The notes under the pieces: generated by a model
What the model saw: only the letters and a program-made list of their open reading frames with translations
Told to the model about the DNA's origin: nothing
Database searches by the model: none
Made by a program: the position numbers and the translations under genes
Part shown: positions 1-64,000 of the stretch, piece by piece
Layout: each line of letters begins with the position of its first letter
How positions within the stretch are numbered: the first letter of the stretch is position 1
From: Caulobacter sp. Root655
GTDB lineage: Bacteria > Pseudomonadota > Alphaproteobacteria > Caulobacterales > Caulobacteraceae
Direction: 5' to 3'
NCBI RefSeq assembly: GCF_001427665.1
Contig: NZ_LMHC01000027.1
Span: 110,150 to 174,149 of the forward strand
Length of the DNA stretch: 64,000 nucleotides

Positions 1-328
1 CCCGGTCCCGGACCGCGAGCGCTAAACGCCCGCCTGTTGTTCCGCCGACCCTCGCATCACGTCGTATCTGTGTTCCACGCTCGACCAGCACCAGAGACGC
101 AAGGTTGGCCCCGAAGGACCGCCGACAGAGCTTCCCGCTCGATCGCCCCCCGCCGCCGCATCGGTCGCTGGCCATGCGCCCTTTCCACCGCGGCGAGGTG
201 AGATCAAGCATACGGCGGGTTTTGGAGGGGAGGACAGGCGGGGTGCGGGTTGAGGGATTTCAGCCGGTTAGGCGCAAACAGCGCGCGAAGTTGGCCCCTT
301 CTTGCGCCCTCTCCCTCTGGGAGAGGGT
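1..328. other. Non-coding stretch at the window edge
   Basis: No reading frame here looks like a protein: the open frames are short, rich in Arg, Pro and Gly, and lie opposite each other, as expected of high-GC sequence. The only recognisable structure is a perfect hairpin at 307-327, listed separately. Sequence left of position 1 is not available, so part of this stretch could be the upstream region of an unseen gene. Confidence 0.5.
307..327. repeat. Palindromic intergenic repeat, CCCTCTCCC type
   Basis: CCCTCTCCC (307-315), a three-base TCT loop, and GGGAGAGGG (319-327) form a perfect 9-bp stem immediately downstream of the TetR gene's 3' end. Neither strand has a T-run after the stem, so this is not a convincing intrinsic terminator. 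The same CCTC(T)CCC...GGG(A)GAGG pattern recurs at 7359-7377 and 7470-7488, which marks it as one of the dispersed repeats of this genome. Confidence 0.6.
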
Positions 329-979
329 TCAGAGACGCGCCGCTTCAACAACGCCCCGCGCCGCTCCCGGATGATCGTTCCGAGCCGCCGCGACCAGGGC
401 GCGCGTCATCTGGAGGAGGATCGACGTCGCGTCGTCGCCGGCCAGAACCTCGGCGCTGACGAACGCCCCGTTGATGACCACCGACAACTGGGCCGCGAGG
501 TCGTCGGGCCGGTCGACCCGAGCCCGCTCGGCGATGCCCCGCAGGCGGCGGCGCAGCTGCTGCTTATGCGATCGGGCCACCACCCGGGCGGGGTGATCTT
601 CCTCCGGAAACTCCGCGGCGACGTTCAATTGGGGGCAGCCGCGATAGTGGGGCCGGCCGACCCGCTCGCCGATCCAGGCCATGTGCGCCTCGAGCTCGGC
701 CTCGCCGTCCTGCGCGTGGCGTGCCGCCACGCCGTCCCAGTGCGCCCAGAAATCCTCGTCCTCCCGCCGCAGGAACGCGGCGATGAGGTCGTCCTTGGTG
801 CGGAAGTACCGATAGAGGCTGGTCTTCGCGACGCCGGCCGCCTCGACGACCGTGTCGACGCCGACCGCGCGCACGCCCCGGCGGTAGAAGAGGTCGGAGG
901 CGGTCTCGAGAATCCGCTCGCGTACGTCGACCTGGCTTGGTTCCTCACCAGGCCGGTCGGCCTCCTGCTCCGTCCTCAT
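329..979 (-). CDS. TetR/AcrR-family transcriptional repressor
   Basis: A 216-aa regulator with an N-terminal TetR helix-turn-helix: the ILETASDLFYRRG helix is followed by a recognition segment ending in KTSLYRYF. The rest is a helical ligand-binding and dimerisation domain. An in-frame ATG exists at 997, but a strong ribosome-binding site (GGAGAA) lies 6-8 bases before the ATG at 979, so 979 is preferred. The gene is divergent from the oxidoreductase gene at 1085. The 50-bp palindromic double operator between them suggests that the protein represses itself and its neighbour; this is inferred from layout. The inducing ligand is unknown. Confidence 0.9.
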   Translation of the reverse strand: MRTEQEADRPGEEPSQVDVRERILETASDLFYRRGVRAVGVDTVVEAAGVAKTSLYRYFRTKDDLIAAFLRREDEDFWAHWDGVAARHAQDGEAELEAHMAWIGERVGRPHYRGCPQLNVAAEFPEEDHPARVVARSHKQQLRRRLRGIAERARVDRPDDLAAQLSVVINGAFVSAEVLAGDDATSILLQMTRALVAAARNDHPGAARGVVEAARL

Positions 980-1025
980 CCGCTGTTCTCCTTGCATGGA
1001 CGAAGAATAGCAGACTCATGCTTGA

Positions 1026-1076
1026 CGCGCTACAGACCTGTCTGTATCTGATGCGAACAGACAGGTCTGTAGCGCG
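1026..1076. promoter_or_regulatory. Double TetR-type operator, 20-bp perfect inverted repeat
   Basis: Arms 1026-1045 and 1057-1076 are exact reverse complements (20 bp) separated by 11 bases. Each arm contains its own near-palindrome, ACAGAC-N2-GTCTGT, so the site reads as two TetR operators facing each other with centres about 29 bp apart. It lies between the divergent TetR and oxidoreductase start codons and ends 8 bases before the ATG at 1085, where bound repressor would block both promoters. Confidence 0.8.
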
Positions 1077-1084
1077 AGGAAGTC

Positions 1085-2113
1085 ATGAACGATCGCCTTT
1101 CAACGGCAGAGAGCGTCCGGCCCACGGTCGCGGTTTACGGGGCGTCCGGCCATACGGGCCGCTTCGTGGTTGCGGAGCTGTCGCGACGCGGTTTCGCGGT
1201 CATCGCGATCGGGCGCGACGCGGCGAAGCTGGCGGGGGCGGACTTTCCGGCGGACGTCAGGCAAGAGGTCGCCGACCTCGAGGACGCCGCCGCGCTGGCT
1301 CGCGCCCTCGACGGGGCCGGCGCGGTCATAAACTGCGCCGGGCCGTTCCTCGACACGGCCGAACCCCTGGCCTCGGCGGCGCTGCGGGCGCGCATCCATT
1401 ATCTCGACGTGACGGCGGAGCAGGGCAGCGCCCAGGCGGTCTTCGAGCGATATTCGGCGGCCGCGGAAGAGGCCGGCGTCGTCGTCATTCCCGCCATGGG
1501 CTTCTACGGCGGCCTGGGCGACCTGCTGGCGACGGCCGCGATGGGCGACTGGACCCGCGCCGACGAGGTCCGTGTCGGGATCGCCCTGGACAGCTGGCAG
1601 CCGACCGAGGGGACGCGCGTCACGGGGCGGCGCAACACGGCCCGCCGGCTGACGCTCTCCGAGGGGGAACTGCGGCCGCTGGCCGATCCGGCCCCGAACA
1701 CCGTCTGGTCGTTCGCCGGATCCTTCGGCGCGCAAGAGATGATCGAGTTGCCGTTCACCGAGACAATCCTGATCGGCCGCCATCTCCAGGTGTCCGAGCT
1801 CCACAGCTATTTGAACACCGCGCCGCTGCGCGATCTTCGCGACGCCGCCACGCCGCCGCCGGTCCCGGCCGATGCGTCCCGGCGCTCGGCGCAAACGTTC
1901 CGCGTCGAGGTCGAAGTCCGCCAGGGCGGCACGGTGCGTCGGGCGGCGGCCCGCGGGCAGGACATCTATGCGGTCACCGCGCCCCTGGTGGTCGAGGCCG
2001 TGGAGAGAATCCTGAACGATCCGACGGCGCGAGGCGGCGTCTTCGCGCCGGGCGCGCTTTTCGACGCCCAGGATTTCCTGGCGGCGCTGGCCCCCGATAT
2101 CCTGTTGGCCTGA
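1085..2113 (+). CDS. Saccharopine-dehydrogenase-like NAD(P)-binding oxidoreductase
   Basis: A 342-aa protein beginning with a Rossmann fold: the glycine-rich motif YGASGHTGRFV lies near residues 18-28, with an acidic residue following beta-2. The conserved NCAGPF turn (about residue 85) and the later HYLD segment are typical of the saccharopine dehydrogenase / trans-acting enoyl reductase superfamily. The substrate cannot be told from sequence. GAGGAAG precedes the ATG. It is divergent from the TetR gene and shares the double operator, so it is the likely regulated target. It ends convergently with the metalloprotease gene. Confidence 0.8.
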   Translation: MNDRLSTAESVRPTVAVYGASGHTGRFVVAELSRRGFAVIAIGRDAAKLAGADFPADVRQEVADLEDAAALARALDGAGAVINCAGPFLDTAEPLASAALRARIHYLDVTAEQGSAQAVFERYSAAAEEAGVVVIPAMGFYGGLGDLLATAAMGDWTRADEVRVGIALDSWQPTEGTRVTGRRNTARRLTLSEGELRPLADPAPNTVWSFAGSFGAQEMIELPFTETILIGRHLQVSELHSYLNTAPLRDLRDAATPPPVPADASRRSAQTFRVEVEVRQGGTVRRAAARGQDIYAVTAPLVVEAVERILNDPTARGGVFAPGALFDAQDFLAALAPDILLA

Positions 2114-2156
2114 TCGGCCGCCCGCGCTTCCGCCCGCCGGAAGGGGCGGCGCCATC

Positions 2157-2876
2157 TCAGGCGGAGATGGCGTGCAGTTCGGCCGCGTGGGCCCGCAGCC
2201 AGGCCCGGTGCGGGGCCGGGTCGCCAGCCAGCCGCTCGCACAGCGCCCAGAACCTTGGCCCATGGTTGGCCTCGATGAGGTGGGCGCATTCGTGGGCCGC
2301 GACATAGTCGGCGACCGCGTAGGGCGCGAGCACCAGCCGCCAACTGTAGCGGATCGCCGCCGGCGCGCCGGCGCGGGCCGGGCGGCAGGAGCCCCAGCGG
2401 GCCTTGGGGTCGGCGATGGCCACTGACGGCGTCGGACGGTCCAGGGCGGCGGCGTGGTGGGCGGTGCGTTCGGTCAGGCTGGCCAGGGCCTCGCGCTTGG
2501 CCAGTCGCAGAATCCGCAAGCTCCAGGCCGCGTCGTCGGGAGCGATCAGCGCCTCGTCGGTCATCCTGGGCCGGCCAGGGCCGACCTCCAGGCGGTAGGG
2601 CTGGCCCAGCAGGCGCAGGGTTCCACCGGGGGCGATGACCTGGCGGCCGGGCAGGGCGGCCAGCTGGCCGGCGATCCATTCGGCCTTCTCGTGGGCGAAG
2701 GCCACGGCCTCGGTCAGGCGACGCGGGGTGGGGGCCAGGGCCACCACCTCGGACTTGGCGCGGTCGACCCGCAGCGAGATCCGCCGGGCCCGGCCGTCGA
2801 CCTTCAGCCGCACCGCGCAGCCGCGCACGTCCAACCGGTCACCGTCGGCATAGCGCTGCGGGCGGAAGAGATTCAT
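2157..2876 (-). CDS. YgjP/DUF45-family zinc metalloprotease
   Basis: A 239-aa soluble protein of the YgjP-like metallopeptidase family, sometimes annotated as M48-like or SprT-like. The zinc site is intact: H195-E196-x2-H199 followed by N204-H205, in the motif HECAHLIEANH. The family signature KARWGSC (about residues 158-164) is present just upstream. Length matches the family. The in vivo substrate of these proteins is not established. It is a single gene, convergent with the gene ending at 2113. Confidence 0.85.
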   Translation of the reverse strand: MNLFRPQRYADGDRLDVRGCAVRLKVDGRARRISLRVDRAKSEVVALAPTPRRLTEAVAFAHEKAEWIAGQLAALPGRQVIAPGGTLRLLGQPYRLEVGPGRPRMTDEALIAPDDAAWSLRILRLAKREALASLTERTAHHAAALDRPTPSVAIADPKARWGSCRPARAGAPAAIRYSWRLVLAPYAVADYVAAHECAHLIEANHGPRFWALCERLAGDPAPHRAWLRAHAAELHAISA

Positions 2877-2982
2877 GTGCTCTAGATCGCCCCTTGCCGT
2901 GCGTCGCGCAAGACGCGCGACCTTGACCAGGCCCCAGGATGCCCGATGATCCGTCCCGCGATGCCAGGCCGTGGAGACGAGG

Positions 2983-3294
2983 ATGGCGGCGATCGATCCC
3001 GATAGCGCCAGGGCGCGCGCCAGGCGCTGGCGGTTGACGGTCTGGTATCTGGCCTGCGCCCTCGGCGCATTGCACGTCTATTTGCATTGGATCGACTGGC
3101 CGTCCCGTCCGATCTGGGAGCCGCAGGCCCCGCTTTGGCGCTCCCAGCTGATCGTCAGCCTCTGCCTGGCCGCCGCCGGCGCCGGGCTCAGGCCCGGGCT
3201 CGGCGGCTTCCTGGCCGGCCTGGCGCTGAACCTCCTGCTGGCCGGCGCCATGCTGTTGGCGCTGGGCGCGGCGATCGTGGCGGGGTTCAGCTGA
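2983..3294 (+). CDS. Small membrane protein, unknown function
   Basis: A 103-aa protein with a basic N-terminus (SARARARRWRL) and two or three hydrophobic segments: roughly residues 23-40 (VWYLACALGALHVYLHW), 60-75 and 80-103. The ATG at 2983 is preferred to a GTG 12 bases upstream because GGAG lies six bases before it. The C-terminus is almost entirely Ala, Leu and Gly. No family is recognised. It ends 10 bases from the convergent phaZ stop. Confidence 0.6.
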   Translation: MAAIDPDSARARARRWRLTVWYLACALGALHVYLHWIDWPSRPIWEPQAPLWRSQLIVSLCLAAAGAGLRPGLGGFLAGLALNLLLAGAMLLALGAAIVAGFS

Positions 3295-3304
3295 GCCGCG
3301 AGCC

Positions 3305-4561
3305 TCAGCTCTGGAAGTTCGGGTCGTTCTTGCGGATGAAGTCGCGGACGCGCGGATAGATCTCCTCGCGGAACCGGCGGCCGTTGAACACCCCGTAGTG
3401 GCCGACGTCCGGCTGCACGTAGTCCTCCTTCATGGCCTCGGGCAGGCTCGAGCACAGGCCGTGGGCGGCCTGGGTCTGGCCGATGCCGGAGATGTCGTCG
3501 TTCTCGCCCTCGACCGTCATCAGGCCGATGTCGGTGATCGCCTCGGGGTTCACCAGTCGGCCACGATGGGTCAGCTCGCCCTTCGGCAGCAGATGCTGCT
3601 GGAAGACGATGTCGATGGTCTGCAGGTAGAATTCCTCGGTCAGGTCCAGCACCGACAGGTACTCGTCGTAGAATTCCAGGTGCTTGTCGGCGCTGTCGCC
3701 GTCGCCCTTCACCAGATCCTGGAAGTAGCGGCGGTGGGCATCCTGGTGCTTCTCGGCGTTCATGCTCATGAAGCTGGCCAGTTGCACGAAGCCCGGATAG
3801 ACGCGCCGGCCCATGCCCGGATAGGGCGCGGGCACGGTGTAGATCATGTTGCTCTGGAACCAGGCGAAGGGCTTTTCCTCGGCCAGGTTATTGGTCACGG
3901 TCGGCGACAGGCGCGCGTCGATCGGCGAGCCCATGAAGGTCATGCTGGCCGGGCGCGAGGGGTCGTTGTCCTCCGCCATCAGGGCGGCGGCGGCCAGGAC
4001 CGGCGGGCCAGGCTGGCAGACGGCCACGACGTTGGGGCGCGGGCCCATGACGGCCAGCATCTGGCGGATGTGGTCGATATAGTCGTGGAAGTCGAAGCGG
4101 CCCTCGAGCACCGAGACCTCGCGGGCGTTGACCCAGTCGACGATGAACACCGCGTGGTCGGGCAGGAAGGCCTCGACCGTACCACGCAACAGGGTCGCGT
4201 AGTGACCTGAAAGGGGCGCGACGATCAGCACGGCGGGGTCCAGCGAGAACTTGCCGGCCCGGCGCATGTCGGACATGTCGCGGTCGAACTGGATCAACCG
4301 CGCCCACGGGCTTTCCCAGACCACGGTCGGGCGCACCCGCACGTCGACCTGGCCGACCTTGACGGTGTCGATGTTCCAGGCCGGCTTGCCGTAGCGGCGA
4401 GTGACGTTCGAGAACAGGTCGGCGCCAGCGTGCATGCGGCGGCCCAGATCGCTGCTGGCGGCCGGGTTCAGGGGCGAGCCCCAGAAGTCACGGGCGGCGC
4501 GGGCCGCCAGGCGAAGGGGCGTGGAGGCGTAGAAACTCGCCTCGTGCAGGGCGTACAGCAT
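3305..4561 (-). CDS. phaZ: Intracellular polyhydroxyalkanoate (PHB) depolymerase
   Basis: A 418-aa cytoplasmic depolymerase that mobilises stored polyhydroxybutyrate granules. It starts with the family-typical MLYALHEA. The nucleophile cysteine is visible as C182 in VVAVCQPGPP, matching the Cys-type intracellular depolymerases rather than secreted lipase-box enzymes. A candidate Asp/His follows in the C-terminal part (for example VGHYGVFNGRRF). The open frame extends upstream to 4687, but that extension overlaps the senC gene and lacks the family start. A PhaR-like palindrome lies 12-30 bases upstream of the ATG, suggesting control with other PHA genes. Confidence 0.95.
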   Translation of the reverse strand: MLYALHEASFYASTPLRLAARAARDFWGSPLNPAASSDLGRRMHAGADLFSNVTRRYGKPAWNIDTVKVGQVDVRVRPTVVWESPWARLIQFDRDMSDMRRAGKFSLDPAVLIVAPLSGHYATLLRGTVEAFLPDHAVFIVDWVNAREVSVLEGRFDFHDYIDHIRQMLAVMGPRPNVVAVCQPGPPVLAAAALMAEDNDPSRPASMTFMGSPIDARLSPTVTNNLAEEKPFAWFQSNMIYTVPAPYPGMGRRVYPGFVQLASFMSMNAEKHQDAHRRYFQDLVKGDGDSADKHLEFYDEYLSVLDLTEEFYLQTIDIVFQQHLLPKGELTHRGRLVNPEAITDIGLMTVEGENDDISGIGQTQAAHGLCSSLPEAMKEDYVQPDVGHYGVFNGRRFREEIYPRVRDFIRKNDPNFQS

Positions 4562-4572
4562 GGAAGATCCAA

Positions 4573-4591
4573 TATGTTGCGGCGCAACATA
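4573..4591. promoter_or_regulatory. PhaR-like palindromic operator before phaZ
   Basis: TATGTTGC-GGC-GCAACATA is a perfect 8-bp inverted repeat with a 3-base centre, 12 bases upstream of the phaZ ATG. The core TGC-N3-GCA is the form reported for PhaR, the repressor of phasin and PHA genes in alphaproteobacteria. The assignment is inference from motif and context; no phaR gene lies in the window. Confidence 0.5.
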
Positions 4592-4649
4592 ACATGCCGC
4601 AGCGCCAGAAAGTACCGCCTTCCGGTAGAGCTGTGAGGTCGTCTCCCGG

Positions 4650-5243
4650 CTACCGCCCCGCCATCGCGTCCTTGATCTGCCGGGCAATCTCCTCGGGCGG
4701 CAGATTGTAGGCGATCACCCGGTCGAAGCGACCCTTGGGATCGACCAGATAGACCGCCGTGGAGTGGTCCATGCTGTAGTCGGGGCCGTCGCCGACCTTC
4801 TTGGCGTAGACGCGATAGGCCTTGGCGGCGGCGGCCGTCTGTTCGGGCGTGCCGGTCAGGCCCAAGGTATTTTTGGGCAGGTAGTCGCCCGACAGGTAGG
4901 TCTTCATCTGGGCGGGGGTGTCGCGGCCCGGATCGATCGAGATCATGACGATCTTCAGGTCCTTGGCCTTGGGGCCCAGCTGGTCGCTGGCGGCGGCCAG
5001 GGCCTGCAGGGTGCCGGGGCAGACGTCCGGGCAGTAGGTGAACCCGAAGAACACCGCGTTCCACTGGCCTTTCAGCGCCGCCTCGGTGGTCGGGCGTCCG
5101 TCCTGGTCGACCAGCGAGAAGGGTCCGCCGACCGCGGCCGGTGGCGGGGCGGGATCGAAAATGCCCGCCTTGAAGATCAGGCCGCCGGCCAGGAGCACGG
5201 CCACCAGGCCGGCCAGAATGGCGATTACGCGATGACGCGGCAT
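4650..5243 (-). CDS. senC: Sco1/SenC/PrrC-family copper chaperone
   Basis: A 197-aa membrane-anchored thioredoxin-fold protein. Residues 7-25 form an N-terminal transmembrane anchor. The copper ligands are present: C71 and C75 in TYCPDVC, and H160 in YSMDHS. Sco1 proteins deliver copper to the CuA centre of cytochrome c oxidase, or act as thiol reductants. The gene is divergent from regB across 54 bases, repeating the conserved senC-regA-regB neighbourhood of alphaproteobacteria and linking it to respiratory redox control. Confidence 0.92.
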   Translation of the reverse strand: MPRHRVIAILAGLVAVLLAGGLIFKAGIFDPAPPPAAVGGPFSLVDQDGRPTTEAALKGQWNAVFFGFTYCPDVCPGTLQALAAASDQLGPKAKDLKIVMISIDPGRDTPAQMKTYLSGDYLPKNTLGLTGTPEQTAAAAKAYRVYAKKVGDGPDYSMDHSTAVYLVDPKGRFDRVIAYNLPPEEIARQIKDAMAGR

Positions 5244-5297
5244 GGCCTTGAACCTTTCGCTCTCGCCAGACGGGAAAATCTGGCTCTATGGTGCGAC

Positions 5298-6698
5298 ATG
5301 GCAGACGCTTCTTCCAGGAATGCGCCGCATGACTCGTCTCGGACGGGGCTCGATAGGCCCGACGCGGAGACGGCGCAAGACGAGGACTGGTCGTGGGCGG
5401 GACCGGGGCTGCGCCGTGGCCGTCTGAGGGTCCGCACCCTGATCGCCCAGCGCTGGCTGATGGTGGCTGGCCAGACCATCGCGGTGCTGTTCGCCGGCGT
5501 GGTGCTGGATCTCAAGGTGCCCTACGCCCTGTGCTTCAGCCTGATCGCCCTGTCGGGCTGGCTGAACGTGCTGATCGGCCTGGCGTTCGGCGGCCAGCGC
5601 ATGGCCCGCGAGGGCGAGGCCACCGCCCAGATCACCTTCGACGTCCTGCAGCTGGCCGGGATGCTCTACCTGACAGGCGGGATCATCAATCCGTTCTCGC
5701 TGCTGCTGATCGCCCCGGTGACCCTGGCGGCCGCCACCCTGCCGGCCCGGTTCGCCGCCGCGCTGGGCGTCCTGGCCGTGGCGGTCTGCGTGATCCTGGC
5801 CTTCGTCCACATGCCGCTGCCCTATCGCCCTTCGGCGGGTCCCGGACCGCCGCTCGGCGTGCTGACCCAGATGACGATCGTGCTGTCGCGGGTGCTGGGC
5901 ATCGCCCTGACCGGCGCCTATGCCTGGCAGGCGGCGACGGAATCGGCGCGAATGGAGCTGGCGCTCAACGTCACCGAGACGGTGCTGGCCCGCGAACAGC
6001 GGCTGTCGGCCCTGGGCGCCCTGGCCGCCGCCGCCGCCCACGAACTGGGCACGCCCCTGGCCACCATCTCGGTCGTCGCCCGCGAGATGGTCCGCAACGC
6101 CCCCGACGCGCAGACCCGTGAGGACGCCGAGCTGATGATCGGCCAGGCCGCCCGCTGCCGCGAGATCCTGCAACGCCTGACCGAGATGCCCGAGGCCAAG
6201 GACGCCGTGCACGAGCGGATGAGCCTGGTCCAGCTGGTCCACGAGACGATCGAACCGCACATGATCCATGGGATCCGGGTCGAGGCGGTGGTCAACGGCC
6301 CGTCCGGCGAGCCGGCTCCCGACATCTGGCGGCGGGCCGAGATCATCCACGCCCTGACCTCGATCGTCGAGAACGCCGTCGATTTCGCCCGCGCCGAGGT
6401 CATCGTCATCGCCCGGTTCGACGCCCGAGCGGTGGTGATCGAGGTGCGTGACGACGGTCCCGGCTTCTCGCCGGAGGTGCTGGCCAAGCTGGGCGAGCCC
6501 TATGTCACCTCCCGTCCGGGGGCGGAGGGATCCAGGACGGGCCACATCGGCATGGGCCTGGGATTCTTCATCGCCAAGACGCTGTTGGAACGAACTGGCG
6601 CCACCGTGGATTTCAAGAACGGTCGACGTGGCGGCGCGGTGGTCGCGGCGCGTTGGCCACGATCGGCGCTTGAAGCGCCGGGCTTTGTGGGTGCGTGA
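5298..6698 (+). CDS. regB: Redox-sensing histidine kinase, RegB/PrrB/ActS family
   Basis: A 466-aa membrane histidine kinase. About six hydrophobic segments span residues 50-210 and include the RegB quinone-site heptapeptide GGIINPF at 127-133. The phosphoacceptor is H248 in AAAHELGTPL. The redox-active cysteine of the family is conserved as C287 (ARCREIL). The ATPase domain has an N box (ENAVDFA) and a G box (GMGLGFF). The family signals the state of the ubiquinone pool to RegA, controlling respiration, carbon and nitrogen fixation genes. It is followed after 89 bases by regA. The start at 5298 has only a weak ribosome-binding site. Confidence 0.93.
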   Translation: MADASSRNAPHDSSRTGLDRPDAETAQDEDWSWAGPGLRRGRLRVRTLIAQRWLMVAGQTIAVLFAGVVLDLKVPYALCFSLIALSGWLNVLIGLAFGGQRMAREGEATAQITFDVLQLAGMLYLTGGIINPFSLLLIAPVTLAAATLPARFAAALGVLAVAVCVILAFVHMPLPYRPSAGPGPPLGVLTQMTIVLSRVLGIALTGAYAWQAATESARMELALNVTETVLAREQRLSALGALAAAAAHELGTPLATISVVAREMVRNAPDAQTREDAELMIGQAARCREILQRLTEMPEAKDAVHERMSLVQLVHETIEPHMIHGIRVEAVVNGPSGEPAPDIWRRAEIIHALTSIVENAVDFARAEVIVIARFDARAVVIEVRDDGPGFSPEVLAKLGEPYVTSRPGAEGSRTGHIGMGLGFFIAKTLLERTGATVDFKNGRRGGAVVAARWPRSALEAPGFVGA

Positions 6699-6787
6699 CA
6701 TGAAAGACTTGCAGCGATCTGGAATCGGGCGACAAGATGCCCAGTACGACACCCGGTTGAGTATTGGCGCGGGGAGGCGCTGAATTC

Positions 6788-7345
6788 ATGGCGGACATCG
6801 GTGAACTGGTTTCGGCCCTGCCGGACAAGAGCTTGCTTTTGCTCGACGACGACGCACCCCTCCGGACCCGTCTGGGCCGGGCGCTCGAACAACGAGGGTT
6901 TTCGGTGACGCTCTGTGCTTCGGTCGCCGAAGCGATGAGCTCCCTGCGAAGTCACGCCCCGGCCCATGCCGTGCTCGACATGCGTCTCGAGGACGGCACC
7001 GGCCTGAAGGTCGTCGAGGCGGTGCGCGACGCCCGCGCCGACGCCAAGATCATCATGCTGACCGGTTACGGCAACATCGCCACGGCGGTGGCGGCCGTGA
7101 AGGCGGGGGTGGTCGATTATCTCTCCAAGCCGGCGGACGCCGACGAGGTGGCTCGCGCCCTGCTGGCCGCCAAGGACGCCGCGCCGGTCCCGCCAGAAAA
7201 TCCGATGAGCGCCGACCGCGTACGGTGGGAGCATATTCAGCGGGTCTACGAGATGTGCGGCCACAACGTTTCGGAGACGGCGCGCCGGCTCAACATGCAC
7301 CGACGGACGCTACAGCGGATCCTGGCCAAGCGGGCGCCGCGGTAG
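6788..7345 (+). CDS. regA: Response regulator, RegA/PrrA/ActR family
   Basis: A 185-aa response regulator with receiver acidic residues (LLLDDDAPLR), phosphoacceptor D64 in AVLDMRL, and conserved T and K (MLTGYG, LSKPAD). The C-terminal Fis-type helix-turn-helix (HNVSETARRLNMHRRTLQRIL) is the near-invariant RegA DNA-binding domain. ATG 6788 is chosen over an upstream TTG at 6764 because GGGGAGG lies 10 bases before it. Partner of the adjacent RegB kinase; global redox regulator by family knowledge. Confidence 0.95.
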   Translation: MADIGELVSALPDKSLLLLDDDAPLRTRLGRALEQRGFSVTLCASVAEAMSSLRSHAPAHAVLDMRLEDGTGLKVVEAVRDARADAKIIMLTGYGNIATAVAAVKAGVVDYLSKPADADEVARALLAAKDAAPVPPENPMSADRVRWEHIQRVYEMCGHNVSETARRLNMHRRTLQRILAKRAPR

Positions 7346-7358
7346 CGTTTTCCGAGGT

Positions 7359-7488
7359 CCTCCCCCTATGGGGGAGGCGGTCGCGAAGCGACCGGTGGGG
7401 GGAGTTCGCGACGGTCGAGCCAGGCTTGGCTGATCCCGCGAACTCCCCTCTCCGTCGGCTTCGCCGACACCTCTCCCACGGGGAGAGG
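7359..7488. repeat. Composite palindromic intergenic repeat
   Basis: Begins with CCTCCCCC-TAT-GGGGGAGG (7359-7377) and ends with CCTCTCCC-ACG-GGGAGAGG (7470-7488). Between them are matching arms GGGGAGTTCGCG (7398 region) and CGCGAACTCCCC (7438 region), plus a GTCGGC-TTC-GCCGAC hairpin. The whole unit folds into a branched structure. It fills the gap between two convergent genes and resembles the other dispersed repeats of this window. Confidence 0.65.
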
Positions 7489-7494
7489 ATTTTT
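7470..7494 (+). terminator. Candidate intrinsic terminator of regA
   Basis: The last hairpin of the repeat unit, an 8-bp CCTCTCCC/GGGAGAGG stem with a 3-base loop, is followed on the plus strand by ATTTTTCTT. This could terminate plus-strand transcription from regB-regA before the convergent SDR gene (stop at 7504). Confidence 0.45.
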
Positions 7495-7503
7495 CTTACT
7501 TCC

Positions 7504-8289
7504 TCACATCGCCGAGATGCCGCCGTCGACCTTGATCTCGGCGCCGGTCATGAACTTGCTCTCGTCGCTGGCCAGGTAGAGCACGGCGTTGGCGATATCC
7601 AGGGGCTCGCCGATGCGGCCCAGCGGGACCTGCCGAGCCAGCTTGGCGTGGGCCTCCTCCTTGCCGAATCGCGCCGTGAACCCGTCGAGGATCGGGGTGT
7701 CGATGAAGGTCGGGTGGATCGAGTTGGAGCGGATGTCCAGCTTCTGCTTGGCGCAATAGAGGGCGATGTTCTTGCTCAGCAGCCAGACCGCCGCCTTGGA
7801 GGCGTTGTAGGCCGGCGAATTGCCGTTGGCGATCAGGCCGGCGATCGAGCTGAGGTTGATGATCGAGCCCGGCTGATGGGCGCGCATGTGGGTCAGGGCG
7901 TGCTTGGCGCCCAGGAACACCGAGTCGACATTGACCGACATGACCTTTTTCCAGAGGCCGAAGTCGAGGCTCTCCAGCGGGCCGTCGCCGCCGATCCCGG
8001 CGTTGTTGACCAGCACCGACAGGCCGCCCATGGCCTCGGAAGCCTTTTCCAGCACCTCGATCCACTGCTCTTCGCTGGTGACGTCCAGTTCGAAGGCGAA
8101 GGCCGTGCCGGCTCCGTGGGCGGCGTTGATCTCGGCCGCGACGGCCTGGACCCCGGCGAAGTTGATGTCGGCCACGCAGACCTTGGCGCCTTCCTGCGCC
8201 AGCCGCCGCGCGGCCGCCGCGCCCAGGCCCTGGGCCCCACCGGTGATGAAGGCCTTCTTGCCGGCGACCCGGCCCGTGCTCTGCGCCAT
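7504..8289 (-). CDS. Short-chain dehydrogenase/reductase (classical SDR)
   Basis: A 261-aa classical SDR. The cofactor motif TGGAQGLG covers residues 16-23, D41 after beta-2 suggests NAD preference, and NNAG is at 95-98. The catalytic set is S147/S148, Y161 and K165 (YNASK). The C-terminal GAEIKVDGG is standard. Closest in style to cyclohexanol or 3-hydroxyacyl-type dehydrogenases; the substrate is not assigned. A TCAAAC-N4-GTTTGA palindrome lies 22 bases upstream of the ATG, and the same operator precedes the HAD gene at 9523, so both may belong to one TetR (PsrA-like) regulon. Confidence 0.88.
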   Translation of the reverse strand: MAQSTGRVAGKKAFITGGAQGLGAAAARRLAQEGAKVCVADINFAGVQAVAAEINAAHGAGTAFAFELDVTSEEQWIEVLEKASEAMGGLSVLVNNAGIGGDGPLESLDFGLWKKVMSVNVDSVFLGAKHALTHMRAHQPGSIINLSSIAGLIANGNSPAYNASKAAVWLLSKNIALYCAKQKLDIRSNSIHPTFIDTPILDGFTARFGKEEAHAKLARQVPLGRIGEPLDIANAVLYLASDESKFMTGAEIKVDGGISAM

Positions 8290-8310
8290 GCGGCGTCCTC
8301 CCGATTATAA

Positions 8311-8328
8311 TTCAAACGATAGTTTGAA
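8311..8328. promoter_or_regulatory. TTCAAAC-N4-GTTTGAA operator before the SDR gene
   Basis: Perfect 7-bp arms (8311-8317 and 8322-8328) around GATA, 22 bases upstream of the SDR start. The CAAAC-N4-GTTTG core has the form recognised by PsrA-type TetR regulators of fatty-acid metabolism. The same core occurs at 9531-9546. Confidence 0.6.
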
Positions 8329-8335
8329 CTGTACT

Positions 8336-8390
8336 CCTCCCTCGTGCAACGGGGGAGGTGGCGCGATGCGAATACGCATCGTGACGGAGG
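8336..8390. repeat. Intergenic hairpin repeat
   Basis: CCTCCC...GGGAGG arms (8336-8358) are followed by a perfect CGATGCG-AATA-CGCATCG hairpin (8364-8381). Part of a gene-free stretch of about 240 bases (8329-8567) that also holds the long inverted repeat at 8442-8527; nothing else is seen in it. Confidence 0.5.
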
Positions 8391-8441
8391 GGGCCGCCGG
8401 GCCCTAGATTCTGTGGGCAGTTGACGATCGCGGGCCGAATT

Positions 8442-8527
8442 CCTCGTCCTTCGACAAGCTCAGGATGAGGAATTCTACTGAACCGCCCTACAAGTCGTCC
8501 TCATCCTCAGCTTGTCGAAGGACGAGG
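8442..8527. repeat. Long inverted repeat, CCTCGTCCTTCGACAAG type
   Basis: Arms 8442-8471 and 8498-8527 (30 bases each) are reverse complements with a single mismatch, separated by 26 bases. The sequence type (CGTCCTTCGA, AGGATGAGG) recurs in altered form at 13111-13224. This is a non-coding dispersed element typical of high-GC alphaproteobacterial genomes. Confidence 0.75.
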
Positions 8528-8567
8528 GCGGCCACGCGGCGTCAAACGCCTAACGATCCACGGCGCC

Positions 8568-8852
8568 TTAGGCGATTCCATCCATGAACCGCGCCATCGT
8601 CACGTCCAGCTCACTGACCCCGTCGGCGTCGTGGGTGGTCAGCACCACCTCGACCCGGTTGTAGACGTTGAACCATTCGGGATGGTGGTCGAGCTTGTCG
8701 GCCATCAGGGCCACGCGGGTCATGAAGCCGAAGGCGGCGTTGAAGTCGGCGAACTTGAAGGTCTTGCCGATCGCGTCCTTCTCGGACACGGCGGCCCAGC
8801 CTTCGAGCTGGGCGAGGGCGGCGGGCGCGCCGATCTTGGCGGGACGGGACAT
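8568..8852 (-). CDS. 4a-hydroxytetrahydrobiopterin dehydratase (PCD/DCoH family)
   Basis: A 94-aa protein matching the full length of pterin-4a-carbinolamine dehydratase, which regenerates pterin cofactor after aromatic amino acid hydroxylation. The catalytic core D55-H56-H57-P58-E59-W60 with the later H74 (LTTHD) is intact. ATG 8852 has GGAG upstream and gives the canonical family start; longer frames upstream run into the HAD gene. It is 29 bases downstream of the HAD gene on the same strand and may be cotranscribed. No phenylalanine hydroxylase gene is in the window. Confidence 0.93.
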
Positions 8853-8881
8853 GGCGGCTCCTGCGGAGGGGTTTTCTCCAG

Positions 8882-9523
8882 TCAGAACGCCAAACCGGTC
8901 GCCGCCGCAAGGTCCTCGAGCGCCTGGGCCTCGGTGGAGACCTTGATGGCGGTCATGCCCAGGGCCGCCGCCGGCTTGCAGTTGACCCCCAGGTCGTCGA
9001 GATAGACGCAAGATCCGGGCGCGACCTTCAACGCCTCGCACATCATCAGGTAGATGCGCGGATCGGGCTTGCGCACCCCGACCTTGGAGCTTTCCAGCAC
9101 CACCTCGAACGCGCCGATGATCTCGGCGACGGCCGCCGCCTTCTCGGCCGAGCCCGACATGCCGGTCCCGTGGCCGGCAGCCACGTTGTTGGTGATGCAG
9201 CCGACCTTGAAACGCGCCTTGCAGGCCTTCAGCGCCGCCACGACGCGCGGCCGGATGTCGCCCGACAGCAGGGGCAGCACCTCGGCGCCGGCCAGGGGGT
9301 GGCCCAACCGGGTCGATTCTTCGAGGAACATCGCGTCGAAGCCGGCGGCGTCGATTTCCGAGCGCTCGAACAGGGCCCAGGCGTTGGTGTCGGGGTCGGT
9401 GGCGTTGACCGCGCGGATGAAGTCGGCGGGCAGGCCGCGCCGCGCCTCGAACCGCCGGAAGGCCTCGAAGGGCGAGGTGGTGAACACCCCGCCGAAGTCC
9501 CAGATCACCGCTTCGATCGCCAT
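8882..9523 (-). CDS. HAD-superfamily hydrolase
   Basis: A 213-aa HAD phosphatase/dehalogenase-like protein. Motif I appears as [10 protein letters not shown] with nucleophile D9, where the usual general-acid Asp at +2 is replaced by Gly, as in the epoxide-hydrolase N-terminal / YihX-type HAD subgroup. Motif III is near [12 protein letters not shown] and motif IV is YLDDLGVN. The start is ATG 9523 rather than the TTG at 9538. A TCAAAC-N4-GTTTGA palindrome lies eight bases before this ATG and probably controls it. Substrate unknown. Confidence 0.85.
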
Positions 9524-9530
9524 GGCCGCC

Positions 9531-9546
9531 TCAAACAACTGTTTGA
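9531..9546. promoter_or_regulatory. TCAAAC-N4-GTTTGA operator before the HAD gene
   Basis: Perfect 6-bp arms around AACT, just 8 bases upstream of the HAD ATG. It shares its 16-bp architecture with the site before the SDR gene at 8312-8327. The position over the leader suggests repression. Confidence 0.55.
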
Positions 9547-9653
9547 TTATACGCTAGGCGGGTCGGGCGAGCATGGCAACGCTCGCGTTGCGGGTGAAAC
9601 CGGCGGCGAACCGAACCGGCCTCTGGTTTGTTAACCCTTCTGGAGTGCCCGCC

Positions 9654-10067
9654 ATGGTCCGCCGTCGCCTCGCCGTTCTGGTCCTGATCCTCGCCGCCGG
9701 CCTGTCCGGCGGCGCCCTGGCCCATGACCGTCCGGGCCTCTATCTCGATCCCCAGCTGCTGCCGGCGGACACCCGTCCGGGCGAGTGCGTGGTCCGCCGG
9801 ATCACCGGCCCGGGCGGCGCCTATCGCTGGGAGCGTATTGAGTGCGAGGGCGGATGGAGCGACTTCGACCGTTGGGGTCATGGCCGTCAGCCTCTCGACG
9901 TCGAGGAGGGGCCGCCGCCGCGCGGCGACCGCTACAGCGGCCGCTACGACGGCCCAGCCCATGGCGGCGAGGACCATGCGGGAGGGTACTGGCCGCCCTA
10001 CGCGACCTATCGCGTGGCCGGGCGCGACGAGGCTGGCTTCCTGGTCTGGCCGGGCAAGCGGCCGTAG
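9654..10067 (+). CDS. Secreted protein of unknown function
   Basis: A 137-aa protein with a clear Sec signal peptide (MVRRRLAVLVLILAAGLSGG, cleavage near ALA-HD). The mature part is rich in Gly, Arg, Asp and Tyr, with two cysteines (about residues 46 and 63), and has no recognised domain. The ATG at 9654 has GGAG eight bases upstream; a longer frame starting at 9573 lacks a ribosome-binding site and would bury the signal peptide. Single gene. Confidence 0.65.
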   Translation: MVRRRLAVLVLILAAGLSGGALAHDRPGLYLDPQLLPADTRPGECVVRRITGPGGAYRWERIECEGGWSDFDRWGHGRQPLDVEEGPPPRGDRYSGRYDGPAHGGEDHAGGYWPPYATYRVAGRDEAGFLVWPGKRP

Positions 10068-10149
10068 AGCGTTTTCGAGCAAGTTTTTGGCCTGGAGATT
10101 GCGGCGAGCGGGGGCTTACGCATCAAATCGGGACGGGGGGACTACCAGC

Positions 10150-10254
10150 ATGCGATCGCCCAATGGGCCACTTTTCAAGATCTATGAAATCGTCGCCATC
10201 GTGGCCTTTGTGCTGGCGGCGGCGGCCGTCGGCAGCCTGAGGCTCGTCTACTAG
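10150..10254 (+). CDS. 34-aa single-span membrane microprotein
   Basis: A short frame starting MRSPNGPLFKIYEI and ending LRLVY. Residues 12-28 (YEIVAIVAFVLAAAAVG) form one strongly hydrophobic segment, and basic residues flank both ends. A G-rich run (GGGGGG, 10135-10140) precedes the ATG by nine bases. It is the only frame in the 370-base gap before the AsmA-like gene with protein-like features. Whether it is expressed is unknown. Confidence 0.45.
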   Translation: MRSPNGPLFKIYEIVAIVAFVLAAAAVGSLRLVY

Positions 10255-10434
10255 AGCCTTCGTCGGAGTGAGCGGAAGTGTGAGCCGGGTTGAACAACGA
10301 ATGCCCAACCGGTCGACCGGGTTCGGAACATAGGGACCCCATCCGCGCGTTGTGGATGGGTACCTGGAGGTTCCATCCTGTCGCCGCAGCCGCCAACGTC
10401 AGCACTCGCCGCCGCGCCCTGGCATCGCAGGGCC

Positions 10435-12480
10435 GTGACGCACTGGCGCGGCCTGCCGCCCAGCGCGCGCAGGGGGATGATCGGCGCCACGCTGCTGTTC
10501 GCGGCGATCATCGTCTTTCTGGTCGTCTTCGACTGGAACTGGTTCCGCGGACCGGTGGGCCGTCTGGCCTCGGTGCGTCTGAACCGCGAGGTGGTGATCG
10601 CCGGCGACCTGAGGGTTCATCCCTGGTCGTTGTCGCCCGGCGCCGAGGCCTATGGCGTCCGCATCGCCCAACCCGACTGGGTGTCCAAGACCGGCGACCC
10701 CAAGGCCGGCGAGGGCGCCGGCAAGCCCATGGCGACGGTCGACCGCATCTCGGTGCGGATCAAGGCGCCGCCCCTGCTCAAGGGCGAGGTGGTCCTGCCG
10801 CTGCTGATCGTCGACAAGCCCGACGTGCGCCTGCTGCGCGAGGCCTCGGGTCGCGCCAACTGGGTGTTCGGCGATCCCAAGGCGCCGCCAAGGCCGCTGA
10901 AGCTGCCGGCCATCCAGCACTTCGTGATCAATGACGGCGCGCTGCGCTACGAGGATCGGCGGCGCGACGTCTTCTTCCTCGGCACGGTCAGTTCCAACGA
11001 GCACGCCACCGGCGACGGGCGGGGCAGGTTCGTGCTGGAGGGCAAGGGCCAACTGAACCGCGCGCCGTTCACCGCCGTCGTCACCGGCGGCCCGCTGCTG
11101 AACATCTCGCCGCGCCGGCCCTATCCGTTCGACGCCCGGGTCGAGGCCGGCTCGACCCGGGTTCTGGCCAAGGGCCAGGTCACCAAGCCGTTCGACCTTG
11201 GCCGCTTCGACGCCCAGGTGACCGTCTCGGGCGCCGACCTGAACCGCCTCTACACCCTGACCGGCCTGGCCTTGCCCAACACCCCGCCCTACCGGATTAA
11301 CGGCCACCTGACCCGCGAGGGCCAGCGTTTCGACTTCCGGAAACTGACCGGCCGGGTCGGCGACAGCGACGTTTCAGGCGACCTGTTCGTACTGATGGGG
11401 CGCGAGCGGCCCTATCTCGAGGCCGACCTGCAGTCACGCCGCCTCGACTTCGACGACATGGGCAGCCTGGTCGGCGCGGCCCCGGCCACCGGGCGCGGCG
11501 AGACCGCCTCGGCTGGCCAGAAGATCGAGGCCGTTCAGCGCGACGCCACCCAGCGCCTGCTGCCCGACGCCACCCTGCAGGTCGAACGGGTGCGGGCCAT
11601 GGACGCCAAGGTCCAGTACCGCGCCCTGGCGGTCAACGCCCCCAACCTGCCGCTGAAGAAGGTGCGCGTGGACCTGACGCTCGACAAGGGCGTGCTGATC
11701 CTGGACCCGATCGCCTTCACCTTCTCGCGCGGCGACCTGGCCGGAAAGGTGCGGCTGGACGCCAACCCCAAGGTTCCGCGCACCGACCTCGACCTGCGCC
11801 TGACCAACGCCAAGCTGGAGGACTTCATCCCGATCCGCAGCGGCGGCCAGCCGGCGATCGAGGGCGGGGTGATGGCGCGCGCCAGGCTGACCGGCTACGG
11901 CAATTCGATGCACCGGGCCGCCTCCAGCGCCAACGGCCAGGTGACGATCGTCTCGCCCAAGGGCGAGATCCGCCAGGCCTTCGCCGAACTGCTGGGCGTC
12001 AACGCCTCCAAGGGCCTGATCCTGCTGCTCAGCAAGGACAACCGCCAGACCAGCGTCCGCTGCGCCGTGGCCGACTTCAGCGTCAGGGATGGGGTGATGC
12101 GCGCCAACCGGATCGTCGCCGACACCGGGGTGGTGCTGGCCAAGGGCAAGGGATCGATCGATCTCCAGAATGAGAAGCTGGATCTGCGGATCGAGGGCGA
12201 CAGCAAGAAGCCGCGCCTGGTGCGGCTGTTCATCCCGATCACCATCAGGGGGCCGCTCCTGGCGCCGAAGGTCGGGCTCGACACCGGCTCCGCAGTGGCC
12301 CAGGGCGGGGTGGCCGTGGCGCTGGGGACGCTGCTCTCGCCCCTGGCCGCCATCCTGCCGTTCGTCACCGGCGGCGAGGCCAAGAACGCCGACTGCGCCA
12401 GCCTGATCGCCGAGGCGCGCGGCGACGGCGCCCCGGTCAAGGTCGCCCAGACCACGCCGGCCAAGGTGAAGAAGAAATAG
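10435..12480 (+). CDS. AsmA-family envelope protein
   Basis: A 681-aa protein with an N-terminal membrane anchor (GATLLFAAIIVFLVVF, residues 17-32) and the AsmA signature: LNREVVIAGDLRVHPWSLSP in the N-terminal domain and the C-terminal AsmA region with KGLILLLSKDN and GKGSIDLQNEKLDLRIEG. AsmA-like proteins are periplasmic beta-groove proteins linked to phospholipid transport and outer-membrane homeostasis. The start is uncertain: GTG 10435 gives a typical N-terminus, but GGAGG at 10366-10370 precedes an in-frame CTG at 10378. A terminal lysine-rich KVKKK tail is present. Confidence 0.88.
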   Translation: MTHWRGLPPSARRGMIGATLLFAAIIVFLVVFDWNWFRGPVGRLASVRLNREVVIAGDLRVHPWSLSPGAEAYGVRIAQPDWVSKTGDPKAGEGAGKPMATVDRISVRIKAPPLLKGEVVLPLLIVDKPDVRLLREASGRANWVFGDPKAPPRPLKLPAIQHFVINDGALRYEDRRRDVFFLGTVSSNEHATGDGRGRFVLEGKGQLNRAPFTAVVTGGPLLNISPRRPYPFDARVEAGSTRVLAKGQVTKPFDLGRFDAQVTVSGADLNRLYTLTGLALPNTPPYRINGHLTREGQRFDFRKLTGRVGDSDVSGDLFVLMGRERPYLEADLQSRRLDFDDMGSLVGAAPATGRGETASAGQKIEAVQRDATQRLLPDATLQVERVRAMDAKVQYRALAVNAPNLPLKKVRVDLTLDKGVLILDPIAFTFSRGDLAGKVRLDANPKVPRTDLDLRLTNAKLEDFIPIRSGGQPAIEGGVMARARLTGYGNSMHRAASSANGQVTIVSPKGEIRQAFAELLGVNASKGLILLLSKDNRQTSVRCAVADFSVRDGVMRANRIVADTGVVLAKGKGSIDLQNEKLDLRIEGDSKKPRLVRLFIPITIRGPLLAPKVGLDTGSAVAQGGVAVALGTLLSPLAAILPFVTGGEAKNADCASLIAEARGDGAPVKVAQTTPAKVKKK

Positions 12481-12828
12481 GTTTTCCCCCCAACGGTCGT
12501 CATCCCCCGACGAGTTCGGGGGACCCAGGCGGCGTTGCCGTGGAGACACAGGCCGGCTCGGCTTGGGTCCCCCGCATAAAGCGGGGGATGACGGACGAGA
12601 GCGATGCGCTAAACTTGCTCCGTCATCTCTCCAACGGTGGTTTTATGTCCGAGATTGTGTGTGAGGCCCGGGCCTAAGGCTCCGAACCTCGGTTCGTAAG
12701 TCGATCAGGCCCCGATCCGTCCGCGTGCCGCGCCCGGACGCGCCTTTGGTGTGTCCAGACTTGAGGGCCGGAGCCTCGTAGAGGCTCCAGAGCGCGCGTT
12801 CCCACGCCTCGATCCTCGGACCATTTCC
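12481..12828. other. Intergenic region with hairpins upstream of the UPF0386 gene
   Basis: A 348-base stretch with no convincing gene. It contains a dispersed repeat (12497-12595) and, nearer the UPF0386 start, a perfect GGAGCCTC-GTA-GAGGCTCC hairpin (12770-12788) and a smaller CCGAAC-CT-CGGTTCG fold near 12690. The hairpin 41 bases upstream of the TTG start could be a leader structure, but no riboswitch class is recognised. Confidence 0.4.
12497..12595. repeat. Dispersed inverted repeat, GTCATCCC...GGGACCCAGG type
   Basis: The left half starts TCGTCATCCCCCGA with an internal CCCCCGA-CGAG-TTCGGGGG hairpin, then GACCCAGGC. The right half mirrors it: GCTTGGGTCCCCCGC, then GCGGGGGATGACGGA. The same ATCCC/GGACCCAG architecture recurs at 28038-28152 and 31052-31142, so it is a repeat family of this genome. 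Confidence 0.7.
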
Positions 12829-13104
12829 TTGAACATTTCCAAGCCGCAGCAACGCACGCTGCACGCGCTGGCGCAGGGCGCCCGCATCGAACTCCTGCGC
12901 GACGACCACGGCCGCGTCGTCGGCGTCGACTGCCTCACTCGCGAGGGCTGGCGCCTGTCCGATTGCAGCCTGAGCGTCTTCAAGGCCCTGAAGAAGCGCC
13001 GGTTCATCGCCAGTTCCGGCGGCGCGCCTTACCGCATTACCCGGGCGGGGGCGGTCAACCTGCGCTCCCAGCTCGACAACCGGGTGACCGCGCGCGGCTG
13101 GTAG
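12829..13104 (+). CDS. UPF0386 (YjhX toxin-like) protein
   Basis: A 91-aa protein beginning (L/M)[16 protein letters not shown], the diagnostic start of the UPF0386/YjhX family, and continuing through [12 protein letters not shown] to [10 protein letters not shown]. The start is therefore the TTG at 12829; an upstream ATG at 12751 would add 26 residues not found in the family. E. coli YjhX is regarded as the toxin of the YjhX-YjhQ pair, but no acetyltransferase antitoxin-like gene lies beside it here, so a toxin role is doubtful. Probably a small winged-helix-like protein. Confidence 0.85.
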
Positions 13105-13110
13105 CGTCCT

Positions 13111-13224
13111 GCGTCCTTCGAGGCCCTCCGTTGGAGGGCGCCTCAGGATGAGGAGCGTTGTGCTGTTTTCCTCATCCTGAGGTGCGCACCCCGGACTTGA
13201 TCCGGGGGAAGCCTCGAAGGACGC
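13111..13224. repeat. Dispersed inverted repeat, GCGTCCTTCGAGGC type
   Basis: Outer arms GCGTCCTTCGAGGC (13111-13124) and GCCTCGAAGGACGC (13211-13224) match perfectly. Inner arms CCTCAGGATGAGG and CCTCATCCTGAGG form a second stem. Related in motif to the element at 8442-8527. It fills the space between the UPF0386 and ybaK genes. Confidence 0.7.
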
Positions 13225-13272
13225 AAGGCGCTCGCCGAAAGCAGCCCGGCAATGCATGCTGTCTAGAGCGCC

Positions 13273-13752
13273 TCAGGACGCGGTCGAGACCTCGGCGGCC
13301 ACGGCCTTGAGCACGGCCACGGCCGCGTTCGGGTCCAGCCGCACCTGCAGGCCGCGCTGGCCGCCGTTGATATAGACATAGGGCTGCGCCAGGGCGTCGG
13401 CCTCGATCACCACCGGCAGCGGCTTGCGCTGGCCGAACGGGCTGATGCCGCCGACCTTGTAGCCGCTGATCCGTTCGGCGTCGGCGGGCTTCATCATCGT
13501 CGCCGACTTGCCGCCGACCGCCGCCGCCAGCCGCTTCATCGCGACCTCGCGGTCCGAGGGCGCGACCACCAGCACCGGCTTGCCGTCGACCAGCGCCATC
13601 AGGGTCTTGAGCACCCGGCCGGGGTCCTCGCCCAGCGCTTCCGCCGCCGCGAGGCCGATGCTCGCCGCGTCGGGGTCATAGTCGTAGGCGTGGACCGTGA
13701 AATCGACCCCGGCCTTGGTCAGGGCGAGCGTCGCGGGCGTGGTGCGGGACAT
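13273..13752 (-). CDS. ybaK: Cys-tRNA(Pro)/aminoacyl-tRNA deacylase YbaK
   Basis: A 159-aa YbaK/EbsC-family deacylase, full length, which hydrolyses mischarged Cys-tRNA(Pro). Family features are the LGEDPGRVLKTLMALVDGKPVLVVAP strand region, the catalytic lysine region (RVLKTL) and the GGISPFGQRKPLPVVIE loop characteristic of YbaK. Single gene on the minus strand, 46 bases downstream of the GH3 stop. Confidence 0.93.
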   Translation of the reverse strand: MSRTTPATLALTKAGVDFTVHAYDYDPDAASIGLAAAEALGEDPGRVLKTLMALVDGKPVLVVAPSDREVAMKRLAAAVGGKSATMMKPADAERISGYKVGGISPFGQRKPLPVVIEADALAQPYVYINGGQRGLQVRLDPNAAVAVLKAVAAEVSTAS

Positions 13753-13798
13753 GGCTCACTATAGCCAGGCCCGCACCGGTTCGTCACTTCGGCCGTTC

Positions 13799-16267
13799 CT
13801 ATCGGGGACAGACCGCGTCGCCCTCGTTGGACGCCAACTTCACCTCGGCGACCGACAGGGCGAACGGCCCATCCGTGCCGACCACGAACGGCGCGGTGAC
13901 GTGGTCCATCTTGGCGCCCGCCGCCTGGAAGCAGGACAGCTTGATCTTGACGCTGCGCCACTCAGGTCCGGCGGACATCACCATCAGCGGCGTGACGTCC
14001 AGCGTTCCGCCGCAGGCGGCGGCGTCGCTGCAGCCGATGCTCATCGTCACCGGCTTGGCGGGGCCGGCGTCGACGCGATAGCGGACCTGGACCGCCATGT
14101 CCCCCGTCGTCTGCCGCGACAGGTCGACCGGCGGTCCATGGATGGCCAGCATGCCCTGACCGGTCCAGACGGCCTGGCGGGCGTTCTCCTGCGCTCCGGC
14201 GTCGATGGCCTTGACGCTGCCCGAGCCCTGGAAATCGATCATCCACGGGGCTGGGGCACGACCGGCGACGAAGTAGCGGTCGACGCTGCCGGCGGTCGCC
14301 ACCTGGCCCGGATCCTCCGGCAAGGCCGCGACCTTGCCGCCGTGGGCGTAGGACAGGCCGTAGCCATAGGCGAACTGCGGGTCATAGCCCGGCTGGCCGC
14401 GGTTCAGCGGGCCCTGGTCGGCGCGCTTGGGCCAGGAGAAGCCCAGCTTGCCCTGGAAGTCGCGCCTGGGCTTGCCGTCCTTGCCGGCCACCAGCACGTC
14501 GGCCACCCCGCCGCCCTCGCTGCCCGGCAGCCAGGCGGCGACGAAGGCGTCCGAGGCGTTGATCTCGGGATTGGTCCACAGCGGCCGGCCCGACAGAAAC
14601 ACCGAGACGACGGGGATGCCCTGGGCCTTGAGCGCCTTGAGCAGGGCCAGGTCGGTCTTGTCGGCCAGCTGGTAGCCCAGGTTGGCGACGTCGCCCTGGA
14701 ACTCGGCATAGGGGTCCTCGCCGAACACCACGATGGCGACGTCCGGCCGGGTCTTGAACTTGCCGTCCGGCGCCAGCTCGGCCTGGCCGCCGCTGGCCGC
14801 CACCGCCTCCGACAGGCCGGCCCAGATCGACTGGCCATGCGGGAAGTCGCTGTTCTTGTTGCCGGTCCCCTGCCAGGTCAGGGTCCAGCCGCCGGCCGCC
14901 TTGCCGATGTCGTCGGCGGCTCCGGCCACCAGCACCCGGGCGCCGGGCTTGATCGGCAGCACGCCCTGGTTCTTCAGCAGCACCAGCGACTTGGCCACCG
15001 CCTCGCGGGCCAGGGCGCGGTGGTCGGGGGCGCCGAGACGGTCGAACCGGCCCTGCGTCGTCGGGGCGACCCGTTCGAACAGCCCGGCCTTGACCTTGAC
15101 CCGCAGGATGCGGCGCACGGCGTCGTCCAGCCGCGCCATCGGGATCTCGCCCGACTTCACCTGGGCCAGGGTGCTGACATAGAGCGGCTTCCAGCTGTCG
15201 GGCGCCATGTACATGTCCAGGCCGGCGTTCATCGCCTGCGGGCAACTGGCGTTGGTGCAATCCGAAAGCTGTCCGTGGGCGTTCCAGTCGCTGACCACGA
15301 AACCCTCGAAGCCCATCCGGCCCTTCAAGACGTCGGTGATCAGGCTCTTGTTGCCGGTGATCTTCTGGCCGTTCCAGCTGGAGAACGAGGCCATGACCGT
15401 CAGGATGCCGGCGTCGATGCTGGGCGGGTAGCCCTGGGCGTGGACCCGGATCAGCTCTTCTTCCGGAATCCGCGCGTCGCCCTGGTCACGGCCGCCTTCC
15501 GTGCCGCCGTCGGCCAGGAAGTGCTTGGCCGAGCCGGCGATATGACCGCTGCCCAGGGTCTGGCCGGCCTTCAGTTCGCCCTGCAGGCCCAGGGTCATCG
15601 GACCGGCATAGGACTTCACGACCTCGGGGTCCTCGGCATAGCCCTCGTAGCTGCGACCCCAGCGGTCGTCGCGCGGCACGGCCACCGTGGGACCGAAGGT
15701 CCAGTCGCCGCCGACCGCCGCCACCTCCTCGGCCGTGGCGACGCCGATGCGGCGGATCAGGTCGGGGTCGCGGGCCGCGCCCAGGCCGATATTGTGCGGG
15801 AAGATGGTCGCGCCGACGATGTTGTTGTGACCGTGCACGGCGTCGATGCCGAACAGGAGGGGGATCGGCGTGTGGCCAGGCCGCGCCGCCAGCGACTCCG
15901 CGCGATAGGCGTCGATCAGGTCGGTCCAGGCTTTGGGCGGCGCGCGATCGTCGCCGCCGGGCGCCGAGTTGCCGCCGGCCAGGATCGAGCCCAACGGATA
16001 GGTCCGAAGGTCTTCCGGCGTCATCGAGGCGATGTCGCCCTGGATGGTCTGGCCGACCTTTTCCTCCAATGTCATCTTGCTCATCAGGTCACGGACGAAA
16101 GCCTCGGTCCTGGCGTCGGTGATCGCCGCCGGGCTGTGGGCCTGGGGCCAGCGAGCGGGCGTGGCCACGGGCGAGGCGGTCTGGGCCGAGGCCGCGACCC
16201 CAGCCAGGGCGGTCGAGGCCGCGAGGGTCACAAGCAGGACGCGACGGAGCGGACGGCGGACGATCAT
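13799..16267 (-). CDS. Glycoside hydrolase family 3 beta-glucosidase, secreted
   Basis: An 822-aa exported enzyme. Residues 1-28 are a Sec signal peptide (cleavage near ASA-QT). The GH3 N-terminal barrel carries R204, K248-H249 (SAKHFLADGGT) and the nucleophile D327 in FVVSDW. The GH3 C-terminal domain spans roughly 420-640. A terminal beta-sandwich of about 180 residues resembles the ExoP-type carbohydrate-binding extension. It probably removes glucose or a related sugar from beta-linked oligosaccharides in the periplasm. GAAGG precedes the ATG. It is last in the glycan locus, but a terminator and an operator lie in its leader. Confidence 0.93.
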   Translation of the reverse strand: MIVRRPLRRVLLVTLAASTALAGVAASAQTASPVATPARWPQAHSPAAITDARTEAFVRDLMSKMTLEEKVGQTIQGDIASMTPEDLRTYPLGSILAGGNSAPGGDDRAPPKAWTDLIDAYRAESLAARPGHTPIPLLFGIDAVHGHNNIVGATIFPHNIGLGAARDPDLIRRIGVATAEEVAAVGGDWTFGPTVAVPRDDRWGRSYEGYAEDPEVVKSYAGPMTLGLQGELKAGQTLGSGHIAGSAKHFLADGGTEGGRDQGDARIPEEELIRVHAQGYPPSIDAGILTVMASFSSWNGQKITGNKSLITDVLKGRMGFEGFVVSDWNAHGQLSDCTNASCPQAMNAGLDMYMAPDSWKPLYVSTLAQVKSGEIPMARLDDAVRRILRVKVKAGLFERVAPTTQGRFDRLGAPDHRALAREAVAKSLVLLKNQGVLPIKPGARVLVAGAADDIGKAAGGWTLTWQGTGNKNSDFPHGQSIWAGLSEAVAASGGQAELAPDGKFKTRPDVAIVVFGEDPYAEFQGDVANLGYQLADKTDLALLKALKAQGIPVVSVFLSGRPLWTNPEINASDAFVAAWLPGSEGGGVADVLVAGKDGKPRRDFQGKLGFSWPKRADQGPLNRGQPGYDPQFAYGYGLSYAHGGKVAALPEDPGQVATAGSVDRYFVAGRAPAPWMIDFQGSGSVKAIDAGAQENARQAVWTGQGMLAIHGPPVDLSRQTTGDMAVQVRYRVDAGPAKPVTMSIGCSDAAACGGTLDVTPLMVMSAGPEWRSVKIKLSCFQAAGAKMDHVTAPFVVGTDGPFALSVAEVKLASNEGDAVCPR

Positions 16268-16310
16268 TCAACACCTTCGAGAGAGCAGCGCGACGGTCAG
16301 CGCCGTGGCG

Positions 16311-16348
16311 AAAAAATCGGCGCGGCGAGGAGAACTTCGCCGCGCCGA
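16311..16348 (-). terminator. Intrinsic terminator between halogenase and GH3 genes
   Basis: On the minus strand, TCGGCGCGGCGA (16348-16337), an 8-base loop, and TCGCCGCGCCGA (16328-16317) form a perfect 12-bp stem followed directly by six T residues (16316-16311). This is the cleanest intrinsic terminator in the window. It lies 44 bases before the GH3 ATG and downstream of the operator at 16572, so it either ends the TonB receptor-halogenase transcript or acts as an attenuator in the GH3 leader. Confidence 0.85.
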
Positions 16349-16571
16349 AGGTTGGAGAGCCCCCGATGACAAGGGGTCCAGCCGCTTGCCCGCCGAGATC
16401 GGCCGGACAGGCGTCATCCCCGCCGAGTGGCGGCGCTGGAGCGGGATGAAAGTCGATCCTGAACGCGCCCGCGACGCGCCATGCGGGCGCGACACGGGAG
16501 GCGTGAGTGGTTTCCTTCCCTGTTCGACGGGGCCTCTCGGTCCTCTCGTTGCGTAAAGCTCATCACACGTT

Positions 16572-16583
16572 GACAGCGCTGTC
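16572..16583. promoter_or_regulatory. LacI-type operator upstream of the GH3 gene
   Basis: GACAGCGCTGTC is a perfect 12-bp palindrome with the central CG typical of LacI-family sites. It lies 305 bases upstream of the GH3 start and just past the halogenase 3' end (16639). An identical palindrome overlaps the TonB-receptor promoter at 21323-21334. No LacI-family gene is in the window. Confidence 0.7.
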
Positions 16584-16638
16584 CATTTAAAAGGTACCGG
16601 TATCTTCGGGCGAGGTGAATTCGGCGCTTCCTTTGGGA

Positions 16639-18141
16639 CTAGGCCGCGACGGATCGGCCCGCGCCGAGCGCCGCCTGATGGGTGGGACTTTGCGCCACGA
16701 CGGTGGCGACCTGCTGGGCCAGGCGCGGCAGGATCGCGCGGACCTGGCGGAAGTCGGAGGCGTCGACCAGCGGGTCGTGGGCCCGCGGTCGCAGACCCAT
16801 GCCCTCGAGCACGTAGAACCAGGACAGGTCGGTGAAGAGCTCGCCGGGCCGGGTGTCGATCCGTCCGCAGGCCCGGTAGAGTTCCATCCGTTCGGCCAGG
16901 CTGTCGGGGATCGACGCCTCGGCCCGATCACGCCAGAACGGAGTGTCGTCGCGCGCGGTGGCGCAATAGTGCAGCACGATGAAGTCGCGGAAGGTCTCGT
17001 ACTCGGCGACCAGCGCCCGGTTGTAGGCGGCGATGTTGGACGGCGCGAAGTCCCGATCGGGGAAATGGTCCAGCAGCTTGTAGAGACCGCTGCACACCAG
17101 GTGGATGCTGGTCGATTCCAGCGGCTCCAGGAAGCCCGAGGCCAGGCCCAGCGCCACGCAGTTGCGGTTCCAGAACGCCTTGCGCCGGCCGGTGGTGAAC
17201 CGCAGCTTGCGGGGCTCGGCCAGGGGCTCGCCGATCGCCGCCAGCAGTTCGCTCAAGGCCGTCTCGTCGTCGATCGCCTGGCTGGCATAGACATAGCCGT
17301 TGCCCACCCGGTGTCGCAGCGGGATCTTCCAGCGCCAGCCGGCGTCCTGGGCCACGGCCAGGGTGTAGGGCGCGGGCGGGCCGGCGTGGGCGGTCGGCGC
17401 GGCGATGGCCCGATCGCAGGGCAGCCACCGTGTCCAGTCCTCGTAGCCGGTTTCCAGCGCCTGCTCGATCAGCAGGCCGCGAAGGCCGCTGCAGTCGATG
17501 TAGAAGTCGGCCTTGACCTGCTCGCCGTCGGTCAGGGTCAGGGCGTCGATGAAGCCGTCGTCGCGCAGGACGGCGCGGGCGACCTCGCGTTCCAGCCGCC
17601 GCACGCCGCGGCGCTCGGCGTGGTCGCGCAGGAACTTCGCCACCAGAGCGGCGTCGAAATGCAGGGCGTGGCGCAGGCCGGCCAGCGGGCCGCCGGCCCT
17701 TGGGTCGGGAGGGGCGAAGCGCCCGGCCTCGCCCAGGGCGGCGGCCAGGCTGAAGTCCGGCACGGCCATGTCCAGACCCTCGGTCCGCGCCTTGTGCCAG
17801 ACATGGTGGAAGGGACGGCGGTCGATCGACACGCCGAACGATCCGAACGGGTGCCAGTAGCTTTCGCCGACCCGGCTCCAATCCTGGAACTTGATACCCA
17901 GCTTGAACGTGGCCTGGGTGGCCTGGAGGAAGGCGTCGAGGTCGACCTCGATCAGCTTCAGGAAGTCGAGGATCGGCGGGATGGTCGCCTCGCCCACCCC
18001 GACGATGCCGATGTCCGGCGACTCGATCAGGGTGATGGCGCAACCCGTTCCCCGCAGCGTCTGGGCCAGCAGGGACGCGGCCATCCAGCCGGCCGTGCCG
18101 CCGCCGACGATGGCGATGGACTTGATGGCTCTGTCGGTCAT
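16639..18141 (-). CDS. Flavin-dependent tryptophan halogenase family protein
   Basis: A 500-aa FADH2-dependent halogenase homologue. The FAD motif GGGTAGWMAA covers residues 13-22. A lysine equivalent to the catalytic Lys of PrnA/RebH is seen as K84 (GIKFQDW), the halogenase motif W269-x-W271-x-I-P (GWRWKIP) is intact, and the catalytic-glutamate segment is GFLEPLESTSIH (337-347). Homologues of this type occur beside TonB receptors in Caulobacter and Xanthomonas glycan loci; their native substrate is unclear. ATG 18141 has GGAGAG upstream. Cotranscribed with the receptor gene 65 bases upstream; no flavin reductase lies in this locus. Confidence 0.9.
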   Translation of the reverse strand: MTDRAIKSIAIVGGGTAGWMAASLLAQTLRGTGCAITLIESPDIGIVGVGEATIPPILDFLKLIEVDLDAFLQATQATFKLGIKFQDWSRVGESYWHPFGSFGVSIDRRPFHHVWHKARTEGLDMAVPDFSLAAALGEAGRFAPPDPRAGGPLAGLRHALHFDAALVAKFLRDHAERRGVRRLEREVARAVLRDDGFIDALTLTDGEQVKADFYIDCSGLRGLLIEQALETGYEDWTRWLPCDRAIAAPTAHAGPPAPYTLAVAQDAGWRWKIPLRHRVGNGYVYASQAIDDETALSELLAAIGEPLAEPRKLRFTTGRRKAFWNRNCVALGLASGFLEPLESTSIHLVCSGLYKLLDHFPDRDFAPSNIAAYNRALVAEYETFRDFIVLHYCATARDDTPFWRDRAEASIPDSLAERMELYRACGRIDTRPGELFTDLSWFYVLEGMGLRPRAHDPLVDASDFRQVRAILPRLAQQVATVVAQSPTHQAALGAGRSVAA

Positions 18142-18168
18142 GACGCTCTCCGCGACGACGACGAGATC

Positions 18169-18199
18169 GGCGTGGCGACGGACGAGCCGTCGCCACGCC
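18169..18199. other. Stem-loop between TonB receptor and halogenase genes
   Basis: A perfect 13-bp stem (18169-18181 with 18187-18199) with a 5-base loop fills most of the 65-base gap between the receptor stop and the halogenase start. It has no T-run on the minus strand, so it is more likely an mRNA stabiliser or partial attenuator that sets different levels of the two proteins than a full terminator. Confidence 0.6.
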
Positions 18200-18206
18200 A
18201 GCCCTG

Positions 18207-21173
18207 CTACATGCCGAACTTGAACCGCGCGCCCAGCACGATCCGGCGGTCGCCGGTGGCGTAGCGGAACGGCAGGTTTTCCCACTGCAGGTAGCGGCCG
18301 GTCTCTTCCTTGGTCAGGTTGATGCCTTCCAGCACCACCTTGATCTGGTCGTTGATCGCGTAGCCGATCTGACCGTCGAGCTGGCCATAGGCCCGCTCCC
18401 AGGTCCCCAGCTTGTGGGCGTCGTCGACGCCGCCGCCGGCGCTGTTGTCGACGCCGAAGCCGAAGTTGCCCTGGAAGCTCTTGTCACGCCAGGCGTAGGA
18501 CAGGCGCGCCTCGAAGCCGTGGCCCTCGTAGTAGCCCTGGACGTTGAAGGCGTTCTTGGCCACGCCGGGGATCGGCAGGTGGTCGTCATAGTCGTTGGAG
18601 ATCGAGGTCTTGGAGTCCGAGTAGGTGTAGTTGGCGGTGAAGCCGAACCCATTGTCGAAGGCGTACTGCGCGGCCAGTTCGAGGCCCTTGATCGTGCCGC
18701 CCTCGCCATTGATCGGCTGGTTGAAGATGCCGGTCGTCGCGCCCGCCACGGAACCGTCGGCCACCGTCCGCGAGACCGTCTCGGTCTGGATGAACGAGTC
18801 GACGTTCTTGTAGAACAGCGCGGCCGAGAACAGGCCCTGCGAGCCCATGTAGCGCTCGTAGGCGACGTCGAATTGCGAGGCGCGATAGGGATCGAGTTCC
18901 GCGTTGCCGCCGCTGCCGTTGGTGTAGAGGAAGCGGTTGAGGTTGGGGCCCGGCGTCGAGCTGCGGGTGAAGTTGTAGCTAGAGCCCGTGGCCAGCTGGA
19001 ACAGGTTCTGGCGCGACACCACGCGAGCCGCCGAGACGCGGACCTTGTCGGTGTCGTTGATGTTGAACACGCCGCTGACGCTGGGCAGGACGTCGGTATA
19101 GGAGCGCGACGTCGTGATGTTCTCCGGATTGGAGATCACGCCGTTCCAGCTGTCGGTCCCGTAGAAGTTGGGCACGGTCGGGGTGGCGCTGGCGTCGATG
19201 GTCAGCTCGGTCTTCACCACCCGCACGCCGCCGTTCAGGTGATAGCCGTCATCCGCGCCGCCCGCATCGGCCATCATGTAGCCGGTGGTGGTCTTTTCCT
19301 TGACCTTGAACGACTGGATCGGGTCCCGATAGTACTTGAACGGCGTCGAGGGATAGAGCGCCGACAGCCAGCCGACCGGGTTCTTCATCTGGTCGCGGTT
19401 CTGGAACAGGGCCGTGATCCCGCCGACGGTCAGGGTCTCGAAGCGTTCCGGGTTGCTCGCCGCCGTCTGGTACGGGGTGATCAGGGCCGGCGAGGCGCCG
19501 AAGCGGCCGTCGTCGGTCGCGGTCTGGCCGCAGTTGGGACGACCCGGCGTGCCGGCCGGCAGGCCGCACGACTTGAAGCCGATGGCCCCGTCCTGGAAGT
19601 AGCCGAGCGGCGTCCAGTCCTGGCCCAGCGCCTGGCCGTTCAACTCGCCCTTGCCGGAATAGTCGGCCAGCAGGAGCAGGAAGTCGGAATCGACCTTGCG
19701 CTCGGCGTAGCGGGCGCCGGCGCTGAGCGTCAGATTGCCGTTTTCACCGAACTCCGGACGATACTTGAAGTCGGCGCGGACCGAGGTGTTCTCGATGCCG
19801 GTGCGCTCGCCGAACACCCAGTGCGACTTGGCGAAGACGCTGCTGGGGGTGGTGAACTGGCTGGGATTGGCCGGGGTGAAGGTCGGGTTGTCGCCGTTCG
19901 TGTAGGTGTAGATGAAGGTCGCCGGGGCGGTGGCGTTGGGGATCAGCCCGGCCGCCGTGCCGTTGCGCACGCCGTACTGGGTGTAGCGGACGTCGTTGTT
20001 GGCGCTGTCGCTGGTGTAGTCGCTCTTCGAATAGGCGCCACGAACGCTGCCGGTCAGGCGACCGCCGTTGTCCCAGTTGGCGGCCAGCTGGAAGTTGTCG
20101 GTCTTGGCCTCGGCATTCTGCACATAGGAGGTGCCTTCGGCCGAATTGGCGGTGACCGTGCCGGTTTGCAGGACGCCGTTGGTGTCCTTCGAGAACCCCG
20201 CCGCCGAATAGTTGGCGCCCTCGTTGGCGAACGGGAACTTGATCGAGGCTTCGCTGGTCAGGATCTTCAGGTCGGAGTGGAACCAGTCGGCCGTCAGCTG
20301 CACGGAATCGGTCAGGGCAAAGTCGACATTGATCGAGGCGCCCAGGCGCTTGCGTTCCTGGTCGCGATAGGTGGCGTAGCGGTATTCCGGCGACCAGACG
20401 TCGACCGTGCCGGCGCCTTGAGGACGGTCCTCATAGGCCCAGCCGCCGCGGTTCTCGCCGGCCAGCACGTCGGTGTGGCTGTCGGTCTTGTCATAGGACA
20501 CCGTGCCCAGCACGGCGAAGCGGTCGCTGAACTTGTGGCCCAGGACCAGCGAGCCGGTCGGGGTCCAGTCGCCGCCCGTGCCCTTCTGGCCGCGGATGTC
20601 GCCGGCGATCGTCGTGTCGTCCCGCAGGCTGAGCGCGTTGCGGGTCTTCAGGTTGATGATGCCGCCCAGGCCGCCTTCCAGCAGCGAGGCGTCCGGCGAC
20701 TTGTAGACGTCGACGCCGCCGATCAGCTGCGAGGGGATGCCTTCCAGCGAGTTATCCTGGGCGATCTTGCCTTCGTAGAGGCGGAACAGCTCCAGGCCGC
20801 TGACGAAGATGTCGTTGTTCAGGACCGTGACGTTCTGGTCCAGGCCGCGGATGCGGACCTTGGTGCCCTGGCCGTTCTCGCGGTCGATCTGCACGCCGGG
20901 CATGCGCTGCAGGGACTCGGCGATGTTCTGATCCGGGAACTTGCCCATGTCCTCGGCGGTGACCGACTCGATGATCAGGTTCGAGTTCTTCTTGAGGTTC
21001 AGGGCGTTGGCGAGCGAAGCCCGGAAACCGGTGACGATGACCGCTTCAACCTCAGCGGGTTTTTCGGCGGGCGCCGGCGCGGTCTGCGCCGCGGCCTGGC
21101 CGGCGGCGAGCAGCACCAAGACCGAGGCGGCCGATAGCAAGGCCGCGCGTGATCGATAAGACGTTGTGGTCAT
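18207..21173 (-). CDS. TonB-dependent receptor, Xanthomonas/Caulobacter (TIGR01782-like) type
   Basis: A 988-aa outer-membrane receptor. Residues 1-29 form the signal peptide (AGQAAAQ). A TonB-box-like segment (AVIVTG) lies near 46-51. The plug domain contains DMGKFPDQNIAESLQRMPG, the hallmark of this subfamily, and the 22-strand barrel ends in aromatic GARFKFGM. It imports oligosaccharides across the outer membrane by inference from flanking GH3, GH2 and ROK kinase genes. ATG 21173 is preceded by GGGGAA. A TTGACA-17-TAGGTT promoter with an embedded GACAGCGCTGTC operator lies 135-163 bases upstream. Confidence 0.93.
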   Translation of the reverse strand: MTTTSYRSRAALLSAASVLVLLAAGQAAAQTAPAPAEKPAEVEAVIVTGFRASLANALNLKKNSNLIIESVTAEDMGKFPDQNIAESLQRMPGVQIDRENGQGTKVRIRGLDQNVTVLNNDIFVSGLELFRLYEGKIAQDNSLEGIPSQLIGGVDVYKSPDASLLEGGLGGIINLKTRNALSLRDDTTIAGDIRGQKGTGGDWTPTGSLVLGHKFSDRFAVLGTVSYDKTDSHTDVLAGENRGGWAYEDRPQGAGTVDVWSPEYRYATYRDQERKRLGASINVDFALTDSVQLTADWFHSDLKILTSEASIKFPFANEGANYSAAGFSKDTNGVLQTGTVTANSAEGTSYVQNAEAKTDNFQLAANWDNGGRLTGSVRGAYSKSDYTSDSANNDVRYTQYGVRNGTAAGLIPNATAPATFIYTYTNGDNPTFTPANPSQFTTPSSVFAKSHWVFGERTGIENTSVRADFKYRPEFGENGNLTLSAGARYAERKVDSDFLLLLADYSGKGELNGQALGQDWTPLGYFQDGAIGFKSCGLPAGTPGRPNCGQTATDDGRFGASPALITPYQTAASNPERFETLTVGGITALFQNRDQMKNPVGWLSALYPSTPFKYYRDPIQSFKVKEKTTTGYMMADAGGADDGYHLNGGVRVVKTELTIDASATPTVPNFYGTDSWNGVISNPENITTSRSYTDVLPSVSGVFNINDTDKVRVSAARVVSRQNLFQLATGSSYNFTRSSTPGPNLNRFLYTNGSGGNAELDPYRASQFDVAYERYMGSQGLFSAALFYKNVDSFIQTETVSRTVADGSVAGATTGIFNQPINGEGGTIKGLELAAQYAFDNGFGFTANYTYSDSKTSISNDYDDHLPIPGVAKNAFNVQGYYEGHGFEARLSYAWRDKSFQGNFGFGVDNSAGGGVDDAHKLGTWERAYGQLDGQIGYAINDQIKVVLEGINLTKEETGRYLQWENLPFRYATGDRRIVLGARFKFGM

Positions 21174-21307
21174 TATGCATTCCCCTGATTTGCGGCAGCA
21201 GTTCTCGTTCTCGATCAGCGGAGCCGAGCGAGCCAAGACGCGGAGATTGAGGGATGCCTGCGCATCCTCCCGTGGAAGTCCGGCTTTTTTGGCATGCCGG
21301 TAATTTG

Positions 21308-21336
21308 AACCTAGGGGTGTAAGACAGCGCTGTCAA
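21308..21336 (-). promoter_or_regulatory. Promoter and LacI-type operator of the TonB receptor gene
   Basis: On the minus strand, TTGACA (21336-21331), a 17-base spacer and TAGGTT (21313-21308) make a near-consensus sigma-70 promoter. The palindrome GACAGCGCTGTC (21323-21334) covers most of the -35 element and the start of the spacer, so a bound repressor would exclude RNA polymerase. Confidence 0.75.
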
Positions 21337-21384
21337 CACGGCGACGTCTTTCCTAAACTCATTTTAATTTATGGCGCTTTGGGA

Positions 21385-22167
21385 TCACACATTCGTCAGC
21401 GCGGTCAGGGTCACGGGCTCCATGGCGGCGTAGCCTTCGGCGGTCGGATGCACCCCGTCATAGGCCAGGCCCGGCCGCATGCCGCCCGCGCCGTCGTCCA
21501 GGACCCGGGTGTAGTCGGCCAAGCCGGCGCCGCTTCGCGCCGCGAAGGCTCTGAGCCAGTCATTAAGGGCGGCGACCTTGGCCGGCGGCGCCAGTCCCGG
21601 CCGCCACGGGAAATCGAGGGCCGGGGTGACGGCGGCCAGCACGACATGCACGCCATTGGCCTGGGCCAGCACGGTCATGGCCTGGAGATTGGCCTGGGTG
21701 GCGACCGGGTCGTAGGGCCCGGCGTTTTCGGCGATGTCGTTGATCCCGGCCAGGATGTGCACCGCCCGGGGCTTCAGGGCGATCACGTCCGGCCAGAACC
21801 GCACCAGCATCTGGGCCGTCACCTGGCCGCTGATCCCGCGGCCGAGGAAGCCGTGGTCGACGAAGAAGGCGGGACGGGCGGTCCGCCAGCCCTCGGTGAT
21901 CGAGTCGCCCATGAACACCACCCGCCGCCGCTCGGCGGGCAGGTCGCGGTCGACGGCGTTCTCGGCGGCGTAGCGCTGGAGGTAGGGCCAATCGGTGCGA
22001 AGCCGCGCCTCCTGTGGGCTCATCGGAGCCAGGGGCGGGACTTGCGGCGGGATCTGGGACGGGGTCGTGAGCGGGGCCTGGGCCTGGGCCTGGGCCGCGC
22101 GGGCCGTCAGGGCCAAGCCCAGGCCGCCGGCCATGATCGCCCGCCGGTCCAGGCGCGCGCGGCTCAC
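21385..22167 (-). CDS. SGNH/GDSL-family hydrolase, exported
   Basis: A 260-aa SGNH hydrolase. Block I is VFMGDSITEGW (nucleophile Ser), block III has GINDI, and block V is DGVHPTAEGY (Asp/His). The N-terminus RLDRRAIMAGGLGLALT is a Tat-like signal with adjacent arginines. The GTG at 22167 overlaps the GH2 stop (GTGA), so translation is coupled; an ATG at 22134 would cut off the signal's basic region. Likely an acyl esterase or deacetylase acting on the same glycan as the adjacent GH2 enzyme; this is inference from context. Confidence 0.85.
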   Translation of the reverse strand: MSRARLDRRAIMAGGLGLALTARAAQAQAQAPLTTPSQIPPQVPPLAPMSPQEARLRTDWPYLQRYAAENAVDRDLPAERRRVVFMGDSITEGWRTARPAFFVDHGFLGRGISGQVTAQMLVRFWPDVIALKPRAVHILAGINDIAENAGPYDPVATQANLQAMTVLAQANGVHVVLAAVTPALDFPWRPGLAPPAKVAALNDWLRAFAARSGAGLADYTRVLDDGAGGMRPGLAYDGVHPTAEGYAAMEPVTLTALTNV

Positions 22168-25100
22168 CGCACCACCGCCACGGCCGGCGTCACGTTCCAG
22201 CCGCGCAGCGCGACCTTGGCCCCGGCGACCGGACCGGCGGGATAGCGGATCTGCACCGCCCGTTGTTCGCCGGGCAGCAGCGAGACGTAGTTGTCGGCGT
22301 AGTAGGCCGGCAGGATCCGCCGGCCCTTGTCGTCGACCAGGGTCAGCTTGCCGTTCAGGGCCGGGGCCGCGCCGGTGTTGGTCAGCGACACGGTGACCAC
22401 CGTCTCGTCGCCCGCCTTGGTCGAGCTGGCCGCGATCGACACCGGCTGGGCGGCCATGGCCGACAGCTGACGGCTGCCGGCCGCGTCGCGCGCCAGCCAG
22501 TAGAGGTTGCTCGACAGCGGCGTTCCGTCGGCGGCGGTCAGGTCCAGCCGCACGATTACCGCGCCCTGGACGGCCAATGAACCGGCCAAGTCCAGGACCT
22601 CGCCCTGGGCGACGCCATTGGCGGCGGCGTCGATCCGGCTCGAGCGCTCGGCCAACGGCTTGCCGTCCAGGCCCAGGACCCGGGCCCGCAGGGTCGCTCC
22701 GGTGATCGCGGCGGCGCCGTTGTTGACCAGTTCCAGCCGGTGGTCGGGGAAGTTCATCTGGACGTGGACGATCTCCGAGCCCTTCTGGGTCCCGTAGTAC
22801 GAGGCGTGGGTGTCGTAGTCGTGGCTGAGGATCTGCCACATGGTGCTGGGCCAGGCTGGCTGGGTCATCCACAACAGACGGCCCGACGACTTGGTCCACA
22901 GCTCGGCGTTCATGCCCTCGAAGATCGCCCGGTGGGTCTCGTAGTTCATCAGCTGGGCCTTGCGCTCGAAGTCCTCGAGGCTGGTGGGCGCGCCCAGCTT
23001 GGCGGTCATGGCGTCCATGAAGGTCTTGGTCGCGCCGTTCCCGGTCGGGTGCCAGTCGTGATAGGCCCAGACGTCGCTGATCGGCCAGCGGTCGGGGGCC
23101 GGAACGGCGGCCTCGAAGGCCTCCAGGGTCGGGAAGGATGGCGTGCCGACCTCGACCGAGAAGCCCTTGGCGTGCTCGGTGTAGTAGGTCTCCGGCTCGC
23201 GGTAGTTATAGGGCCCGCTGTTCTGCAGGTTCACCCGGTTGGAGCTGCCGGTGTACCAGCGCGTGCCGTCCAGCTCGTGGACCAGCGCCTCCAGGCCCTC
23301 GTTGAGGATCGGCTGCGGAATGCCCTCGTTGCGGCCGAACCACAGGGCGATCGAGGGGTGGTTGCGGTAGCGGGCGATGACGTCGGCGGCGTTCTTCAGG
23401 AACAGCGGCACGTCCTGCGGCTCCAGCTGGTAGTCCTGGGTCGAGGCCCAGAAGTCGTTGAGCACCAGCAGGCCGTACTCGTCGGCCAGGTCGAAGAACA
23501 CGTCCTCGGTGTTCTGCCCCACCCAGTTGCGGATGGTGTTGAGGTGGGCTTCCTTGTGCAGGCGGAAATAGGGCTCCAGCCGTTCGCGCGACACCCGCTT
23601 GCGCCAGTCGTCCGTGCCCCAGTTGCCGCCCTTGGCGGCGATCTTCACGCCGTTGACCTTGATGACCAGGTAGGGCGTCAGGCCGGTGTCGGGCACGTCG
23701 CGTACCGCGGGCGAGGTTTCGCCGACCTTGGTCAAGGAGGTGGCCCAGCCGTCGGCGACCTTGCGGACGCCCTCGTGGCTGCCGTCGGTGACGTCCTGAC
23801 CCAGCTGGCGGGCCTTGGAAAAATCGACCTCGACCCGCCGCAGGTCGCCGCCTTCTTCCATCAGCGACAGCTCGTAGGTCATCTGGCGGATGCCGAAACG
23901 GCTGTCCTGCCGGTCGGACGCCTTGCCGTTGGCCAGGGCCGACAGCCGCAACCCGTGCAGGGCCGGCTCGCCGTAGCCGTTGGGCCACCAGAGTTTGGGG
24001 TTCTGGACCGACAACTGCTGGAACTCGGCGGGCGCGAAACGGACCTCGCCCGCGCCGGGGGCCAGGGTCACGACCTTCTCGACGGCCACGGTGTCGAAGG
24101 CGGCGCGGACCGTGGCCTGGACCGGGGTGTCAGTCAGGTTCTCGACCGGCACGGTGATCTCGATGTCGGCGACGCTGTTGTCCGGCTTGCCCGCCACCTG
24201 GGGAAGCGTGGTGACCACATGGCTGTCGCCGATCCGCACCGGGCCGGTCGAGCGCAGCACCACGTCCTGCCACAGGCCGGTGTTGCGGTCGCGGACGCTA
24301 GGAATCCAGTCCCAGCCCTCGCTGGCGATGAAGGTCGGGCCGTCCAGGGCCTGCAGGCCGCCGTTCTCGCCGACCCCGGCGGTCAGCGACTCCTCGTGGG
24401 CGAGGCCCGGATGCGGCGGCGGCGAGATCTTGACGGCGATGGCGTTGCGCGCCCCGGGCCTCAGCTTGCCGGTGACGTCGAACTGGCCACGGATGAAGGC
24501 GCCCTTCAGCTCGCCCAGCTTCTCGCCGTTCAGCCAGATCTCGGCGGCGTAGTTGATCCCCTTGAAGATCAGTTGCTGGTGGCGGCCGTCCTGGCCGCCG
24601 GGGGCGTCGAACTCGGCGCGGTACCAGTAGTCCTGCTTGTTCAGCGATTCCGGGATGGCGGTGTTGTTGAGGGCGTAGTCCGGGTCCGGATAGACGCCGC
24701 GGTCGACCAGGGTGGTCAGCACCGTGCCGGGCACGGTGGCGCGATACCAGGTCCGGGTGTCGAACCCTGGCTTGGACAGCGCTGTCTTTTCGGCGGTGAC
24801 TTTCGGGGCCTCGGCCAGCGACCAACTGGCCACGACCCAGGCCTGGTCGCCGCCGAACTCCGGGGCGGGGCGCAGGGCGGGGCCGGCATAGGCCGGGATG
24901 GCGACCGGCTTGGGGACTGGCCCCTGGCTCTTGGGCCGCGTCCATGCATCCTGCGGCGCGACCTGACCGTACATCTGGCGCACCTGCACCGGCCAGGACG
25001 GGCTGCCGGTCTCGAACACCGTCAGGCCTGGATCGGGGCGGGCGGCGGCTAGGGTCTTGAGTTCGGCGGGGCTCCGCGCCCGGCCCTCGGCCGTGAACCC

Positions 25101-25625
25101 GGCGATCTGGCCGCCGAACGGCTGGGTTCCGGCCAGCTTGCGCGGGCCCAGCTGCAGCACCCCCGCCGGGCCGACGGGAGCCGCCCGGCCTTCGCCCACC
25201 TTGGCGCCATCCAGATAGAGCGAGACCTTGGTCCCGTCCGACACCGCCGCGACATGGCGCCAGACGCCGGGCTTCAGCGCCCCTTGGCCCTTCACCACCG
25301 ACCCACCGGCCGTCACGGCCGGCGCGCCGTCGTCCAGCATCAGGAAGCGGCCTGTGGCCGTGTCGCCGACCCCGGCCACCACGACCCGTCCGGCCGTCGC
25401 CGTCATCGCCTTCACCCAGCCTTGCAGCGTCCACGGCCCTTCGGCGGGCAAGGGTGCGGGAGACGGGCCGGCCAGGGGCTTGGTCAAGCCGTCGCCGCCG
25501 CGCGGCAGGTCGGCGTTGTAAGGTCCGTAGACGGAGGAGGTCTGGGCCTGGACCGGGGTCGTCAGGAGCAAGGCGCAGGAGGCCAGCAGGGACAGGCGTG
25601 AGATCCGGCGGGCGAAGGTGGTCAT
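22164..25625 (-). CDS. Large secreted glycoside hydrolase family 2 enzyme with LamG-like domain
   Basis: A 1153-aa exported enzyme. A Sec signal peptide (1-28) is followed by a LamG/concanavalin-like sandwich (about 60-205), then the GH2 sugar-binding domain (320-460), immunoglobulin-like domain (460-580) and barrel. The acid/base is E767 in WFGRNEG and the probable nucleophile is E825 in SVEVG. The domain order resembles exo-beta-D-glucosaminidase or beta-mannosidase-like GH2 enzymes more than LacZ. Beta-sandwich domains follow to the C-terminus. It overlaps the SGNH gene by 4 bases. The exact linkage cleaved is not determined. Confidence 0.88.
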   Translation of the reverse strand: MTTFARRISRLSLLASCALLLTTPVQAQTSSVYGPYNADLPRGGDGLTKPLAGPSPAPLPAEGPWTLQGWVKAMTATAGRVVVAGVGDTATGRFLMLDDGAPAVTAGGSVVKGQGALKPGVWRHVAAVSDGTKVSLYLDGAKVGEGRAAPVGPAGVLQLGPRKLAGTQPFGGQIAGFTAEGRARSPAELKTLAAARPDPGLTVFETGSPSWPVQVRQMYGQVAPQDAWTRPKSQGPVPKPVAIPAYAGPALRPAPEFGGDQAWVVASWSLAEAPKVTAEKTALSKPGFDTRTWYRATVPGTVLTTLVDRGVYPDPDYALNNTAIPESLNKQDYWYRAEFDAPGGQDGRHQQLIFKGINYAAEIWLNGEKLGELKGAFIRGQFDVTGKLRPGARNAIAVKISPPPHPGLAHEESLTAGVGENGGLQALDGPTFIASEGWDWIPSVRDRNTGLWQDVVLRSTGPVRIGDSHVVTTLPQVAGKPDNSVADIEITVPVENLTDTPVQATVRAAFDTVAVEKVVTLAPGAGEVRFAPAEFQQLSVQNPKLWWPNGYGEPALHGLRLSALANGKASDRQDSRFGIRQMTYELSLMEEGGDLRRVEVDFSKARQLGQDVTDGSHEGVRKVADGWATSLTKVGETSPAVRDVPDTGLTPYLVIKVNGVKIAAKGGNWGTDDWRKRVSRERLEPYFRLHKEAHLNTIRNWVGQNTEDVFFDLADEYGLLVLNDFWASTQDYQLEPQDVPLFLKNAADVIARYRNHPSIALWFGRNEGIPQPILNEGLEALVHELDGTRWYTGSSNRVNLQNSGPYNYREPETYYTEHAKGFSVEVGTPSFPTLEAFEAAVPAPDRWPISDVWAYHDWHPTGNGATKTFMDAMTAKLGAPTSLEDFERKAQLMNYETHRAIFEGMNAELWTKSSGRLLWMTQPAWPSTMWQILSHDYDTHASYYGTQKGSEIVHVQMNFPDHRLELVNNGAAAITGATLRARVLGLDGKPLAERSSRIDAAANGVAQGEVLDLAGSLAVQGAVIVRLDLTAADGTPLSSNLYWLARDAAGSRQLSAMAAQPVSIAASSTKAGDETVVTVSLTNTGAAPALNGKLTLVDDKGRRILPAYYADNYVSLLPGEQRAVQIRYPAGPVAGAKVALRGWNVTPAVAVVR
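24775..24786. promoter_or_regulatory. Third GACAGCGCTGTC palindrome, inside the GH2 gene
   Basis: The same 12-bp palindrome found at 16572 and 21323 occurs within the GH2 coding sequence, about 840 bases after its start. It may be an auxiliary or roadblock operator of the same regulator, or coincidence constrained by codons. No promoter is seen next to it. Confidence 0.3.
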
Positions 25626-25682
25626 GACGGGGTGTCCTCCTCGGGCCGGCCTCTGTGGACCGCTTGTCTTCAGGTGGTCTGA

Positions 25683-26606
25683 TCAGGCGTCGACGGCGGC
25701 TTGCGCCTCCGCGGTGGTCCACAGACGCGCGGCGCCTCGCACGCCCGACGAGTCGCCCCAATGGGCGGGCGCCAGCCTGGCGCGCCAGCCGTCGGAGAAC
25801 ACGTGCGGTTCGATGAGGCCCGGCAGCCGCTCATAGAGCTCGCCGACATTGGAAAGCCCGCCGCCGAACACGAAGGCGTCGGGATCGGCGATGTCGCAGA
25901 TCACCGCCAGGCCGCGAGCCAGGCGATCGAGATAACGGTCGAAGCTGATCACGGCCTCGGCCTCGCCGGCCCGGGCGGCGGCGATGATCGCCTCGCCGGT
26001 CAGCTCCTGGCCGGTGCGCGCGGCATGGTCGCGGCGCAGGCCGGTGCCGGAGATCCAGGTCTCCAGGCAGCCATGCCGGCCGCACCAGCAGGCCGGCCCC
26101 GGCGTCTCATGGGTCTTCGGCCAGGGCAGGGGCGTGTGGCCCCACTCGCCGGCCACGCCGTTGGCGCCCTCGACCAGCTTGCCGTCGACCACCAGCCCGC
26201 CGCCGCAGCCGGTGCCGATGATCACCGCGAAGGTCACCTTCAGGCCCGCCGCCGCGCCGTCGACGGCCTCGGACAGGGCCAGGCAGTTGGCGTCGTTGGC
26301 CAGCCGAACGGGACGGCCCAGGCCGGTTTCCAGGTCCTCGCGGAAGCGGCGGCCGTTCAGCCAGGTGGAGTTGGCGTTGCGCATGACGCCGGTGCGCGGC
26401 GACACCGACCCGGGCGCGCCGACCCCGATCGAACCGCGCGCGCCGGCCTGCCGTTCGACCTGGGCGACCAGGTCGCGGACCGTCGCGATGGCGGCGTCGT
26501 AGGATCCGGGATTGGGCGCGCGGACGCGGGCCAGGAAGTCGCCGTTCGGGGCCAGGGCGGCGGCCTCGATTTTCGTGCCGCCAAAATCAACGCCGACCTG
26601 AATCAA
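25683..26606 (-). CDS. ROK-family sugar kinase (fructokinase/glucokinase-like)
   Basis: A 307-aa ROK kinase. The ATP phosphate-1 loop is VGVDFGGTKIEAA near the N-terminus, the catalytic Asp lies in LANDANCLALSE, and the ROK zinc site CWCGRHGCLETW follows a conserved GEWGH. It phosphorylates hexoses released from the imported glycan; fructokinase/mannokinase-type homologues are closest in style. The start is a TTG at 26606 with GGAGG eight bases upstream; a longer frame to 26654 has no such site. It lies 57 bases upstream of the GH2 gene and is probably cotranscribed. Confidence 0.88.
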   Translation of the reverse strand: MIQVGVDFGGTKIEAAALAPNGDFLARVRAPNPGSYDAAIATVRDLVAQVERQAGARGSIGVGAPGSVSPRTGVMRNANSTWLNGRRFREDLETGLGRPVRLANDANCLALSEAVDGAAAGLKVTFAVIIGTGCGGGLVVDGKLVEGANGVAGEWGHTPLPWPKTHETPGPACWCGRHGCLETWISGTGLRRDHAARTGQELTGEAIIAAARAGEAEAVISFDRYLDRLARGLAVICDIADPDAFVFGGGLSNVGELYERLPGLIEPHVFSDGWRARLAPAHWGDSSGVRGAARLWTTAEAQAAVDA

Positions 26607-26776
26607 CCCGTCGTCCTCCGCCCTTCCGGCGCGCGTGCTGTGGCGCGCTGCCAATTTCGCTCATAGCCAGGGATGGCGAATAAAGAAAGTAATTTAAATA
26701 ATCCAATGCGCCGCCGGTCGCTATCGCCGCCCGCCAAGGCGATGCTACTAGGAACGCTCTTGCTCAGGATCACCGG

Positions 26777-28000
26777 ATGCCGCCCTTGGAAGCCTCGCGG
26801 AAGTCGAACCGGAAGCGCACCGCCGGCGCCAGCCTTTCGGGCGCCAACCTGGAGCGGGTCGGCGACCACAATCAGCGGGTCATCCTGCAGGCGATCCGGG
26901 TCGGCGGGCCGATCACCCGCGTGGCCCTGGCCCAGATCAGCGGCCTGACGCCGCCGGCCGTCGCCAACATCACCAAGCGGTTGCTCGACGACGGACTGAT
27001 CCTCGAGGCCGGACGGGTTCAGGGCGCGCGCGGCCAGCCAGCCATGAACCTGATGATCAATCCGGACGGCTGTCTGTCGATCGGGGTCAATATCGACCGC
27101 GATCACATCACCGTCGTCATGCTCGACCTGCTGGGGGCGGTGCGGGCCCGCGCCAGCCAAGAGATCGAATTCCCGCTGCCGGAAGACGTGGCCCGGTTCT
27201 GCAAGATCCAGATCCGCAAGATGCTGGTGGCATGGAAGGATCGGCCGCCTCGCCTGGCGGGCATCGGCGTGGCCCTGCCCGACGACTTGGGCCGCGTGGA
27301 CCTGCCGCATCGCCCGGAAAACTACGACGTCTGGAGTTCGGCCGACGTCAGCCAACTGCTGGCCGACGTCCTGCCGTTGCCGGTGTTTCTCGAGAATGAC
27401 GCCGCCGCCGCCGCCCTGGGCGAGCTGCAGTTCGGTCATGGCCTGCGCAAGCCCAGCTTCTTCTATGTGCTGATCTCGTCCGGTCTGGGCGGCGGCCTGG
27501 TGGTCGAGGGTAACTATTTCCGGGGCGCGCAAGGGCGCAGCGGCGAGATCGGCTTTCTGCCCGTCCGCTCGCCCAAGACCACGGCGCGGTCGTTGCAGGC
27601 GGTGGTGTCGCTGTCGGCTCTCTACGCGCATCTGGAAGCCGGCGGCGTCACGGTCGGCCGCCCCGATCAGTTGGCCGACCTGCCGCCGAAGGGCCAGGCC
27701 TTGGTCGAGGAGTGGATCGCCCTCAGCGCCAAACTGCTGGTCCAGCCGTTCGTGGGGATCAGCTGCGTGGTCAATCCCGAGGCCATCTATATCGGCGGCC
27801 GCCTGCCCACCGACCTGATCGACCGGCTGGTGACGGCGGTCAACGCCCGCCTGGCCCGGCTCGAGGACGTGCCCGCCCTGGCCCCGGTCGAGCGCGCCGC
27901 GACCTCGGCCGACGGCCCGGCGGTCGGCGCCGCCCTGCTGCCATTCATGGACCAGCTGCTGCCGTCCCGCGCCGCCCTGATGAAGACCAGCCAGGGCTGA
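26777..28000 (+). CDS. ROK-family transcriptional regulator (NagC/XylR-like)
   Basis: A 407-aa regulator. The winged helix lies at about residues 30-85 (HNQRVILQAIRVGGPITRVALAQISGL...), followed by a ROK sugar-binding fold with SSGLGGGLVVEG and a GEIG segment. The zinc-binding CxCGxxGC cluster of ROK kinases is absent (RSPKTTARSLQAVV instead), which is unusual for NagC-type regulators. Divergent from the ROK kinase-GH2-SGNH operon across a 170-base, AT-rich region (26660-26710), so it probably controls that operon in response to a sugar. Confidence 0.88.
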   Translation: MPPLEASRKSNRKRTAGASLSGANLERVGDHNQRVILQAIRVGGPITRVALAQISGLTPPAVANITKRLLDDGLILEAGRVQGARGQPAMNLMINPDGCLSIGVNIDRDHITVVMLDLLGAVRARASQEIEFPLPEDVARFCKIQIRKMLVAWKDRPPRLAGIGVALPDDLGRVDLPHRPENYDVWSSADVSQLLADVLPLPVFLENDAAAAALGELQFGHGLRKPSFFYVLISSGLGGGLVVEGNYFRGAQGRSGEIGFLPVRSPKTTARSLQAVVSLSALYAHLEAGGVTVGRPDQLADLPPKGQALVEEWIALSAKLLVQPFVGISCVVNPEAIYIGGRLPTDLIDRLVTAVNARLARLEDVPALAPVERAATSADGPAVGAALLPFMDQLLPSRAALMKTSQG

Positions 28001-28037
28001 GGGTTACCAGCCGGGACTCCATTGAAGTCCCCCTGTT

Positions 28038-28152
28038 GTTGTCATCCCGGCCAAGGGCCGCATAGCGGACCGCGGAGCCGGGACCCAGGGCAATCGCATT
28101 GCGCCGGCCCCTGGGTCCCGGCTCTCCGCTTCGCGGAGGCCGGGATGACAAC
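28038..28152. repeat. Dispersed inverted repeat, GTTGTCATCCCGGCC type
   Basis: Perfect 15-bp outer arms (28038-28052 and 28138-28152). Inner arms GAGCCGGGACCCAGGG and CCCCTGGGTCCCGGCTC form a second long stem. Same family as the elements at 12497 and 31052. It occupies the gap between the ROK regulator and the convergent amine oxidase gene. Confidence 0.8.
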
Positions 28153-28192
28153 CACAAAGGGCCAGCGGCCTAGGGGGCGCTGCTCGTCTGTA

Positions 28193-29788
28193 TCAGATCA
28201 CCCGCTGGGCCGTCACCGGCTGGGCCTTGCGGTGCTGGGCGTCGAGCATGACGATGGCGCGGTGGGCCGCGCGGATCGCGCCCTCCTGCCAGGCGCCGAC
28301 ATGACTGAGATACTCGCCGGCGAAGTGGATCGGACCATCTGGCTGACCCAGCAGGTGGTAGTCGGGCTCGTCGTCGCTGGCCCAGCCCACGCCGATGCCC
28401 AGGGTATGGGGCACCGCTGCCCACTGCACCTGCAGAGGCTTTTCCAGCAGCTGGCCACAACCGGGGTGCATGGCCTCGATGACCTTGCGGGTGTGCTCGA
28501 TCTGGGCGGGGCGCGACATCTTCATCATCTCGGCGGCGCCGGGTCCGCCGGTGTAGCAGCCCAGGATCACCCCGGTCTTCGAGTGCAGGCCATAGCTGGG
28601 GTACCAGACCATGTTGCTGGGCCCCTTCACGAACGAGAGGCCGCCATAGATCTGGTACTTGGGCCCTTCCCAGAAGCGCGGGGCCTGCCAGGCGATCTTG
28701 ATGCTGTCGCGATAGGGCGTGCGGGCGATCGCGGCCTTGTAGGCGGGGCTGAAGTCGGCGTCGATCTTGGCCAGCACCGGCAGCGGGATGGTCGAGATGC
28801 AGTAGTCGGCCTCGATCGTCATGTCGGCCTTGGCGACCATGTCGCGATAGACGACCTTGACGCCTTTTCCGGTCTTGCGGATCTGGCGCACCTCGCAGCG
28901 GCGCTTGATGATCCTGGGTCCCAGGGCCTTGGCGAAGGCATGGGGGATGGCGTCCATGCCGCCCTTGGGCTGGAACATGGTGGCCTGCATGTCGATGACC
29001 TCCTCGAACAGCACGCCGTTCCAGAGGTTCTCGTCGAGCAGCACGCTCATATCCAGCGGGTCGTGAGGCGTGCCGACCTCGCGGCCGGCGCCGGGTTCGG
29101 TTTTCAGGCCGGCCCGCTCGGAGCCCTTGTAGAAGAGGTCCGGCGACAGGTCGCCATAGGTCTTGAGGAACGCGACCATCCGCTCCTTGTCCTGCGGGGT
29201 CAGGTCCTGGTCGAGGGCGCCGGTGTTGATCGCCTTGGCCAGCAGTTCGGAGACGTGGCCGCGGGTGTCGTTGATCGCCGTGCGCATCTGGATCGGCTTG
29301 CCACCATTGGCCTCGGGATTGAGCAGCAGGGCGCTGCGGCTGGAATTGACCTCGACCTCCAGTTCGACGCCCAGCTCGCGGCAATAGCCCAGAACGATCT
29401 GGTGGTGGCTGGGCAGGCGCGCGGCGCCGGCGTTCATGTACTGGCCTTCGTCGAACTGGCAGACTTGGCGCGAGCCGTCGGTCATCTCGATCGCGTCGTC
29501 CTTGCGCACGGTCCAGACGCGCCCGCCGGTGCGGGCCCGGGCTTCGAGGATCGTGCAGTCGTAGCCGGCCTTGCCCAGTTCCCAGGCCGCCGCCATGCCC
29601 GCCACGCCGGCCCCGAGGATCACCACCTTGGCGCCCTTGCCGCCGCCGCCCTTGGCCAGGTCCGGCGGCGCGCCGGCGAACGCCGTGCTCGGCGTCAGCA
29701 GGCCCAGGGCTTGCATCGCCGTGAAGGCGGCGCTGTAGCCGCCGGCCGCGCCGATGGCGTGAATGAAATTGCGACGGCTGACCGGCAT
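28193..29788 (-). CDS. Flavin-containing amine oxidase, Tat-exported
   Basis: A 531-aa FAD amine/L-amino-acid oxidase-like protein. The start MPVSRRNFIHAIGAAGG carries a twin-arginine motif (SRRNF) and a signal region ending near AFAG-AP. The FAD motif is VVILGAGVAGMAAAWEL, followed by the amine-oxidase GG motif (ARTGGRVWT). The C-terminal flavin site is PIHFAGEYLSHVGAWQEGA. ATG 29788 is selected because it begins the Tat signal. It probably oxidises an amine or amino acid in the periplasm, yielding hydrogen peroxide. Monocistronic. Confidence 0.88.
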   Translation of the reverse strand: MPVSRRNFIHAIGAAGGYSAAFTAMQALGLLTPSTAFAGAPPDLAKGGGGKGAKVVILGAGVAGMAAAWELGKAGYDCTILEARARTGGRVWTVRKDDAIEMTDGSRQVCQFDEGQYMNAGAARLPSHHQIVLGYCRELGVELEVEVNSSRSALLLNPEANGGKPIQMRTAINDTRGHVSELLAKAINTGALDQDLTPQDKERMVAFLKTYGDLSPDLFYKGSERAGLKTEPGAGREVGTPHDPLDMSVLLDENLWNGVLFEEVIDMQATMFQPKGGMDAIPHAFAKALGPRIIKRRCEVRQIRKTGKGVKVVYRDMVAKADMTIEADYCISTIPLPVLAKIDADFSPAYKAAIARTPYRDSIKIAWQAPRFWEGPKYQIYGGLSFVKGPSNMVWYPSYGLHSKTGVILGCYTGGPGAAEMMKMSRPAQIEHTRKVIEAMHPGCGQLLEKPLQVQWAAVPHTLGIGVGWASDDEPDYHLLGQPDGPIHFAGEYLSHVGAWQEGAIRAAHRAIVMLDAQHRKAQPVTAQRVI

Positions 29789-29927
29789 GCCTACCCCTGG
29801 GCTCGATGAACTGGGCGGTATGCGAAAGGTCTGGTTCCGGGGCGTCAATCAAAGACGGCGGCGCCGCGCGATTGCCCGCGAGGCGCCGCTGACGCTTGCA
29901 GCCCGCGCCGCATTTCGCGGCGACGGG

Positions 29928-29972
29928 GTCCGGAGGCGTGCACGCTCTGGTAAGCCGCGTGCGCCTCCGGAC
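29928..29972. other. GC-rich hairpin downstream of the aldo/keto reductase gene
   Basis: GTCCGGAGGCG (29928-29938) pairs with the complementary CGCCTCCGGAC ending at 29972, extended past a 2-base bulge by CACGC/GCGTG. It sits 14 bases past the aldo/keto reductase stop. There is no T-run on the minus strand, so termination by this structure is only possible. Confidence 0.45.
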
Positions 29973-29985
29973 AAGTTTGGAGCGC

Positions 29986-31020
29986 CTAGACCGGCGGCGG
30001 ATTGACCGCCTTGAATCCCCCTTCGCGCCAGTAGGGATAGTGAGGATAGGCCGGGGTCACGGCGCTGGCGGCGTCGAGGCGGGCCACCTGCTCGGGGGTC
30101 AGGGTCCAGCCGACCGCGCCGAGGTTCTGGCGCAGCTGCGCCTCGTCGCGGGCCCCGACGATCACGCTGGAGACGGTGGGCCGGCGCAGCAGCCAGTTGA
30201 TGGCGATCTGCGGCAGGGTCTTGCCGGTCTCGGCGGCGATCGCATCGAGGGCGTCGACCACGGCGTAGAGCTTTTCGTCGTCGACCGGCGGGCCGATGTC
30301 GGCGGTCTCGTGCAGGCGGCTGACGGCGGGCAGGGGTTGGCCGCGACGGATCTTGCCGGTCAGGCGACCCCAGCCCAGCGGGCTCCAGACCATGGCCCCG
30401 ACGCCCTGGTCGATCCCCAGCGGCATCAGTTCGTGCTCGTAGTCGCGGCCGACCAGCGAATAGTAGGTCTGGTTGGCGACGTAGCGCGGCCAGCCGTGAC
30501 GGTCGGCGGCGGCCAGTGACTTCATCAACTGCCAGCCGGAGAAGTTGCTGGCCCCGACATAGAGCACCTTGCCGGATCTCACGAGGTCGTCGAGCGTCGA
30601 CAGGGTTTCCTCCACCGGTGTGAAGGCGTCGAAGGCGTGCAGTTGCAGCAGGTCGATGCGGTCGGTGCGCAGGCGCTTGAGCGCCGCCTCGACGCCGCGC
30701 GTCAGGCGCAGGCGCGAGGTCCCGGCGTCCAGCGGCCCGTCGCCCATCGGCAGGCCCAGCTTGGTGGAGATCAGCGCCTGGTCGCGGCGGCCTTGCAGGG
30801 CCTCGCCGAGAATCTCTTCCGAAGCGCCGTTCGAATAGACGTCGGCGGTGTCAAACAGGGTGACGCCGGCCTCCAGGCAGATGTCGATCAGCCGTCGGGC
30901 CTGGGCGACGTCGGTGTCGCCCCAGGCGCTGAACAACGGGCCCTGGCCGCCGAAGGTGCCCGCGCCGAAGCTGAGGGCAGGGACCCTGAGGCCCGATTTT
31001 CCGAGTTGGCGATATTCCAT
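29986..31020 (-). CDS. Aldo/keto reductase
   Basis: A 344-aa NADPH-dependent oxidoreductase of the YghZ/voltage-gated-channel beta-subunit-like AKR branch. The catalytic Asp-Tyr set appears in FDTADVYSNGASEEILGEAL, with the lysine in STKLGL and His in LLQLHAFD. The cofactor site (VIVGARDEAQLRQNL) is near the C-terminus. Length and motif order are complete. The natural substrate is an unassigned aldehyde or ketone. Single gene with a dispersed repeat upstream. Confidence 0.88.
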   Translation of the reverse strand: MEYRQLGKSGLRVPALSFGAGTFGGQGPLFSAWGDTDVAQARRLIDICLEAGVTLFDTADVYSNGASEEILGEALQGRRDQALISTKLGLPMGDGPLDAGTSRLRLTRGVEAALKRLRTDRIDLLQLHAFDAFTPVEETLSTLDDLVRSGKVLYVGASNFSGWQLMKSLAAADRHGWPRYVANQTYYSLVGRDYEHELMPLGIDQGVGAMVWSPLGWGRLTGKIRRGQPLPAVSRLHETADIGPPVDDEKLYAVVDALDAIAAETGKTLPQIAINWLLRRPTVSSVIVGARDEAQLRQNLGAVGWTLTPEQVARLDAASAVTPAYPHYPYWREGGFKAVNPPPV

Positions 31021-31051
31021 GGGGTTGTCCTCTTCTTGAAATCCAACCCAC

Positions 31052-31142
31052 CTCCGCTTTCCCGGCGAAGGCCGGGACCCAGATTCATCCGGGGCAGCTC
31101 GTGGGTTTCATCTGGGCCCCGGCCTGCGCCGGGGAAATGGAG
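31052..31142. repeat. Dispersed inverted repeat of the GGGACCCAGAT family
   Basis: CTCCGCTTTCCCGGCGAAGG plus CCGGGACCCAGAT on the left mirror ATCTGGGCCCCGG plus CCTGCGCCGGGGAAATGGAG on the right, with a few mismatches. Third member of the ATCCC/GGACCCAG family in this window. It lies between the MFS stop and the aldo/keto reductase start. Confidence 0.65.
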
Positions 31143-31147
31143 AAAAG

Positions 31148-32311
31148 TCAGGCAGCCTTGAGCTCACGCCGCTCGATCGACAAACTCAACGCCGCCAACC
31201 CCAGGGCCGACAACGGCACGGCGGCGGCGATCAGGGGCACGGCGGACAGGCCGGGTCCATGGGCGATCACCGCGCCGCCCAGCCAGGCGCCGAAGGCGTT
31301 GCCGAGGTTGAAGGCGGCGATGTTGAGGCTGGAGGCCAGGCCCTGGCCCGCGCCGCCGGCCTGCTGCAGCACCCGCATCTGCAGCGGGGCGACGGTGGCG
31401 AAGGCGGCCGCGCCGAGCGCGAAGGCGGCGACCACCGCCCCGCCCCTGTCGTGGAAGCCGAAGGCCGAAGCCACCAGCACCAGGGTCAGCAGGCCCAGCG
31501 ATCCCAGCAGGGCCGGAGCCAGGGCTTTGTCGGCCCAGCGCCCACCGACCAGGTTGCCGCCGACCAGGCCGGCCCCGAACACCAGCAGGATCGGCGACAC
31601 CGCCTCCTTGGAGAAGCCGGCCAGTTGCGTGAGGATCGGCTGGATGTAGGTGAAGACCGCGAACACGCCGCCGAAGCCCAGGACGGTCATCAGCAGGCCC
31701 ATCTGCACCTGCGGCCGGGCCAGCACGGCGAACTCCTCGCGCAGCGGACCAGGTTCGGCCGCTACCTTGTCGCGCGGAACCAGGACGGTCAGCACGACGA
31801 GGGCGACCAGGCCGATCGCGCCCACCGCCCAGAAGGTCGAGCGCCAGCCGAAGGCCAGGCCCAGCCAGGAGCCGAACGGCACGCCCAGCAGGGTGGCCAG
31901 GGTCAGGCCGGTGAACATGATGGCGATGGCCGACGCCTTGCGCTCGGGCGCGACCAGGCTCATCGCCACCATCGACCCGACCCCGAAGAACGTGCCGTGA
32001 GCCAGGGCCGTGACGATCCGGGCGACCATCAGCAGGCCGTAGTTCGGGGCCAGGGCTGCGGCGACGTTGCCGACGGTGAAGATCGCCATCAGCACCAGCA
32101 GGGTGGTCTTGCGGGGCAGGCGGCGGGTGGCGATGGTCAGGATCGGGGCGCCCACGAAAACGCCGAGCGCGTAGCCGGTCATCAGCAGGCCGGCCTGGGG
32201 GATGGAGACGCCGAGATCGGCCGAGACCTGCAGCAGCAGGCCCATGATCACGAACTCGGTGACGCCGATGCCGAAGGCGCCGACGGTCAGGGCGTAGAGG
32301 GCGAGGGGCAA
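31148..32311 (-). CDS. MFS transporter, DHA1 (AraJ/YdhP-like) efflux family
   Basis: A 387-aa integral membrane protein with about twelve hydrophobic segments. It opens with GVTEFVIMGLL and has motif-A-like residues after TM2 (VGAPILTIATRRLPRK). The family comprises proton-driven arabinose/chloramphenicol-type efflux pumps. It is divergent from a LysR gene over a 100-base gap, the usual layout of a regulator with its target transporter. Substrate unknown. Confidence 0.87.
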   Translation of the reverse strand: MPLALYALTVGAFGIGVTEFVIMGLLLQVSADLGVSIPQAGLLMTGYALGVFVGAPILTIATRRLPRKTTLLVLMAIFTVGNVAAALAPNYGLLMVARIVTALAHGTFFGVGSMVAMSLVAPERKASAIAIMFTGLTLATLLGVPFGSWLGLAFGWRSTFWAVGAIGLVALVVLTVLVPRDKVAAEPGPLREEFAVLARPQVQMGLLMTVLGFGGVFAVFTYIQPILTQLAGFSKEAVSPILLVFGAGLVGGNLVGGRWADKALAPALLGSLGLLTLVLVASAFGFHDRGGAVVAAFALGAAAFATVAPLQMRVLQQAGGAGQGLASSLNIAAFNLGNAFGAWLGGAVIAHGPGLSAVPLIAAAVPLSALGLAALSLSIERRELKAA

Positions 32312-32411
32312 GGTAAGGCTCCGCTGGCGATGTCGAGCAGCGAAGATGGTGTGATCTCATCCCATGAATTAGACTGTCGGAAAGATGCACACCTGTGAGC
32401 TGAGATCATAG

Positions 32412-33341
32412 ATGGCCCGACTGGACGTCAATCGCTCCGGCGAAATGGAAGTGTTCGCCCGCGCGGTGGAACTGGGCGGCTTCTCGCCGGCCGCGCGGGC
32501 CCTGAAGATGACCCCGTCGGCGGTCAGCAAGCTGATCAGCCGGCTGGAAGCCCGCCTGGGCGCCCGGCTTCTCAACCGCTCGACCCGCAAGCTGCTGCTG
32601 ACCGCCGAGGGCGAGGCGTTCCACGAGCGGGCGCTGCGGGTGCTGGCCGACATCGACGAGGCCGAGTGCGCGGTCGCCGCCAGCCAGGCCCCGCGCGGCC
32701 GGGTGCGGATCAATTCCAACGTGCCGTTCGGCCTGCACCACCTGCTGCCGCTGGTTCCGCGCTTTTCCGCCGCCTATCCCCAGGTCACGCTCGACATCGT
32801 GCTCAGCGACACGGTCGTGGACCTGATGGACGCCCGCACCGACGTGGCCATCCGCGTCGGACCGATGCGCGCCTCGCAACTGATGGCCCGCAAGCTGGGC
32901 GAAAGCGCCATGGCCGTGGTGGCCTCACCCGCCTATCTGGCCCGCCACGGCGCGCCGAAGACGCCGCGCGACCTGGCCGGCCACAACTGCATCGGCTTCA
33001 ACTTCGCCCGCCATTGCGACAAGTGGCCGTTCGTCTTCGAGGGCGAGCGGCTGTCGCTGCCGATCCACGGCGACGCCACCGCCGGCGACGGCGAGACCTC
33101 GCGCCAGCTGGTGCTGGTCGGCCAGGGCCTGGCCCGGCTGTCGCATTTCCACATCGGCGGCGACATCGCCGCCGGCCGGTTGGTCCCGGTGCTGGAGGCC
33201 TGCAATCCCGGCGACGTCGAGGAGATCCACGCCGTCTATGTCGGCCACGGCGGTCAACTTCCGATGCGTGTGCGGGCGGTGATCGACTTCCTGGTCGGGG
33301 AGGTCGACCTGACGCGGCCGCCGGCTATCGCCGTCCTCTAG
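32412..33341 (+). CDS. LysR-family transcriptional regulator
   Basis: A 309-aa regulator. The N-terminal winged helix (FARAVELGGFSPAARALKMTPSAVSKLISRLE) is followed by an inducer-binding domain of the CrgA/AaeR type. It is divergent from the MFS transporter and probably controls it. ATG 32412 directly follows GAGATCATAG. The shared promoter region (32312-32411) includes a GTGAGCTGAGATCAT stretch that may hold the regulator site. Effector unknown. Confidence 0.9.
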   Translation: MARLDVNRSGEMEVFARAVELGGFSPAARALKMTPSAVSKLISRLEARLGARLLNRSTRKLLLTAEGEAFHERALRVLADIDEAECAVAASQAPRGRVRINSNVPFGLHHLLPLVPRFSAAYPQVTLDIVLSDTVVDLMDARTDVAIRVGPMRASQLMARKLGESAMAVVASPAYLARHGAPKTPRDLAGHNCIGFNFARHCDKWPFVFEGERLSLPIHGDATAGDGETSRQLVLVGQGLARLSHFHIGGDIAAGRLVPVLEACNPGDVEEIHAVYVGHGGQLPMRVRAVIDFLVGEVDLTRPPAIAVL

Positions 33342-33357
33342 GCGAACGCCGGGCTGT

Positions 33358-34275
33358 TCAGACCGGCTTGTCGAGAAAGGCCCGCACCAAGGCCACCGTG
33401 GCCTTGGGGTTCTCCTCCATGATCCAGTGGCCGGAGTCCGGCACGACCCCGGTCTCGACGTTGCTGGCCGCGAAGGCCATCACCTGGCCCATGGTCGTGC
33501 CGAACGACTTTTCGCCACCGAGACCGAGCACCGGCATGGCCAGCTTGCCCTGAGCGAGGAAGGCCTTGTTGTCGATGGCGTCCTGGTCGAAGGCGGCGAA
33601 CTGGGCGAAGCCCGAATGCATGGCGCCTGGCTGGGCGTAGAGCTTGGCGTAGTGCTGGCGCGAGGCCTCCGTGAAGCGGGCCGGGGTGGCCGAGAACTCG
33701 TTCCAGAAGCGGTCGAGATAGATCCGCTCGCGGCCGGCCACCAGGCGTTCCATGTCGGGGCCGCCGAACCGGAAGTGCCACAGCAGCGGGTTCTTGAGGA
33801 TTTCTTCCCACGGCCCGACGCCCGGCAGCGGCGCGTCGATCAGCACGAAGCGGGTGACCCGGTCGCGGTGCTCGGCGGCGAAGGCGTAGCCGACCATGTT
33901 GCCGATGTCGTGGGTGACCAGGTCGGCCTTGTCGATCTTCAGGGCGTCCAGCACCCCGGCCACGTCGCTGCCTTGGGTCTTCTTGTCGAAGCCGCCGGCC
34001 GGCCTGGAGGACAGCCCCATGCCGCGCAGGTCGGGCACGACGACGGTGTGGTCGCGGGCCAGGTCGGTGGCCATCGCGCCCCACATGTCGCCGGTCTCGC
34101 CATAGCCGTGCAGCAGCACGACCGCCGGCCCGTGGCCGCCGACCCGGACGTGGATCGTCGCGCCGTTGGTGGTGATCTCCTGGGTGCGGAAATCCTTGGG
34201 AAAGGGCGCGATCTGGGCGAGGGCTGGCGAACCCAGCCACAGCACCGCGAACGCCAGGGCGATCGATCTGAACAT
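33358..34275 (-). CDS. Exported alpha/beta hydrolase (epoxide hydrolase-like)
   Basis: A 305-aa alpha/beta hydrolase with a Sec signal peptide (MFRSIALAFAVLWLGSPALA). The oxyanion motif HGYGETGDMWG, an aspartate nucleophile in THDIGNMVG, and His in DSGHW are present. An Asp nucleophile points to the epoxide hydrolase / haloalkane dehalogenase / fluoroacetate dehalogenase branch. ATG 34275 has GGAG upstream and starts the signal; the frame extends upstream to 34416 without support. Convergent with the LysR gene ending at 33341. Confidence 0.85.
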   Translation of the reverse strand: MFRSIALAFAVLWLGSPALAQIAPFPKDFRTQEITTNGATIHVRVGGHGPAVVLLHGYGETGDMWGAMATDLARDHTVVVPDLRGMGLSSRPAGGFDKKTQGSDVAGVLDALKIDKADLVTHDIGNMVGYAFAAEHRDRVTRFVLIDAPLPGVGPWEEILKNPLLWHFRFGGPDMERLVAGRERIYLDRFWNEFSATPARFTEASRQHYAKLYAQPGAMHSGFAQFAAFDQDAIDNKAFLAQGKLAMPVLGLGGEKSFGTTMGQVMAFAASNVETGVVPDSGHWIMEENPKATVALVRAFLDKPV

Positions 34276-34512
34276 GGTCGGTCTCCGACAGGACCCCGAG
34301 AGGATCGGGCTCTGATCCCGCGCACTGGCGCCCCGCGCCCGCGCGCCGTCAAGCGCGGGGCGCCGATCGGGCAAAGGATTGAGCGGGTTCATGAAAACCG
34401 CGGCCGATCCGAACAAGAACCCGGGTCGGCGGAATCCTGTCGCCCTTATCGCTTGCGTGACCCCCGTGCGCCGCGCGATGAACTCCTACTCATTGTGTAG
34501 GGTTTGGTCGTC

Positions 34513-35883
34513 GTGAGTTCCTCCCCGCCCGTGATCGCCATGATCGGCGCCGGCTTCAGCGGCGTCATGACCGCCCTGCACCTGCTGCGCCAGCCGTCGC
34601 CGGTGAAGGTGGTGCTGGTCGAGCGGCGCGCTCCGATCGGGCTGGGCGCGGCCTACGCCACCGACGACCCCGCCCACCGCCTCAACGTACGGGCCGGCAA
34701 CATGAGCGCCTGGCCGGATCGGCCCGACGATTTCGTGGACTGGCTGGCCGGCCGGGGCCGCGAGGTCGGTTCGGGCGGGTTCGCGACGCGCGGCGACTAT
34801 GGGCGCTATCTGCAAGGCCTGCTGACGGCGTTGGCCGAGGGGCCGGCCGCCGTCGGCCGCCTGGTGATCACGCCCGACGAGATCACCGCGATCACCCGCG
34901 CCGGCCAGGGCTGGACCCTGACCTGCGGCATGGGCCGGGCGTTCGAGGCCGACGCCGTGGTCCTGGCCCTGGGCAATCCGCCGCCCCGGCCGCCCGAGGC
35001 GATCGGCGCGGACCTGGCCGGCTCAAGCGCCTATGTCGCCGATCCCTGGCGCTGGGACCCGGCCGCCCTGCCGCCCGGCGAGGGGCCGATCCTGCTGCTG
35101 GGAACCGGTCTGACGATGATCGACGCGGCCCTGTCCCTGGCCCGGACCGCGCCCGGACGGCCGCTGATCGCCCTGTCGCGCCGAGGGCTGACCCCGCGCG
35201 AACACCAGGGCGCTCCGCCTTCGCCCTTGCCCGATCCGCCTTCGCCGTCCCTGACCCCGGTCGGCGCGCTGGCCTGGCTGCGGACGGCCACGGAACGTCA
35301 CGGCTGGCGCACGGCGATCGACGCCCTGCGGCCGGCGACCCAGGCGCTCTGGCGCGGTTGGAGCGTCAGGCAGCGCGGCGCCTTCCTGCGCCATGCCCGG
35401 GCTTTCTGGGACGTTCACCGCCACCGGCTGTCGCCGCAGGTCGCCGAGCAGGCGGCCCGGATGCGGGCGTCGGGCGAGCTGCGGATCCTGGCGGGGAACC
35501 TGCGGCGGGCGGACCTGCTGGAGGACCGGACGGTCGACGTGGCGTGGCGACCGCGCGGAACGCGCGAAACGCGGCGATTGCGGGCCGACCTGATCGTCAA
35601 CTGCACCGGCCCCTCGGCCGACGTCGAGCGGTCCGTCGAACCGCTGATCGCGTCCCTGGCCGGTCAGGGCCTGATCCGCGCCGATCCGCTGCGTCTGGGC
35701 CTCGACGTCGGCGCCGGCCATCGGGTGCTCGACGTGCAGGGTCGCGCGCACCCGACGCTGCTGGCCGTCGGGCCGATCACCCGCGGGGCGCTGTGGGAGA
35801 TCAACGCCGTGCCCGACATCCGCGTCCAGGCCGCCGAGGCCGCGGCGCAAATCCTCAGAGCTCTAGCGCCGCGGCGTGCATGA
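34513..35883 (+). CDS. FAD/NAD(P)-binding protein, HpyO/NAD_binding_9 family
   Basis: A 456-aa flavoprotein. The FAD motif IGAGFSGVMTALHLL is at the N-terminus, followed by the family segment ATDDPAHRLNVRAGNMSAWP. A second dinucleotide fold lies near residue 200 (LLLGTGLTMIDAAL), and the third motif near the C-terminus is LLAVGPITRGALWEINAVPDIR. This is the HpyO-like group of urate hydroxylase-annotated flavin oxidoreductases. GTG 34513 is favoured by AGGG 11 bases upstream; an in-frame TTG at 34504 lies too close. Its last 29 bases overlap the convergent LysR gene, and it may belong to the sulfur cluster as a flavin enzyme. Confidence 0.8.
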   Translation: MSSSPPVIAMIGAGFSGVMTALHLLRQPSPVKVVLVERRAPIGLGAAYATDDPAHRLNVRAGNMSAWPDRPDDFVDWLAGRGREVGSGGFATRGDYGRYLQGLLTALAEGPAAVGRLVITPDEITAITRAGQGWTLTCGMGRAFEADAVVLALGNPPPRPPEAIGADLAGSSAYVADPWRWDPAALPPGEGPILLLGTGLTMIDAALSLARTAPGRPLIALSRRGLTPREHQGAPPSPLPDPPSPSLTPVGALAWLRTATERHGWRTAIDALRPATQALWRGWSVRQRGAFLRHARAFWDVHRHRLSPQVAEQAARMRASGELRILAGNLRRADLLEDRTVDVAWRPRGTRETRRLRADLIVNCTGPSADVERSVEPLIASLAGQGLIRADPLRLGLDVGAGHRVLDVQGRAHPTLLAVGPITRGALWEINAVPDIRVQAAEAAAQILRALAPRRA

Positions 35884-36688
35884 GGTCCGACAGCTTGGCG
35901 ATCGACGGATGCGGGGCCGGACCGACCCGGCGCACATAGGCCACCTGCGGCACCACCGGCAGGCCCGCCTCGATCGGCGTGCTCAGCGGCCGGAACAGCG
36001 CCGTGCGGCAGGTGACCGCCAGGCCCGCCTCGACCGCCGCCCGCAGCGCCGACAGGCTGGGGGTCTCCAGGGCGACGCGGTAGGGCCGGCCGTCGCGGTC
36101 AAGCGCCGCCAGGGCCGCGTCGCGGAACCGGCACGGCGGCTCGAGGATGGCCAGGGGCAGCACCGACCGCTTGGCCAGTTCGGGATCGCCATGCCAGACC
36201 ATCGGCGCCACGCGGACGGCGGCGGCGTCCTCCGGCGCGCCCATGCACAGCACCACGTCCAGCCGGTCGCCGTTCAGCAGGTCCAGCAGTTCCGGCGATC
36301 CGGCCACCCTGACCTGCAGCTGGACCTCGGGATTGAGCTGGGTGAACCGGGCCAGCACCCCCGACAGCAGGGTCTCGGCGAAATCCTGCACCAGTCCCAC
36401 TCGCACCGGCCCGACCAGGGCGTCGCCGGTCAGGGCCACCACCGCGCGGTCGTTGAGGGCCAGGATCTCGCGGGCATGGCCCAGCAGGGCCGTACCGGAG
36501 GCCGTCAGGGTCAGGCGGCGGCCGTCGCGGTGGAACAGCGGCGTCAGCACCGTCTCCTCCAGGCGCTTCATCTGCAGGCTCAGCGCCGACTGGGTGACGA
36601 ACACCCGCTCGGTCGCCTTCAGCATCGAGCCGGAGTCGACGATGGCGACGAAGCTGCGTAGCAATTCGGTCGGCAGGTTGGTGGCCAT
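35855..36688 (-). CDS. LysR-family regulator of the organosulfur cluster
   Basis: A 277-aa LysR protein. The winged helix is LLRSFVAIVDSGSMLKATERVFVTQSALSLQMKRLE, followed by a CysB-like type-2 periplasmic fold. It is divergent from the sulfonate-type ABC transporter operon starting at 36819 and so is its probable regulator. The shared 130-base region contains ATAAG half-sites (CCTATAAGAAACTC, GAGGATAAGTC). The 3' end overlaps the convergent flavoprotein gene by 29 bases. The effector could be sulfate or an organosulfur compound; this is not visible in sequence. Confidence 0.88.
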   Translation of the reverse strand: MATNLPTELLRSFVAIVDSGSMLKATERVFVTQSALSLQMKRLEETVLTPLFHRDGRRLTLTASGTALLGHAREILALNDRAVVALTGDALVGPVRVGLVQDFAETLLSGVLARFTQLNPEVQLQVRVAGSPELLDLLNGDRLDVVLCMGAPEDAAAVRVAPMVWHGDPELAKRSVLPLAILEPPCRFRDAALAALDRDGRPYRVALETPSLSALRAAVEAGLAVTCRTALFRPLSTPIEAGLPVVPQVAYVRRVGPAPHPSIAKLSDLMHAAALEL

Positions 36689-36818
36689 GAGGCATGCCTA
36701 TAAGAAACTCTGATATGACCCCTGAGGATAAGTCTATTGATCCAGTAGGGTTTCAACGCCTTTCTCTGTGGAGCAAAGGCGCTCGCGCCGCAACGGTTCA
36801 CGGGACGGCACACCCTCA

Positions 36819-37628
36819 ATGTCTCTGGCGGTCACCCACAGAATTTCTCAAGCATCGCCATGGCGTTGGCCACGCTGGTCGAGCGCGCGATGGCTGTCGC
36901 CGGTGGCGCTGCTGCTGCTCTGGGAGCTGGGCTCGCGACTTGGCGTGATCCCTGAGCGCATCCTGGCGGCGCCCTCGACGGTGGCCGAAACCTTCTGGTC
37001 GATGATCCTGTCGGGCGAGCTTCCGGGAAACCTGGCGATCTCGCTGGGACGGGCGGCGACCGGGCTTTCCATCGCCCTGGTCGTCGCCGTGACCCTGGGC
37101 CTGGTCTCGGGCCTGTCGCGCTGGGGCGAGACGCTGGTCGACCCGCTGATGCAGATCAAGCGCACCTTGCCCGTCGTCGCCCTGACCCCGCTGTTCATCG
37201 TCTGGTTCGGCATCGGCGAGACGCCGAAGATCGCCCTGATCGCCACGGCGGCGGTGTTCCCGCTCTATCTGAACCTGTTCGCCGGCATCCGCGGCGTCGA
37301 CGTGCGGTTGGTTGAGGCCGCCCGCAGTTTCGGCCTGCGCGGTCGCGAACTGATCCTGAACGTCATCCTGCCCGGGGCCCTGCCATCGTTCTTCGTCGGC
37401 CTGCGCTACGCGCTGAGCATCAGCGTGATCATGCTGGTCATCGCCGAGCAGATCAACGCCCAGGCGGGCCTGGGTCACCTGATCAACAACGCCCGCGACT
37501 TCATGCGCACCGACATCATCGTCGTCTGCCTGCTCGTCTACGCTCTGCTCGGCCTCGCCGCCGACGCCCTCGTTCGCACGCTGGAGCGCAAGGCGCTGGC
37601 GTGGCGACCCAGCCTCGTGGAGCAATGA
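36819..37628 (+). CDS. ABC transporter permease, aliphatic sulfonate (SsuC/TauC) type
   Basis: A 269-aa inner-membrane permease with about six transmembrane segments and the EAA loop (EAARSFGLRGRELILNVILPGALPSFFVGLR), typical of the nitrate/sulfonate/taurine group. ATG 36819 gives the normal length; the upstream frame to 36768 is not supported. First gene of the coupled cluster. Its stop overlaps the ATPase gene region (ATGA at 37625-37628). Confidence 0.92.
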   Translation: MSLAVTHRISQASPWRWPRWSSARWLSPVALLLLWELGSRLGVIPERILAAPSTVAETFWSMILSGELPGNLAISLGRAATGLSIALVVAVTLGLVSGLSRWGETLVDPLMQIKRTLPVVALTPLFIVWFGIGETPKIALIATAAVFPLYLNLFAGIRGVDVRLVEAARSFGLRGRELILNVILPGALPSFFVGLRYALSISVIMLVIAEQINAQAGLGHLINNARDFMRTDIIVVCLLVYALLGLAADALVRTLERKALAWRPSLVEQ

Positions 37629-37630
37629 CC

Positions 37631-38479
37631 ATGGCCCAGCCCCGTGTCCGCAACCGGGCCTTCGTCGCCTCGTCCGAAGCGTCGGCGTCCGAAACCCCCA
37701 CCGTCCGGCTGAACGGCTTCACCCGCCGGTTCGGCGACAACGTGGTGATCGACGACCTGGACCTGACCATCGCACCGGGCGAGTTCGTCGCCCTGCTGGG
37801 GGCCAGCGGTTCGGGCAAGACCACCCTGTTGCGCACCCTGGCGGGCCTGGACTCCGCCGCCGGCCAGGACGTCACCACGCCCGCCGCCCGCGCCGTGGTG
37901 TTCCAGGACGCCCGCCTGCTGCCGTGGAAGAAGGTCTGGCGCAACGTCGCGCTGGGCCTGAAGGACAACTCTGGGAAAGAGGGGCCCAAGAAAGAGGGGG
38001 ATGTCCGGGCCCGCGCCGAGGCGGCGTTGGAGGAGGTGGGCCTGGGCCATCGCCTCGACGCCTGGCCCTCCACCCTGTCCGGCGGCGAGGCCCAGCGCAC
38101 AGCCCTGGCCCGGGCCCTGGTCCGCGAGCCGGCCCTGCTGCTGCTGGACGAGCCGTTCGCGGCCGTCGACGCCCTGACCCGGTTGAAGATGCACGACCTG
38201 GTGCTGACGCTGTGGCGCGAACACCGGCCGGCCGTGCTGCTGGTCACCCACGACGTCGACGAGGCCATCGCCCTGGCCGACCGGGTGCTGGTGCTCGACC
38301 GGGGCAAGATCGCCGCCGAGGAGCGGATCGCCCTCGAGCGCCCGCGCCAGCCCGACGCCCGATTCCACGCCCTCCGCCGTCGCTTGCTGGCGCATCTGGG
38401 CGTCGATGCGCCCGCGCCGCAACCCGCGCCGGTGGAGCGGGCTCTGGTCGCCTTCCCGACCGGCGAGGTGGTGCTGTGA
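37631..38479 (+). CDS. ABC transporter ATP-binding protein, sulfonate (SsuB/TauB) type
   Basis: A 282-aa ATPase. Walker A is GASGSGKTT, the Q loop lies in VFQDARLLPWKKVWRN, the signature is LSGGEAQRTALARAL, Walker B is LLLLDEPFAAVD, and the switch is THDVDEA. The PW after the Q loop is typical of the sulfonate/nitrate group. ATG 37625 overlaps the permease stop, but GGAG at 37619-37622 is well spaced (8 bases) only for ATG 37631. A 50-residue C-terminal extension follows the ATPase core. It ends GTGA-overlapped with the next gene. Confidence 0.92.
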   Translation: MAQPRVRNRAFVASSEASASETPTVRLNGFTRRFGDNVVIDDLDLTIAPGEFVALLGASGSGKTTLLRTLAGLDSAAGQDVTTPAARAVVFQDARLLPWKKVWRNVALGLKDNSGKEGPKKEGDVRARAEAALEEVGLGHRLDAWPSTLSGGEAQRTALARALVREPALLLLDEPFAAVDALTRLKMHDLVLTLWREHRPAVLLVTHDVDEAIALADRVLVLDRGKIAAEERIALERPRQPDARFHALRRRLLAHLGVDAPAPQPAPVERALVAFPTGEVVL

Positions 38480-39687
38480 CCGCCGCCGCCCTGCGCCTGG
38501 AGCCGGCGCCCCAACCCTCGGCGCCTCTGCTGCCCGACCTCGACGCGATCCTGCCGCGCCTGACCGCCGCCTTCGCCGCCACCGCCGGCCAGCACGACCG
38601 CGAGGCCAGTTTCCCGTTCGCCAATTTCGAGGTCCTGCGCGAGGCCAACCTGCTGGCCCTGACCGCGCCCCGCCGGCTGGGCGGGCTGGAGGCCGACCTG
38701 CCGACCGCCCTGAAGGTGGTCTCGGCCGTCGCCCGGGGCGAGCCGGCCACGGCGCTGGTCCTGGTCATGCAGTACCTGTTCCACGCCTCGGTGGAGGGCC
38801 GTTCCGGCTGGCCCGAGCACCTCAAGTCGCGGGTGATCAGCGAGGCCATCGACCAGGGAGCCCTGATCAACGCCCTGCGGGTCGAGCCCGACCTGGGCAC
38901 GCCGGCCCGCGGCGGCCTGCCGAGCACGGTCGCCCGCCGCACGCCGGAAGGCTGGCGGATCAGCGGCCGCAAGATCTACTCCACCGGCTCCACCGCCCTG
39001 ACCTGGTTCGTGGTCTGGGCCCGCTCCGACGACGGACCAGATCAAGGTGGGCCGCTGGTCGGCGGCTGGCTGGTGCGGGCCGACACCCCCGGCGTGGTCA
39101 TCGAGGAAAGCTGGGACCATCTGGGTCTGCGGGCCAGCGCCAGCCACGACGTGGTCTTCGAAGACGTGCTGGTCCCGCTCGACCACGCCCTGGACCCGCA
39201 ACCGGTCGGCGCGCCACCGCCCTATCCGGCCAGTTTCGCCGCCTGGTCGGCGGTGCTGACCTCGGCGATCTACGACGCCGTGGCCCGCGCCGCCCGCGAT
39301 TGGCTGGTCGAGTTCCTGTCGAACCGCAAGCCGGCCAACCTGGGCGCGGCGCTGTCGACCCTGCCCCGTTTCCAGGAGGCGGTCGGCGACATCGACGGCC
39401 TGCTGCTGTCCAACCGCGTCCTGCTCGACACGGCCGCGCGCGGCGAGGTGGGCGGGGTCGAGGCGGGCCTGGTCAAGCAGCTGGTCACCGAGAATGCCAT
39501 CAGCGTGGTCGAGAAGGCCCTGAAACTGACCGGCAATCCCGGCCTGACCCGTCACAACCCGCTGGAGCGCCATCACCGCGACGTGCTGTGCGGCCGGGTC
39601 CACACGCCGCAGTCCGACGTGGTGCTGAGCAGCGCCGGCAAGGCGGCGTTCGCGGCTTATGCAAGCGAGATCGGGGCCGGCAGATGA
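38476..39687 (+). CDS. Acyl-CoA-dehydrogenase-fold oxidoreductase (SfnB/DszC-like)
   Basis: A 403-aa member of the acyl-CoA dehydrogenase superfamily: an N-terminal helical domain, central beta domain (WRISGRKIYSTGSTALTWFVVWA), and C-terminal helical domain ending HNPLERHHRDVLCGRVHTPQSD. The HHRD segment corresponds to the region conserved in flavin monooxygenases such as DszC and in SfnB sulfur-acquisition proteins, not in true CoA dehydrogenases. It likely uses reduced flavin and oxygen on a sulfur substrate. GTG start overlaps the ATPase stop (GTGA), and its own stop overlaps the next ATG. Confidence 0.82.
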   Translation: MTAAALRLEPAPQPSAPLLPDLDAILPRLTAAFAATAGQHDREASFPFANFEVLREANLLALTAPRRLGGLEADLPTALKVVSAVARGEPATALVLVMQYLFHASVEGRSGWPEHLKSRVISEAIDQGALINALRVEPDLGTPARGGLPSTVARRTPEGWRISGRKIYSTGSTALTWFVVWARSDDGPDQGGPLVGGWLVRADTPGVVIEESWDHLGLRASASHDVVFEDVLVPLDHALDPQPVGAPPPYPASFAAWSAVLTSAIYDAVARAARDWLVEFLSNRKPANLGAALSTLPRFQEAVGDIDGLLLSNRVLLDTAARGEVGGVEAGLVKQLVTENAISVVEKALKLTGNPGLTRHNPLERHHRDVLCGRVHTPQSDVVLSSAGKAAFAAYASEIGAGR

Positions 39688-40634
39688 GCCGCCTGGTCGT
39701 CGCCAGCCAGCTTCCCGAACTGTTCAACAGCGTCTTCGCCCAGCATGTCGGCGACGCCGAGATCATCGCCGTGCCGCCGGGCCTGACGACGCCCTTGCCC
39801 GACGACGCCAAGGTCCTGGTCGCCGCGCCGTTCCGCAAGGCGGGCGGGGTGCTGCCCGCCAAGGCGCCGGCCGGCTGGCCCTACGACGTCCAGTGGGTGC
39901 AGCTGGTCTCGGTCGGCATCGACTTCTATCCCGACTGGCTGTTCGACGGCCCGGTCGTCACTTCGGCGCGCGGCTCCTCGGCCGTGGCCCTGGCCGAGTT
40001 CGCCCTGGCGGCGATCCTTTCCGAAGCCAAGCGCCTGCCGGAAATCTGGATCGACAAGGCCGAGCGCTGGGCGCCCCAGCCGTTGAAGCTGATCGCCGGC
40101 ACGACCCTGGGCCTGGTCGGGTTCGGGGCGATCGGCGAGGCCCTGGCCCCGCGCGCCCAGGCCCTGGGCCTCAACGTCATCGCCACCCGCCGCTCCGACA
40201 AGCCGATCCCGACCCCGGGCGTCGAGCGGGTCGCCGACCTGGCGACCCTGTTCGCCCGCAGCGACCACGTGGTGCTGGCGGCCCCGGCCACGCCCGAGAC
40301 CCGCCAGATGATCGGCCGCGAGGTGCTGGCCGCCGCCAAGCCCGGCCTGCACCTGATCAACGTCGCCCGCGGGGCGCTGATCGACGACGACGCCTTGCTG
40401 GCGGCGCTGGACGACGGCCGCGTGGCCCGCGCCAGTCTCGACGTCACTCACCCGGAGCCGCTGACCGAGGGCCACCCCTATTATAGCCATCCCAAGGTCC
40501 GGCTGTCGCCGCACACCTCGGTCCACACTCCCGACACCCGCATCAACCTGGCGACCCGCTTCGCCGAGAACCTGGCCCGGTTCCGGTCCGGCGCGCCCCT
40601 GGCCGACGTCGTCGACCTGTCGCGCGGCTACTGA
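39684..40634 (+). CDS. D-2-hydroxyacid dehydrogenase family protein
   Basis: A 316-aa NAD(P)-dependent dehydrogenase. The cofactor motif is GLVGFGAIGEALAPRA, and the catalytic residues are Arg in INVARGALID, Glu in HPEPL and His in LSPHTS. It starts in an ATGA overlap with the preceding gene, so it belongs to the coupled cluster. In this setting it may oxidise or reduce a hydroxy- or keto-acid left after sulfur removal; that is inference. Confidence 0.88.
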   Translation: MSRLVVASQLPELFNSVFAQHVGDAEIIAVPPGLTTPLPDDAKVLVAAPFRKAGGVLPAKAPAGWPYDVQWVQLVSVGIDFYPDWLFDGPVVTSARGSSAVALAEFALAAILSEAKRLPEIWIDKAERWAPQPLKLIAGTTLGLVGFGAIGEALAPRAQALGLNVIATRRSDKPIPTPGVERVADLATLFARSDHVVLAAPATPETRQMIGREVLAAAKPGLHLINVARGALIDDDALLAALDDGRVARASLDVTHPEPLTEGHPYYSHPKVRLSPHTSVHTPDTRINLATRFAENLARFRSGAPLADVVDLSRGY

Positions 40635-40645
40635 AGGACATCCCA

Positions 40646-41503
40646 ATGACCGCCATCAGCCCCGCCAAAGCCTTCACAGAGGGCGCCTTCACGACCCAGG
40701 GTCCGCACCCCGCCAAGATCGAGACCGTGCTGCCGGAGTTTGGCGCCAAGGTGCTGCCCGTCCAGCCGACCCACGAACAGGAGCGGCTCTATCGCAAGCA
40801 GCGCCTGGCGGCCTCGTACCGATTGTTCGGCCGCCACGGCTTCGACATGGGCGGGGCGGGCCACATCACCGCCCGCGACCCGGAACTGACCGACCATTTC
40901 TGGGTCAATCCGTTCGGCGTGCACTTCTCGCGCATCAAGGTCTCGGACCTGATGCTGGTCAGCCACGCCGGCGAGATCGTCGAGCCGCCGGCCAGGGTTC
41001 CGGCCCGTCTGAACCGCGCCGCCTTCGCCATCCATTCCCAGTTGCACGAGGCCCGGCCCGACGTGGTGGCCGCCGCCCATTCGCACTCACTGTACGGCAA
41101 GGCCTGGTCGGCGCTGGGCCGGCTGCTGGACCCCCTGACCCAGGACTCGGCGGCCTTCTACGGCGACCACGCCCTGTTCGAGGAGTTCTCGGGCGTGGTG
41201 CTCGACACCAGCGAGGGCCAGAAGATCGCCAAGGCCCTGGGTTCGAAGAAGGCGGTGATCCTGCAGAACCACGGCATCCTGACCGTCGGCCAGTCGGTGG
41301 AGGCCGCCGTCTGGCGTTACCTGGCGCTGGAGAACGCCTGCCAGACCCAGCTGCTGGCCGAGGCGGCCGGTCCGACCAAGCCGATGCCGCCCGAGGTCGC
41401 CGCGCATACGGCCAGCCAGGTGGGCGGCGAGGCTGGCGGCTTCTGGGCCTTCCAGCCCTATTGGGAGGTGATCACCGAAGAAGAGCCGGACCTGTTCGAC
41501 TGA
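40646..41503 (+). CDS. Class II aldolase/adducin family protein
   Basis: A 285-aa protein of the class II aldolase fold. The zinc ligands are AAHSHSLYGKAW (two His) and NHGILTVG (His), with an upstream GAGHITARDP substrate loop. Adducin/aldolase homologues with this N-terminal extension occur as epimerases, decarboxylases or aldolases. AAGGA precedes the ATG by eight bases. Its stop overlaps the binding-protein ATG (TGATG). Its role in the sulfur cluster is unknown: possibly cleaving the carbon skeleton. Confidence 0.88.
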   Translation: MTAISPAKAFTEGAFTTQGPHPAKIETVLPEFGAKVLPVQPTHEQERLYRKQRLAASYRLFGRHGFDMGGAGHITARDPELTDHFWVNPFGVHFSRIKVSDLMLVSHAGEIVEPPARVPARLNRAAFAIHSQLHEARPDVVAAAHSHSLYGKAWSALGRLLDPLTQDSAAFYGDHALFEEFSGVVLDTSEGQKIAKALGSKKAVILQNHGILTVGQSVEAAVWRYLALENACQTQLLAEAAGPTKPMPPEVAAHTASQVGGEAGGFWAFQPYWEVITEEEPDLFD

Positions 41504-42507
41504 TGATCCTTTCCCGTCGTCATCTGCTGGCGGGCGGCCTCCCCGTCGCTGGCTTGGCCGTCGCCGGCTTCTCGGCGCTCGCCGCCTGCTCCCCCGCCAA
41601 GCCCGCCGGACCCAGGGCGCTCAGCGACCTGACGCTGCGCGCGGCCACCTATCGCGGCAATCTGGAGACCTTCTTCCAGGCGGCCGGCGTGGCCGACACG
41701 CCCTACAAGCTGGCCAAGTCGGAGTTCGTCGGCGGCAACCTGATCGCCGAGGCGATCAACGCCGGGGCGTTGGACGTCGGCGGCATGAGCGAGATCCCGC
41801 CGATCTTCGTGGCCGGCGCGCCGGGCAACCAGGTCCGGATCGTCGCGGTGCTGCAGGGCGACGTGAACAACCAGGTCGTGCTGGTCCCCAAGGACAGCGC
41901 GGCCAAGAGCTTCGCCGACCTGAAGGGCAAGCGCATCGGCTATGTGAAGGCCACCACCTCGCACTACATCCTGCTGCGGCTGCTGGCCGAGGCCGGGCTG
42001 ACCTGGGCCGACATCAAGCCCGTCGCCTTGTCGCCCCAGGATGGGTTGGCGGCGTTCTCCAGCGGGGCGATCGACGCCTGGGTGATCTACGGCGTCATCG
42101 TCCAGCAGGCCCGCCAAGCCGGAGCGCGAGTGCTGCGCACGGCTCTGGGCATATTGTCGGGCAACTATTTGATCGCCGCCGCCAAGTCGGCGCTGGACGA
42201 CGAGCTCAAGCGCCAGGCCCTGGGCGACTATCTGGGCCGCTACGCCAAGGTCACCGATTGGGTGAATGCGGACGGCGCGCGCTGGGCCCAGGCCCGCGCC
42301 GCCGCAACCGGCGTGCCCGCGGCGCTCTATCTGCGCGAATTTCAGGAGCGCAGCGGCCCGACCCGGCTGCTGAAGGTCAGCGACGCCGCCATCGCTTCGC
42401 AGCAAGGCGTCGCCGACACTTTCGCGGTCGCCGGCCTGATCCCTGGCAAGGTCGATGTCAGACCCCTTTGGGACGATCGTCTGAACAGCGCGCTTCGCGA
42501 TGGCTAG
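41503..42507 (+). CDS. Sulfonate-type ABC substrate-binding lipoprotein
   Basis: A 334-aa SsuA/TauA-like periplasmic binding protein. The N-terminus MILSRRHLLAGGLPVAGLAV resembles a Tat signal, followed by a lipobox LAAC (SALAACSP), so it is probably a lipoprotein. The family features GVADT...EFVGGNLIAEAINAGALDVGGMSEIP and KGKRIGYVKATTSHYILLRLL are clear. It serves the permease and ATPase encoded 5 kb upstream in the same cluster. TGATG overlap with the aldolase gene. Confidence 0.9.
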   Translation: MILSRRHLLAGGLPVAGLAVAGFSALAACSPAKPAGPRALSDLTLRAATYRGNLETFFQAAGVADTPYKLAKSEFVGGNLIAEAINAGALDVGGMSEIPPIFVAGAPGNQVRIVAVLQGDVNNQVVLVPKDSAAKSFADLKGKRIGYVKATTSHYILLRLLAEAGLTWADIKPVALSPQDGLAAFSSGAIDAWVIYGVIVQQARQAGARVLRTALGILSGNYLIAAAKSALDDELKRQALGDYLGRYAKVTDWVNADGARWAQARAAATGVPAALYLREFQERSGPTRLLKVSDAAIASQQGVADTFAVAGLIPGKVDVRPLWDDRLNSALRDG

Positions 42508-42519
42508 AAATATTCATAG

Positions 42520-42544
42520 CTCATATTTCAGATCTCGATATGAG
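42520..42544. promoter_or_regulatory. Inverted repeat upstream of the sulfur-cluster TonB receptor gene
   Basis: CTCATAT (42520-42526) and ATATGAG (42538-42544) are perfect 7-bp arms separated by 11 bases, in a 123-base AT-rich gap that ends at the receptor start. The size and spacing suit a LysR-type activator. An ATAAG-like half-site pattern also appears before the ABC permease gene, so the same LysR protein may act at both places. Confidence 0.4.
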
Positions 42545-42630
42545 TTATCCTGCACGTCGTTAGATTTAATGTGCATTGAGACTATGCTTGAAAGCACGAC
42601 ATATCCCCAACAACAAGAACGGGGATAATC

Positions 42631-44814
42631 ATGTCGCGACGCTTTGTTTCTCTTTACTGGCTTTCCGGGGTTTCCGCCCTGGCGTTGGCTGGCGCGGCCC
42701 ATGCCGAGGCGCCGTCGACGTCGGGCGAAGCCGACACCGCCGCCCCGGCCGTCGAGCAGGTGGTGGTCACCGCCGAGCGCCGGGTCACCGACCTGCAGAA
42801 GACCGCCATCGCCATCTCGGCGTTTAGCGAGAAGCTGCTGGCCGACCGCAAGATCGACAGCATTCGCGACCTGTCTGGCCAGATCCCCAATTTCAGCATC
42901 AGCCGCGTCACCATCAGCCACACCACCCAGACCTACGCCCTGCGCGGCGTGGGCGAGGCCGATCCGATCCAGGAGCCGGTGCTGGCGGTCTATGTCGACG
43001 ACGTCTACATCCCGCGCCAGATCGGCTCGATGGTCGAGTTCAACGACCTGGAGCGCATCGAGGTGCTGCGTGGCCCGCAGGGCACGCTGTATGGCCGCAA
43101 CTCCAGCGCCGGCGCCCTGCGGATCATCACCCGCGACCCGGGCGAGGCGTTCCGCGCCAAGGCCGAGGTGGGCCTGGGCAATTACGACGCGGTCGACGTG
43201 CGCGCCCTGATCGAGGGGCCGCTGGTCGAGGGCAAGCTGGCCGGCAGCCTGTCGTACATCCATCACGAGCGCGACGGCGTCACCTTCGACCCGACCTTGA
43301 ACCACGACGTCAACCGCATCGACCTGGACGCCTGGCGCGCCAAGCTGCGCTGGACCCCGACCGACCGGCTGGACGTGCTGCTGACGGTCAACGCCCTGAG
43401 GGATCGCAGCGACACCCGCAGCTATGTCCCGGTCAACCAGCCGAATGGCGAGCACCGCACGGACCGTTCCTATTCCGAGGTCGAGCCGGTTCAGGACCTC
43501 GACCAGATCAGCGGCGCCCTGCGGGTGCGGTACACGCTGAACGACAATCTGAAGCTCAAGTCAGTGAGCTCGTACGGCGGCTTCAACCTCAATCCCGTCG
43601 CCTATGACAACGACGGCGTGGCGGCGCTGATTCAGAAGAACCTGATCCACTACAACGACCAGTACGTGACCCAGGAAGTCCAGCTGAACGGCGACTACGG
43701 CCGGCTGACCTTCACCAGCGGCGCCTTCTATCTGCACGAGCGGTTCTTCGTTCAGCGCGACGGTTACAGCCGCCGAAACGCGCTGCCGAGCGATCCTGTT
43801 ACGGCCCCTGGAAGTTACGGCTTCGCCCGCGCCCACAACATCACCAACACCGACGCCTACGCCCTGTTCGGCGAGGCGACCTATGCGCTCAGCGACCGCT
43901 TCAGCGTCACCGGCGGCCTGCGCTGGACCAACGAGAAGAAGGACTTCGTCTTCGACAACAAGGTGCTGAACCTGGCGGGCCAGGTGGTCGGCCAGTCGAT
44001 CGCCGGCCAGGCCGACAAGATCTTCTCGTCGATCACCCCCAAGCTGTCGGCCCAGGTCCAGTGGACGCCGGACGTCCTGCAGTACGTGACCTGGTCGAAG
44101 GGCTTCAAGTCGGGCGGCTTCGACAATCGCGCCACGCGGCTGGACCTGGCGACCCGGCCGTTCGCGCCGGAGAACGTCGACACCTACGAGACCGGCCTGA
44201 AGACCGAGCTGCTGGACCACCGGGCCCGGGTCAACCTCGCGGTGTTCTACAACGACTACAAGGACCTACAGGTCAGCTACAGCGACCCGGCCTATCCGGG
44301 CAATTCGGTGCGCGCCAACGCCGGCAAGGCCCACACCTACGGCGTCGAGCTGGAAAGCGACGTGCGGGCCACCGAGCGTCTGTCGCTGCAGGCCTCGGCC
44401 GGCTACCTGTTCGCGGTCTACGACAAGTACAAGAACGCCGGCGGGATCGGCGTCGACGCCGACGGCCACCGGCTGCTGAACTCGCCACGCTGGAGCCTGT
44501 CGGGCGGCCTGACCTACGACGTGCCCGTCGAGATCCCCGGCTCGATCCGGGTCGGCGTGAACGCTCAGTACCAGACCAAGACCTATTTCAACGCCCTGCA
44601 ACGGCCGCAGGACCAGGCTCCCGCCCAGACCTTCGTCAACGGCACGGTGACCTGGCTGACGCCGGACCCGCGCTGGAGCGTGGTGCTGTCGGGCCGCAAC
44701 CTGCTGGATTCCGACAAGCCGGTGAGCGCCACCTACACCCCCGCGACCGGCGTCTACATCCAGAACTTCCCGGACCCCCGGACGGTTCTGGTCACCCTCA
44801 AATACGCGCTGTGA
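42631..44814 (+). CDS. TonB-dependent receptor of the organosulfur cluster
   Basis: A 727-aa outer-membrane receptor. It has a signal peptide (about 1-25, ending AHA-EA), a TonB-box region QVVVTAERR, plug motifs DVYIPRQIGSMVEFNDLERIEVLRGPQGTLYGRNS-like (in sequence around 120-160), and a C-terminal barrel strand ending VTLKYAL. It resembles the ferric-siderophore/FpvA-like group often recruited for sulfonate and sulfate-ester uptake. GGGGAT precedes the ATG. It follows its own candidate regulatory site. Expected to deliver the same substrate that the ABC system imports. Confidence 0.92.
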   Translation: MSRRFVSLYWLSGVSALALAGAAHAEAPSTSGEADTAAPAVEQVVVTAERRVTDLQKTAIAISAFSEKLLADRKIDSIRDLSGQIPNFSISRVTISHTTQTYALRGVGEADPIQEPVLAVYVDDVYIPRQIGSMVEFNDLERIEVLRGPQGTLYGRNSSAGALRIITRDPGEAFRAKAEVGLGNYDAVDVRALIEGPLVEGKLAGSLSYIHHERDGVTFDPTLNHDVNRIDLDAWRAKLRWTPTDRLDVLLTVNALRDRSDTRSYVPVNQPNGEHRTDRSYSEVEPVQDLDQISGALRVRYTLNDNLKLKSVSSYGGFNLNPVAYDNDGVAALIQKNLIHYNDQYVTQEVQLNGDYGRLTFTSGAFYLHERFFVQRDGYSRRNALPSDPVTAPGSYGFARAHNITNTDAYALFGEATYALSDRFSVTGGLRWTNEKKDFVFDNKVLNLAGQVVGQSIAGQADKIFSSITPKLSAQVQWTPDVLQYVTWSKGFKSGGFDNRATRLDLATRPFAPENVDTYETGLKTELLDHRARVNLAVFYNDYKDLQVSYSDPAYPGNSVRANAGKAHTYGVELESDVRATERLSLQASAGYLFAVYDKYKNAGGIGVDADGHRLLNSPRWSLSGGLTYDVPVEIPGSIRVGVNAQYQTKTYFNALQRPQDQAPAQTFVNGTVTWLTPDPRWSVVLSGRNLLDSDKPVSATYTPATGVYIQNFPDPRTVLVTLKYAL

Positions 44815-44818
44815 TCCG

Positions 44819-45445
44819 ATGACCCTGCCCCGTCTTCACCGCCCCAATCTTCTCAGGCTGGCCGACTTCGTCGGCGCCCTGGGAGTCCTGGTCGACCAGA
44901 CCACGGACGAGGACTTGATCCTCGCCGAGGGCGGGCGGTTGCTGGCGGGGCTGATCGCCCGCGACGACTGGCTGCCGGACGCCTACGCCCAGCCCGACCC
45001 TGAGCGCTACCAACAGTACCTGCTGCATTGCGACAGCCGCGAGCGGTTCAGCGTCGTCAGCTTTGTCTGGGGCCCAGGCCAGGCGACGCCCGTCCACGAT
45101 CACACCGTCTGGGGCCTGGTCGGGGTGCTGCGCGGGGCCGAGCTGTCGCAACGCTTCGAGCGTCGGGGCGGGAGCTTGGCGGCGGTCGGCCCGGTCCACC
45201 GCCTGGAGCGCGGCGAGGTCGAGGCCGTCTCGCCGACGGTCGGCGACGTCCACCAGGTGACCAACGCCTTCGACGACCGGGTCTCGATCAGCATCCACGT
45301 CTACGGGGCCAATATCGGCGCCGTGGAGCGATCGACCTACGACCGCGACGGCAAGTCCAAGCGGTTCGTCTCCGGTTACGCCAACACCACCCTGCCCAAC
45401 CTCTGGGACCGCTCCAAACCCGTGCTCGCCGAGGCAAGCTCATGA
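44819..45445 (+). CDS. Cysteine dioxygenase / thiol dioxygenase cupin
   Basis: A 208-aa cupin of the cysteine dioxygenase family. The iron ligands are H93 and H95 (PVHDHTVWG) and H145 (GDVHQVTN). Length and motif spacing fit bacterial thiol dioxygenases, including 3-mercaptopropionate dioxygenases, which convert a thiol to a sulfinate using Fe(II) and O2. It lies 4 bases after the receptor stop and overlaps the rhodanese start (ATGA). CDO-rhodanese pairing is a recurrent bacterial arrangement. Confidence 0.88.
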   Translation: MTLPRLHRPNLLRLADFVGALGVLVDQTTDEDLILAEGGRLLAGLIARDDWLPDAYAQPDPERYQQYLLHCDSRERFSVVSFVWGPGQATPVHDHTVWGLVGVLRGAELSQRFERRGGSLAAVGPVHRLERGEVEAVSPTVGDVHQVTNAFDDRVSISIHVYGANIGAVERSTYDRDGKSKRFVSGYANTTLPNLWDRSKPVLAEASS

Positions 45446-47034
45446 CCCTGCTGACCGTCACCCCGCGCGAAGTCCGTCAGGACTGGATCGCCCGCCGCGA
45501 GATCGCCCTGCTCGACCTGCGCGAGGAGGACCCGTTCGCCCGGGCTCATCCGCTGTTCGCCTCGCAACTGCCGCTCAGCCGGCTGGAGCTGGAGATCCTC
45601 GACCGGGTCCCGCGCAAGGACGTCAAGATCGTCCTCTACGACAACGGCGAAGGCCTGGTCTCGCCGGCCGGCAAGCGGCTGGCGGCGCTGGGCTACACCC
45701 AGGTGCGGGCGCTGGAAGGCGGGCTCGAGGGGTGGCGAAAAGCCGGCTACGAGCTGTTCCAGGACGTCAATTCCTACAGCAAGGCGTTCGGCGAACTGGT
45801 CGAGGCGCGGCGTCACACGCCGTCCCTGCCGGCCCCGGACGTCCAGAAGCTGATCGACGCCAAGGCCAACCACGTGATTCTCGACAGCCGGCGGTTCGAG
45901 GAATACGCCACCATGAGCATCCCGGGCGGGATCAGCACGCCAGGCGCCGAGCTGGTCCTACGGGTCCGGGAGATCGCGCCCGACCCGGCCACCACCATCA
46001 TCGTCAACTGCGCGGGACGGACCCGCAGCCTGATCGGCGCGCAATCCCTCGTGAACGCCGGCCTCCCCAACCCGGTCTTCGCCCTGCGCAACGGCACCAT
46101 CGGTTGGACCCTGGCCCAGCAGAGCCTGGAGCACGGCCAGGGCCGCCGTTTCCCCGCCGTCTCCGACCAGACCTTGGCCGAGGCCCGGGCCAAGGCCCGC
46201 GACGTCGCCTACCGGGCCGGGGTGCGCCGCATCGACGCCGAGGGGCTGGCGGATCTCGCCACCGACCGCAAGCGCACCCTCTACCGCTTCGACGTCCGCA
46301 CGCCGGAGGAATACGCCGCCGGCCATCTGCCCGGCTTCCGCTCCGCGCCGGGCGGCCAGCTGGTGCAGGAGACCGACGTCTTCGCCCCGGTGCGCGGCGG
46401 CCGCGTCGTCCTGGCCGACGACCTGGGCCCGCGCGCCGACATGAGCGCCTCCTGGCTGGCCCAACTGGGCTGGGACGTCTATGTGCTGGACGGCGGCTTC
46501 GACGGCGAGCTGGAGGCCGGCCCCTGGCGGGCCGCCGCGCCGGCGATCCCGACCGTCGAGACCATCAGTCCCGCCGACCTGGCCGTGGCCCTGGGAAATC
46601 GTGGGGAGGCCGACGCCGGCGTGGTGGTGCTGGACCTCGCGCCCAGCCCCCTGCACCGCAAGGGCCACGTTCCCGGCGCCTGGTTCACGATCCGCGCCCG
46701 CCTGGCCGAGGCCTTCGAGCGCATCCCCGAGGGCCTGCCGATCGTCCTGACCTCGCCCGACGGCCGCCTGGCCCGGCTGGCGGCGGCCGAGGTCGAGGAG
46801 ATCTCCGACCACGCGGTGCGGGTGCTGGACGGCGGCGCCGAGGCCTGGGCCGCCAGCGGTCGGAGGCTCGACACCGGCCTGGTGCGCGCCGCCTCCGATC
46901 CGGAGGACGTCTACAAGCGCCCCTACGAGGGCACGGACAACGCCGCCGAGGCCATGCAGGCCTATCTCGACTGGGAATATGGCCTGGTCGACCAGCTGGC
47001 CCGTGACGGCTCGCACGGCTTCTTCGTCATCTGA
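45442..47034 (+). CDS. Four-domain rhodanese-like sulfurtransferase
   Basis: A 530-aa protein built of four rhodanese folds (about 5-110, 130-240, 265-365 and 375-490). Only domain 2 carries an active-site cysteine, C190 in IVNCAGRTRS. The corresponding loops are YDNGEG in domain 1, ADDLGPR in domain 3 and TSPDGR in domain 4, so those domains are probably structural or regulatory. It likely carries persulfide sulfur released by the pathway. ATG overlaps the dioxygenase stop. Confidence 0.88.
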   Translation: MTLLTVTPREVRQDWIARREIALLDLREEDPFARAHPLFASQLPLSRLELEILDRVPRKDVKIVLYDNGEGLVSPAGKRLAALGYTQVRALEGGLEGWRKAGYELFQDVNSYSKAFGELVEARRHTPSLPAPDVQKLIDAKANHVILDSRRFEEYATMSIPGGISTPGAELVLRVREIAPDPATTIIVNCAGRTRSLIGAQSLVNAGLPNPVFALRNGTIGWTLAQQSLEHGQGRRFPAVSDQTLAEARAKARDVAYRAGVRRIDAEGLADLATDRKRTLYRFDVRTPEEYAAGHLPGFRSAPGGQLVQETDVFAPVRGGRVVLADDLGPRADMSASWLAQLGWDVYVLDGGFDGELEAGPWRAAAPAIPTVETISPADLAVALGNRGEADAGVVVLDLAPSPLHRKGHVPGAWFTIRARLAEAFERIPEGLPIVLTSPDGRLARLAAAEVEEISDHAVRVLDGGAEAWAASGRRLDTGLVRAASDPEDVYKRPYEGTDNAAEAMQAYLDWEYGLVDQLARDGSHGFFVI

Positions 47035-47042
47035 GGCCGGTC

Positions 47043-47684
47043 ATGTCGCTCAAGCTCTATTTCGCCCCCGGATCCTCCGCCTTCGCGCCGCTGATCGCCC
47101 TGGAGGAACTGGGCGTTCCCTACGAGACCCATCACGTCGACCTGGCGGCCGGCGACCAGCGCAAGCCGGACTATCTGCGGGTCAATCCGCGCGGCCGGGT
47201 GCCGACCCTGGCGGTCGACGGCGAACCGGTCACCGAGGTCCTGGCGATCCTGACCTACCTGGCCCAGGCCTATCCGCACAGCGAGCTGCTGCCCCTGGCC
47301 GACCCGCTGAGGCTGGCCCACGCCTACGAGGTGATGAGCTGGTTCGCCAGCACCGTGCACGTGGCCTTCTCGCAGATCGCCCGTCCGGAACGCTTCGCCG
47401 ACGACGACGGCGTCAAGGCCGCTCTGGCCACGCCCGGCGAGGCCCGTTTCCACCGCACCCTGTCGGATATCGAGCGCCTGGCCCAGGGCCCAGGTCCGTG
47501 GCTGCTGGGCGAGAGCTTCAGCGCCGTCGACGCCTACGCCCTGGTGATCTGGCGCTGGGCCGAGCGGCGAGCGATCGACACCGCCGGCTATCCCGCCTGG
47601 AGCGCCAAGGCGGCCCGGGCCCTGGCTCGACCCTCGGTCAAGCGCGCTCTGCGCCGGGAGGCCTTGGCCAAGGTGGCCGCCTGA
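47043..47684 (+). CDS. Glutathione S-transferase family protein
   Basis: A 213-aa GST. The N-terminal thioredoxin fold starts LKLYFAPGSSAFAPLIALEELG, with Ser in the catalytic region and the cis-Pro motif GRVPTL, followed by an all-helical C-terminal domain (FSAVDAYALVIWRW). Beta-class-like by the SxxP region, though the usual cysteine is not seen. It is 8 bases after the rhodanese stop with GAGG upstream. Possibly opens a thioether or handles glutathione persulfide; inference from context. Confidence 0.88.
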   Translation: MSLKLYFAPGSSAFAPLIALEELGVPYETHHVDLAAGDQRKPDYLRVNPRGRVPTLAVDGEPVTEVLAILTYLAQAYPHSELLPLADPLRLAHAYEVMSWFASTVHVAFSQIARPERFADDDGVKAALATPGEARFHRTLSDIERLAQGPGPWLLGESFSAVDAYALVIWRWAERRAIDTAGYPAWSAKAARALARPSVKRALRREALAKVAA

Positions 47685-47776
47685 TGAGCCGCCCTGATCA
47701 AACCCTTGAGAAAGCCTCGCTTTTCTAGCCCCACCCCGTCCCTAGAGTTTCCTTCAACCCACGATCGGAGACCGTC

Positions 47777-48871
47777 ATGTCTGTCGAATTCATCGGCTAT
47801 ATCGGCACCCAGCATCAATCCGAGATCCATCCGCCCAGCGGCCCGGTCATCGACCGCGACTATGTCGAGCGTGTCGCCCGGGCTCATGACGAGGGCGGTT
47901 TCGACCGCGCCCTGGTCGCCTTCGGCTCGACCTCGCCGGAAAGCCAGCTGGTCGTCGCCCACGCCGCCTCGGTGACCCAGCGCCTGGGCTTCATGATCGC
48001 CCACCGTCCCGGCTTCACCGCCCCGACCGTCGCCGCCCGGCAGCTGGCCACCCTGGACCAGTTCACCGGTGGCCGCGTCGCCGTGCACATCATCACCGGC
48101 GGCTCGGACGACGAACTGGCCAAGGACGGCGACCACCTGACCAAGGACGAGCGCTACGCCCGCACCAGCGAATATCTCGACATCGTCCGCCAGGAGTGGA
48201 TCAGCGACAAGCCGTTCGACTACGAGGGCGTCTACTACAAGGTGAAGCAGGCGTTCGGCGGGGTGAAGCCGCTGCAGAAGCCGCACATCCCGGTCTATTT
48301 CGGCGGTTCGTCCGACGCGGCCATTCCGGTGGCCGGCAAACACGCCGACATCTTCGCCCTGTGGGGCGAAACCCAGGCCCAGGTCGCCGAGACCATCGCC
48401 CGGGTGCGCCACGCCGCCGCCAAGCACGGCCGGCAGGTGAAGTTCTCGCTGTCGCTGCGGCCGGTGATCGCCGCCACGGAAGAAGCCGCCTGGAAACGCG
48501 CCGACGACATCGTCGCCCAGACCCGGGCCCTGCGCGAGAAGGCCGGCCTGCCGACCAGCGGCCACGTGCCGCCCAACGCCGGCTCGCAGCGCCTGCTCGA
48601 CGCCGCCAACCAGGGCTCGCGCCTCGACAAGCGCCTGTGGACCGGCGTCGCCGCCGTCACCGGCGCGGCCGGCAACTCCACCGGCCTGGTCGGCACGCCC
48701 GAGCAGGTGGCCGAGGGCCTGCTCGACTATTACGACCTGGGCGTCTCGACCTTCCTGATCCGCGGCTTCGATCCGCTGGACGACGCGATCGCCTATGGCC
48801 GCGACCTGATCCCACTGGTCCGCGAGCTGGTGGCCCAGCGCGACGCCAGGCCAGCCGTCGCCGCGGGCTAG
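47777..48871 (+). CDS. LLM-class flavin monooxygenase, alkanesulfonate (SsuD-like)
   Basis: A 364-aa bacterial-luciferase-fold monooxygenase. Typical SsuD-family segments are visible: MIAHRPGFTAPTVAARQLATLDQ-type strand, VHIITGGSDDELAKDGD, ERYARTSEYL and IPVYFGGSSDAA. With FMNH2 and O2 such enzymes cleave alkanesulfonates to aldehyde and sulfite. GGAGA precedes the ATG. A 92-base gap separates it from the GST gene, and the flavin reductase gene follows at once. Confidence 0.9.
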   Translation: MSVEFIGYIGTQHQSEIHPPSGPVIDRDYVERVARAHDEGGFDRALVAFGSTSPESQLVVAHAASVTQRLGFMIAHRPGFTAPTVAARQLATLDQFTGGRVAVHIITGGSDDELAKDGDHLTKDERYARTSEYLDIVRQEWISDKPFDYEGVYYKVKQAFGGVKPLQKPHIPVYFGGSSDAAIPVAGKHADIFALWGETQAQVAETIARVRHAAAKHGRQVKFSLSLRPVIAATEEAAWKRADDIVAQTRALREKAGLPTSGHVPPNAGSQRLLDAANQGSRLDKRLWTGVAAVTGAAGNSTGLVGTPEQVAEGLLDYYDLGVSTFLIRGFDPLDDAIAYGRDLIPLVRELVAQRDARPAVAAG

Positions 48872-48875
48872 GGCG

Positions 48876-49478
48876 ATGGCCTTCGACGCCGATCCGCGCT
48901 GGCTGGGCGACGCCATCTGGCCAGCGGGCTCCGAGCCAGTGGACGCCTCGTCCGGCGCGGAGCCGCCCTATGCCGTCCATGCGCCGCCGGTCGATCCGGG
49001 GACGTTCAAGGACGCCTTGGCCCGGCTGGCCAGTGGTGTGGCGATCATTTCGTGCTGGGATGGCCCCCACGAAAAGAGGACCCCGCGCGGTTTGCTGGTC
49101 AGTTCGATCACCGGCCTGTCGGTCGATCCGCCGCGCTTTCTGTTCTGCGTCCGCAAGGAGGCCTCCAGCCACGACGCCCTGCTGGCGGCAGGGGCCTGCG
49201 GGGTGGCGATCCTCTCGGCGCGGGACGAGGACGAAGCCCTGCGCTTCGCCTCGCCGGCCCGTGCGGCCGAGCGCTTCACCGACCCCCGCTGGGACCTGGC
49301 CCTGAGCGACGCGCCCCGGCTGTGGGGCGGCCTGACCTCCGCCGTCTGCGTCATCGACGCCGCGATCGACGCCGGCGGCCACACCATCGTCCTGGTCACC
49401 GCGCGGCAGTGGGGCACCCGCCCCGGCGACCCGCTGGTCGCCTTCGATCGGGGGCTTCGCACCGTCGCCAGACCCTGA
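48876..49478 (+). CDS. Flavin reductase (HpaC/DIM6-NTAB family)
   Basis: A 200-aa flavin reductase-like domain protein: LARLASGVAIISCWD, then GLLVSSITGLSVDPPRFLFCVRKEASSHD, the FMN-binding core. It would supply FMNH2 to the adjacent SsuD-like and DszC-like oxygenases, replacing SsuE, which is absent. An N-terminal extension of about 45 residues precedes the domain. It is 4 bases after the monooxygenase stop; last gene of the cluster. Confidence 0.88.
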   Translation: MAFDADPRWLGDAIWPAGSEPVDASSGAEPPYAVHAPPVDPGTFKDALARLASGVAIISCWDGPHEKRTPRGLLVSSITGLSVDPPRFLFCVRKEASSHDALLAAGACGVAILSARDEDEALRFASPARAAERFTDPRWDLALSDAPRLWGGLTSAVCVIDAAIDAGGHTIVLVTARQWGTRPGDPLVAFDRGLRTVARP

Positions 49479-49655
49479 GCCTCGATCGGGACGTCGCCAG
49501 GGCCCGCGACACCGGTCAGCGGCTCCGAGCTGTCCAGATCGACGCCGGCGGCGGCCGATCGCGGGGCGGCGGGCCGTGAGCGTCCAGCGGACTCGCACGA
49601 CAAGTCGGCGGATCAGACAGGCATTCAGCGCGGCGGCCGCCGCCCGACCTCCCGA

Positions 49656-50579
49656 TCAATAGCCCGGTTGCGCCACCGGACATTTGACTCTGCTCGCCGG
49701 TTTGATTTCCACGGCCTGTAGGCGATCGTTCAACCTCCAGGCGCTCGCGCGCCTTCGTGTCATCGGCTTCGCGTTTTCCTGACTGGCGATACTGATCACG
49801 ACGACATCCTCGATCTTCCCATCGCTGCATTCGACCTCGAACTCGAGCCCCTGGTCGCCACGGGTCGGGGGAAGCGGAATCTCGACGAGCCCGATCGGCG
49901 GCCGGGCCAGGTTCGCGGGAGACAGCGTCCGATAGTCGCTCGTCGTGTCGACGACAAAGGCGGCCTTCGAGAAATGCTCGAGAATCTCGCCGGTCGTTCC
50001 GGAGTCGACCGGCTTGACCATGACGATCACTGCCTTTCCGGCCACGCTGCCGACATCGATGCTGGACCAGGTATCGTTCAACTGTCTGCGCGACGGCAGC
50101 CCGGTATTCGCGGGCGTCGCCGTCTGCTTGCCGAGCGCCGGGGAGGAGGCTGTGGCGGTGGCGGCGCGCGACGCCACGCCTCCCGCGCCTCCCGCGCCTT
50201 GGAGCGCGTATTTGCCATCGAAAGGCACATCGCCCCAGTCGCTGGCGCATGCCTCCACGTGCAGCTGCATGCCGCCGGCCGCGCGCCGCAGTGTCATGCT
50301 GCAGCGACCTTCCCCGTAGCGCCAGCCGCCAGGCGCATCCGTCAACACGCCTTCGCCGGAGCCGCTGCGCAGGTTGCCGGGCTTGCCTTTCTGCATCACC
50401 TCCAGCGTGAATCCGCCGTTCCTGCGGATCGTCAACAGGCGCTCGAACGCGCTGTCACTGGCGTCGTAGACGCCCGCGGGGGGAAAGGGGCTGTATTCCT
50501 CCGCCGCGACGTCGGCCGTCGCGCCCAGGATGCTCGCACACAGCAGGCCAAGCGCGACAAGGTGGTTTGATCGTTTCAT
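49656..50579 (-). CDS. Secreted protein of unknown function
   Basis: A 307-aa protein with a signal peptide (MKRSNHLVALGLLCASILGATADVAA). The mature chain has four or five cysteines (for example GRCSM, EACAS, EVECSD, RVKCP) and no recognised domain. A low-complexity Ala/Gly/Ser linker (about 125-155) splits it in two parts. ATG 50579 begins the signal; the longer frame to 50663 lacks one. No clear ribosome-binding site. It stands alone between the sulfur cluster and the accessory region. Confidence 0.65.
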   Translation of the reverse strand: MKRSNHLVALGLLCASILGATADVAAEEYSPFPPAGVYDASDSAFERLLTIRRNGGFTLEVMQKGKPGNLRSGSGEGVLTDAPGGWRYGEGRCSMTLRRAAGGMQLHVEACASDWGDVPFDGKYALQGAGGAGGVASRAATATASSPALGKQTATPANTGLPSRRQLNDTWSSIDVGSVAGKAVIVMVKPVDSGTTGEILEHFSKAAFVVDTTSDYRTLSPANLARPPIGLVEIPLPPTRGDQGLEFEVECSDGKIEDVVVISIASQENAKPMTRRRASAWRLNDRLQAVEIKPASRVKCPVAQPGY

Positions 50580-50863
50580 GAGGAAAGGATGTCTCGCTGG
50601 AGAAGGATCCGGGCGCGCGATACGCAGCCGGGACTTTCTGGCGAACCCGAAGCGAAGATGCAACCACGTGTTGAAGCCGACCCCGAAATCGGAGTTAGGC
50701 GGCGTCCAAAAGGCGGCTCCAACGGCGAGCTTCGGCCGAGAAGCCTAGATGTCGTTTCGTCGGGACCGGAAATCGGCATCGACGCGGAAGGTGGAACTTA
50801 CTCGCGGGCACAAGACCGACTGCGGTGCTGGTGGCCGGCTCCCCAACATTACCCTTCGGCCCT

Positions 50864-51646
50864 CTATTCGATGGGGAACGTCATTGTCAGAGGAAAGGGC
50901 TTCGAGCCAACCCGCGTCACGAACCCGTAATCGGCCTTGAGCGTCGATGCCTGCACAAATTTGATCATCGTGGCGCCAAATCCGTAGCCTGCCGGGATCT
51001 CGTCGGTAATCTTGCATTCGGTCCAGATGCGGCCATTGGGTGCGAGGATGCAGCTCACCGTGGCCGTGCCAGCAATGCCAGCCGATTTAGCCGCGTCGCT
51101 CTTTTCGCGCTGGAGCCAGCTTCTATTTGGATACGACTCCCACGGGATGTCCCACGTGTAGTTGGGTACGACGGCTGCCTGTGTCTTCGTGATCTTCTCC
51201 TCGGTCGCCTTGCGAGCTTCGGCCAGATCCTCCTTTTTGGAGGATTCGACTTTCGGCTTAGGCTGAAGCTTAGAAGGCTCATCTGGCAGACGGTCTTTTC
51301 CGATACTCAATTCGGAAGGCTTCTGGGTCGCGCTGATTTGCGGCTTCTCTACCGGGCTCGCGACGACGGTCACGGGGGCGGCCTTTTCGATTGGCGCCGG
51401 ATACTTGGCCAGTACCGCAGCGATGCTCAAACTGATAACGCCGACCGTGGCGCTAGTAGCGGCCACGATGCTCGACCGGGACAAGACTGGCGTCGGCACT
51501 GACGGATTTGTTCCGGGGCGAACGCGGCGCCGAATCCAAGCCTTGATTGTTGGCCACTCCAAGGTGGCAATACCGACAATCATTGCGATGACGCTCGCTA
51601 CGCTGCCGATGACCGACCATGCTTCCGTAAAGCTCAGCTTAGGCAT
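50864..51646 (-). CDS. Membrane protein with TonB C-terminal-like domain
   Basis: A 260-aa protein with two hydrophobic segments (about 10-27 and 58-80), a Pro/Lys/Glu-rich spacer (90-150), and a C-terminal domain (AGIAGTATVSCILAPNGRIWTECKI ... GSKPFPLTMTFPIE) resembling TonB_C/energy-transducer folds. The layout (membrane anchor, periplasm-spanning linker, TonB-like tip) suggests a stand-alone TonB-like protein, although the first membrane segment and short cytoplasmic loop are atypical. The 284 bases upstream of its stop (50580-50863) hold no gene. Confidence 0.6.
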   Translation of the reverse strand: MPKLSFTEAWSVIGSVASVIAMIVGIATLEWPTIKAWIRRRVRPGTNPSVPTPVLSRSSIVAATSATVGVISLSIAAVLAKYPAPIEKAAPVTVVASPVEKPQISATQKPSELSIGKDRLPDEPSKLQPKPKVESSKKEDLAEARKATEEKITKTQAAVVPNYTWDIPWESYPNRSWLQREKSDAAKSAGIAGTATVSCILAPNGRIWTECKITDEIPAGYGFGATMIKFVQASTLKADYGFVTRVGSKPFPLTMTFPIE

Positions 51647-51696
51647 TGGATCGTCCCCCTACATGGAGGCGACACGAACGGCCTGGGTCTTGTCAA

Positions 51697-52411
51697 CTCC
51701 TGGGCGGCATCTGCTTCTGCGGTCTATGCGGCGGAGCCATGACCCTGCGGACCGGCAAGAACGGGGCGTATCGCTACTACACGTGCTCGAGCAAGGCCCG
51801 GATGCGGCTGCACTGGCATCACCATCCCCATGGGCCGGCTGGACGACGCCGTAGTCGGCCATCTGGAGCGCAAGCTCCTCCAGACCGATCGGCTCTGCAT
51901 GCTGATGGGCAATGTCCTCGACCGACGCGAGGAGTGGATCGAGCGTCGCCGCACCCACGTCGGAGAGCTGCGCAAGCGATCGGCCGAAGCGGCCAACAAG
52001 TTGACCCGGCTCTACTCGGCCATCGAGGACGGGCTCGTCGGCCAGGGCGCCGAGGGCCTGAAGGATCGCATCAGGGAGTTGGAGGCGATCAAGGTGGAAG
52101 CCAAGGTCGACGCGGACCGCGCCGAGGCCGCGATCGAGAAGCTTGGGCCGATGATCACGCCCGAAAGCATCGAGCGCATGGCGACCGCCGCGCGGGACGG
52201 CCTACGGGACGCGGACGGCAAGTATCGCCGCGCGCACGTGCGGTCCGTCGCTCAGCGCGTGGAGGTGCCGTCCACGGCCGAGATCAAGATCATGGGGGGT
52301 AGAACTGAACTGCTTCGCACCATGGCCGCCTCAGCAGGCGAGCACTCCGTGCTAGTCGAAGTTCGCAGTTCTAAATCGAAGTGGCGCACCCGACACGATT
52401 CGAACGTGTGA
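51697..52411 (+). pseudogene. Frameshifted C-terminal remnant of a large serine recombinase
   Basis: Frame 1 from 51697 encodes the recombinase zinc-ribbon half (CFCGLCGGAMTLRTGK, YYTCSS). Around 51800-51810 homology moves to frame 2 and continues with GCTGITIPMGRLDDAVVGHLERKLL and a coiled coil (residues AEAANKLTRLYSAIEDGL...). One indel separates the halves. The N-terminal catalytic resolvase domain with its serine is absent. The frame runs into the tRNA-derived att sequence at 52382, so the natural C-terminus is lost as well. A dead trace of an older mobile element. Confidence 0.8.
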
Positions 52412-52426
52412 CCTTTGCCTTCGGAG
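52382..52426 (-). other. Attachment site: 3' half of a tRNA-Arg(CCG) gene
   Basis: On the minus strand the 45 bases run from the anticodon loop (CTCCGAA) through GGCAA, the variable loop, a perfect T arm (ACACG-TTCGAAT-CGTGT), the acceptor strand CGGGTGC, G and CCA. The 5' half of a tRNA is not present on either side, and the match stops within the anticodon loop. This is the signature of a tyrosine-integrase attachment site, with the intact tRNA expected at the other end of the island. The CCA end points left, so the island extends rightward from here. Confidence 0.85.
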
Positions 52427-52612
52427 CGCGCAAAAGGGCCTTTCCCAATTTCACGCCAGAGCCGCCGATTTCCCTACAGGTGGTTGATATAGCTGGTATT
52501 TTAGATATTATAACTTCCGCGATCTTACGCAGCTACACGCCACGATTTGCTTCCGGATGCTTCCGTGGGGCTTCCGGAAAATCGAAGGCAAAGGTCAGGA
52601 AGGAAGGCAAAG

Positions 52613-53914
52613 GTGAGGCTCTCCAACCGCACGATAGAGGCTCTGGAAGTCCAGGCCGCCGACTACTTCGTCTGGGACGAGGAGCTTCCCGGCTTCGGCG
52701 TCCGGGTCTACGCGTCCGGTCGCAAGGCCTATCTGGTCCAATACCGTGTCAACCGCCGCACCCGGCGCCTGACGCTCGGCATCCACGGCGCCCTAACGCC
52801 TGAGATGGCCCGCAAGGAGGCCAAGATCAGGCTGGGGGACATCGCCAAGGGCGGCGACCCGGCCGAGGAGCGCAAGACCAACCGCGAGGGCCTGACGGTG
52901 CGCGAACTGTGCGACCGCTATCTCGCCGACGCCGAGATCGGCCTGGTTCCCGGCAAGCGCCGGATGCCCAAGAAGGCTTCCACCCTGAAATCCGACCGCA
53001 GCCGCATCGACGCCCACATCGTGCCGCTGCTGGGCTCGCGGCTGGTCAAGGAAGTGACCCGGGCCGACATCCACCAGTTCATGCGAGACGTCGCCCAGGG
53101 CAAAGCACGTCGCGACCGCAAGACCAAGCCGCGCGGCCGTTCGATCGTGCGCGGCGGCCTCGGCACGGCCGGCCGCACGCTCGGGCTCCTCGGCGGTCTC
53201 TACACCTACGCCGTTCGCATCGGGATCGTGGAGACCAACCCGGTCCACGGCATCGTCAAGCCGGCGTCCAATGTGCGCCAGCGCCGGCTCACCGAAGCCG
53301 AATACCGCACCTTCGGGGAGATCCTGCGGGAAGCCGAGGCTGAGGGCCACAACGAGACTGCCCTAACGATCATCAAGGTGCTGGCGCTGACCGGCTGCCG
53401 GCGCGGCGAGATCGAGAAACTGCGATGGGAAGAGGTCGATGAGGCGGGGCGCTGCTTCCGCTTGGCCGACACCAAGGAAGGGCGCTCGATCCGCCCCATC
53501 GGGCCCGAGGTCTTCGCCCTGCTCAATCAGCGCCGGCCGGCCAAGGCCAAGGGCTACGTGTTCGAGGGCGATGTCGCCGGCAAGCCTTTCGACGGCGTGC
53601 CCAAGGTCTGGGGCAAGACCGTCCGGCTCCAGCTGGAGGATGTGACGCCCCACGCGTTGCGTCACAGCTTCGCCAGCATGGCCAACGACCTGGGGTTCAC
53701 CGAGGCGACGATCGCCGCGCTCCTGGGGCACGCGGCCGGAACCACGACCAGCCGCTACGTCCATAATCTCGACGGCGTGCTGATCGCCGCCGCCGAGAAG
53801 GTGTCGGGCCATATCGCCGGCCTGATCCGCCAGATGGACGACGAGCGGCAGGGCATGCGTGCGCTGTTCGAGCAGTGGGGCACCGTCACGGAGCAGTGGG
53901 CGGACGCGGCCTGA
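52613..53914 (+). CDS. Tyrosine-type site-specific integrase of the genomic island
   Basis: A 433-aa phage-type integrase with an N-terminal arm-binding domain (LPGFGVRVYASGRKAYLVQYR), core-binding domain (about 95-200) and catalytic domain. Catalytic residues are R263 (TGCRRGE), K288, H347-x2-R350 (HALRH), H373 (LLGHA) and Y382 (SRYVH), all intact. GTG 52613 is chosen because AGGAAGG lies 6-8 bases upstream; a longer frame from 52547 lacks this. It lies 187 bases from the tRNA-Arg att site, its presumed target. CTTCCG occurs three times at about 10-base spacing just upstream (52550-52576). Confidence 0.92.
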   Translation: MRLSNRTIEALEVQAADYFVWDEELPGFGVRVYASGRKAYLVQYRVNRRTRRLTLGIHGALTPEMARKEAKIRLGDIAKGGDPAEERKTNREGLTVRELCDRYLADAEIGLVPGKRRMPKKASTLKSDRSRIDAHIVPLLGSRLVKEVTRADIHQFMRDVAQGKARRDRKTKPRGRSIVRGGLGTAGRTLGLLGGLYTYAVRIGIVETNPVHGIVKPASNVRQRRLTEAEYRTFGEILREAEAEGHNETALTIIKVLALTGCRRGEIEKLRWEEVDEAGRCFRLADTKEGRSIRPIGPEVFALLNQRRPAKAKGYVFEGDVAGKPFDGVPKVWGKTVRLQLEDVTPHALRHSFASMANDLGFTEATIAALLGHAAGTTTSRYVHNLDGVLIAAAEKVSGHIAGLIRQMDDERQGMRALFEQWGTVTEQWADAA

Positions 53915-53961
53915 CCTGGTCGCCGGCCGGTGCGCTGATCTGGGGAGGCTTTGTGAATCCA

Positions 53962-54022
53962 CTCGGGAGATCAGACGCAGGGCTATCGGGATATCACCCG
54001 CAGAGGTATCGGGATATCAGGC
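53962..54022. repeat. Iteron-like 23-bp direct repeats after the integrase gene
   Basis: TATCGGGATATCA occurs exactly at 53984-53996 and 54007-54019 with period 23, each followed by (CCC/GGC)GCA. A degenerate unit (CTCGGGAGATCAGACGCAG) precedes them. Two helical turns of spacing on one face of the DNA suggest binding sites for an integrase arm domain, an excisionase or a replication/partition protein. Confidence 0.65.
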
Positions 54023-54268
54023 GCACGAAGTGGTCTTAGCGCTTTGATGTGATTGGGGAATTCGGGCTCTTAACTAGAGTCTAACTAAGAATCTAACTTA
54101 GGTAGTAGTTGGGCGCTGTGGATCGCGCAGGCCAGCGCGCTTGTCGAAAGCGGCTTTCACGCCCTTTCTTGTGAAAAGCTGAAAGGGCGTGTTGGCTTTA
54201 AAGCGGATGCGTACATCATTCCGTACGTGCGTCGTACTTGTCGATGCACGCGTGCAAAGCGCACAAAA

Positions 54269-54395
54269 AGCAAATCACGAGCAAATCACGTTAACCGTTC
54301 GTTAACCGGAAAACGGCTGCAAAATCAGCTTGTTGATAAAGGTGTTTAGAACGTTTTGCGAACAACTCGCCGCTATAGCAAATCGCGAGCAAATC
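54269..54395. repeat. AGCAAATC(A/G)CG tandem repeats
   Basis: AGCAAATCACG is repeated exactly in tandem (54269-54279, 54280-54290). A second pair, AGCAAATCGCG then AGCAAATC, lies at 54377-54395. All four copies are in the same orientation within 130 bases, with two CGTTAACCG copies between. Iteron-like; the function could be origin, partition or recombination control. Confidence 0.6.
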
Positions 54396-54396
54396 T

Positions 54397-55845
54397 TTAT
54401 GCCCACGCCGGCACGTAGCCGGACTTCGGTGCGTGCGGGTCAGCCAGACGTATTTGCTGCGCGTCCGACGCGTCTCGAATTATGCGCGAAACCGCCGCAG
54501 CGTTGGTACTGCCCAATCCGAAGCGATCGCGCAAACTCGCATTGGTCATCTTCTGTCCCGCAAGCCAGCGTAGCGCCGCGTGTTGCGCGCATGCTCGTAC
54601 TCGTTCCGCCGGCGTCATGGATGCAAAACTGCGGGGGCCGTACAGCACGACGCGCACACTGTCCCCGTCCACGCGGAAATCGGGTGGCGGGAGCTGGAAT
54701 AGCTCCACGGACTTGAGCGCCTTATCGACGCCGCTGCCTTGCTCCTCGCAGATACCCATTCGCCGCATCAAGGCGGCAAGGCTTTCATTTCGTGACCTGG
54801 GCGGCATGTCGACAAACCTGGCCGGCTCCACCAGCGGCTTGCCCGGGTTCGTGATCTCCACCCGATCCGTGAAGATCTCAACCATCGGGCCGGCGCCCGT
54901 AACGGTCAGATCCTGGTGGATCAGAGCGTTGGCGACCAGTTCGCGAATGGCGATGTCGGGGTAGAGCGACCGCTCCTGGCGCAGCGCCTTCCCGATCTCC
55001 TCGTTACGAGGGAGCAGGCCGTCGATGTGGTCGATGACCGCCGTGAACCCCGCAGCATACCCCCGGGTCTCCTCGTATCTTCGAAGCGTCTCCGTCCGAT
55101 CGTTCCCCACATACTGGATCACCCTGACCGCTTTGCGTTCCAGGCCTTTGAAGAGAGAAAGCCGTTTGGCAAAGAGGATCGCGCCAAGATTGGTGACGTC
55201 CCATCGCTCCGCCGTCTCGCGGCGGATCAACCGATCCGCTTCAAGGCGCTCGAAAATTCCGGCCCGGTTATCCGGCAGCCTTTGCTTGGAGAGATCGAAG
55301 TAGGAGGCGTAATCGAGGTTCGTCAGGACGTCGTCGCTGGTTATGAAACTGAGCGCGACCCCCTGCTCCCAAGCGAACGGTCGCAGCTTCGCCCAAAGCG
55401 CGGCTTCGACCTCCTTGTGGTCGAGCAGCTTCGGCGTGGCGCTGCCGAGGCGAATATAGGCGACGCGATCGAAGGCGACGGGGCTGCTGGTAGCTGCTGG
55501 GATTTCGAGGACGATCAGCCGCCCGTCCGGATGCACCAGTTCCTGGAACTGAAGGTTCGGACAGGGGTCCAGCTTTTGGGCCAGCCACATCTGGAGACCC
55601 TGGTTTCCCACGGTCTCCACGTCTGGCTTGAAGGTGGTGCCCACCACTTCCCGGCTACCGTCTTCGATGCCCCAGATCATGTAGGCGGTTTCGCGGTCCG
55701 CGAGTCGGGCGCCATTTGCTAGACCGGAGACCGTAAGGGCGATCCGTTCTGGATTCGTGTTATTGGCCTTGAACTCAAACCAGTTCGCCTCAGCCTTATG
55801 GCGCCGAAGATCTTCAACGATGGCGAAGAGGCGGGCGGGGTTCAA
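54397..55845 (-). CDS. AlbA_2 (Schlafen-like) domain protein with GHKL-type ATPase domain
   Basis: A 482-aa protein. The N-terminal AlbA_2/Schlafen-AAA_4 domain shows EANWFEFKANN and the YIRLGSATPKL strand; a winged-helix region follows. The C-terminal part has RELVANALIHQDL and the VEITNPGKPLV segment of the RecG-C-terminal-like HATPase_c_4 domain. Proteins of this build are predicted nucleic-acid-linked regulators and are common on islands. The TTG at 55845 is favoured by GAGG six bases upstream; the frame runs on to 55956. Role unknown; possibly island regulation or defence. Confidence 0.8.
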   Translation of the reverse strand: MNPARLFAIVEDLRRHKAEANWFEFKANNTNPERIALTVSGLANGARLADRETAYMIWGIEDGSREVVGTTFKPDVETVGNQGLQMWLAQKLDPCPNLQFQELVHPDGRLIVLEIPAATSSPVAFDRVAYIRLGSATPKLLDHKEVEAALWAKLRPFAWEQGVALSFITSDDVLTNLDYASYFDLSKQRLPDNRAGIFERLEADRLIRRETAERWDVTNLGAILFAKRLSLFKGLERKAVRVIQYVGNDRTETLRRYEETRGYAAGFTAVIDHIDGLLPRNEEIGKALRQERSLYPDIAIRELVANALIHQDLTVTGAGPMVEIFTDRVEITNPGKPLVEPARFVDMPPRSRNESLAALMRRMGICEEQGSGVDKALKSVELFQLPPPDFRVDGDSVRVVLYGPRSFASMTPAERVRACAQHAALRWLAGQKMTNASLRDRFGLGSTNAAAVSRIIRDASDAQQIRLADPHAPKSGYVPAWA

Positions 55846-55962
55846 TCTGGACCTCTGGCTGGCACGGGTAGCACGGGCTCCCAAGTTCTGGTGCCTTAAC
55901 ATAGGGACCCACCACATTGGAGAGCACCACTCCGTCAAAGTCACGAGCACGGGCAACGGCGC

Positions 55963-56616
55963 CTATAGGGCCGTCCAGATCGCCGAGATCATTCGGCAGG
56001 CGCTCTCAAGGTCGTTCATCCGCCGAGTGTTGGCGTCGGGCGCCTGGAATAGTTCGCCGTGCTGCACATCAATGGACATGCAGAGACGATTAGAAACCGG
56101 CACGTTCGGCTGGAGGTTCTGATCGACGTGAAGGCGAACGAGCGTGGCGACATAAAGACCCATGTCTCGTCGCTTCGACCGTGCCGCGTCCGTATCTGCA
56201 TCGTCTTGCGTTAACCTGAGGACGGCAGCGCCGGCATGTTCGACTCCGCGAATAGGCGTCCGAACGAATAGATCCGCCCTAACTGAGACTTCGACACCAC
56301 CTAGATTGAGCTTCGGCTGCGCCTGTGGACCAGGCCGAAACGTGAAGGGTGAAATCTGATTAGTCATGGCCTGTATGGAGTGCAGGACCTCTATCGAGTT
56401 TCTGGCATCATCCTGGCGCAATGCGGATTCCGCTGCATCCTCCGCGCGCTGCTGAAACATTTGCTCAGCACTAGTTAACGGATTCACGCGCCTACTATCA
56501 TCTGATAGGAAGCCGGTCACGACCGGGCGGACATCCCGGTAGCGGATGATCGGCGGCGCTTGTGGCGCTTTGGATCGGCGGATGATCCCTAGCCGGGCGG
56601 TGTCAGATGACACCAT
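55963..56616 (-). CDS. Island protein of unknown function
   Basis: A 217-aa protein from ATG 56616. No family is recognised. The middle contains ordered-looking segments (GGVEVSVRADLFVRTP, GAAVLRLTQDD, MGLYVATLVRLHVDQNL, RLCMSIDVQHGELFQAP). Residues encoded just upstream of the ATG (ITANDLALYMV) also look protein-like but no start codon precedes them, so the true start may be a rare codon or the 5' end may be damaged. It is 117 bases upstream of the AlbA_2 gene and may be cotranscribed. Confidence 0.55.
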   Translation of the reverse strand: MVSSDTARLGIIRRSKAPQAPPIIRYRDVRPVVTGFLSDDSRRVNPLTSAEQMFQQRAEDAAESALRQDDARNSIEVLHSIQAMTNQISPFTFRPGPQAQPKLNLGGVEVSVRADLFVRTPIRGVEHAGAAVLRLTQDDADTDAARSKRRDMGLYVATLVRLHVDQNLQPNVPVSNRLCMSIDVQHGELFQAPDANTRRMNDLESACRMISAIWTAL

Positions 56617-56672
56617 GTATAGGGCTAGATCGTTCGCAGTGATCCGGGGCGTCGGACGTGGAGACAAAGCCA

Positions 56673-56915
56673 ATGGATGAAATCCTTGCGACCTCCAGCC
56701 TCGGCAACGGCTGCAACCTCCATATAGCCACGCTTTCGCGCAAGACGATAGCAAACGCGGGTTGCGACCATCTCGGGTATGGGGGCTATTTCGTCTTCGA
56801 AACCAGTGAGACGCCGGGCTCCAAGGGGATAACGGTTTTGGGCAAGGCGTCGTCTCTTGAGGCCGCGTTTCGGCTTATTGATCTCTGGAGCATCCGCCAG
56901 CCTGTCGCCGCCTAG
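56673..56915 (+). CDS. Small protein of unknown function
   Basis: An 80-aa protein from ATG 56673, which has GGAG nine bases upstream. Sequence is of balanced composition (MDEILATSSLGNGCNLHIA..., GYGGYFVFETSETPG), unlike the Arg-rich shadow frames nearby. It is divergent from the gene starting at 56616. No family recognised. The 250 bases after it hold no supported gene. Confidence 0.5.
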   Translation: MDEILATSSLGNGCNLHIATLSRKTIANAGCDHLGYGGYFVFETSETPGSKGITVLGKASSLEAAFRLIDLWSIRQPVAA

Positions 56916-57165
56916 GCGCTGCGCTTCTTGTAAGGCCCGCGCATCGACTCCCGCCCTTTCGCTGGGAGCCCGCACCTCGCTCCACGGGCGTGCGTTGACC
57001 AGAACCGACAATCGCTTTCGGCCCAAGTATGAGCCGCGAGGGTCCTGGATGCAGGGCCGTGCGACATTCCATTCCGACAAGTGCTCAGTGTGTCGGTCTG
57101 CGATCTAACGGGACAGCCCTTGAGCGTGGATGCAGCCGACTCTGCCTAGTCGGATGATCCGGCAG

Positions 57166-57405
57166 CTAGCCTGACGCACCTTTGTAGCCGCGCACGTAAA
57201 TTACCCTGTCAGGATGTGCGGCAAACTTTTCGTGCCACGTCGCGATGGTGTCGTCATACGCGGAGCTGGGTATCCGCAACACCATCCGAGTGGGGGAGTC
57301 TTCTATGGATTCCGACGCGCGGGGGCCGCCCACGTCGATTATGAACGCTTTCCCTGCAGCAGGTTGCGGCTTGGCACCCTTTCCAAGGAACACGATCTGG
57401 ACCAT
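57166..57405 (-). CDS. Small protein of unknown function
   Basis: A 79-aa protein with balanced composition and a plausible fold (MVQIVFLGKGAKPQ..., RMVLRIPSSAYDDTIATWHEKFAAHPDRVIYVRG). No family recognised and no strong ribosome-binding site. It lies 49 bases downstream of the membrane/coiled-coil gene on the same strand and might be the last gene of that operon. Confidence 0.45.
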   Translation of the reverse strand: MVQIVFLGKGAKPQPAAGKAFIIDVGGPRASESIEDSPTRMVLRIPSSAYDDTIATWHEKFAAHPDRVIYVRGYKGASG

Positions 57406-57454
57406 ACCAATACGTTAGTACGGATTGGCTCCCAGCAAAAGGGTGTGGCAAACT

Positions 57455-58087
57455 CTATGCAGCTGAAGCGAGTTCTTGCTCGCCCATCATCTCCTCCCAC
57501 TGTCGTAATTCTCGCCTCACGTCTTGAAGATCTGCCAGACGCGCTCTTAACCACTTCAACATCTGTGGGGCCGTGCATGAGGTCGTGCCCTGCCCACTAC
57601 AGGCGGCAGCGACATTAGCGGCCTTCTGGGCAGAAATGATAATTGCGGGATCGAGCGGAGCCGTGGGGAAAAGGGCGATCAAGCTTTGATGTACAATTTG
57701 GCTCGCGTGGATAGTATCCTGTTGCAAACTACACATATGTTGCACGTTAGGGCTTTCGTTAAGGCGATATTGCACAAGTGCTTCTTCAGTTTCGATCGCA
57801 ATTTCCACGCGGATTACAAGCGCTTCACAAGCCTTTAGGTACGCGCGGGCGCGCCTAGATTTCTCCACGCGCAGCGCCTGACGTTCGCGCCGTTCCAAAT
57901 CTCTCGCGGCTTCCTTTGCCTTGGCCTCAGCGAAGTTGGCGCGTCTGCTCTCATACCAAATTGCGAAGAAGCCCAGCCCAAGCGCTGCACTCGAAAGCAA
58001 TCCTTGATTGGCTTCAGCCCATGGCCAGGCACCATTGGCGTCGCAGATCCGCTCCCAGATCCATTTTAAGAACAGCGACAGATGCAT
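57455..58087 (-). CDS. Membrane-anchored coiled-coil protein
   Basis: A 210-aa protein. A hydrophobic segment at about 30-45 (LLSSAALGLGFFAIWY) is followed by a charged helix rich in Ala, Glu and Arg (47-85), predicted coiled coil. The C-terminal half is helical with three cysteines. No family recognised. It starts 63 bases after the AAA ATPase stop on the same strand with no obvious promoter between, so it may be the fourth component of the PIN/AAA operon. Confidence 0.6.
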   Translation of the reverse strand: MHLSLFLKWIWERICDANGAWPWAEANQGLLSSAALGLGFFAIWYESRRANFAEAKAKEAARDLERRERQALRVEKSRRARAYLKACEALVIRVEIAIETEEALVQYRLNESPNVQHMCSLQQDTIHASQIVHQSLIALFPTAPLDPAIIISAQKAANVAAACSGQGTTSCTAPQMLKWLRARLADLQDVRRELRQWEEMMGEQELASAA

Positions 58088-58150
58088 GGCGCGTGACTAC
58101 ATCCGATGTCGCTGTTGCTTCCAGCAAGCGAAAGGCGAGGCTAAATAATT

Positions 58151-59356
58151 CTAGCTTTTCGCCTCATGCTCACTTTTCTTATTTTCCACTATCCGATGAA
58201 GTTCTTCAAGCAATCGCGCTTGATTGCGCTCATCAGAAGATGGCGCTCCAGTCTTTCCAAAGAAAGCAGCCTTTAGGTCATCTTCTGTAATTAATGCGCG
58301 CGCCCGATCAAGAGAGATCTGAGTGGAAGTTTCCTGCTTAAATGCTCCAAGCTCGTGCTCAATATATACATCTGCGAATTTGCGAGCCTCATCGAGATCC
58401 TTCACTTGATGCAGCGCGGACCTCGCTTCAGCCTCAAATCCCAATCTCTGGAAAAGCGGATAGTTATAGTTGCGGAGATTATCGGCGCCGCGAGCTGTAG
58501 AGCCCGAGACGATCATTAGAGAATATCCGGAGTTCTGGCCGAATGCTTCGTCAAACAAATATCGAACGTCTTGCAAAAATGACTGCACGCGAGCAACGGG
58601 AACGCCGCTGGAAAAAATCGCCTCAACCTCGTCTAAGCAAATCATGACGCCGTTGAACAATTTTTGCTGGCGGGCGAGCGCGAACAGCTCGGTCATTACG
58701 CGGATCATTAGAGAGCCGCTAGAGAGGCGACCTGAAACTCGGAGATAGCGCCGATCAGTTGAGGTAAGCGTTTCTCCAACTATCCAGCGACGGCAGACAT
58801 CTAGTAAATTGGCGAAGTCGTAGCGCTGGCTCTGATCTTGGGGGACGTAACCGTCTTTCCCAGCCTCCACAAGTTTTAGAAGCGCATTCCGAAGGTCGAT
58901 CTGGCGAATAGGTCCGAGTTCACCGTTCTCGATGCGATTTACGATAGCAGACAAAAGATCGTGCTCTCCAACAAGCTTTACGTGCTCATCAGCAGCTCGG
59001 AAAATCTCTTTAACCAACACTATCGCGGAGCCAGTCCCAGCGAGGAACTCCACCGTCACGATTGGCAGGTTATTTTGTTTAACTTCGTATTGGCAATGGC
59101 GCTGGAAGTGCGACTTTCCCTGGCCCGTTCCGCCTAAGACGGCGAGGCTACGGCGCGCAATCTCCGGGCCGGCAATAGCGGTAACGCCAGCGGCGAATTT
59201 TTTGATCGCCTCTTCCTGATTGTAGATGACCTCGGGATAGATCGTTCGAGCGGGCGGGAATGGATTTCTCCGCATTCCATAGCTCGCAAGAAATTCGTTT
59301 TTCTGGGGCTCGCCGCTGACGACGCCCTTCAGCAGGTTGCCTAGCGTAGAAGTCAT
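58151..59356 (-). CDS. AAA ATPase (ExeA/BrxD-like P-loop protein)
   Basis: A 401-aa P-loop ATPase. An N-terminal segment YGMRRNPFPPARTIYPEVIYN resembles the NPF start of ExeA-like AAA proteins. Walker A is GGTGQGKS (75-82). Walker B is MICLDEVE with D242-E243. A sensor-like segment SLMIVSGST lies near 279-287. It overlaps the PIN gene by four bases (ATGA), so the two are translationally coupled and probably act together, with ATP hydrolysis gating or loading the nuclease. Resemblance to the BREX ATPase BrxD is only in general fold; no other BREX genes are present. Confidence 0.75.
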   Translation of the reverse strand: MTSTLGNLLKGVVSGEPQKNEFLASYGMRRNPFPPARTIYPEVIYNQEEAIKKFAAGVTAIAGPEIARRSLAVLGGTGQGKSHFQRHCQYEVKQNNLPIVTVEFLAGTGSAIVLVKEIFRAADEHVKLVGEHDLLSAIVNRIENGELGPIRQIDLRNALLKLVEAGKDGYVPQDQSQRYDFANLLDVCRRWIVGETLTSTDRRYLRVSGRLSSGSLMIRVMTELFALARQQKLFNGVMICLDEVEAIFSSGVPVARVQSFLQDVRYLFDEAFGQNSGYSLMIVSGSTARGADNLRNYNYPLFQRLGFEAEARSALHQVKDLDEARKFADVYIEHELGAFKQETSTQISLDRARALITEDDLKAAFFGKTGAPSSDERNQARLLEELHRIVENKKSEHEAKS

Positions 59357-61413
59357 CGCGCGGGCCCTTCTACGGTCAAGACTGGGCGCTCTCCAAGGTA
59401 CAGACGATCAATCACTACCGGTTCTGTCCGAACTTTGTCCAATGGGCCAGTGATCGCTTCGTCGCGCGAAACCGGCTTGCCGCCCGCGGCCGGCTGGAAC
59501 GTGTAGTCTGGCAACGATCTGGCCGCTACAAACTTTTCGAGCCGCTGCTTGGCCGCCCACGGGCTCATACGTGACAGCTCGCAAAAGCGAGGTAGGAGGT
59601 CGATGACCTTCGCGATCCCGACGGACGAAACTTCGACAAAAGCCTGCTCGAACGCATCCGTGGCGTCTCGATCTGTCGGCCGGTTCGAGCCATCAAAGAT
59701 CGCGTCGCCGTTCGACCAGGCTTGGCCCAGCAAAATATGGAAACGCGGGAGGCGCTCGCTTTCTTCGAGCCCGGCGCGACCAACGATCTCGTGGACGAGC
59801 GGGACAATTTCTTGTCGCGCCACCGTTCCTCGCTCCTTCAAGACCGTGAGGAACGACCTGTAGGCCTCCCATCGTTCCAGGATCGAGCTAACCGCGTCGA
59901 GATCATCCGTCACCAGCGCCGTCTCAACGGTGTCGACGTCTTTGGTGGGGCGAAACATCGTGCCAGACTGATCCAATAGGCCAATGCGCCGCAAAATTTC
60001 GACCGGCCGTTTCGCCTTGTCCAATGAGATCGAGTCTTGATCGAGGGCGGCGACTATCTCCTCAACCGTGCCACCACCGATGCGGCGAGCAGCGGCCAGC
60101 ATGCGCAACGTTTGAGGCAGCGAGGCCCTCGGAATCGGTGTCGCAATTGGAGCCGACGCCTTCGGCGCGGCGGATCGTGAGCGCTTCCCGTCGGCCGCAG
60201 GATTCGCGCGACCGATGGTAGGCGTCGCGCTAACAACGGCCTCAACCACCGGCACCGAACCGCCCCTTGCGTTCGCTTCGCCTTCAGCCGCAACAGAGGG
60301 CACATTGTCCGGTATCGTCGCGACTACTTCGTGAACGACAGGTTCAAACGAGCAAGTGAGAGTTTCGCCCGCCCATTCTGTTGGCGTCTTTCCAGGCCAG
60401 TAGCATTCCAATGTGGCCACAGGGTTCTTCGCAATCGAAATTCTGACCGTGCCGAACGCGTGTGTAAGCTCCCACGCCAAAGCGCGTAGTGGCGCCCCCA
60501 CGAAACCGCGTGCTAGTGCGTCATATCGCAGACATTCAACCGGTGCATCGCCCAGAACCAGGCTCGGGACAAACAGAGTTTCGATGCCCTCGGCCGAAAG
60601 GACGCGAGCAATATTTACGTCAGAGGTGACTACTCGCCGTGCCGTCCGCGAACGCATCGACCGCAGCACGTTGTGGATCGCCTCAATTATCAGTCGATCT
60701 TCAAGTACATCACTTTGGTCCGGATCACTGCCCGAAGAAGAAGCCATTTTTTGGTAGCGAAGCAGCGACGGGTCAATTTCGACGACCTGGCAGCGTCCTT
60801 TGTTTCGCTCAAGAAGCCCTAAGGCACCGTTTACCAATCCACGTGATCTAAGAACTTTACTTATATTGGTGATATTGAATTTATTAACTAACGATTTGAT
60901 CGTTGCGTCACGTGCCTGAATGGTCGTGAGTGAGGCAACAACAGGCATAAGCCAAATAGATGGCCGATGCAGAACCCTGAGAAGCCAATGCACTGAACCA
61001 TTGTGCAGAGCATTTGTATCAGGGACGATTACGACACCATCCTGCTCGTCCAATTTTATAAGTTGCTCAAGAAGTTCGAGCGGAACCTCCGGCTTCAATA
61101 GGCCAACTCGGCCTAAAACTAGAGCCAACGTGTCTTCAATCGTTCTGACGCGACGGGCTGCGTCTTCAGCTTCGGTTTTTCCCGTGCCTTTCGGCACGCC
61201 TGAAATCAGCTTTGAAAACGTATAGAACTGTTCCGACGAACTGTCTTCAGTCGGAATGTTCGCCGCATGTACTTGGAGTAATCCAAGTTGCACCCACTCG
61301 CTTGGCTGGAGGTGAGTTGAATCATTATAGGCGACGGAATACGATCCGGCCGGCAGGTTTTGCAGGTGCCGGCCTTTACCGCACTGATCAAGAGTTAGGC
61401 GAACTCGAGTCAT
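59353..61413 (-). CDS. Large PIN-domain protein (putative nuclease)
   Basis: A 686-aa protein. Residues about 125-290 form a PIN-like nuclease domain: strand VVIVPDTNAL (D132), DVLEDRLIIEAI (acidic residues 235-239), and VVTSDVNIARVL (D265) followed by GIETLFVPS. The N-terminal 120 residues are unassigned. A Ser/Ala/Pro linker (about 375-430) leads to a C-terminal helical region with winged-helix-like repeats (RMLAAARRIGGGTVEEIVAALD...). Much longer than a VapC toxin (about 130 aa). Coupled by ATGA overlaps to both the gene upstream and the AAA gene downstream. Confidence 0.7.
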   Translation of the reverse strand: MTRVRLTLDQCGKGRHLQNLPAGSYSVAYNDSTHLQPSEWVQLGLLQVHAANIPTEDSSSEQFYTFSKLISGVPKGTGKTEAEDAARRVRTIEDTLALVLGRVGLLKPEVPLELLEQLIKLDEQDGVVIVPDTNALHNGSVHWLLRVLHRPSIWLMPVVASLTTIQARDATIKSLVNKFNITNISKVLRSRGLVNGALGLLERNKGRCQVVEIDPSLLRYQKMASSSGSDPDQSDVLEDRLIIEAIHNVLRSMRSRTARRVVTSDVNIARVLSAEGIETLFVPSLVLGDAPVECLRYDALARGFVGAPLRALAWELTHAFGTVRISIAKNPVATLECYWPGKTPTEWAGETLTCSFEPVVHEVVATIPDNVPSVAAEGEANARGGSVPVVEAVVSATPTIGRANPAADGKRSRSAAPKASAPIATPIPRASLPQTLRMLAAARRIGGGTVEEIVAALDQDSISLDKAKRPVEILRRIGLLDQSGTMFRPTKDVDTVETALVTDDLDAVSSILERWEAYRSFLTVLKERGTVARQEIVPLVHEIVGRAGLEESERLPRFHILLGQAWSNGDAIFDGSNRPTDRDATDAFEQAFVEVSSVGIAKVIDLLPRFCELSRMSPWAAKQRLEKFVAARSLPDYTFQPAAGGKPVSRDEAITGPLDKVRTEPVVIDRLYLGERPVLTVEGPAR

Positions 61414-61793
61414 TCGACTCTGATCCAGATGCTGCTGTCCAACTGCAATTGCTCAATGTGGTCGATAACGGAACCACAAACCATTAACGCCGCCTTTGGC
61501 TCCGCAATTTCAATCGTCGCAATCCAGGGCTTGCCAACGCCGGGCTGAGGAGCACTAACGGCGCTGAACACGCCATATTCGTTTGCGTTCGCAGCCCCGC
61601 CTACGAGCGACTTGAAGTCTTCTAGCCGATACCATTCACCCGGATCCACGAGTACGCCAGCGGCATGCAATGCGGCTGCGGAGAGATCGTCCACGTTGGC
61701 GGCCCACAACTCGCGCCCCTTTGGCTCCAGTAGCCCGTCACCGTCGGGTTGCCCTTGCGGGTCAAAAATCCCCTCGCGCACTTTTATGAGCAT
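61410..61793 (-). CDS. Small first protein of the PIN/AAA operon
   Basis: A 127-aa acidic protein (MLIKVREGIFDPQGQPDGDGLLEPKG...), possibly a beta-rich adaptor, with VSAPQPGVGKPWIATIEIAEPKAALMVCG near the C-terminus. No family recognised. Its stop overlaps the PIN start (ATGA), the second such overlap in this operon. It could be an antitoxin-like or sensor component; this is guesswork from position. Confidence 0.65.
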   Translation of the reverse strand: MLIKVREGIFDPQGQPDGDGLLEPKGRELWAANVDDLSAAALHAAGVLVDPGEWYRLEDFKSLVGGAANANEYGVFSAVSAPQPGVGKPWIATIEIAEPKAALMVCGSVIDHIEQLQLDSSIWIRVE

Positions 61794-62232
61794 CGTTCTA
61801 CCAAGTGTATTCCCCCCATGGCCTTACGTAAGCCACGCCGCATCTTTGCACACCGTGCAAGCTTCACAACCTTTAGGTTCTTTGCGGCGTGAGCAAGATC
61901 GTCAAGCGATGGTGAGCGCTAAGCGCGTCGCCCATCCATGCTGACCAAGGTGTAGGAGAGTTTTTAGGTGGAATGCTCCTGAGGGATCGACGGCCAGATA
62001 AAAGCACCGCCGTCGGTCTACGTCCGAGGCGTTGCGGGGGTTGGGCTGGCGCGTGGCTGAACCGACGGCGCTCATTTTGCGCGTCTGGCGCTTTTTCCCC
62101 GATGATCAAGGTTTTCAAGACCCGCCGCGCCGTCGGTGTGCCCTGGCGTATTTTGGGGGGCCGGCCGGCGTGGAAGGGCCAGCCGTTCGCCAGGCCCTCA
62201 AGGGCGGCTTCGCCGTCGCCTGCGGCGATGGC
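61794..62232. other. Non-coding region upstream of the PIN/AAA operon
   Basis: A 439-base gap between two minus-strand operons. It must hold the PIN/AAA operon promoter, on its left side; an AT-richer part near 61800-61870 (GTGTATTCCC, TTTAGGTTCTTTG) is the likely place, but no consensus promoter stands out. Short frames (for example one starting MIKVFKTRRAVG at 62103) have poor composition and no ribosome-binding site. Confidence 0.4.
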
Positions 62233-62625
62233 CTAGCGGCCCCCCTTGACCGCCTGTCGCCCGGCCGGCTGTGGCTCGGCGTGCGGCTTAAGCCGCGAGA
62301 GGTCACCAAGTGACCTACGGCTGTCCGGTTGAACTTGGCGCGCCAGATCAATGGTCCGGGTGATCATGCCGAGCGCCGCCGCGAGGTGCGCCTCGACGGC
62401 GGCGGGTTCGATCTTCAGGCGGCGTGCGATGTCGCTGTAAGTCAGGCCCCTGAAGCGGCTCAGCACGAAGACGTCACGTTCCCTCTCGGGTAGACGCAGG
62501 ATCGCATATCGGCACAGGTCAATCTCGTCATCAGGGTCGAAGCTGGGTCCAGCCCACAGAGACGGATGACGAAGGCGCCAGAGTTGCGCCGGCTCCAACG
62601 GCCAGAGATTCAAAGTCCCGTACAT
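62233..62625 (-). CDS. Sigma-70 region 4-like protein
   Basis: A 130-aa protein with a sigma region 4 helix-turn-helix: CRYAILRLPERERDVFVLSRFRGLTYSDIARRLKIEPAAVEAHLAAALGMI. Region 2 is missing, so it is not a complete sigma factor; it may be an orphan DNA-binding or anti-sigma-like protein. ATG 62625 has GGGAGG eight bases upstream, better than ATG 62664. The gene overlaps the HEPN-like gene by 16 bases. The last 30 residues are basic and disordered. Confidence 0.72.
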   Translation of the reverse strand: MYGTLNLWPLEPAQLWRLRHPSLWAGPSFDPDDEIDLCRYAILRLPERERDVFVLSRFRGLTYSDIARRLKIEPAAVEAHLAAALGMITRTIDLARQVQPDSRRSLGDLSRLKPHAEPQPAGRQAVKGGR

Positions 62626-63101
62626 CCGCCATGCCTCCCGGTCCGCAAGGCTGCGTCGCCCCATCCCTGATCGCCAGTCGCGCGGGTGACGGCAGCGATT
62701 AGCGCTCGAACCGTTTCGCAGGCTTCGGGCCAGGATGCCGACGCTATCGCATCCGGGGGCATCACCGCGATGGCGTGGACCTGATAGTAAGGGCTGAGAA
62801 GCGCAGCAAGCGCTGGAAGCTCAGCGGGCGCGCCGTCAAAACCGGCTCGCCGGGCGCACCTCAGCGCCCTGGCCAGATCGTGGCGGATGTGAACCCGGTT
62901 CCAGTCGTCGCTGATCCCGCGATGGAGCAGATAGGCCTTGAGCGCCAGTTCGATCGCTATCGCCAGGAAGTAGCGGGTCGCCTCTGGGTGACGGTCCAGC
63001 GCCGCCACGGCCGCCTCGTGGAAGCCCGCAGCATTCCGGCGGAAGGTGTGCGCCAACGGGCGATCGGCGCCGTCGCGCCGCCTGGGAGCGCGGCGGATCA
63101 T
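62610..63101 (-). CDS. HEPN-like domain protein
   Basis: A 163-aa mostly helical protein. ATRYFLAIAIELALKAYLLHRG and IRHDLARALRCARRAGF follow the pattern of HEPN-type helical bundles (hydrophobic helix with E-L-A-L-K-A-Y, then H-D-L). A clear RxxxxH RNase motif is uncertain; RNAAGFH near the N-terminus is one candidate. It starts in an ATGA overlap with the preceding gene and overlaps the sigma-like gene. HEPN proteins are frequent in toxin-antitoxin and defence loci, but no nucleotidyltransferase partner is seen. Confidence 0.55.
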   Translation of the reverse strand: MIRRAPRRRDGADRPLAHTFRRNAAGFHEAAVAALDRHPEATRYFLAIAIELALKAYLLHRGISDDWNRVHIRHDLARALRCARRAGFDGAPAELPALAALLSPYYQVHAIAVMPPDAIASASWPEACETVRALIAAVTRATGDQGWGDAALRTGRHGGCTGL

Positions 63102-63595
63102 AGCCGACCGGAAAGAACCGCAAGGTCACGAACGGCTCGGACGATCAGTCCATGGGCCTCCGGGTGATCCTCCTCGAAGATCAGGCCGCCCGCTACCGAC
63201 AGGTTGGCGACAACCGCCTCGACACTCTTAGCCGGAGCCGGCCGCATCGCCTTGAGAAGGGTTTGGTTCTCTTCCTCCAGCACATCCAACCGCGCGTCGA
63301 TCTCGGCGAGTCTGGCGCCCTCGGGGATGGCGGCCCGTTCATCGCCTGACAGGCGATACCACCTGCGCTTTTTGATCAGCCAACCTTCAAGGTTGCCCCA
63401 CTCGGTTTGAAGGCGCTTGCGCTCGTCATCCACGGCGAGCCAACGCTGACAAATGGCAAGGGCGGGATCACCCTGCGCGCTGGCCGACGCGAGACCGGCG
63501 ACCAACGGCGTCGCAGACCCGCCGGCCAGCACGGTACGCCTTGACGGTTCAAACAGGCGCGCAGGCGCGCTTCCCGCCTTTCGACGTGAGCTCAT
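63098..63595 (-). CDS. Tat-signal-like, coiled-coil protein of unknown function
   Basis: A 165-aa protein. The N-terminus (EPSRRTVLAGGSATPLVAGLASASA) resembles a twin-arginine signal with an AxA cleavage site, and the rest is a charged helical region (DERKRLQTEWGNLEGWLIKKRRWYRLSGDER; LDVLEEENQTLLKAM). Similar unnamed proteins are common in alphaproteobacteria. First gene of a three-gene overlapping operon, divergent from the XRE regulator. Confidence 0.65.
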   Translation of the reverse strand: MSSRRKAGSAPARLFEPSRRTVLAGGSATPLVAGLASASAQGDPALAICQRWLAVDDERKRLQTEWGNLEGWLIKKRRWYRLSGDERAAIPEGARLAEIDARLDVLEEENQTLLKAMRPAPAKSVEAVVANLSVAGGLIFEEDHPEAHGLIVRAVRDLAVLSGRL

Positions 63596-63604
63596 GGCGA
63601 TAAC

Positions 63605-63680
63605 CTTGTATGTTGATTGCTTAGCTTCTGTGAATCATCTCATACAAGTCGAAACGTATCACATGAGTCGTAACGTATCA
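63605..63680. promoter_or_regulatory. Operator region of the XRE regulator and divergent operon
   Basis: An 8-bp inverted repeat CTTGTATG (63605-63612) / CATACAAG (63641-63648) overlaps a pair of 15-bp direct repeats, AGTCGAAACGTATCA (63647-63661) and AGTCGTAACGTATCA (63666-63680), that differ at one base and lie 19 bases apart. The second repeat covers codons 2-6 of the XRE gene. The arrangement suggests autoregulation by the XRE protein. Confidence 0.6.
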
Positions 63681-63914
63681 ATTAGCGCCGCGCAAATTCG
63701 AGCGGCACGGGCGCTTGTTGATTGGAGTGGTCCGAAATTGGCCCAGGCGTCGGGCGTTTCGATTCCAACCATTCGTCGCATGGAAAGCGCGGTCGGACCT
63801 GAACGTAGCTCGGTGGTCAACGTTGAGGCCGTGCGGCGCGCTCTTGAAGAAGCTGGGGTAGTGTTTCAAGCGGCGGATGACGTCGCTGGCGCAGGTGTAC
63901 GGTTGAAGAAGTAA
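63663..63914 (+). CDS. XRE-family helix-turn-helix regulator
   Basis: An 83-aa regulator: ISAAQIRAARALVDWSGPKLAQASGVSIPTIRRMESAVGPE is a standard Cro/C1 helix-turn-helix, followed by NVEAVRRALEEAGVVF, typical of small alphaproteobacterial XRE proteins. ATG 63663 begins a natural N-terminus; a much longer frame from 63453 overlaps the divergent gene. It probably represses itself and the operon read from 63595 through the repeats at 63605-63680. Confidence 0.82.
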   Translation: MSRNVSISAAQIRAARALVDWSGPKLAQASGVSIPTIRRMESAVGPERSSVVNVEAVRRALEEAGVVFQAADDVAGAGVRLKK

Positions 63915-64000
63915 GGGTACCACCCAGCACACTCAGCACACCGGCCTTCGCGCGCAGCGGCTAGGACCTAAGCGACCTATTGGGGTCAGGTCGGCGGCTC

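Follow-up and report, generated by a model that had tools for sequence, protein, structure and literature searches.

A set of three overlapping genes, here called the trio, is supported as a conserved unit on mobile DNA by comparison of five loci, one of them in the window (the whole stretch of 64,000 nt that was analysed). The trio is a good candidate for a new defence system, a role that its genomic context suggests. The explanation we favour, at slightly better than even chances, is a horizontally transferred, probable anti-invader module in which an ATPase of the BrxD/SngB type would gate a putative PIN-like nuclease, with the first gene encoding a regulator.

Conservation and occurrence of the trio

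The trio as a whole spans positions 61793-58151 on the minus strand (Table 1). The original prediction described three minus-strand reading frames for proteins of 127, 686 and 401 aa joined by two ATGA overlaps; the coordinates and frames are confirmed, and both junctions read ATGA. These frames are genes and not chance openings, since the two larger proteins have relatives with 38-46% identity along their length in four other genomes. Whether the three genes stay together elsewhere had been raised with that prediction, and they do: the trio is intact and in the same gene order in all 5 loci found (the window and four other genomes), and all 10 junctions overlap by 4 bases, reading either ATGA or GTGA. 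Divergence of the three proteins runs in parallel, with r of 0.96-0.99 over 10 genome pairs.

Table 1. Positions in the window of the trio, its subfeatures and neighbouring elements
Feature	Position	Strand	Description
Gene 1	61410-61793	minus	127 aa; open frame
Gene 2	59353-61413	minus	686 aa; open frame
Gene 3	58151-59356	minus	401 aa; open frame
Overlap of gene 1 stop and gene 2 start	61410-61413	minus	ATGA
Overlap of gene 2 stop and gene 3 start	59353-59356	minus	ATGA
PIN-like region of gene 2	60496-61152	minus	residues 88-306; 49-50% identity to homologues (alignment)
Inverted repeat	61846-61860	minus	TTGCAC-GGT-GTGCAA, perfect 6+6; begins 67 bases ahead of gene 1
210-aa gene	57455-58087	minus	within the originally predicted span, outside the conserved unit; no Pfam domain above cut-off
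Island left end	52382-52426		45-base exact copy of tRNA-Arg 3′ end (attachment-site repeat)
Tyrosine integrase of island	52547-53914	plus	PF00589 (1.9e-16), PF13356 (1.2e-14)
Schlafen AlbA_2 and HATPase_c_4 protein	54397-55956	minus	PF04326 (1.4e-12), PF13749 (1.3e-23)

The occurrence of the trio is rare and patchy, the five loci being a lower bound. Searches with gene 2 added one new genome (G550) among 394, beyond the window's own or the seed genomes, and no new genome among sets of 61, 385, 33 and 5. The scan of genome contigs rested on just two short peptide patterns, both of which are missing from the G550 protein. The viral contigs scanned held no relative, the annotated phages held none of gene 2 or gene 3, and a DNA search of E. 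coli genomes found none.

The composition of the trio is atypical, with a G+C content of 52-58% versus 69.5% for bases 1-50000 of the window. The inverted repeat ahead of gene 1 is a possible operator, and it was not seen upstream of the trio in the other four loci. On the downstream side, the original prediction extended the unit to the 210-aa gene, which was called a membrane/coiled-coil gene. The gap of 63 bases that precedes it is as described, but the term 'membrane' has a weak basis (the most hydrophobic 19-residue stretch reaches a Kyte-Doolittle mean of only 1.52), and membership in the unit was not borne out, as a tblastn search of the DNA flanking the trio at the other four loci gave no counterpart (best E 2.6).

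Features of the three proteins

Gene 3 encodes the best conserved protein of the trio. Its sequence places this ATPase in the BrxC/BrxD family, with SngB of Shango and BrxD of BREX type 2 as distant relatives. Residues 187-306 match PF10923 (BrxC/BrxD) with 27.4 bits against a gathering cut-off of 22.2. Profile-profile comparison with three SngB-type ATPases gave E-values of 8.5e-8 in local mode (176 columns) and 1.8e-9 in global mode (373 columns), while the best of 20 column-shuffled profiles, a control in local mode, reached 0.13. The intact Walker A and B motifs of the original prediction are present as GGTGQGKS (GxTGxGK) and MICLDE (LDE), and all 5 homologues keep G75, T77, G78, G80, K81, D242 and E243. 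For the window proteins PADLOC models returned only weak Walker-motif matches to HerA (E 0.005 and 0.015), with no MADS model matched by genes 1-3; across the five trio ATPases, the BrxD model matched one (E 1.1e-4), the mad8 model matched two weakly (best E 0.02) and the SngB model matched none at E up to 1.

Searches with the ATPase also gave four weak matches at the order level and one at the phylum level (E 1e-5 to 7.5e-4). As further trios these were rejected, as none of the four examined (all but G969) is a trio. Three of the loci (L029, L031 and L032) encode a large protein, an ATPase and a helicase consecutively, and in L030 a helicase that by eye looks the same stands behind the ATPase match. 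PADLOC, in a run that left out L032, gave the name SngB to the ATPases of L029 and L031, and named the two remaining L031 proteins SngA and SngC.

In the protein encoded by gene 2, a PIN-like region at about residues 105-300 is followed by a variable linker, then by two probable winged helices (about residues 428-576) and a conserved tail; its homologues share 38-40% identity over the whole protein. The acidic residues singled out in the original prediction (D132, 235-239 and D265) hold up well: all 5 homologues have D132, E238, D239 and D265 unchanged, with D or E at residue 235. We take D132, E238, D239 and D265 to be the PIN acidic positions at strand 1, the helix and strand 4. For the fourth PIN acid no counterpart is certain; all five proteins have D or E at residue 169. 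The predicted winged-helix-like tail appears at the level of the model, in which structural alignment places two tandem winged helices at about 428-503 and 504-576.

Gene 2 likely has a PIN fold, a putative assignment made with low-confidence models and no profile match. The AlphaFold models have a pLDDT of 47 and 55. The PIN-like region is modelled, at low confidence, as an alpha/beta domain with structural matches to several Rossmann-like folds; these include SiRe_0806 and the PIN domain 3i8o from M. jannaschii, and other Rossmann-like folds reach an equal or higher Z. PIN does not head the VIA-align list, which was not counted as excluding it, and in a Foldseek comparison with viral proteins one protein with a PIN name ranked 11th (E 0.11). 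Pfam searches at E up to 10 found no PIN family in 4 full-length and 5 domain sequences, the superfamily being too diverse for this to exclude a PIN fold. Searches of PDB sequences, NCBIfam and PHROGs gave nothing significant for the assignment, and a search among relatives for PIN_12 and PIN_4 members, as material for better comparison profiles, gave a single match below threshold in 41 genomes and no match in 26. One could instead read gene 2 as another Rossmann-like enzyme fold, such as an adenylating HUP domain, and the trio as a modification system. We give this very little credence: the model (pLDDT 55) is weak and its Z lies near the level of unrelated models, the SGGxDS motif of adenylating HUP-domain enzymes is missing in 5 of 5 gene 2 proteins, and the PIN-like acidic residues are invariant in all five.

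Gene 1 encodes the least conserved protein of the trio, possibly an inhibitor, adaptor or sensor. All four other loci have a counterpart at the corresponding position, with 22-31% identity to the window protein. Three of these were found directly by tblastn with the window protein (E 2e-9 to 9e-5), and that of L002 was linked through the L003 protein (53% identity, E 4e-22). No match to gene 1 was found in Pfam, PADLOC, NCBIfam or PHROGs.

The position and variability of gene 1 bring to mind a toxin-antitoxin system, in which gene 1 would be the antitoxin, gene 2 an oversized PIN-type RNase toxin and gene 3 a factor that disassembles or controls the complex, the whole stabilising a mobile element instead of acting against phages. 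In VapBC systems, a small gene overlaps the PIN gene, and the trio fits this order and overlap, with its small first gene joined by 4 bases to a PIN-like gene. The placement of 4 of 5 loci on islands, beside an integrase or on a plasmid is in keeping with such a role. However, the four VapC-type proteins of the window's own genome that were compared measure 129-151 aa, about a fifth of the gene 2 protein, which carries probable winged helices and has an ATPase as partner. Neither gene 1 nor the PIN-like region has a profile relation to five VapC proteins (for the PIN-like region the probability was 0.1%, equal to the reversed control), and gene 1 belongs to none of the families searched. Moreover, the best conserved gene of the trio is the third, an ATPase of the BrxD/SngB group, and we know of no such ATPase as part of vapBC. 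We therefore consider a toxin-antitoxin system unlikely.

Proposed mechanism and comparison with known systems

From these features we infer a nuclease activity of gene 2, its gating by the ATPase and a regulatory role of gene 1. In the anti-invader module that we favour, either DNA or a trigger related to the invader would be the place where the gene 3 ATPase assembles, and its ATP hydrolysis would load or switch on gene 2. The gene 2 protein would grip nucleic acid via its two winged helices, and its PIN-like, metal-dependent centre (D132, E238/D239, D265) would do the cutting. Gene 1, whose translation comes just before that of gene 2 across the overlap, would most likely serve as an adaptor or inhibitor that restrains the nuclease until the trigger arrives.

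No entry describing the trio was found in PADLOC, Pfam or the literature. The statement in the original prediction that the set is not recognised as a named system stands insofar as no PADLOC system model describes it. It needs qualification in another respect: the trio is not wholly outside known kinds, because its ATPase falls in the Pfam BrxC/BrxD family and aligns lengthwise with SngB-type ATPases. Shango, described as an anti-phage system (PMC10250203), shares with the trio a three-gene operon that includes a PF10923-type ATPase. The partners differ, as Shango has a TerB protein (SngA) and a DEAD/DEAH helicase (SngC), whereas the trio has a PIN-like/winged-helix protein and a small protein. 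Indeed, window genes 1 and 2 gave no PADLOC or Pfam match to a TerB-like SngA, gene 2 compared by profile with three SngA-position proteins reached a probability of 1.0%, and neither the trio nor 10 island proteins scanned include a DEAD/DEAH helicase of the SngC kind.

A second likeness is to BREX, also described as an anti-phage system, in whose type 2 BrxD is an ATPase of the ORC/Cdc6 type that stands alone and is in tight linkage with an enzyme acting on nucleic acids (PMC12839542). The pairing of BrxD, likewise of PF10923, with BrxHI resembles the arrangement of the trio, but the trio lacks PglX, PglZ, BrxC, PglW and BrxHI, and its ATPase is partnered with a putative nuclease. The scan of 10 island proteins of the window showed no PglX methyltransferase, PglZ or BrxHI; no PglZ is listed near the trio in the other loci examined, and the methyltransferases close to it match best to type I restriction (L003) and HmaB (L002).

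With PARIS and other ATPase-nuclease pairs the trio shares the coupling of an ATPase to a nuclease, here a putative one, and a location close to restriction systems. PARIS differs in combining an OLD-type ABC ATPase with TOPRIM, neither of which was found in Pfam and PADLOC scans of the three window proteins, whereas the ATPase of the trio is of the BrxC/BrxD family. OLD-ABC ATPases with PIN RNases are also on record (PMC12839542). PIN nucleases in phage defence outside classical toxin-antitoxin pairs are exemplified by DS-3 and DS-5 from DefensePredictor; DS-3 is a single gene and DS-5 joins a PIN protein to a DUF5830/AcrIF4-like protein, with no ATPase partner mentioned in the passages that describe them (PMC13092281), in contrast to the trio.

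The trio can be seen as a compact relative of SngB and BrxD systems with a putative nuclease, not a helicase, as the partner of the ATPase. Tentatively, and a little short of an even chance, it may represent an undescribed anti-invader class, in which a BrxD/SngB-type ATPase, whose partner elsewhere is a helicase, has become joined to a tandem-winged-helix PIN-like nuclease and a small regulator; loading driven by ATP onto the DNA or RNA of an invader would then fire the nuclease directly. If true, PIN-winged-helix proteins would join the bacterial nucleases under ATPase control. The role of SngB is, to our knowledge, unsettled. That of BrxD is described as uncharacterised, with helicase loading proposed (PMC12839542), and the trio offers a small system for asking directly how such an ATPase acts on its partner.

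Mobile context and defence-type neighbours

In the window, the trio sits on an 11.8-kb island whose ends are a perfect 45-base direct repeat of the end of tRNA-Arg; the second copy, at 64144-64188, lies inside tRNA-Arg(CCG) just beyond the window end. These repeats and the integrase bear out the integrative island of the original prediction. Two loci are tRNA-bounded islands with an integrase (repeats of 45 and 24 bases), and at a third the integrase lies 98 bases behind the trio, with NikA-like and relaxase genes upstream.

Some regulators of transposition are AAA+ ATPases, and the trio could accordingly be imagined as an accessory of transposition or integration, with the ATPase as a TnsC/TniB-like target selector and gene 2 as a nuclease with which the mobile element processes DNA. 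In 3 of 5 loci an integrase is present on the island or adjoins the trio, which agrees with this idea. However, the integrase architectures of those three differ (Arm-DNA-bind_3, DUF6538 and Int_N), no integrase was seen at the remaining two, no transposase gene is constant across the loci, and the ATPase matches BrxC/BrxD, all of which makes such a function highly improbable.

Another defence-type gene lies near the trio in 3 of 5 loci. On the island of the window this is a Schlafen-type protein gene, outside the trio and 2.2 kb away from it. In S. terangae (L003) a type I restriction operon lies 499 bases from the trio, and in E. canadensis (L002) a DUF499/DUF1156/SNF2 set lies 264 bases from it. 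This closeness would suit a back-up effector triggered by the blocking of a neighbouring restriction system, as PARIS is by anti-restriction proteins, and ATPase-nuclease pairs, PIN RNases and Schlafen-kinase proteins are described as companions of BREX-type loci (PMC12839542). The same source ranks PIN RNases among the less common companions (PMC12839542), and a restriction-type system adjoins the trio in only 2 of 5 loci: none was found in the scans of 10 island proteins of the window and of neighbours in N. huautlense, and none was seen by eye around G550. A back-up effector is, in our estimation, a shade less probable even than a toxin-antitoxin system. The SNF2 gene of E. canadensis belongs to the adjacent DUF499/DUF1156 set, which lies on the opposite strand and is convergent with the trio; its protein gives its best PADLOC score with the BrxHI/BrxHII model, followed by HmaA.

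A three-gene unit shared by five loci

Re-reading the sequence confirmed the sizes of the three minus-strand genes of the trio and both of the ATGA junctions that the original prediction had placed between them, the ATG of the downstream gene overlapping the TGA of the preceding one. Gene 1 is small, gene 2 encodes a large protein with predicted PIN-like and winged-helix domains, and gene 3 encodes an ATPase. The further gene expected 63 bases past the trio lies at exactly that distance and encodes 210 aa; a tblastn search of the regions flanking the other four trios detected no counterpart of it (best E 2.6). The G+C content of the trio is 52-58%, compared with 69.5% in window bases 1-50000, and its third-position G+C is 55-64%, whereas two long window genes outside it reach 92-94%. 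Because both values fall so far below their surroundings, the trio is probably foreign to its host genome.

Conservation of the trio as a neighbourhood had been proposed as a check, and the order of small gene, large gene and ATPase gene is identical in all four other genomes in which it was found. The two larger genes were located by tblastn on plasmid pT173c of Ensifer canadensis, the trios of Sinorhizobium terangae and Neorhizobium huautlense were added by scanning genomes with an alignment of two sequences, and a search of 394 genomes from one family added that of a further genome, G550. All ten trio junctions over the five loci are 4-base overlaps (six ATGA, four GTGA). The GTGA overlaps imply GTG starts for three ATPase genes and one gene 2; the G550 ATPase gene has an alternative ATG start three bases further on. 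Identity between the window proteins and the other four is 22-31% for gene 1, 38-40% for gene 2 and 43-46% for gene 3, and across ten genome pairs the identities of the three proteins correlate at 0.96-0.99, as is expected of genes travelling together. The window gene 1 protein matches three of its four counterparts (tblastn, E 2e-9 to 9e-5), while the Ensifer counterpart is linked via the S. terangae relative and not by the window protein directly.

The trio is rare and patchy in the genomes sampled. Gene 2 occurs in 1 of 61 relatives and in 1 of 385 genomes sampled from the class, in each case the window's own genome. Around two trio-bearing genomes, G444 and G445, it was found in 1 of 33 genomes of the former's genus (G444) and 2 of 394 sampled from the latter's family (G445 and G550); the genus of G550 gave 1 of 5, G550 itself. 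Full-length gene 3 is present, besides partial matches, in 1 of 397 genomes sampled from G445's order (G445) and 1 of 398 from the window's phylum (its own).

Relationship of the ATPase to BrxD and Shango

Gene 3 is the only trio protein with a curated family, PF10923 (BrxC/BrxD; 27.4 bits, cut-off 22.2). Its Walker residues K81, D242 and E243 (window numbering) are invariant, together with many further residues. Weak, partial genome matches led to operons of a different kind, with a large protein, an ATPase and a helicase in a row (L029, L031 and L032; two genomes from G445's order, one from the window's phylum). PADLOC, run on the three L031 genes and the L029 ATPase only, named the former SngA, SngB and SngC and the latter SngB, as in Shango. 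The five trio ATPases align with the three Shango-like ATPases at E 8.5e-8 over 176 columns (hhalign), and in global mode at E 1.8e-9 over 373 columns, Walker A included; neither alignment is deep (Neff about 1.7), and the best of 20 column shuffles in local mode reached E 0.13. Alignment with the Ensifer DUF499 protein is confined to the Walker A stretch. PADLOC called none of the five trio ATPases SngB; one matches BrxD (E 1.1e-4) and two match mad8 (best E 0.02).

In PMC12839542, BrxD is presented as a stand-alone ATPase of the ORC/Cdc6 type that is tightly linked to a helicase, which it may load. Shango combines an ATPase, a helicase and a TerB protein, with 10-100-fold plating changes for many, not all, phages (PMC10250203). 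Compared with these systems, the trio has a nuclease-like protein with predicted DNA-binding-type domains in the helicase's place. The simplest model, in which the genetic frame is observed and we infer the biochemistry, is an ATPase-gated nuclease: the ATPase would sense or assemble on invader nucleic acid and then load or release the putative nuclease, with gene 1 acting as a possible adaptor or brake.

In keeping with the original view that the set is not a named system, the three window proteins gave no PADLOC match beyond weak Walker-motif hits. No description of the trio was found in the titles, abstracts and passages of open-licence papers on PIN with BrxD, PIN-ATPase defence operons, the family names, DUF499, BrxD/TerB, Shango or the Ensifer protein accessions. 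As PADLOC and this literature describe no such set, we regard the trio as a new variation on the ATPase-nuclease theme, a module built around a BrxD/SngB-type ATPase, with a putative defence role.

The island and the neighbourhoods of the other trios

A tRNA-Arg(CCG) gene lies just beyond the window end, and an exact copy of the 45 bases at its 3' end lies 11.8 kb to the left. Such a repeat with an integrase gene nearby, as here, typically marks an integrative element, which the segment carrying the trio thus appears to be, in agreement with its predicted placement on an island by an integrase. Besides the trio, the island holds the integrase, a Schlafen-type protein and the 210-aa gene, as well as three short genes that overlap one another and a small protein that matches helix-turn-helix families weakly. 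BREX-type systems are reported to be often accompanied by Schlafen proteins that carry a minimal kinase (PMC12839542).

Among the overlapping genes, the 163-aa product has a sub-threshold HEPN match and the 143-aa product a sigma-70 region 4 match. Relatives of the former occur in 16 of 61 genus genomes, its own counted, with six copies in one, which by sequence makes it a member of a multi-copy family. A 193-aa frame without a Pfam match runs into the left attachment repeat; we take its translation to resemble a serine recombinase end, and the frame may be left over from an insertion that came before.

Positions of the trio and associated features
Feature	Sequence	Position	Strand	Basis or remark
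193-aa frame	window	51830-52411		
45-base tRNA-Arg(CCG) repeat	window	52382-52426		exact repeat
Tyrosine integrase gene	window	starts 52547		family match
Schlafen AlbA_2 + minimal HATPase_c_4 protein	window	54397-55956		Pfam; same island as trio
Trio, three genes of 127, 686 and 401 aa	window	61793 to 58151	minus	open frames
Inverted repeat	window	61846-61860		perfect
Three small overlapping genes, 165, 163 and 143 aa	window	62233-63595		island
DUF499/DUF1156/SNF2 set	pT173c (L002)	18396-28652		

In S. terangae, type I modification, specificity and restriction genes diverge from the trio, 499 bases away. An integrase gene there adjoins tRNA-Thr, whose 3' end (24 bases) is repeated 20.5 kb away, and the trio and restriction genes both lie between the two repeat copies. 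The N. huautlense trio has an integrase gene 98 bases behind it; on its upstream side, a single unassigned gene separates it from NikA-like and relaxase genes, and a HipA-type gene is more distant. On the Ensifer plasmid, a DUF499/DUF1156/SNF2 set lies 264 bases from the trio on the opposite strand. In PADLOC, its helicase scores best with a BrxHI/BrxHII model, HmaA next, its methyltransferase with HmaB, and its ATPase matches HmaC weakly (E 1.3e-4); similar sets are termed BREX-related or Hma systems (PMC12839542). Two extra genes (166 and 329 aa) between its core genes have no PADLOC match. The G550 trio sits between what we take to be glyA and nrdR, and no integrase or defence gene was seen in its surroundings. 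Overall, an integrase is on the island or adjoins the trio at three of the five loci, and another defence-type gene is close by at three of five.

Ahead of gene 1 in the window, at 67 bases, is the inverted repeat TTGCAC-GGT-GTGCAA. It was not seen in the upstream regions of the other four trios, and that of N. huautlense carries its own, different inverted repeat.
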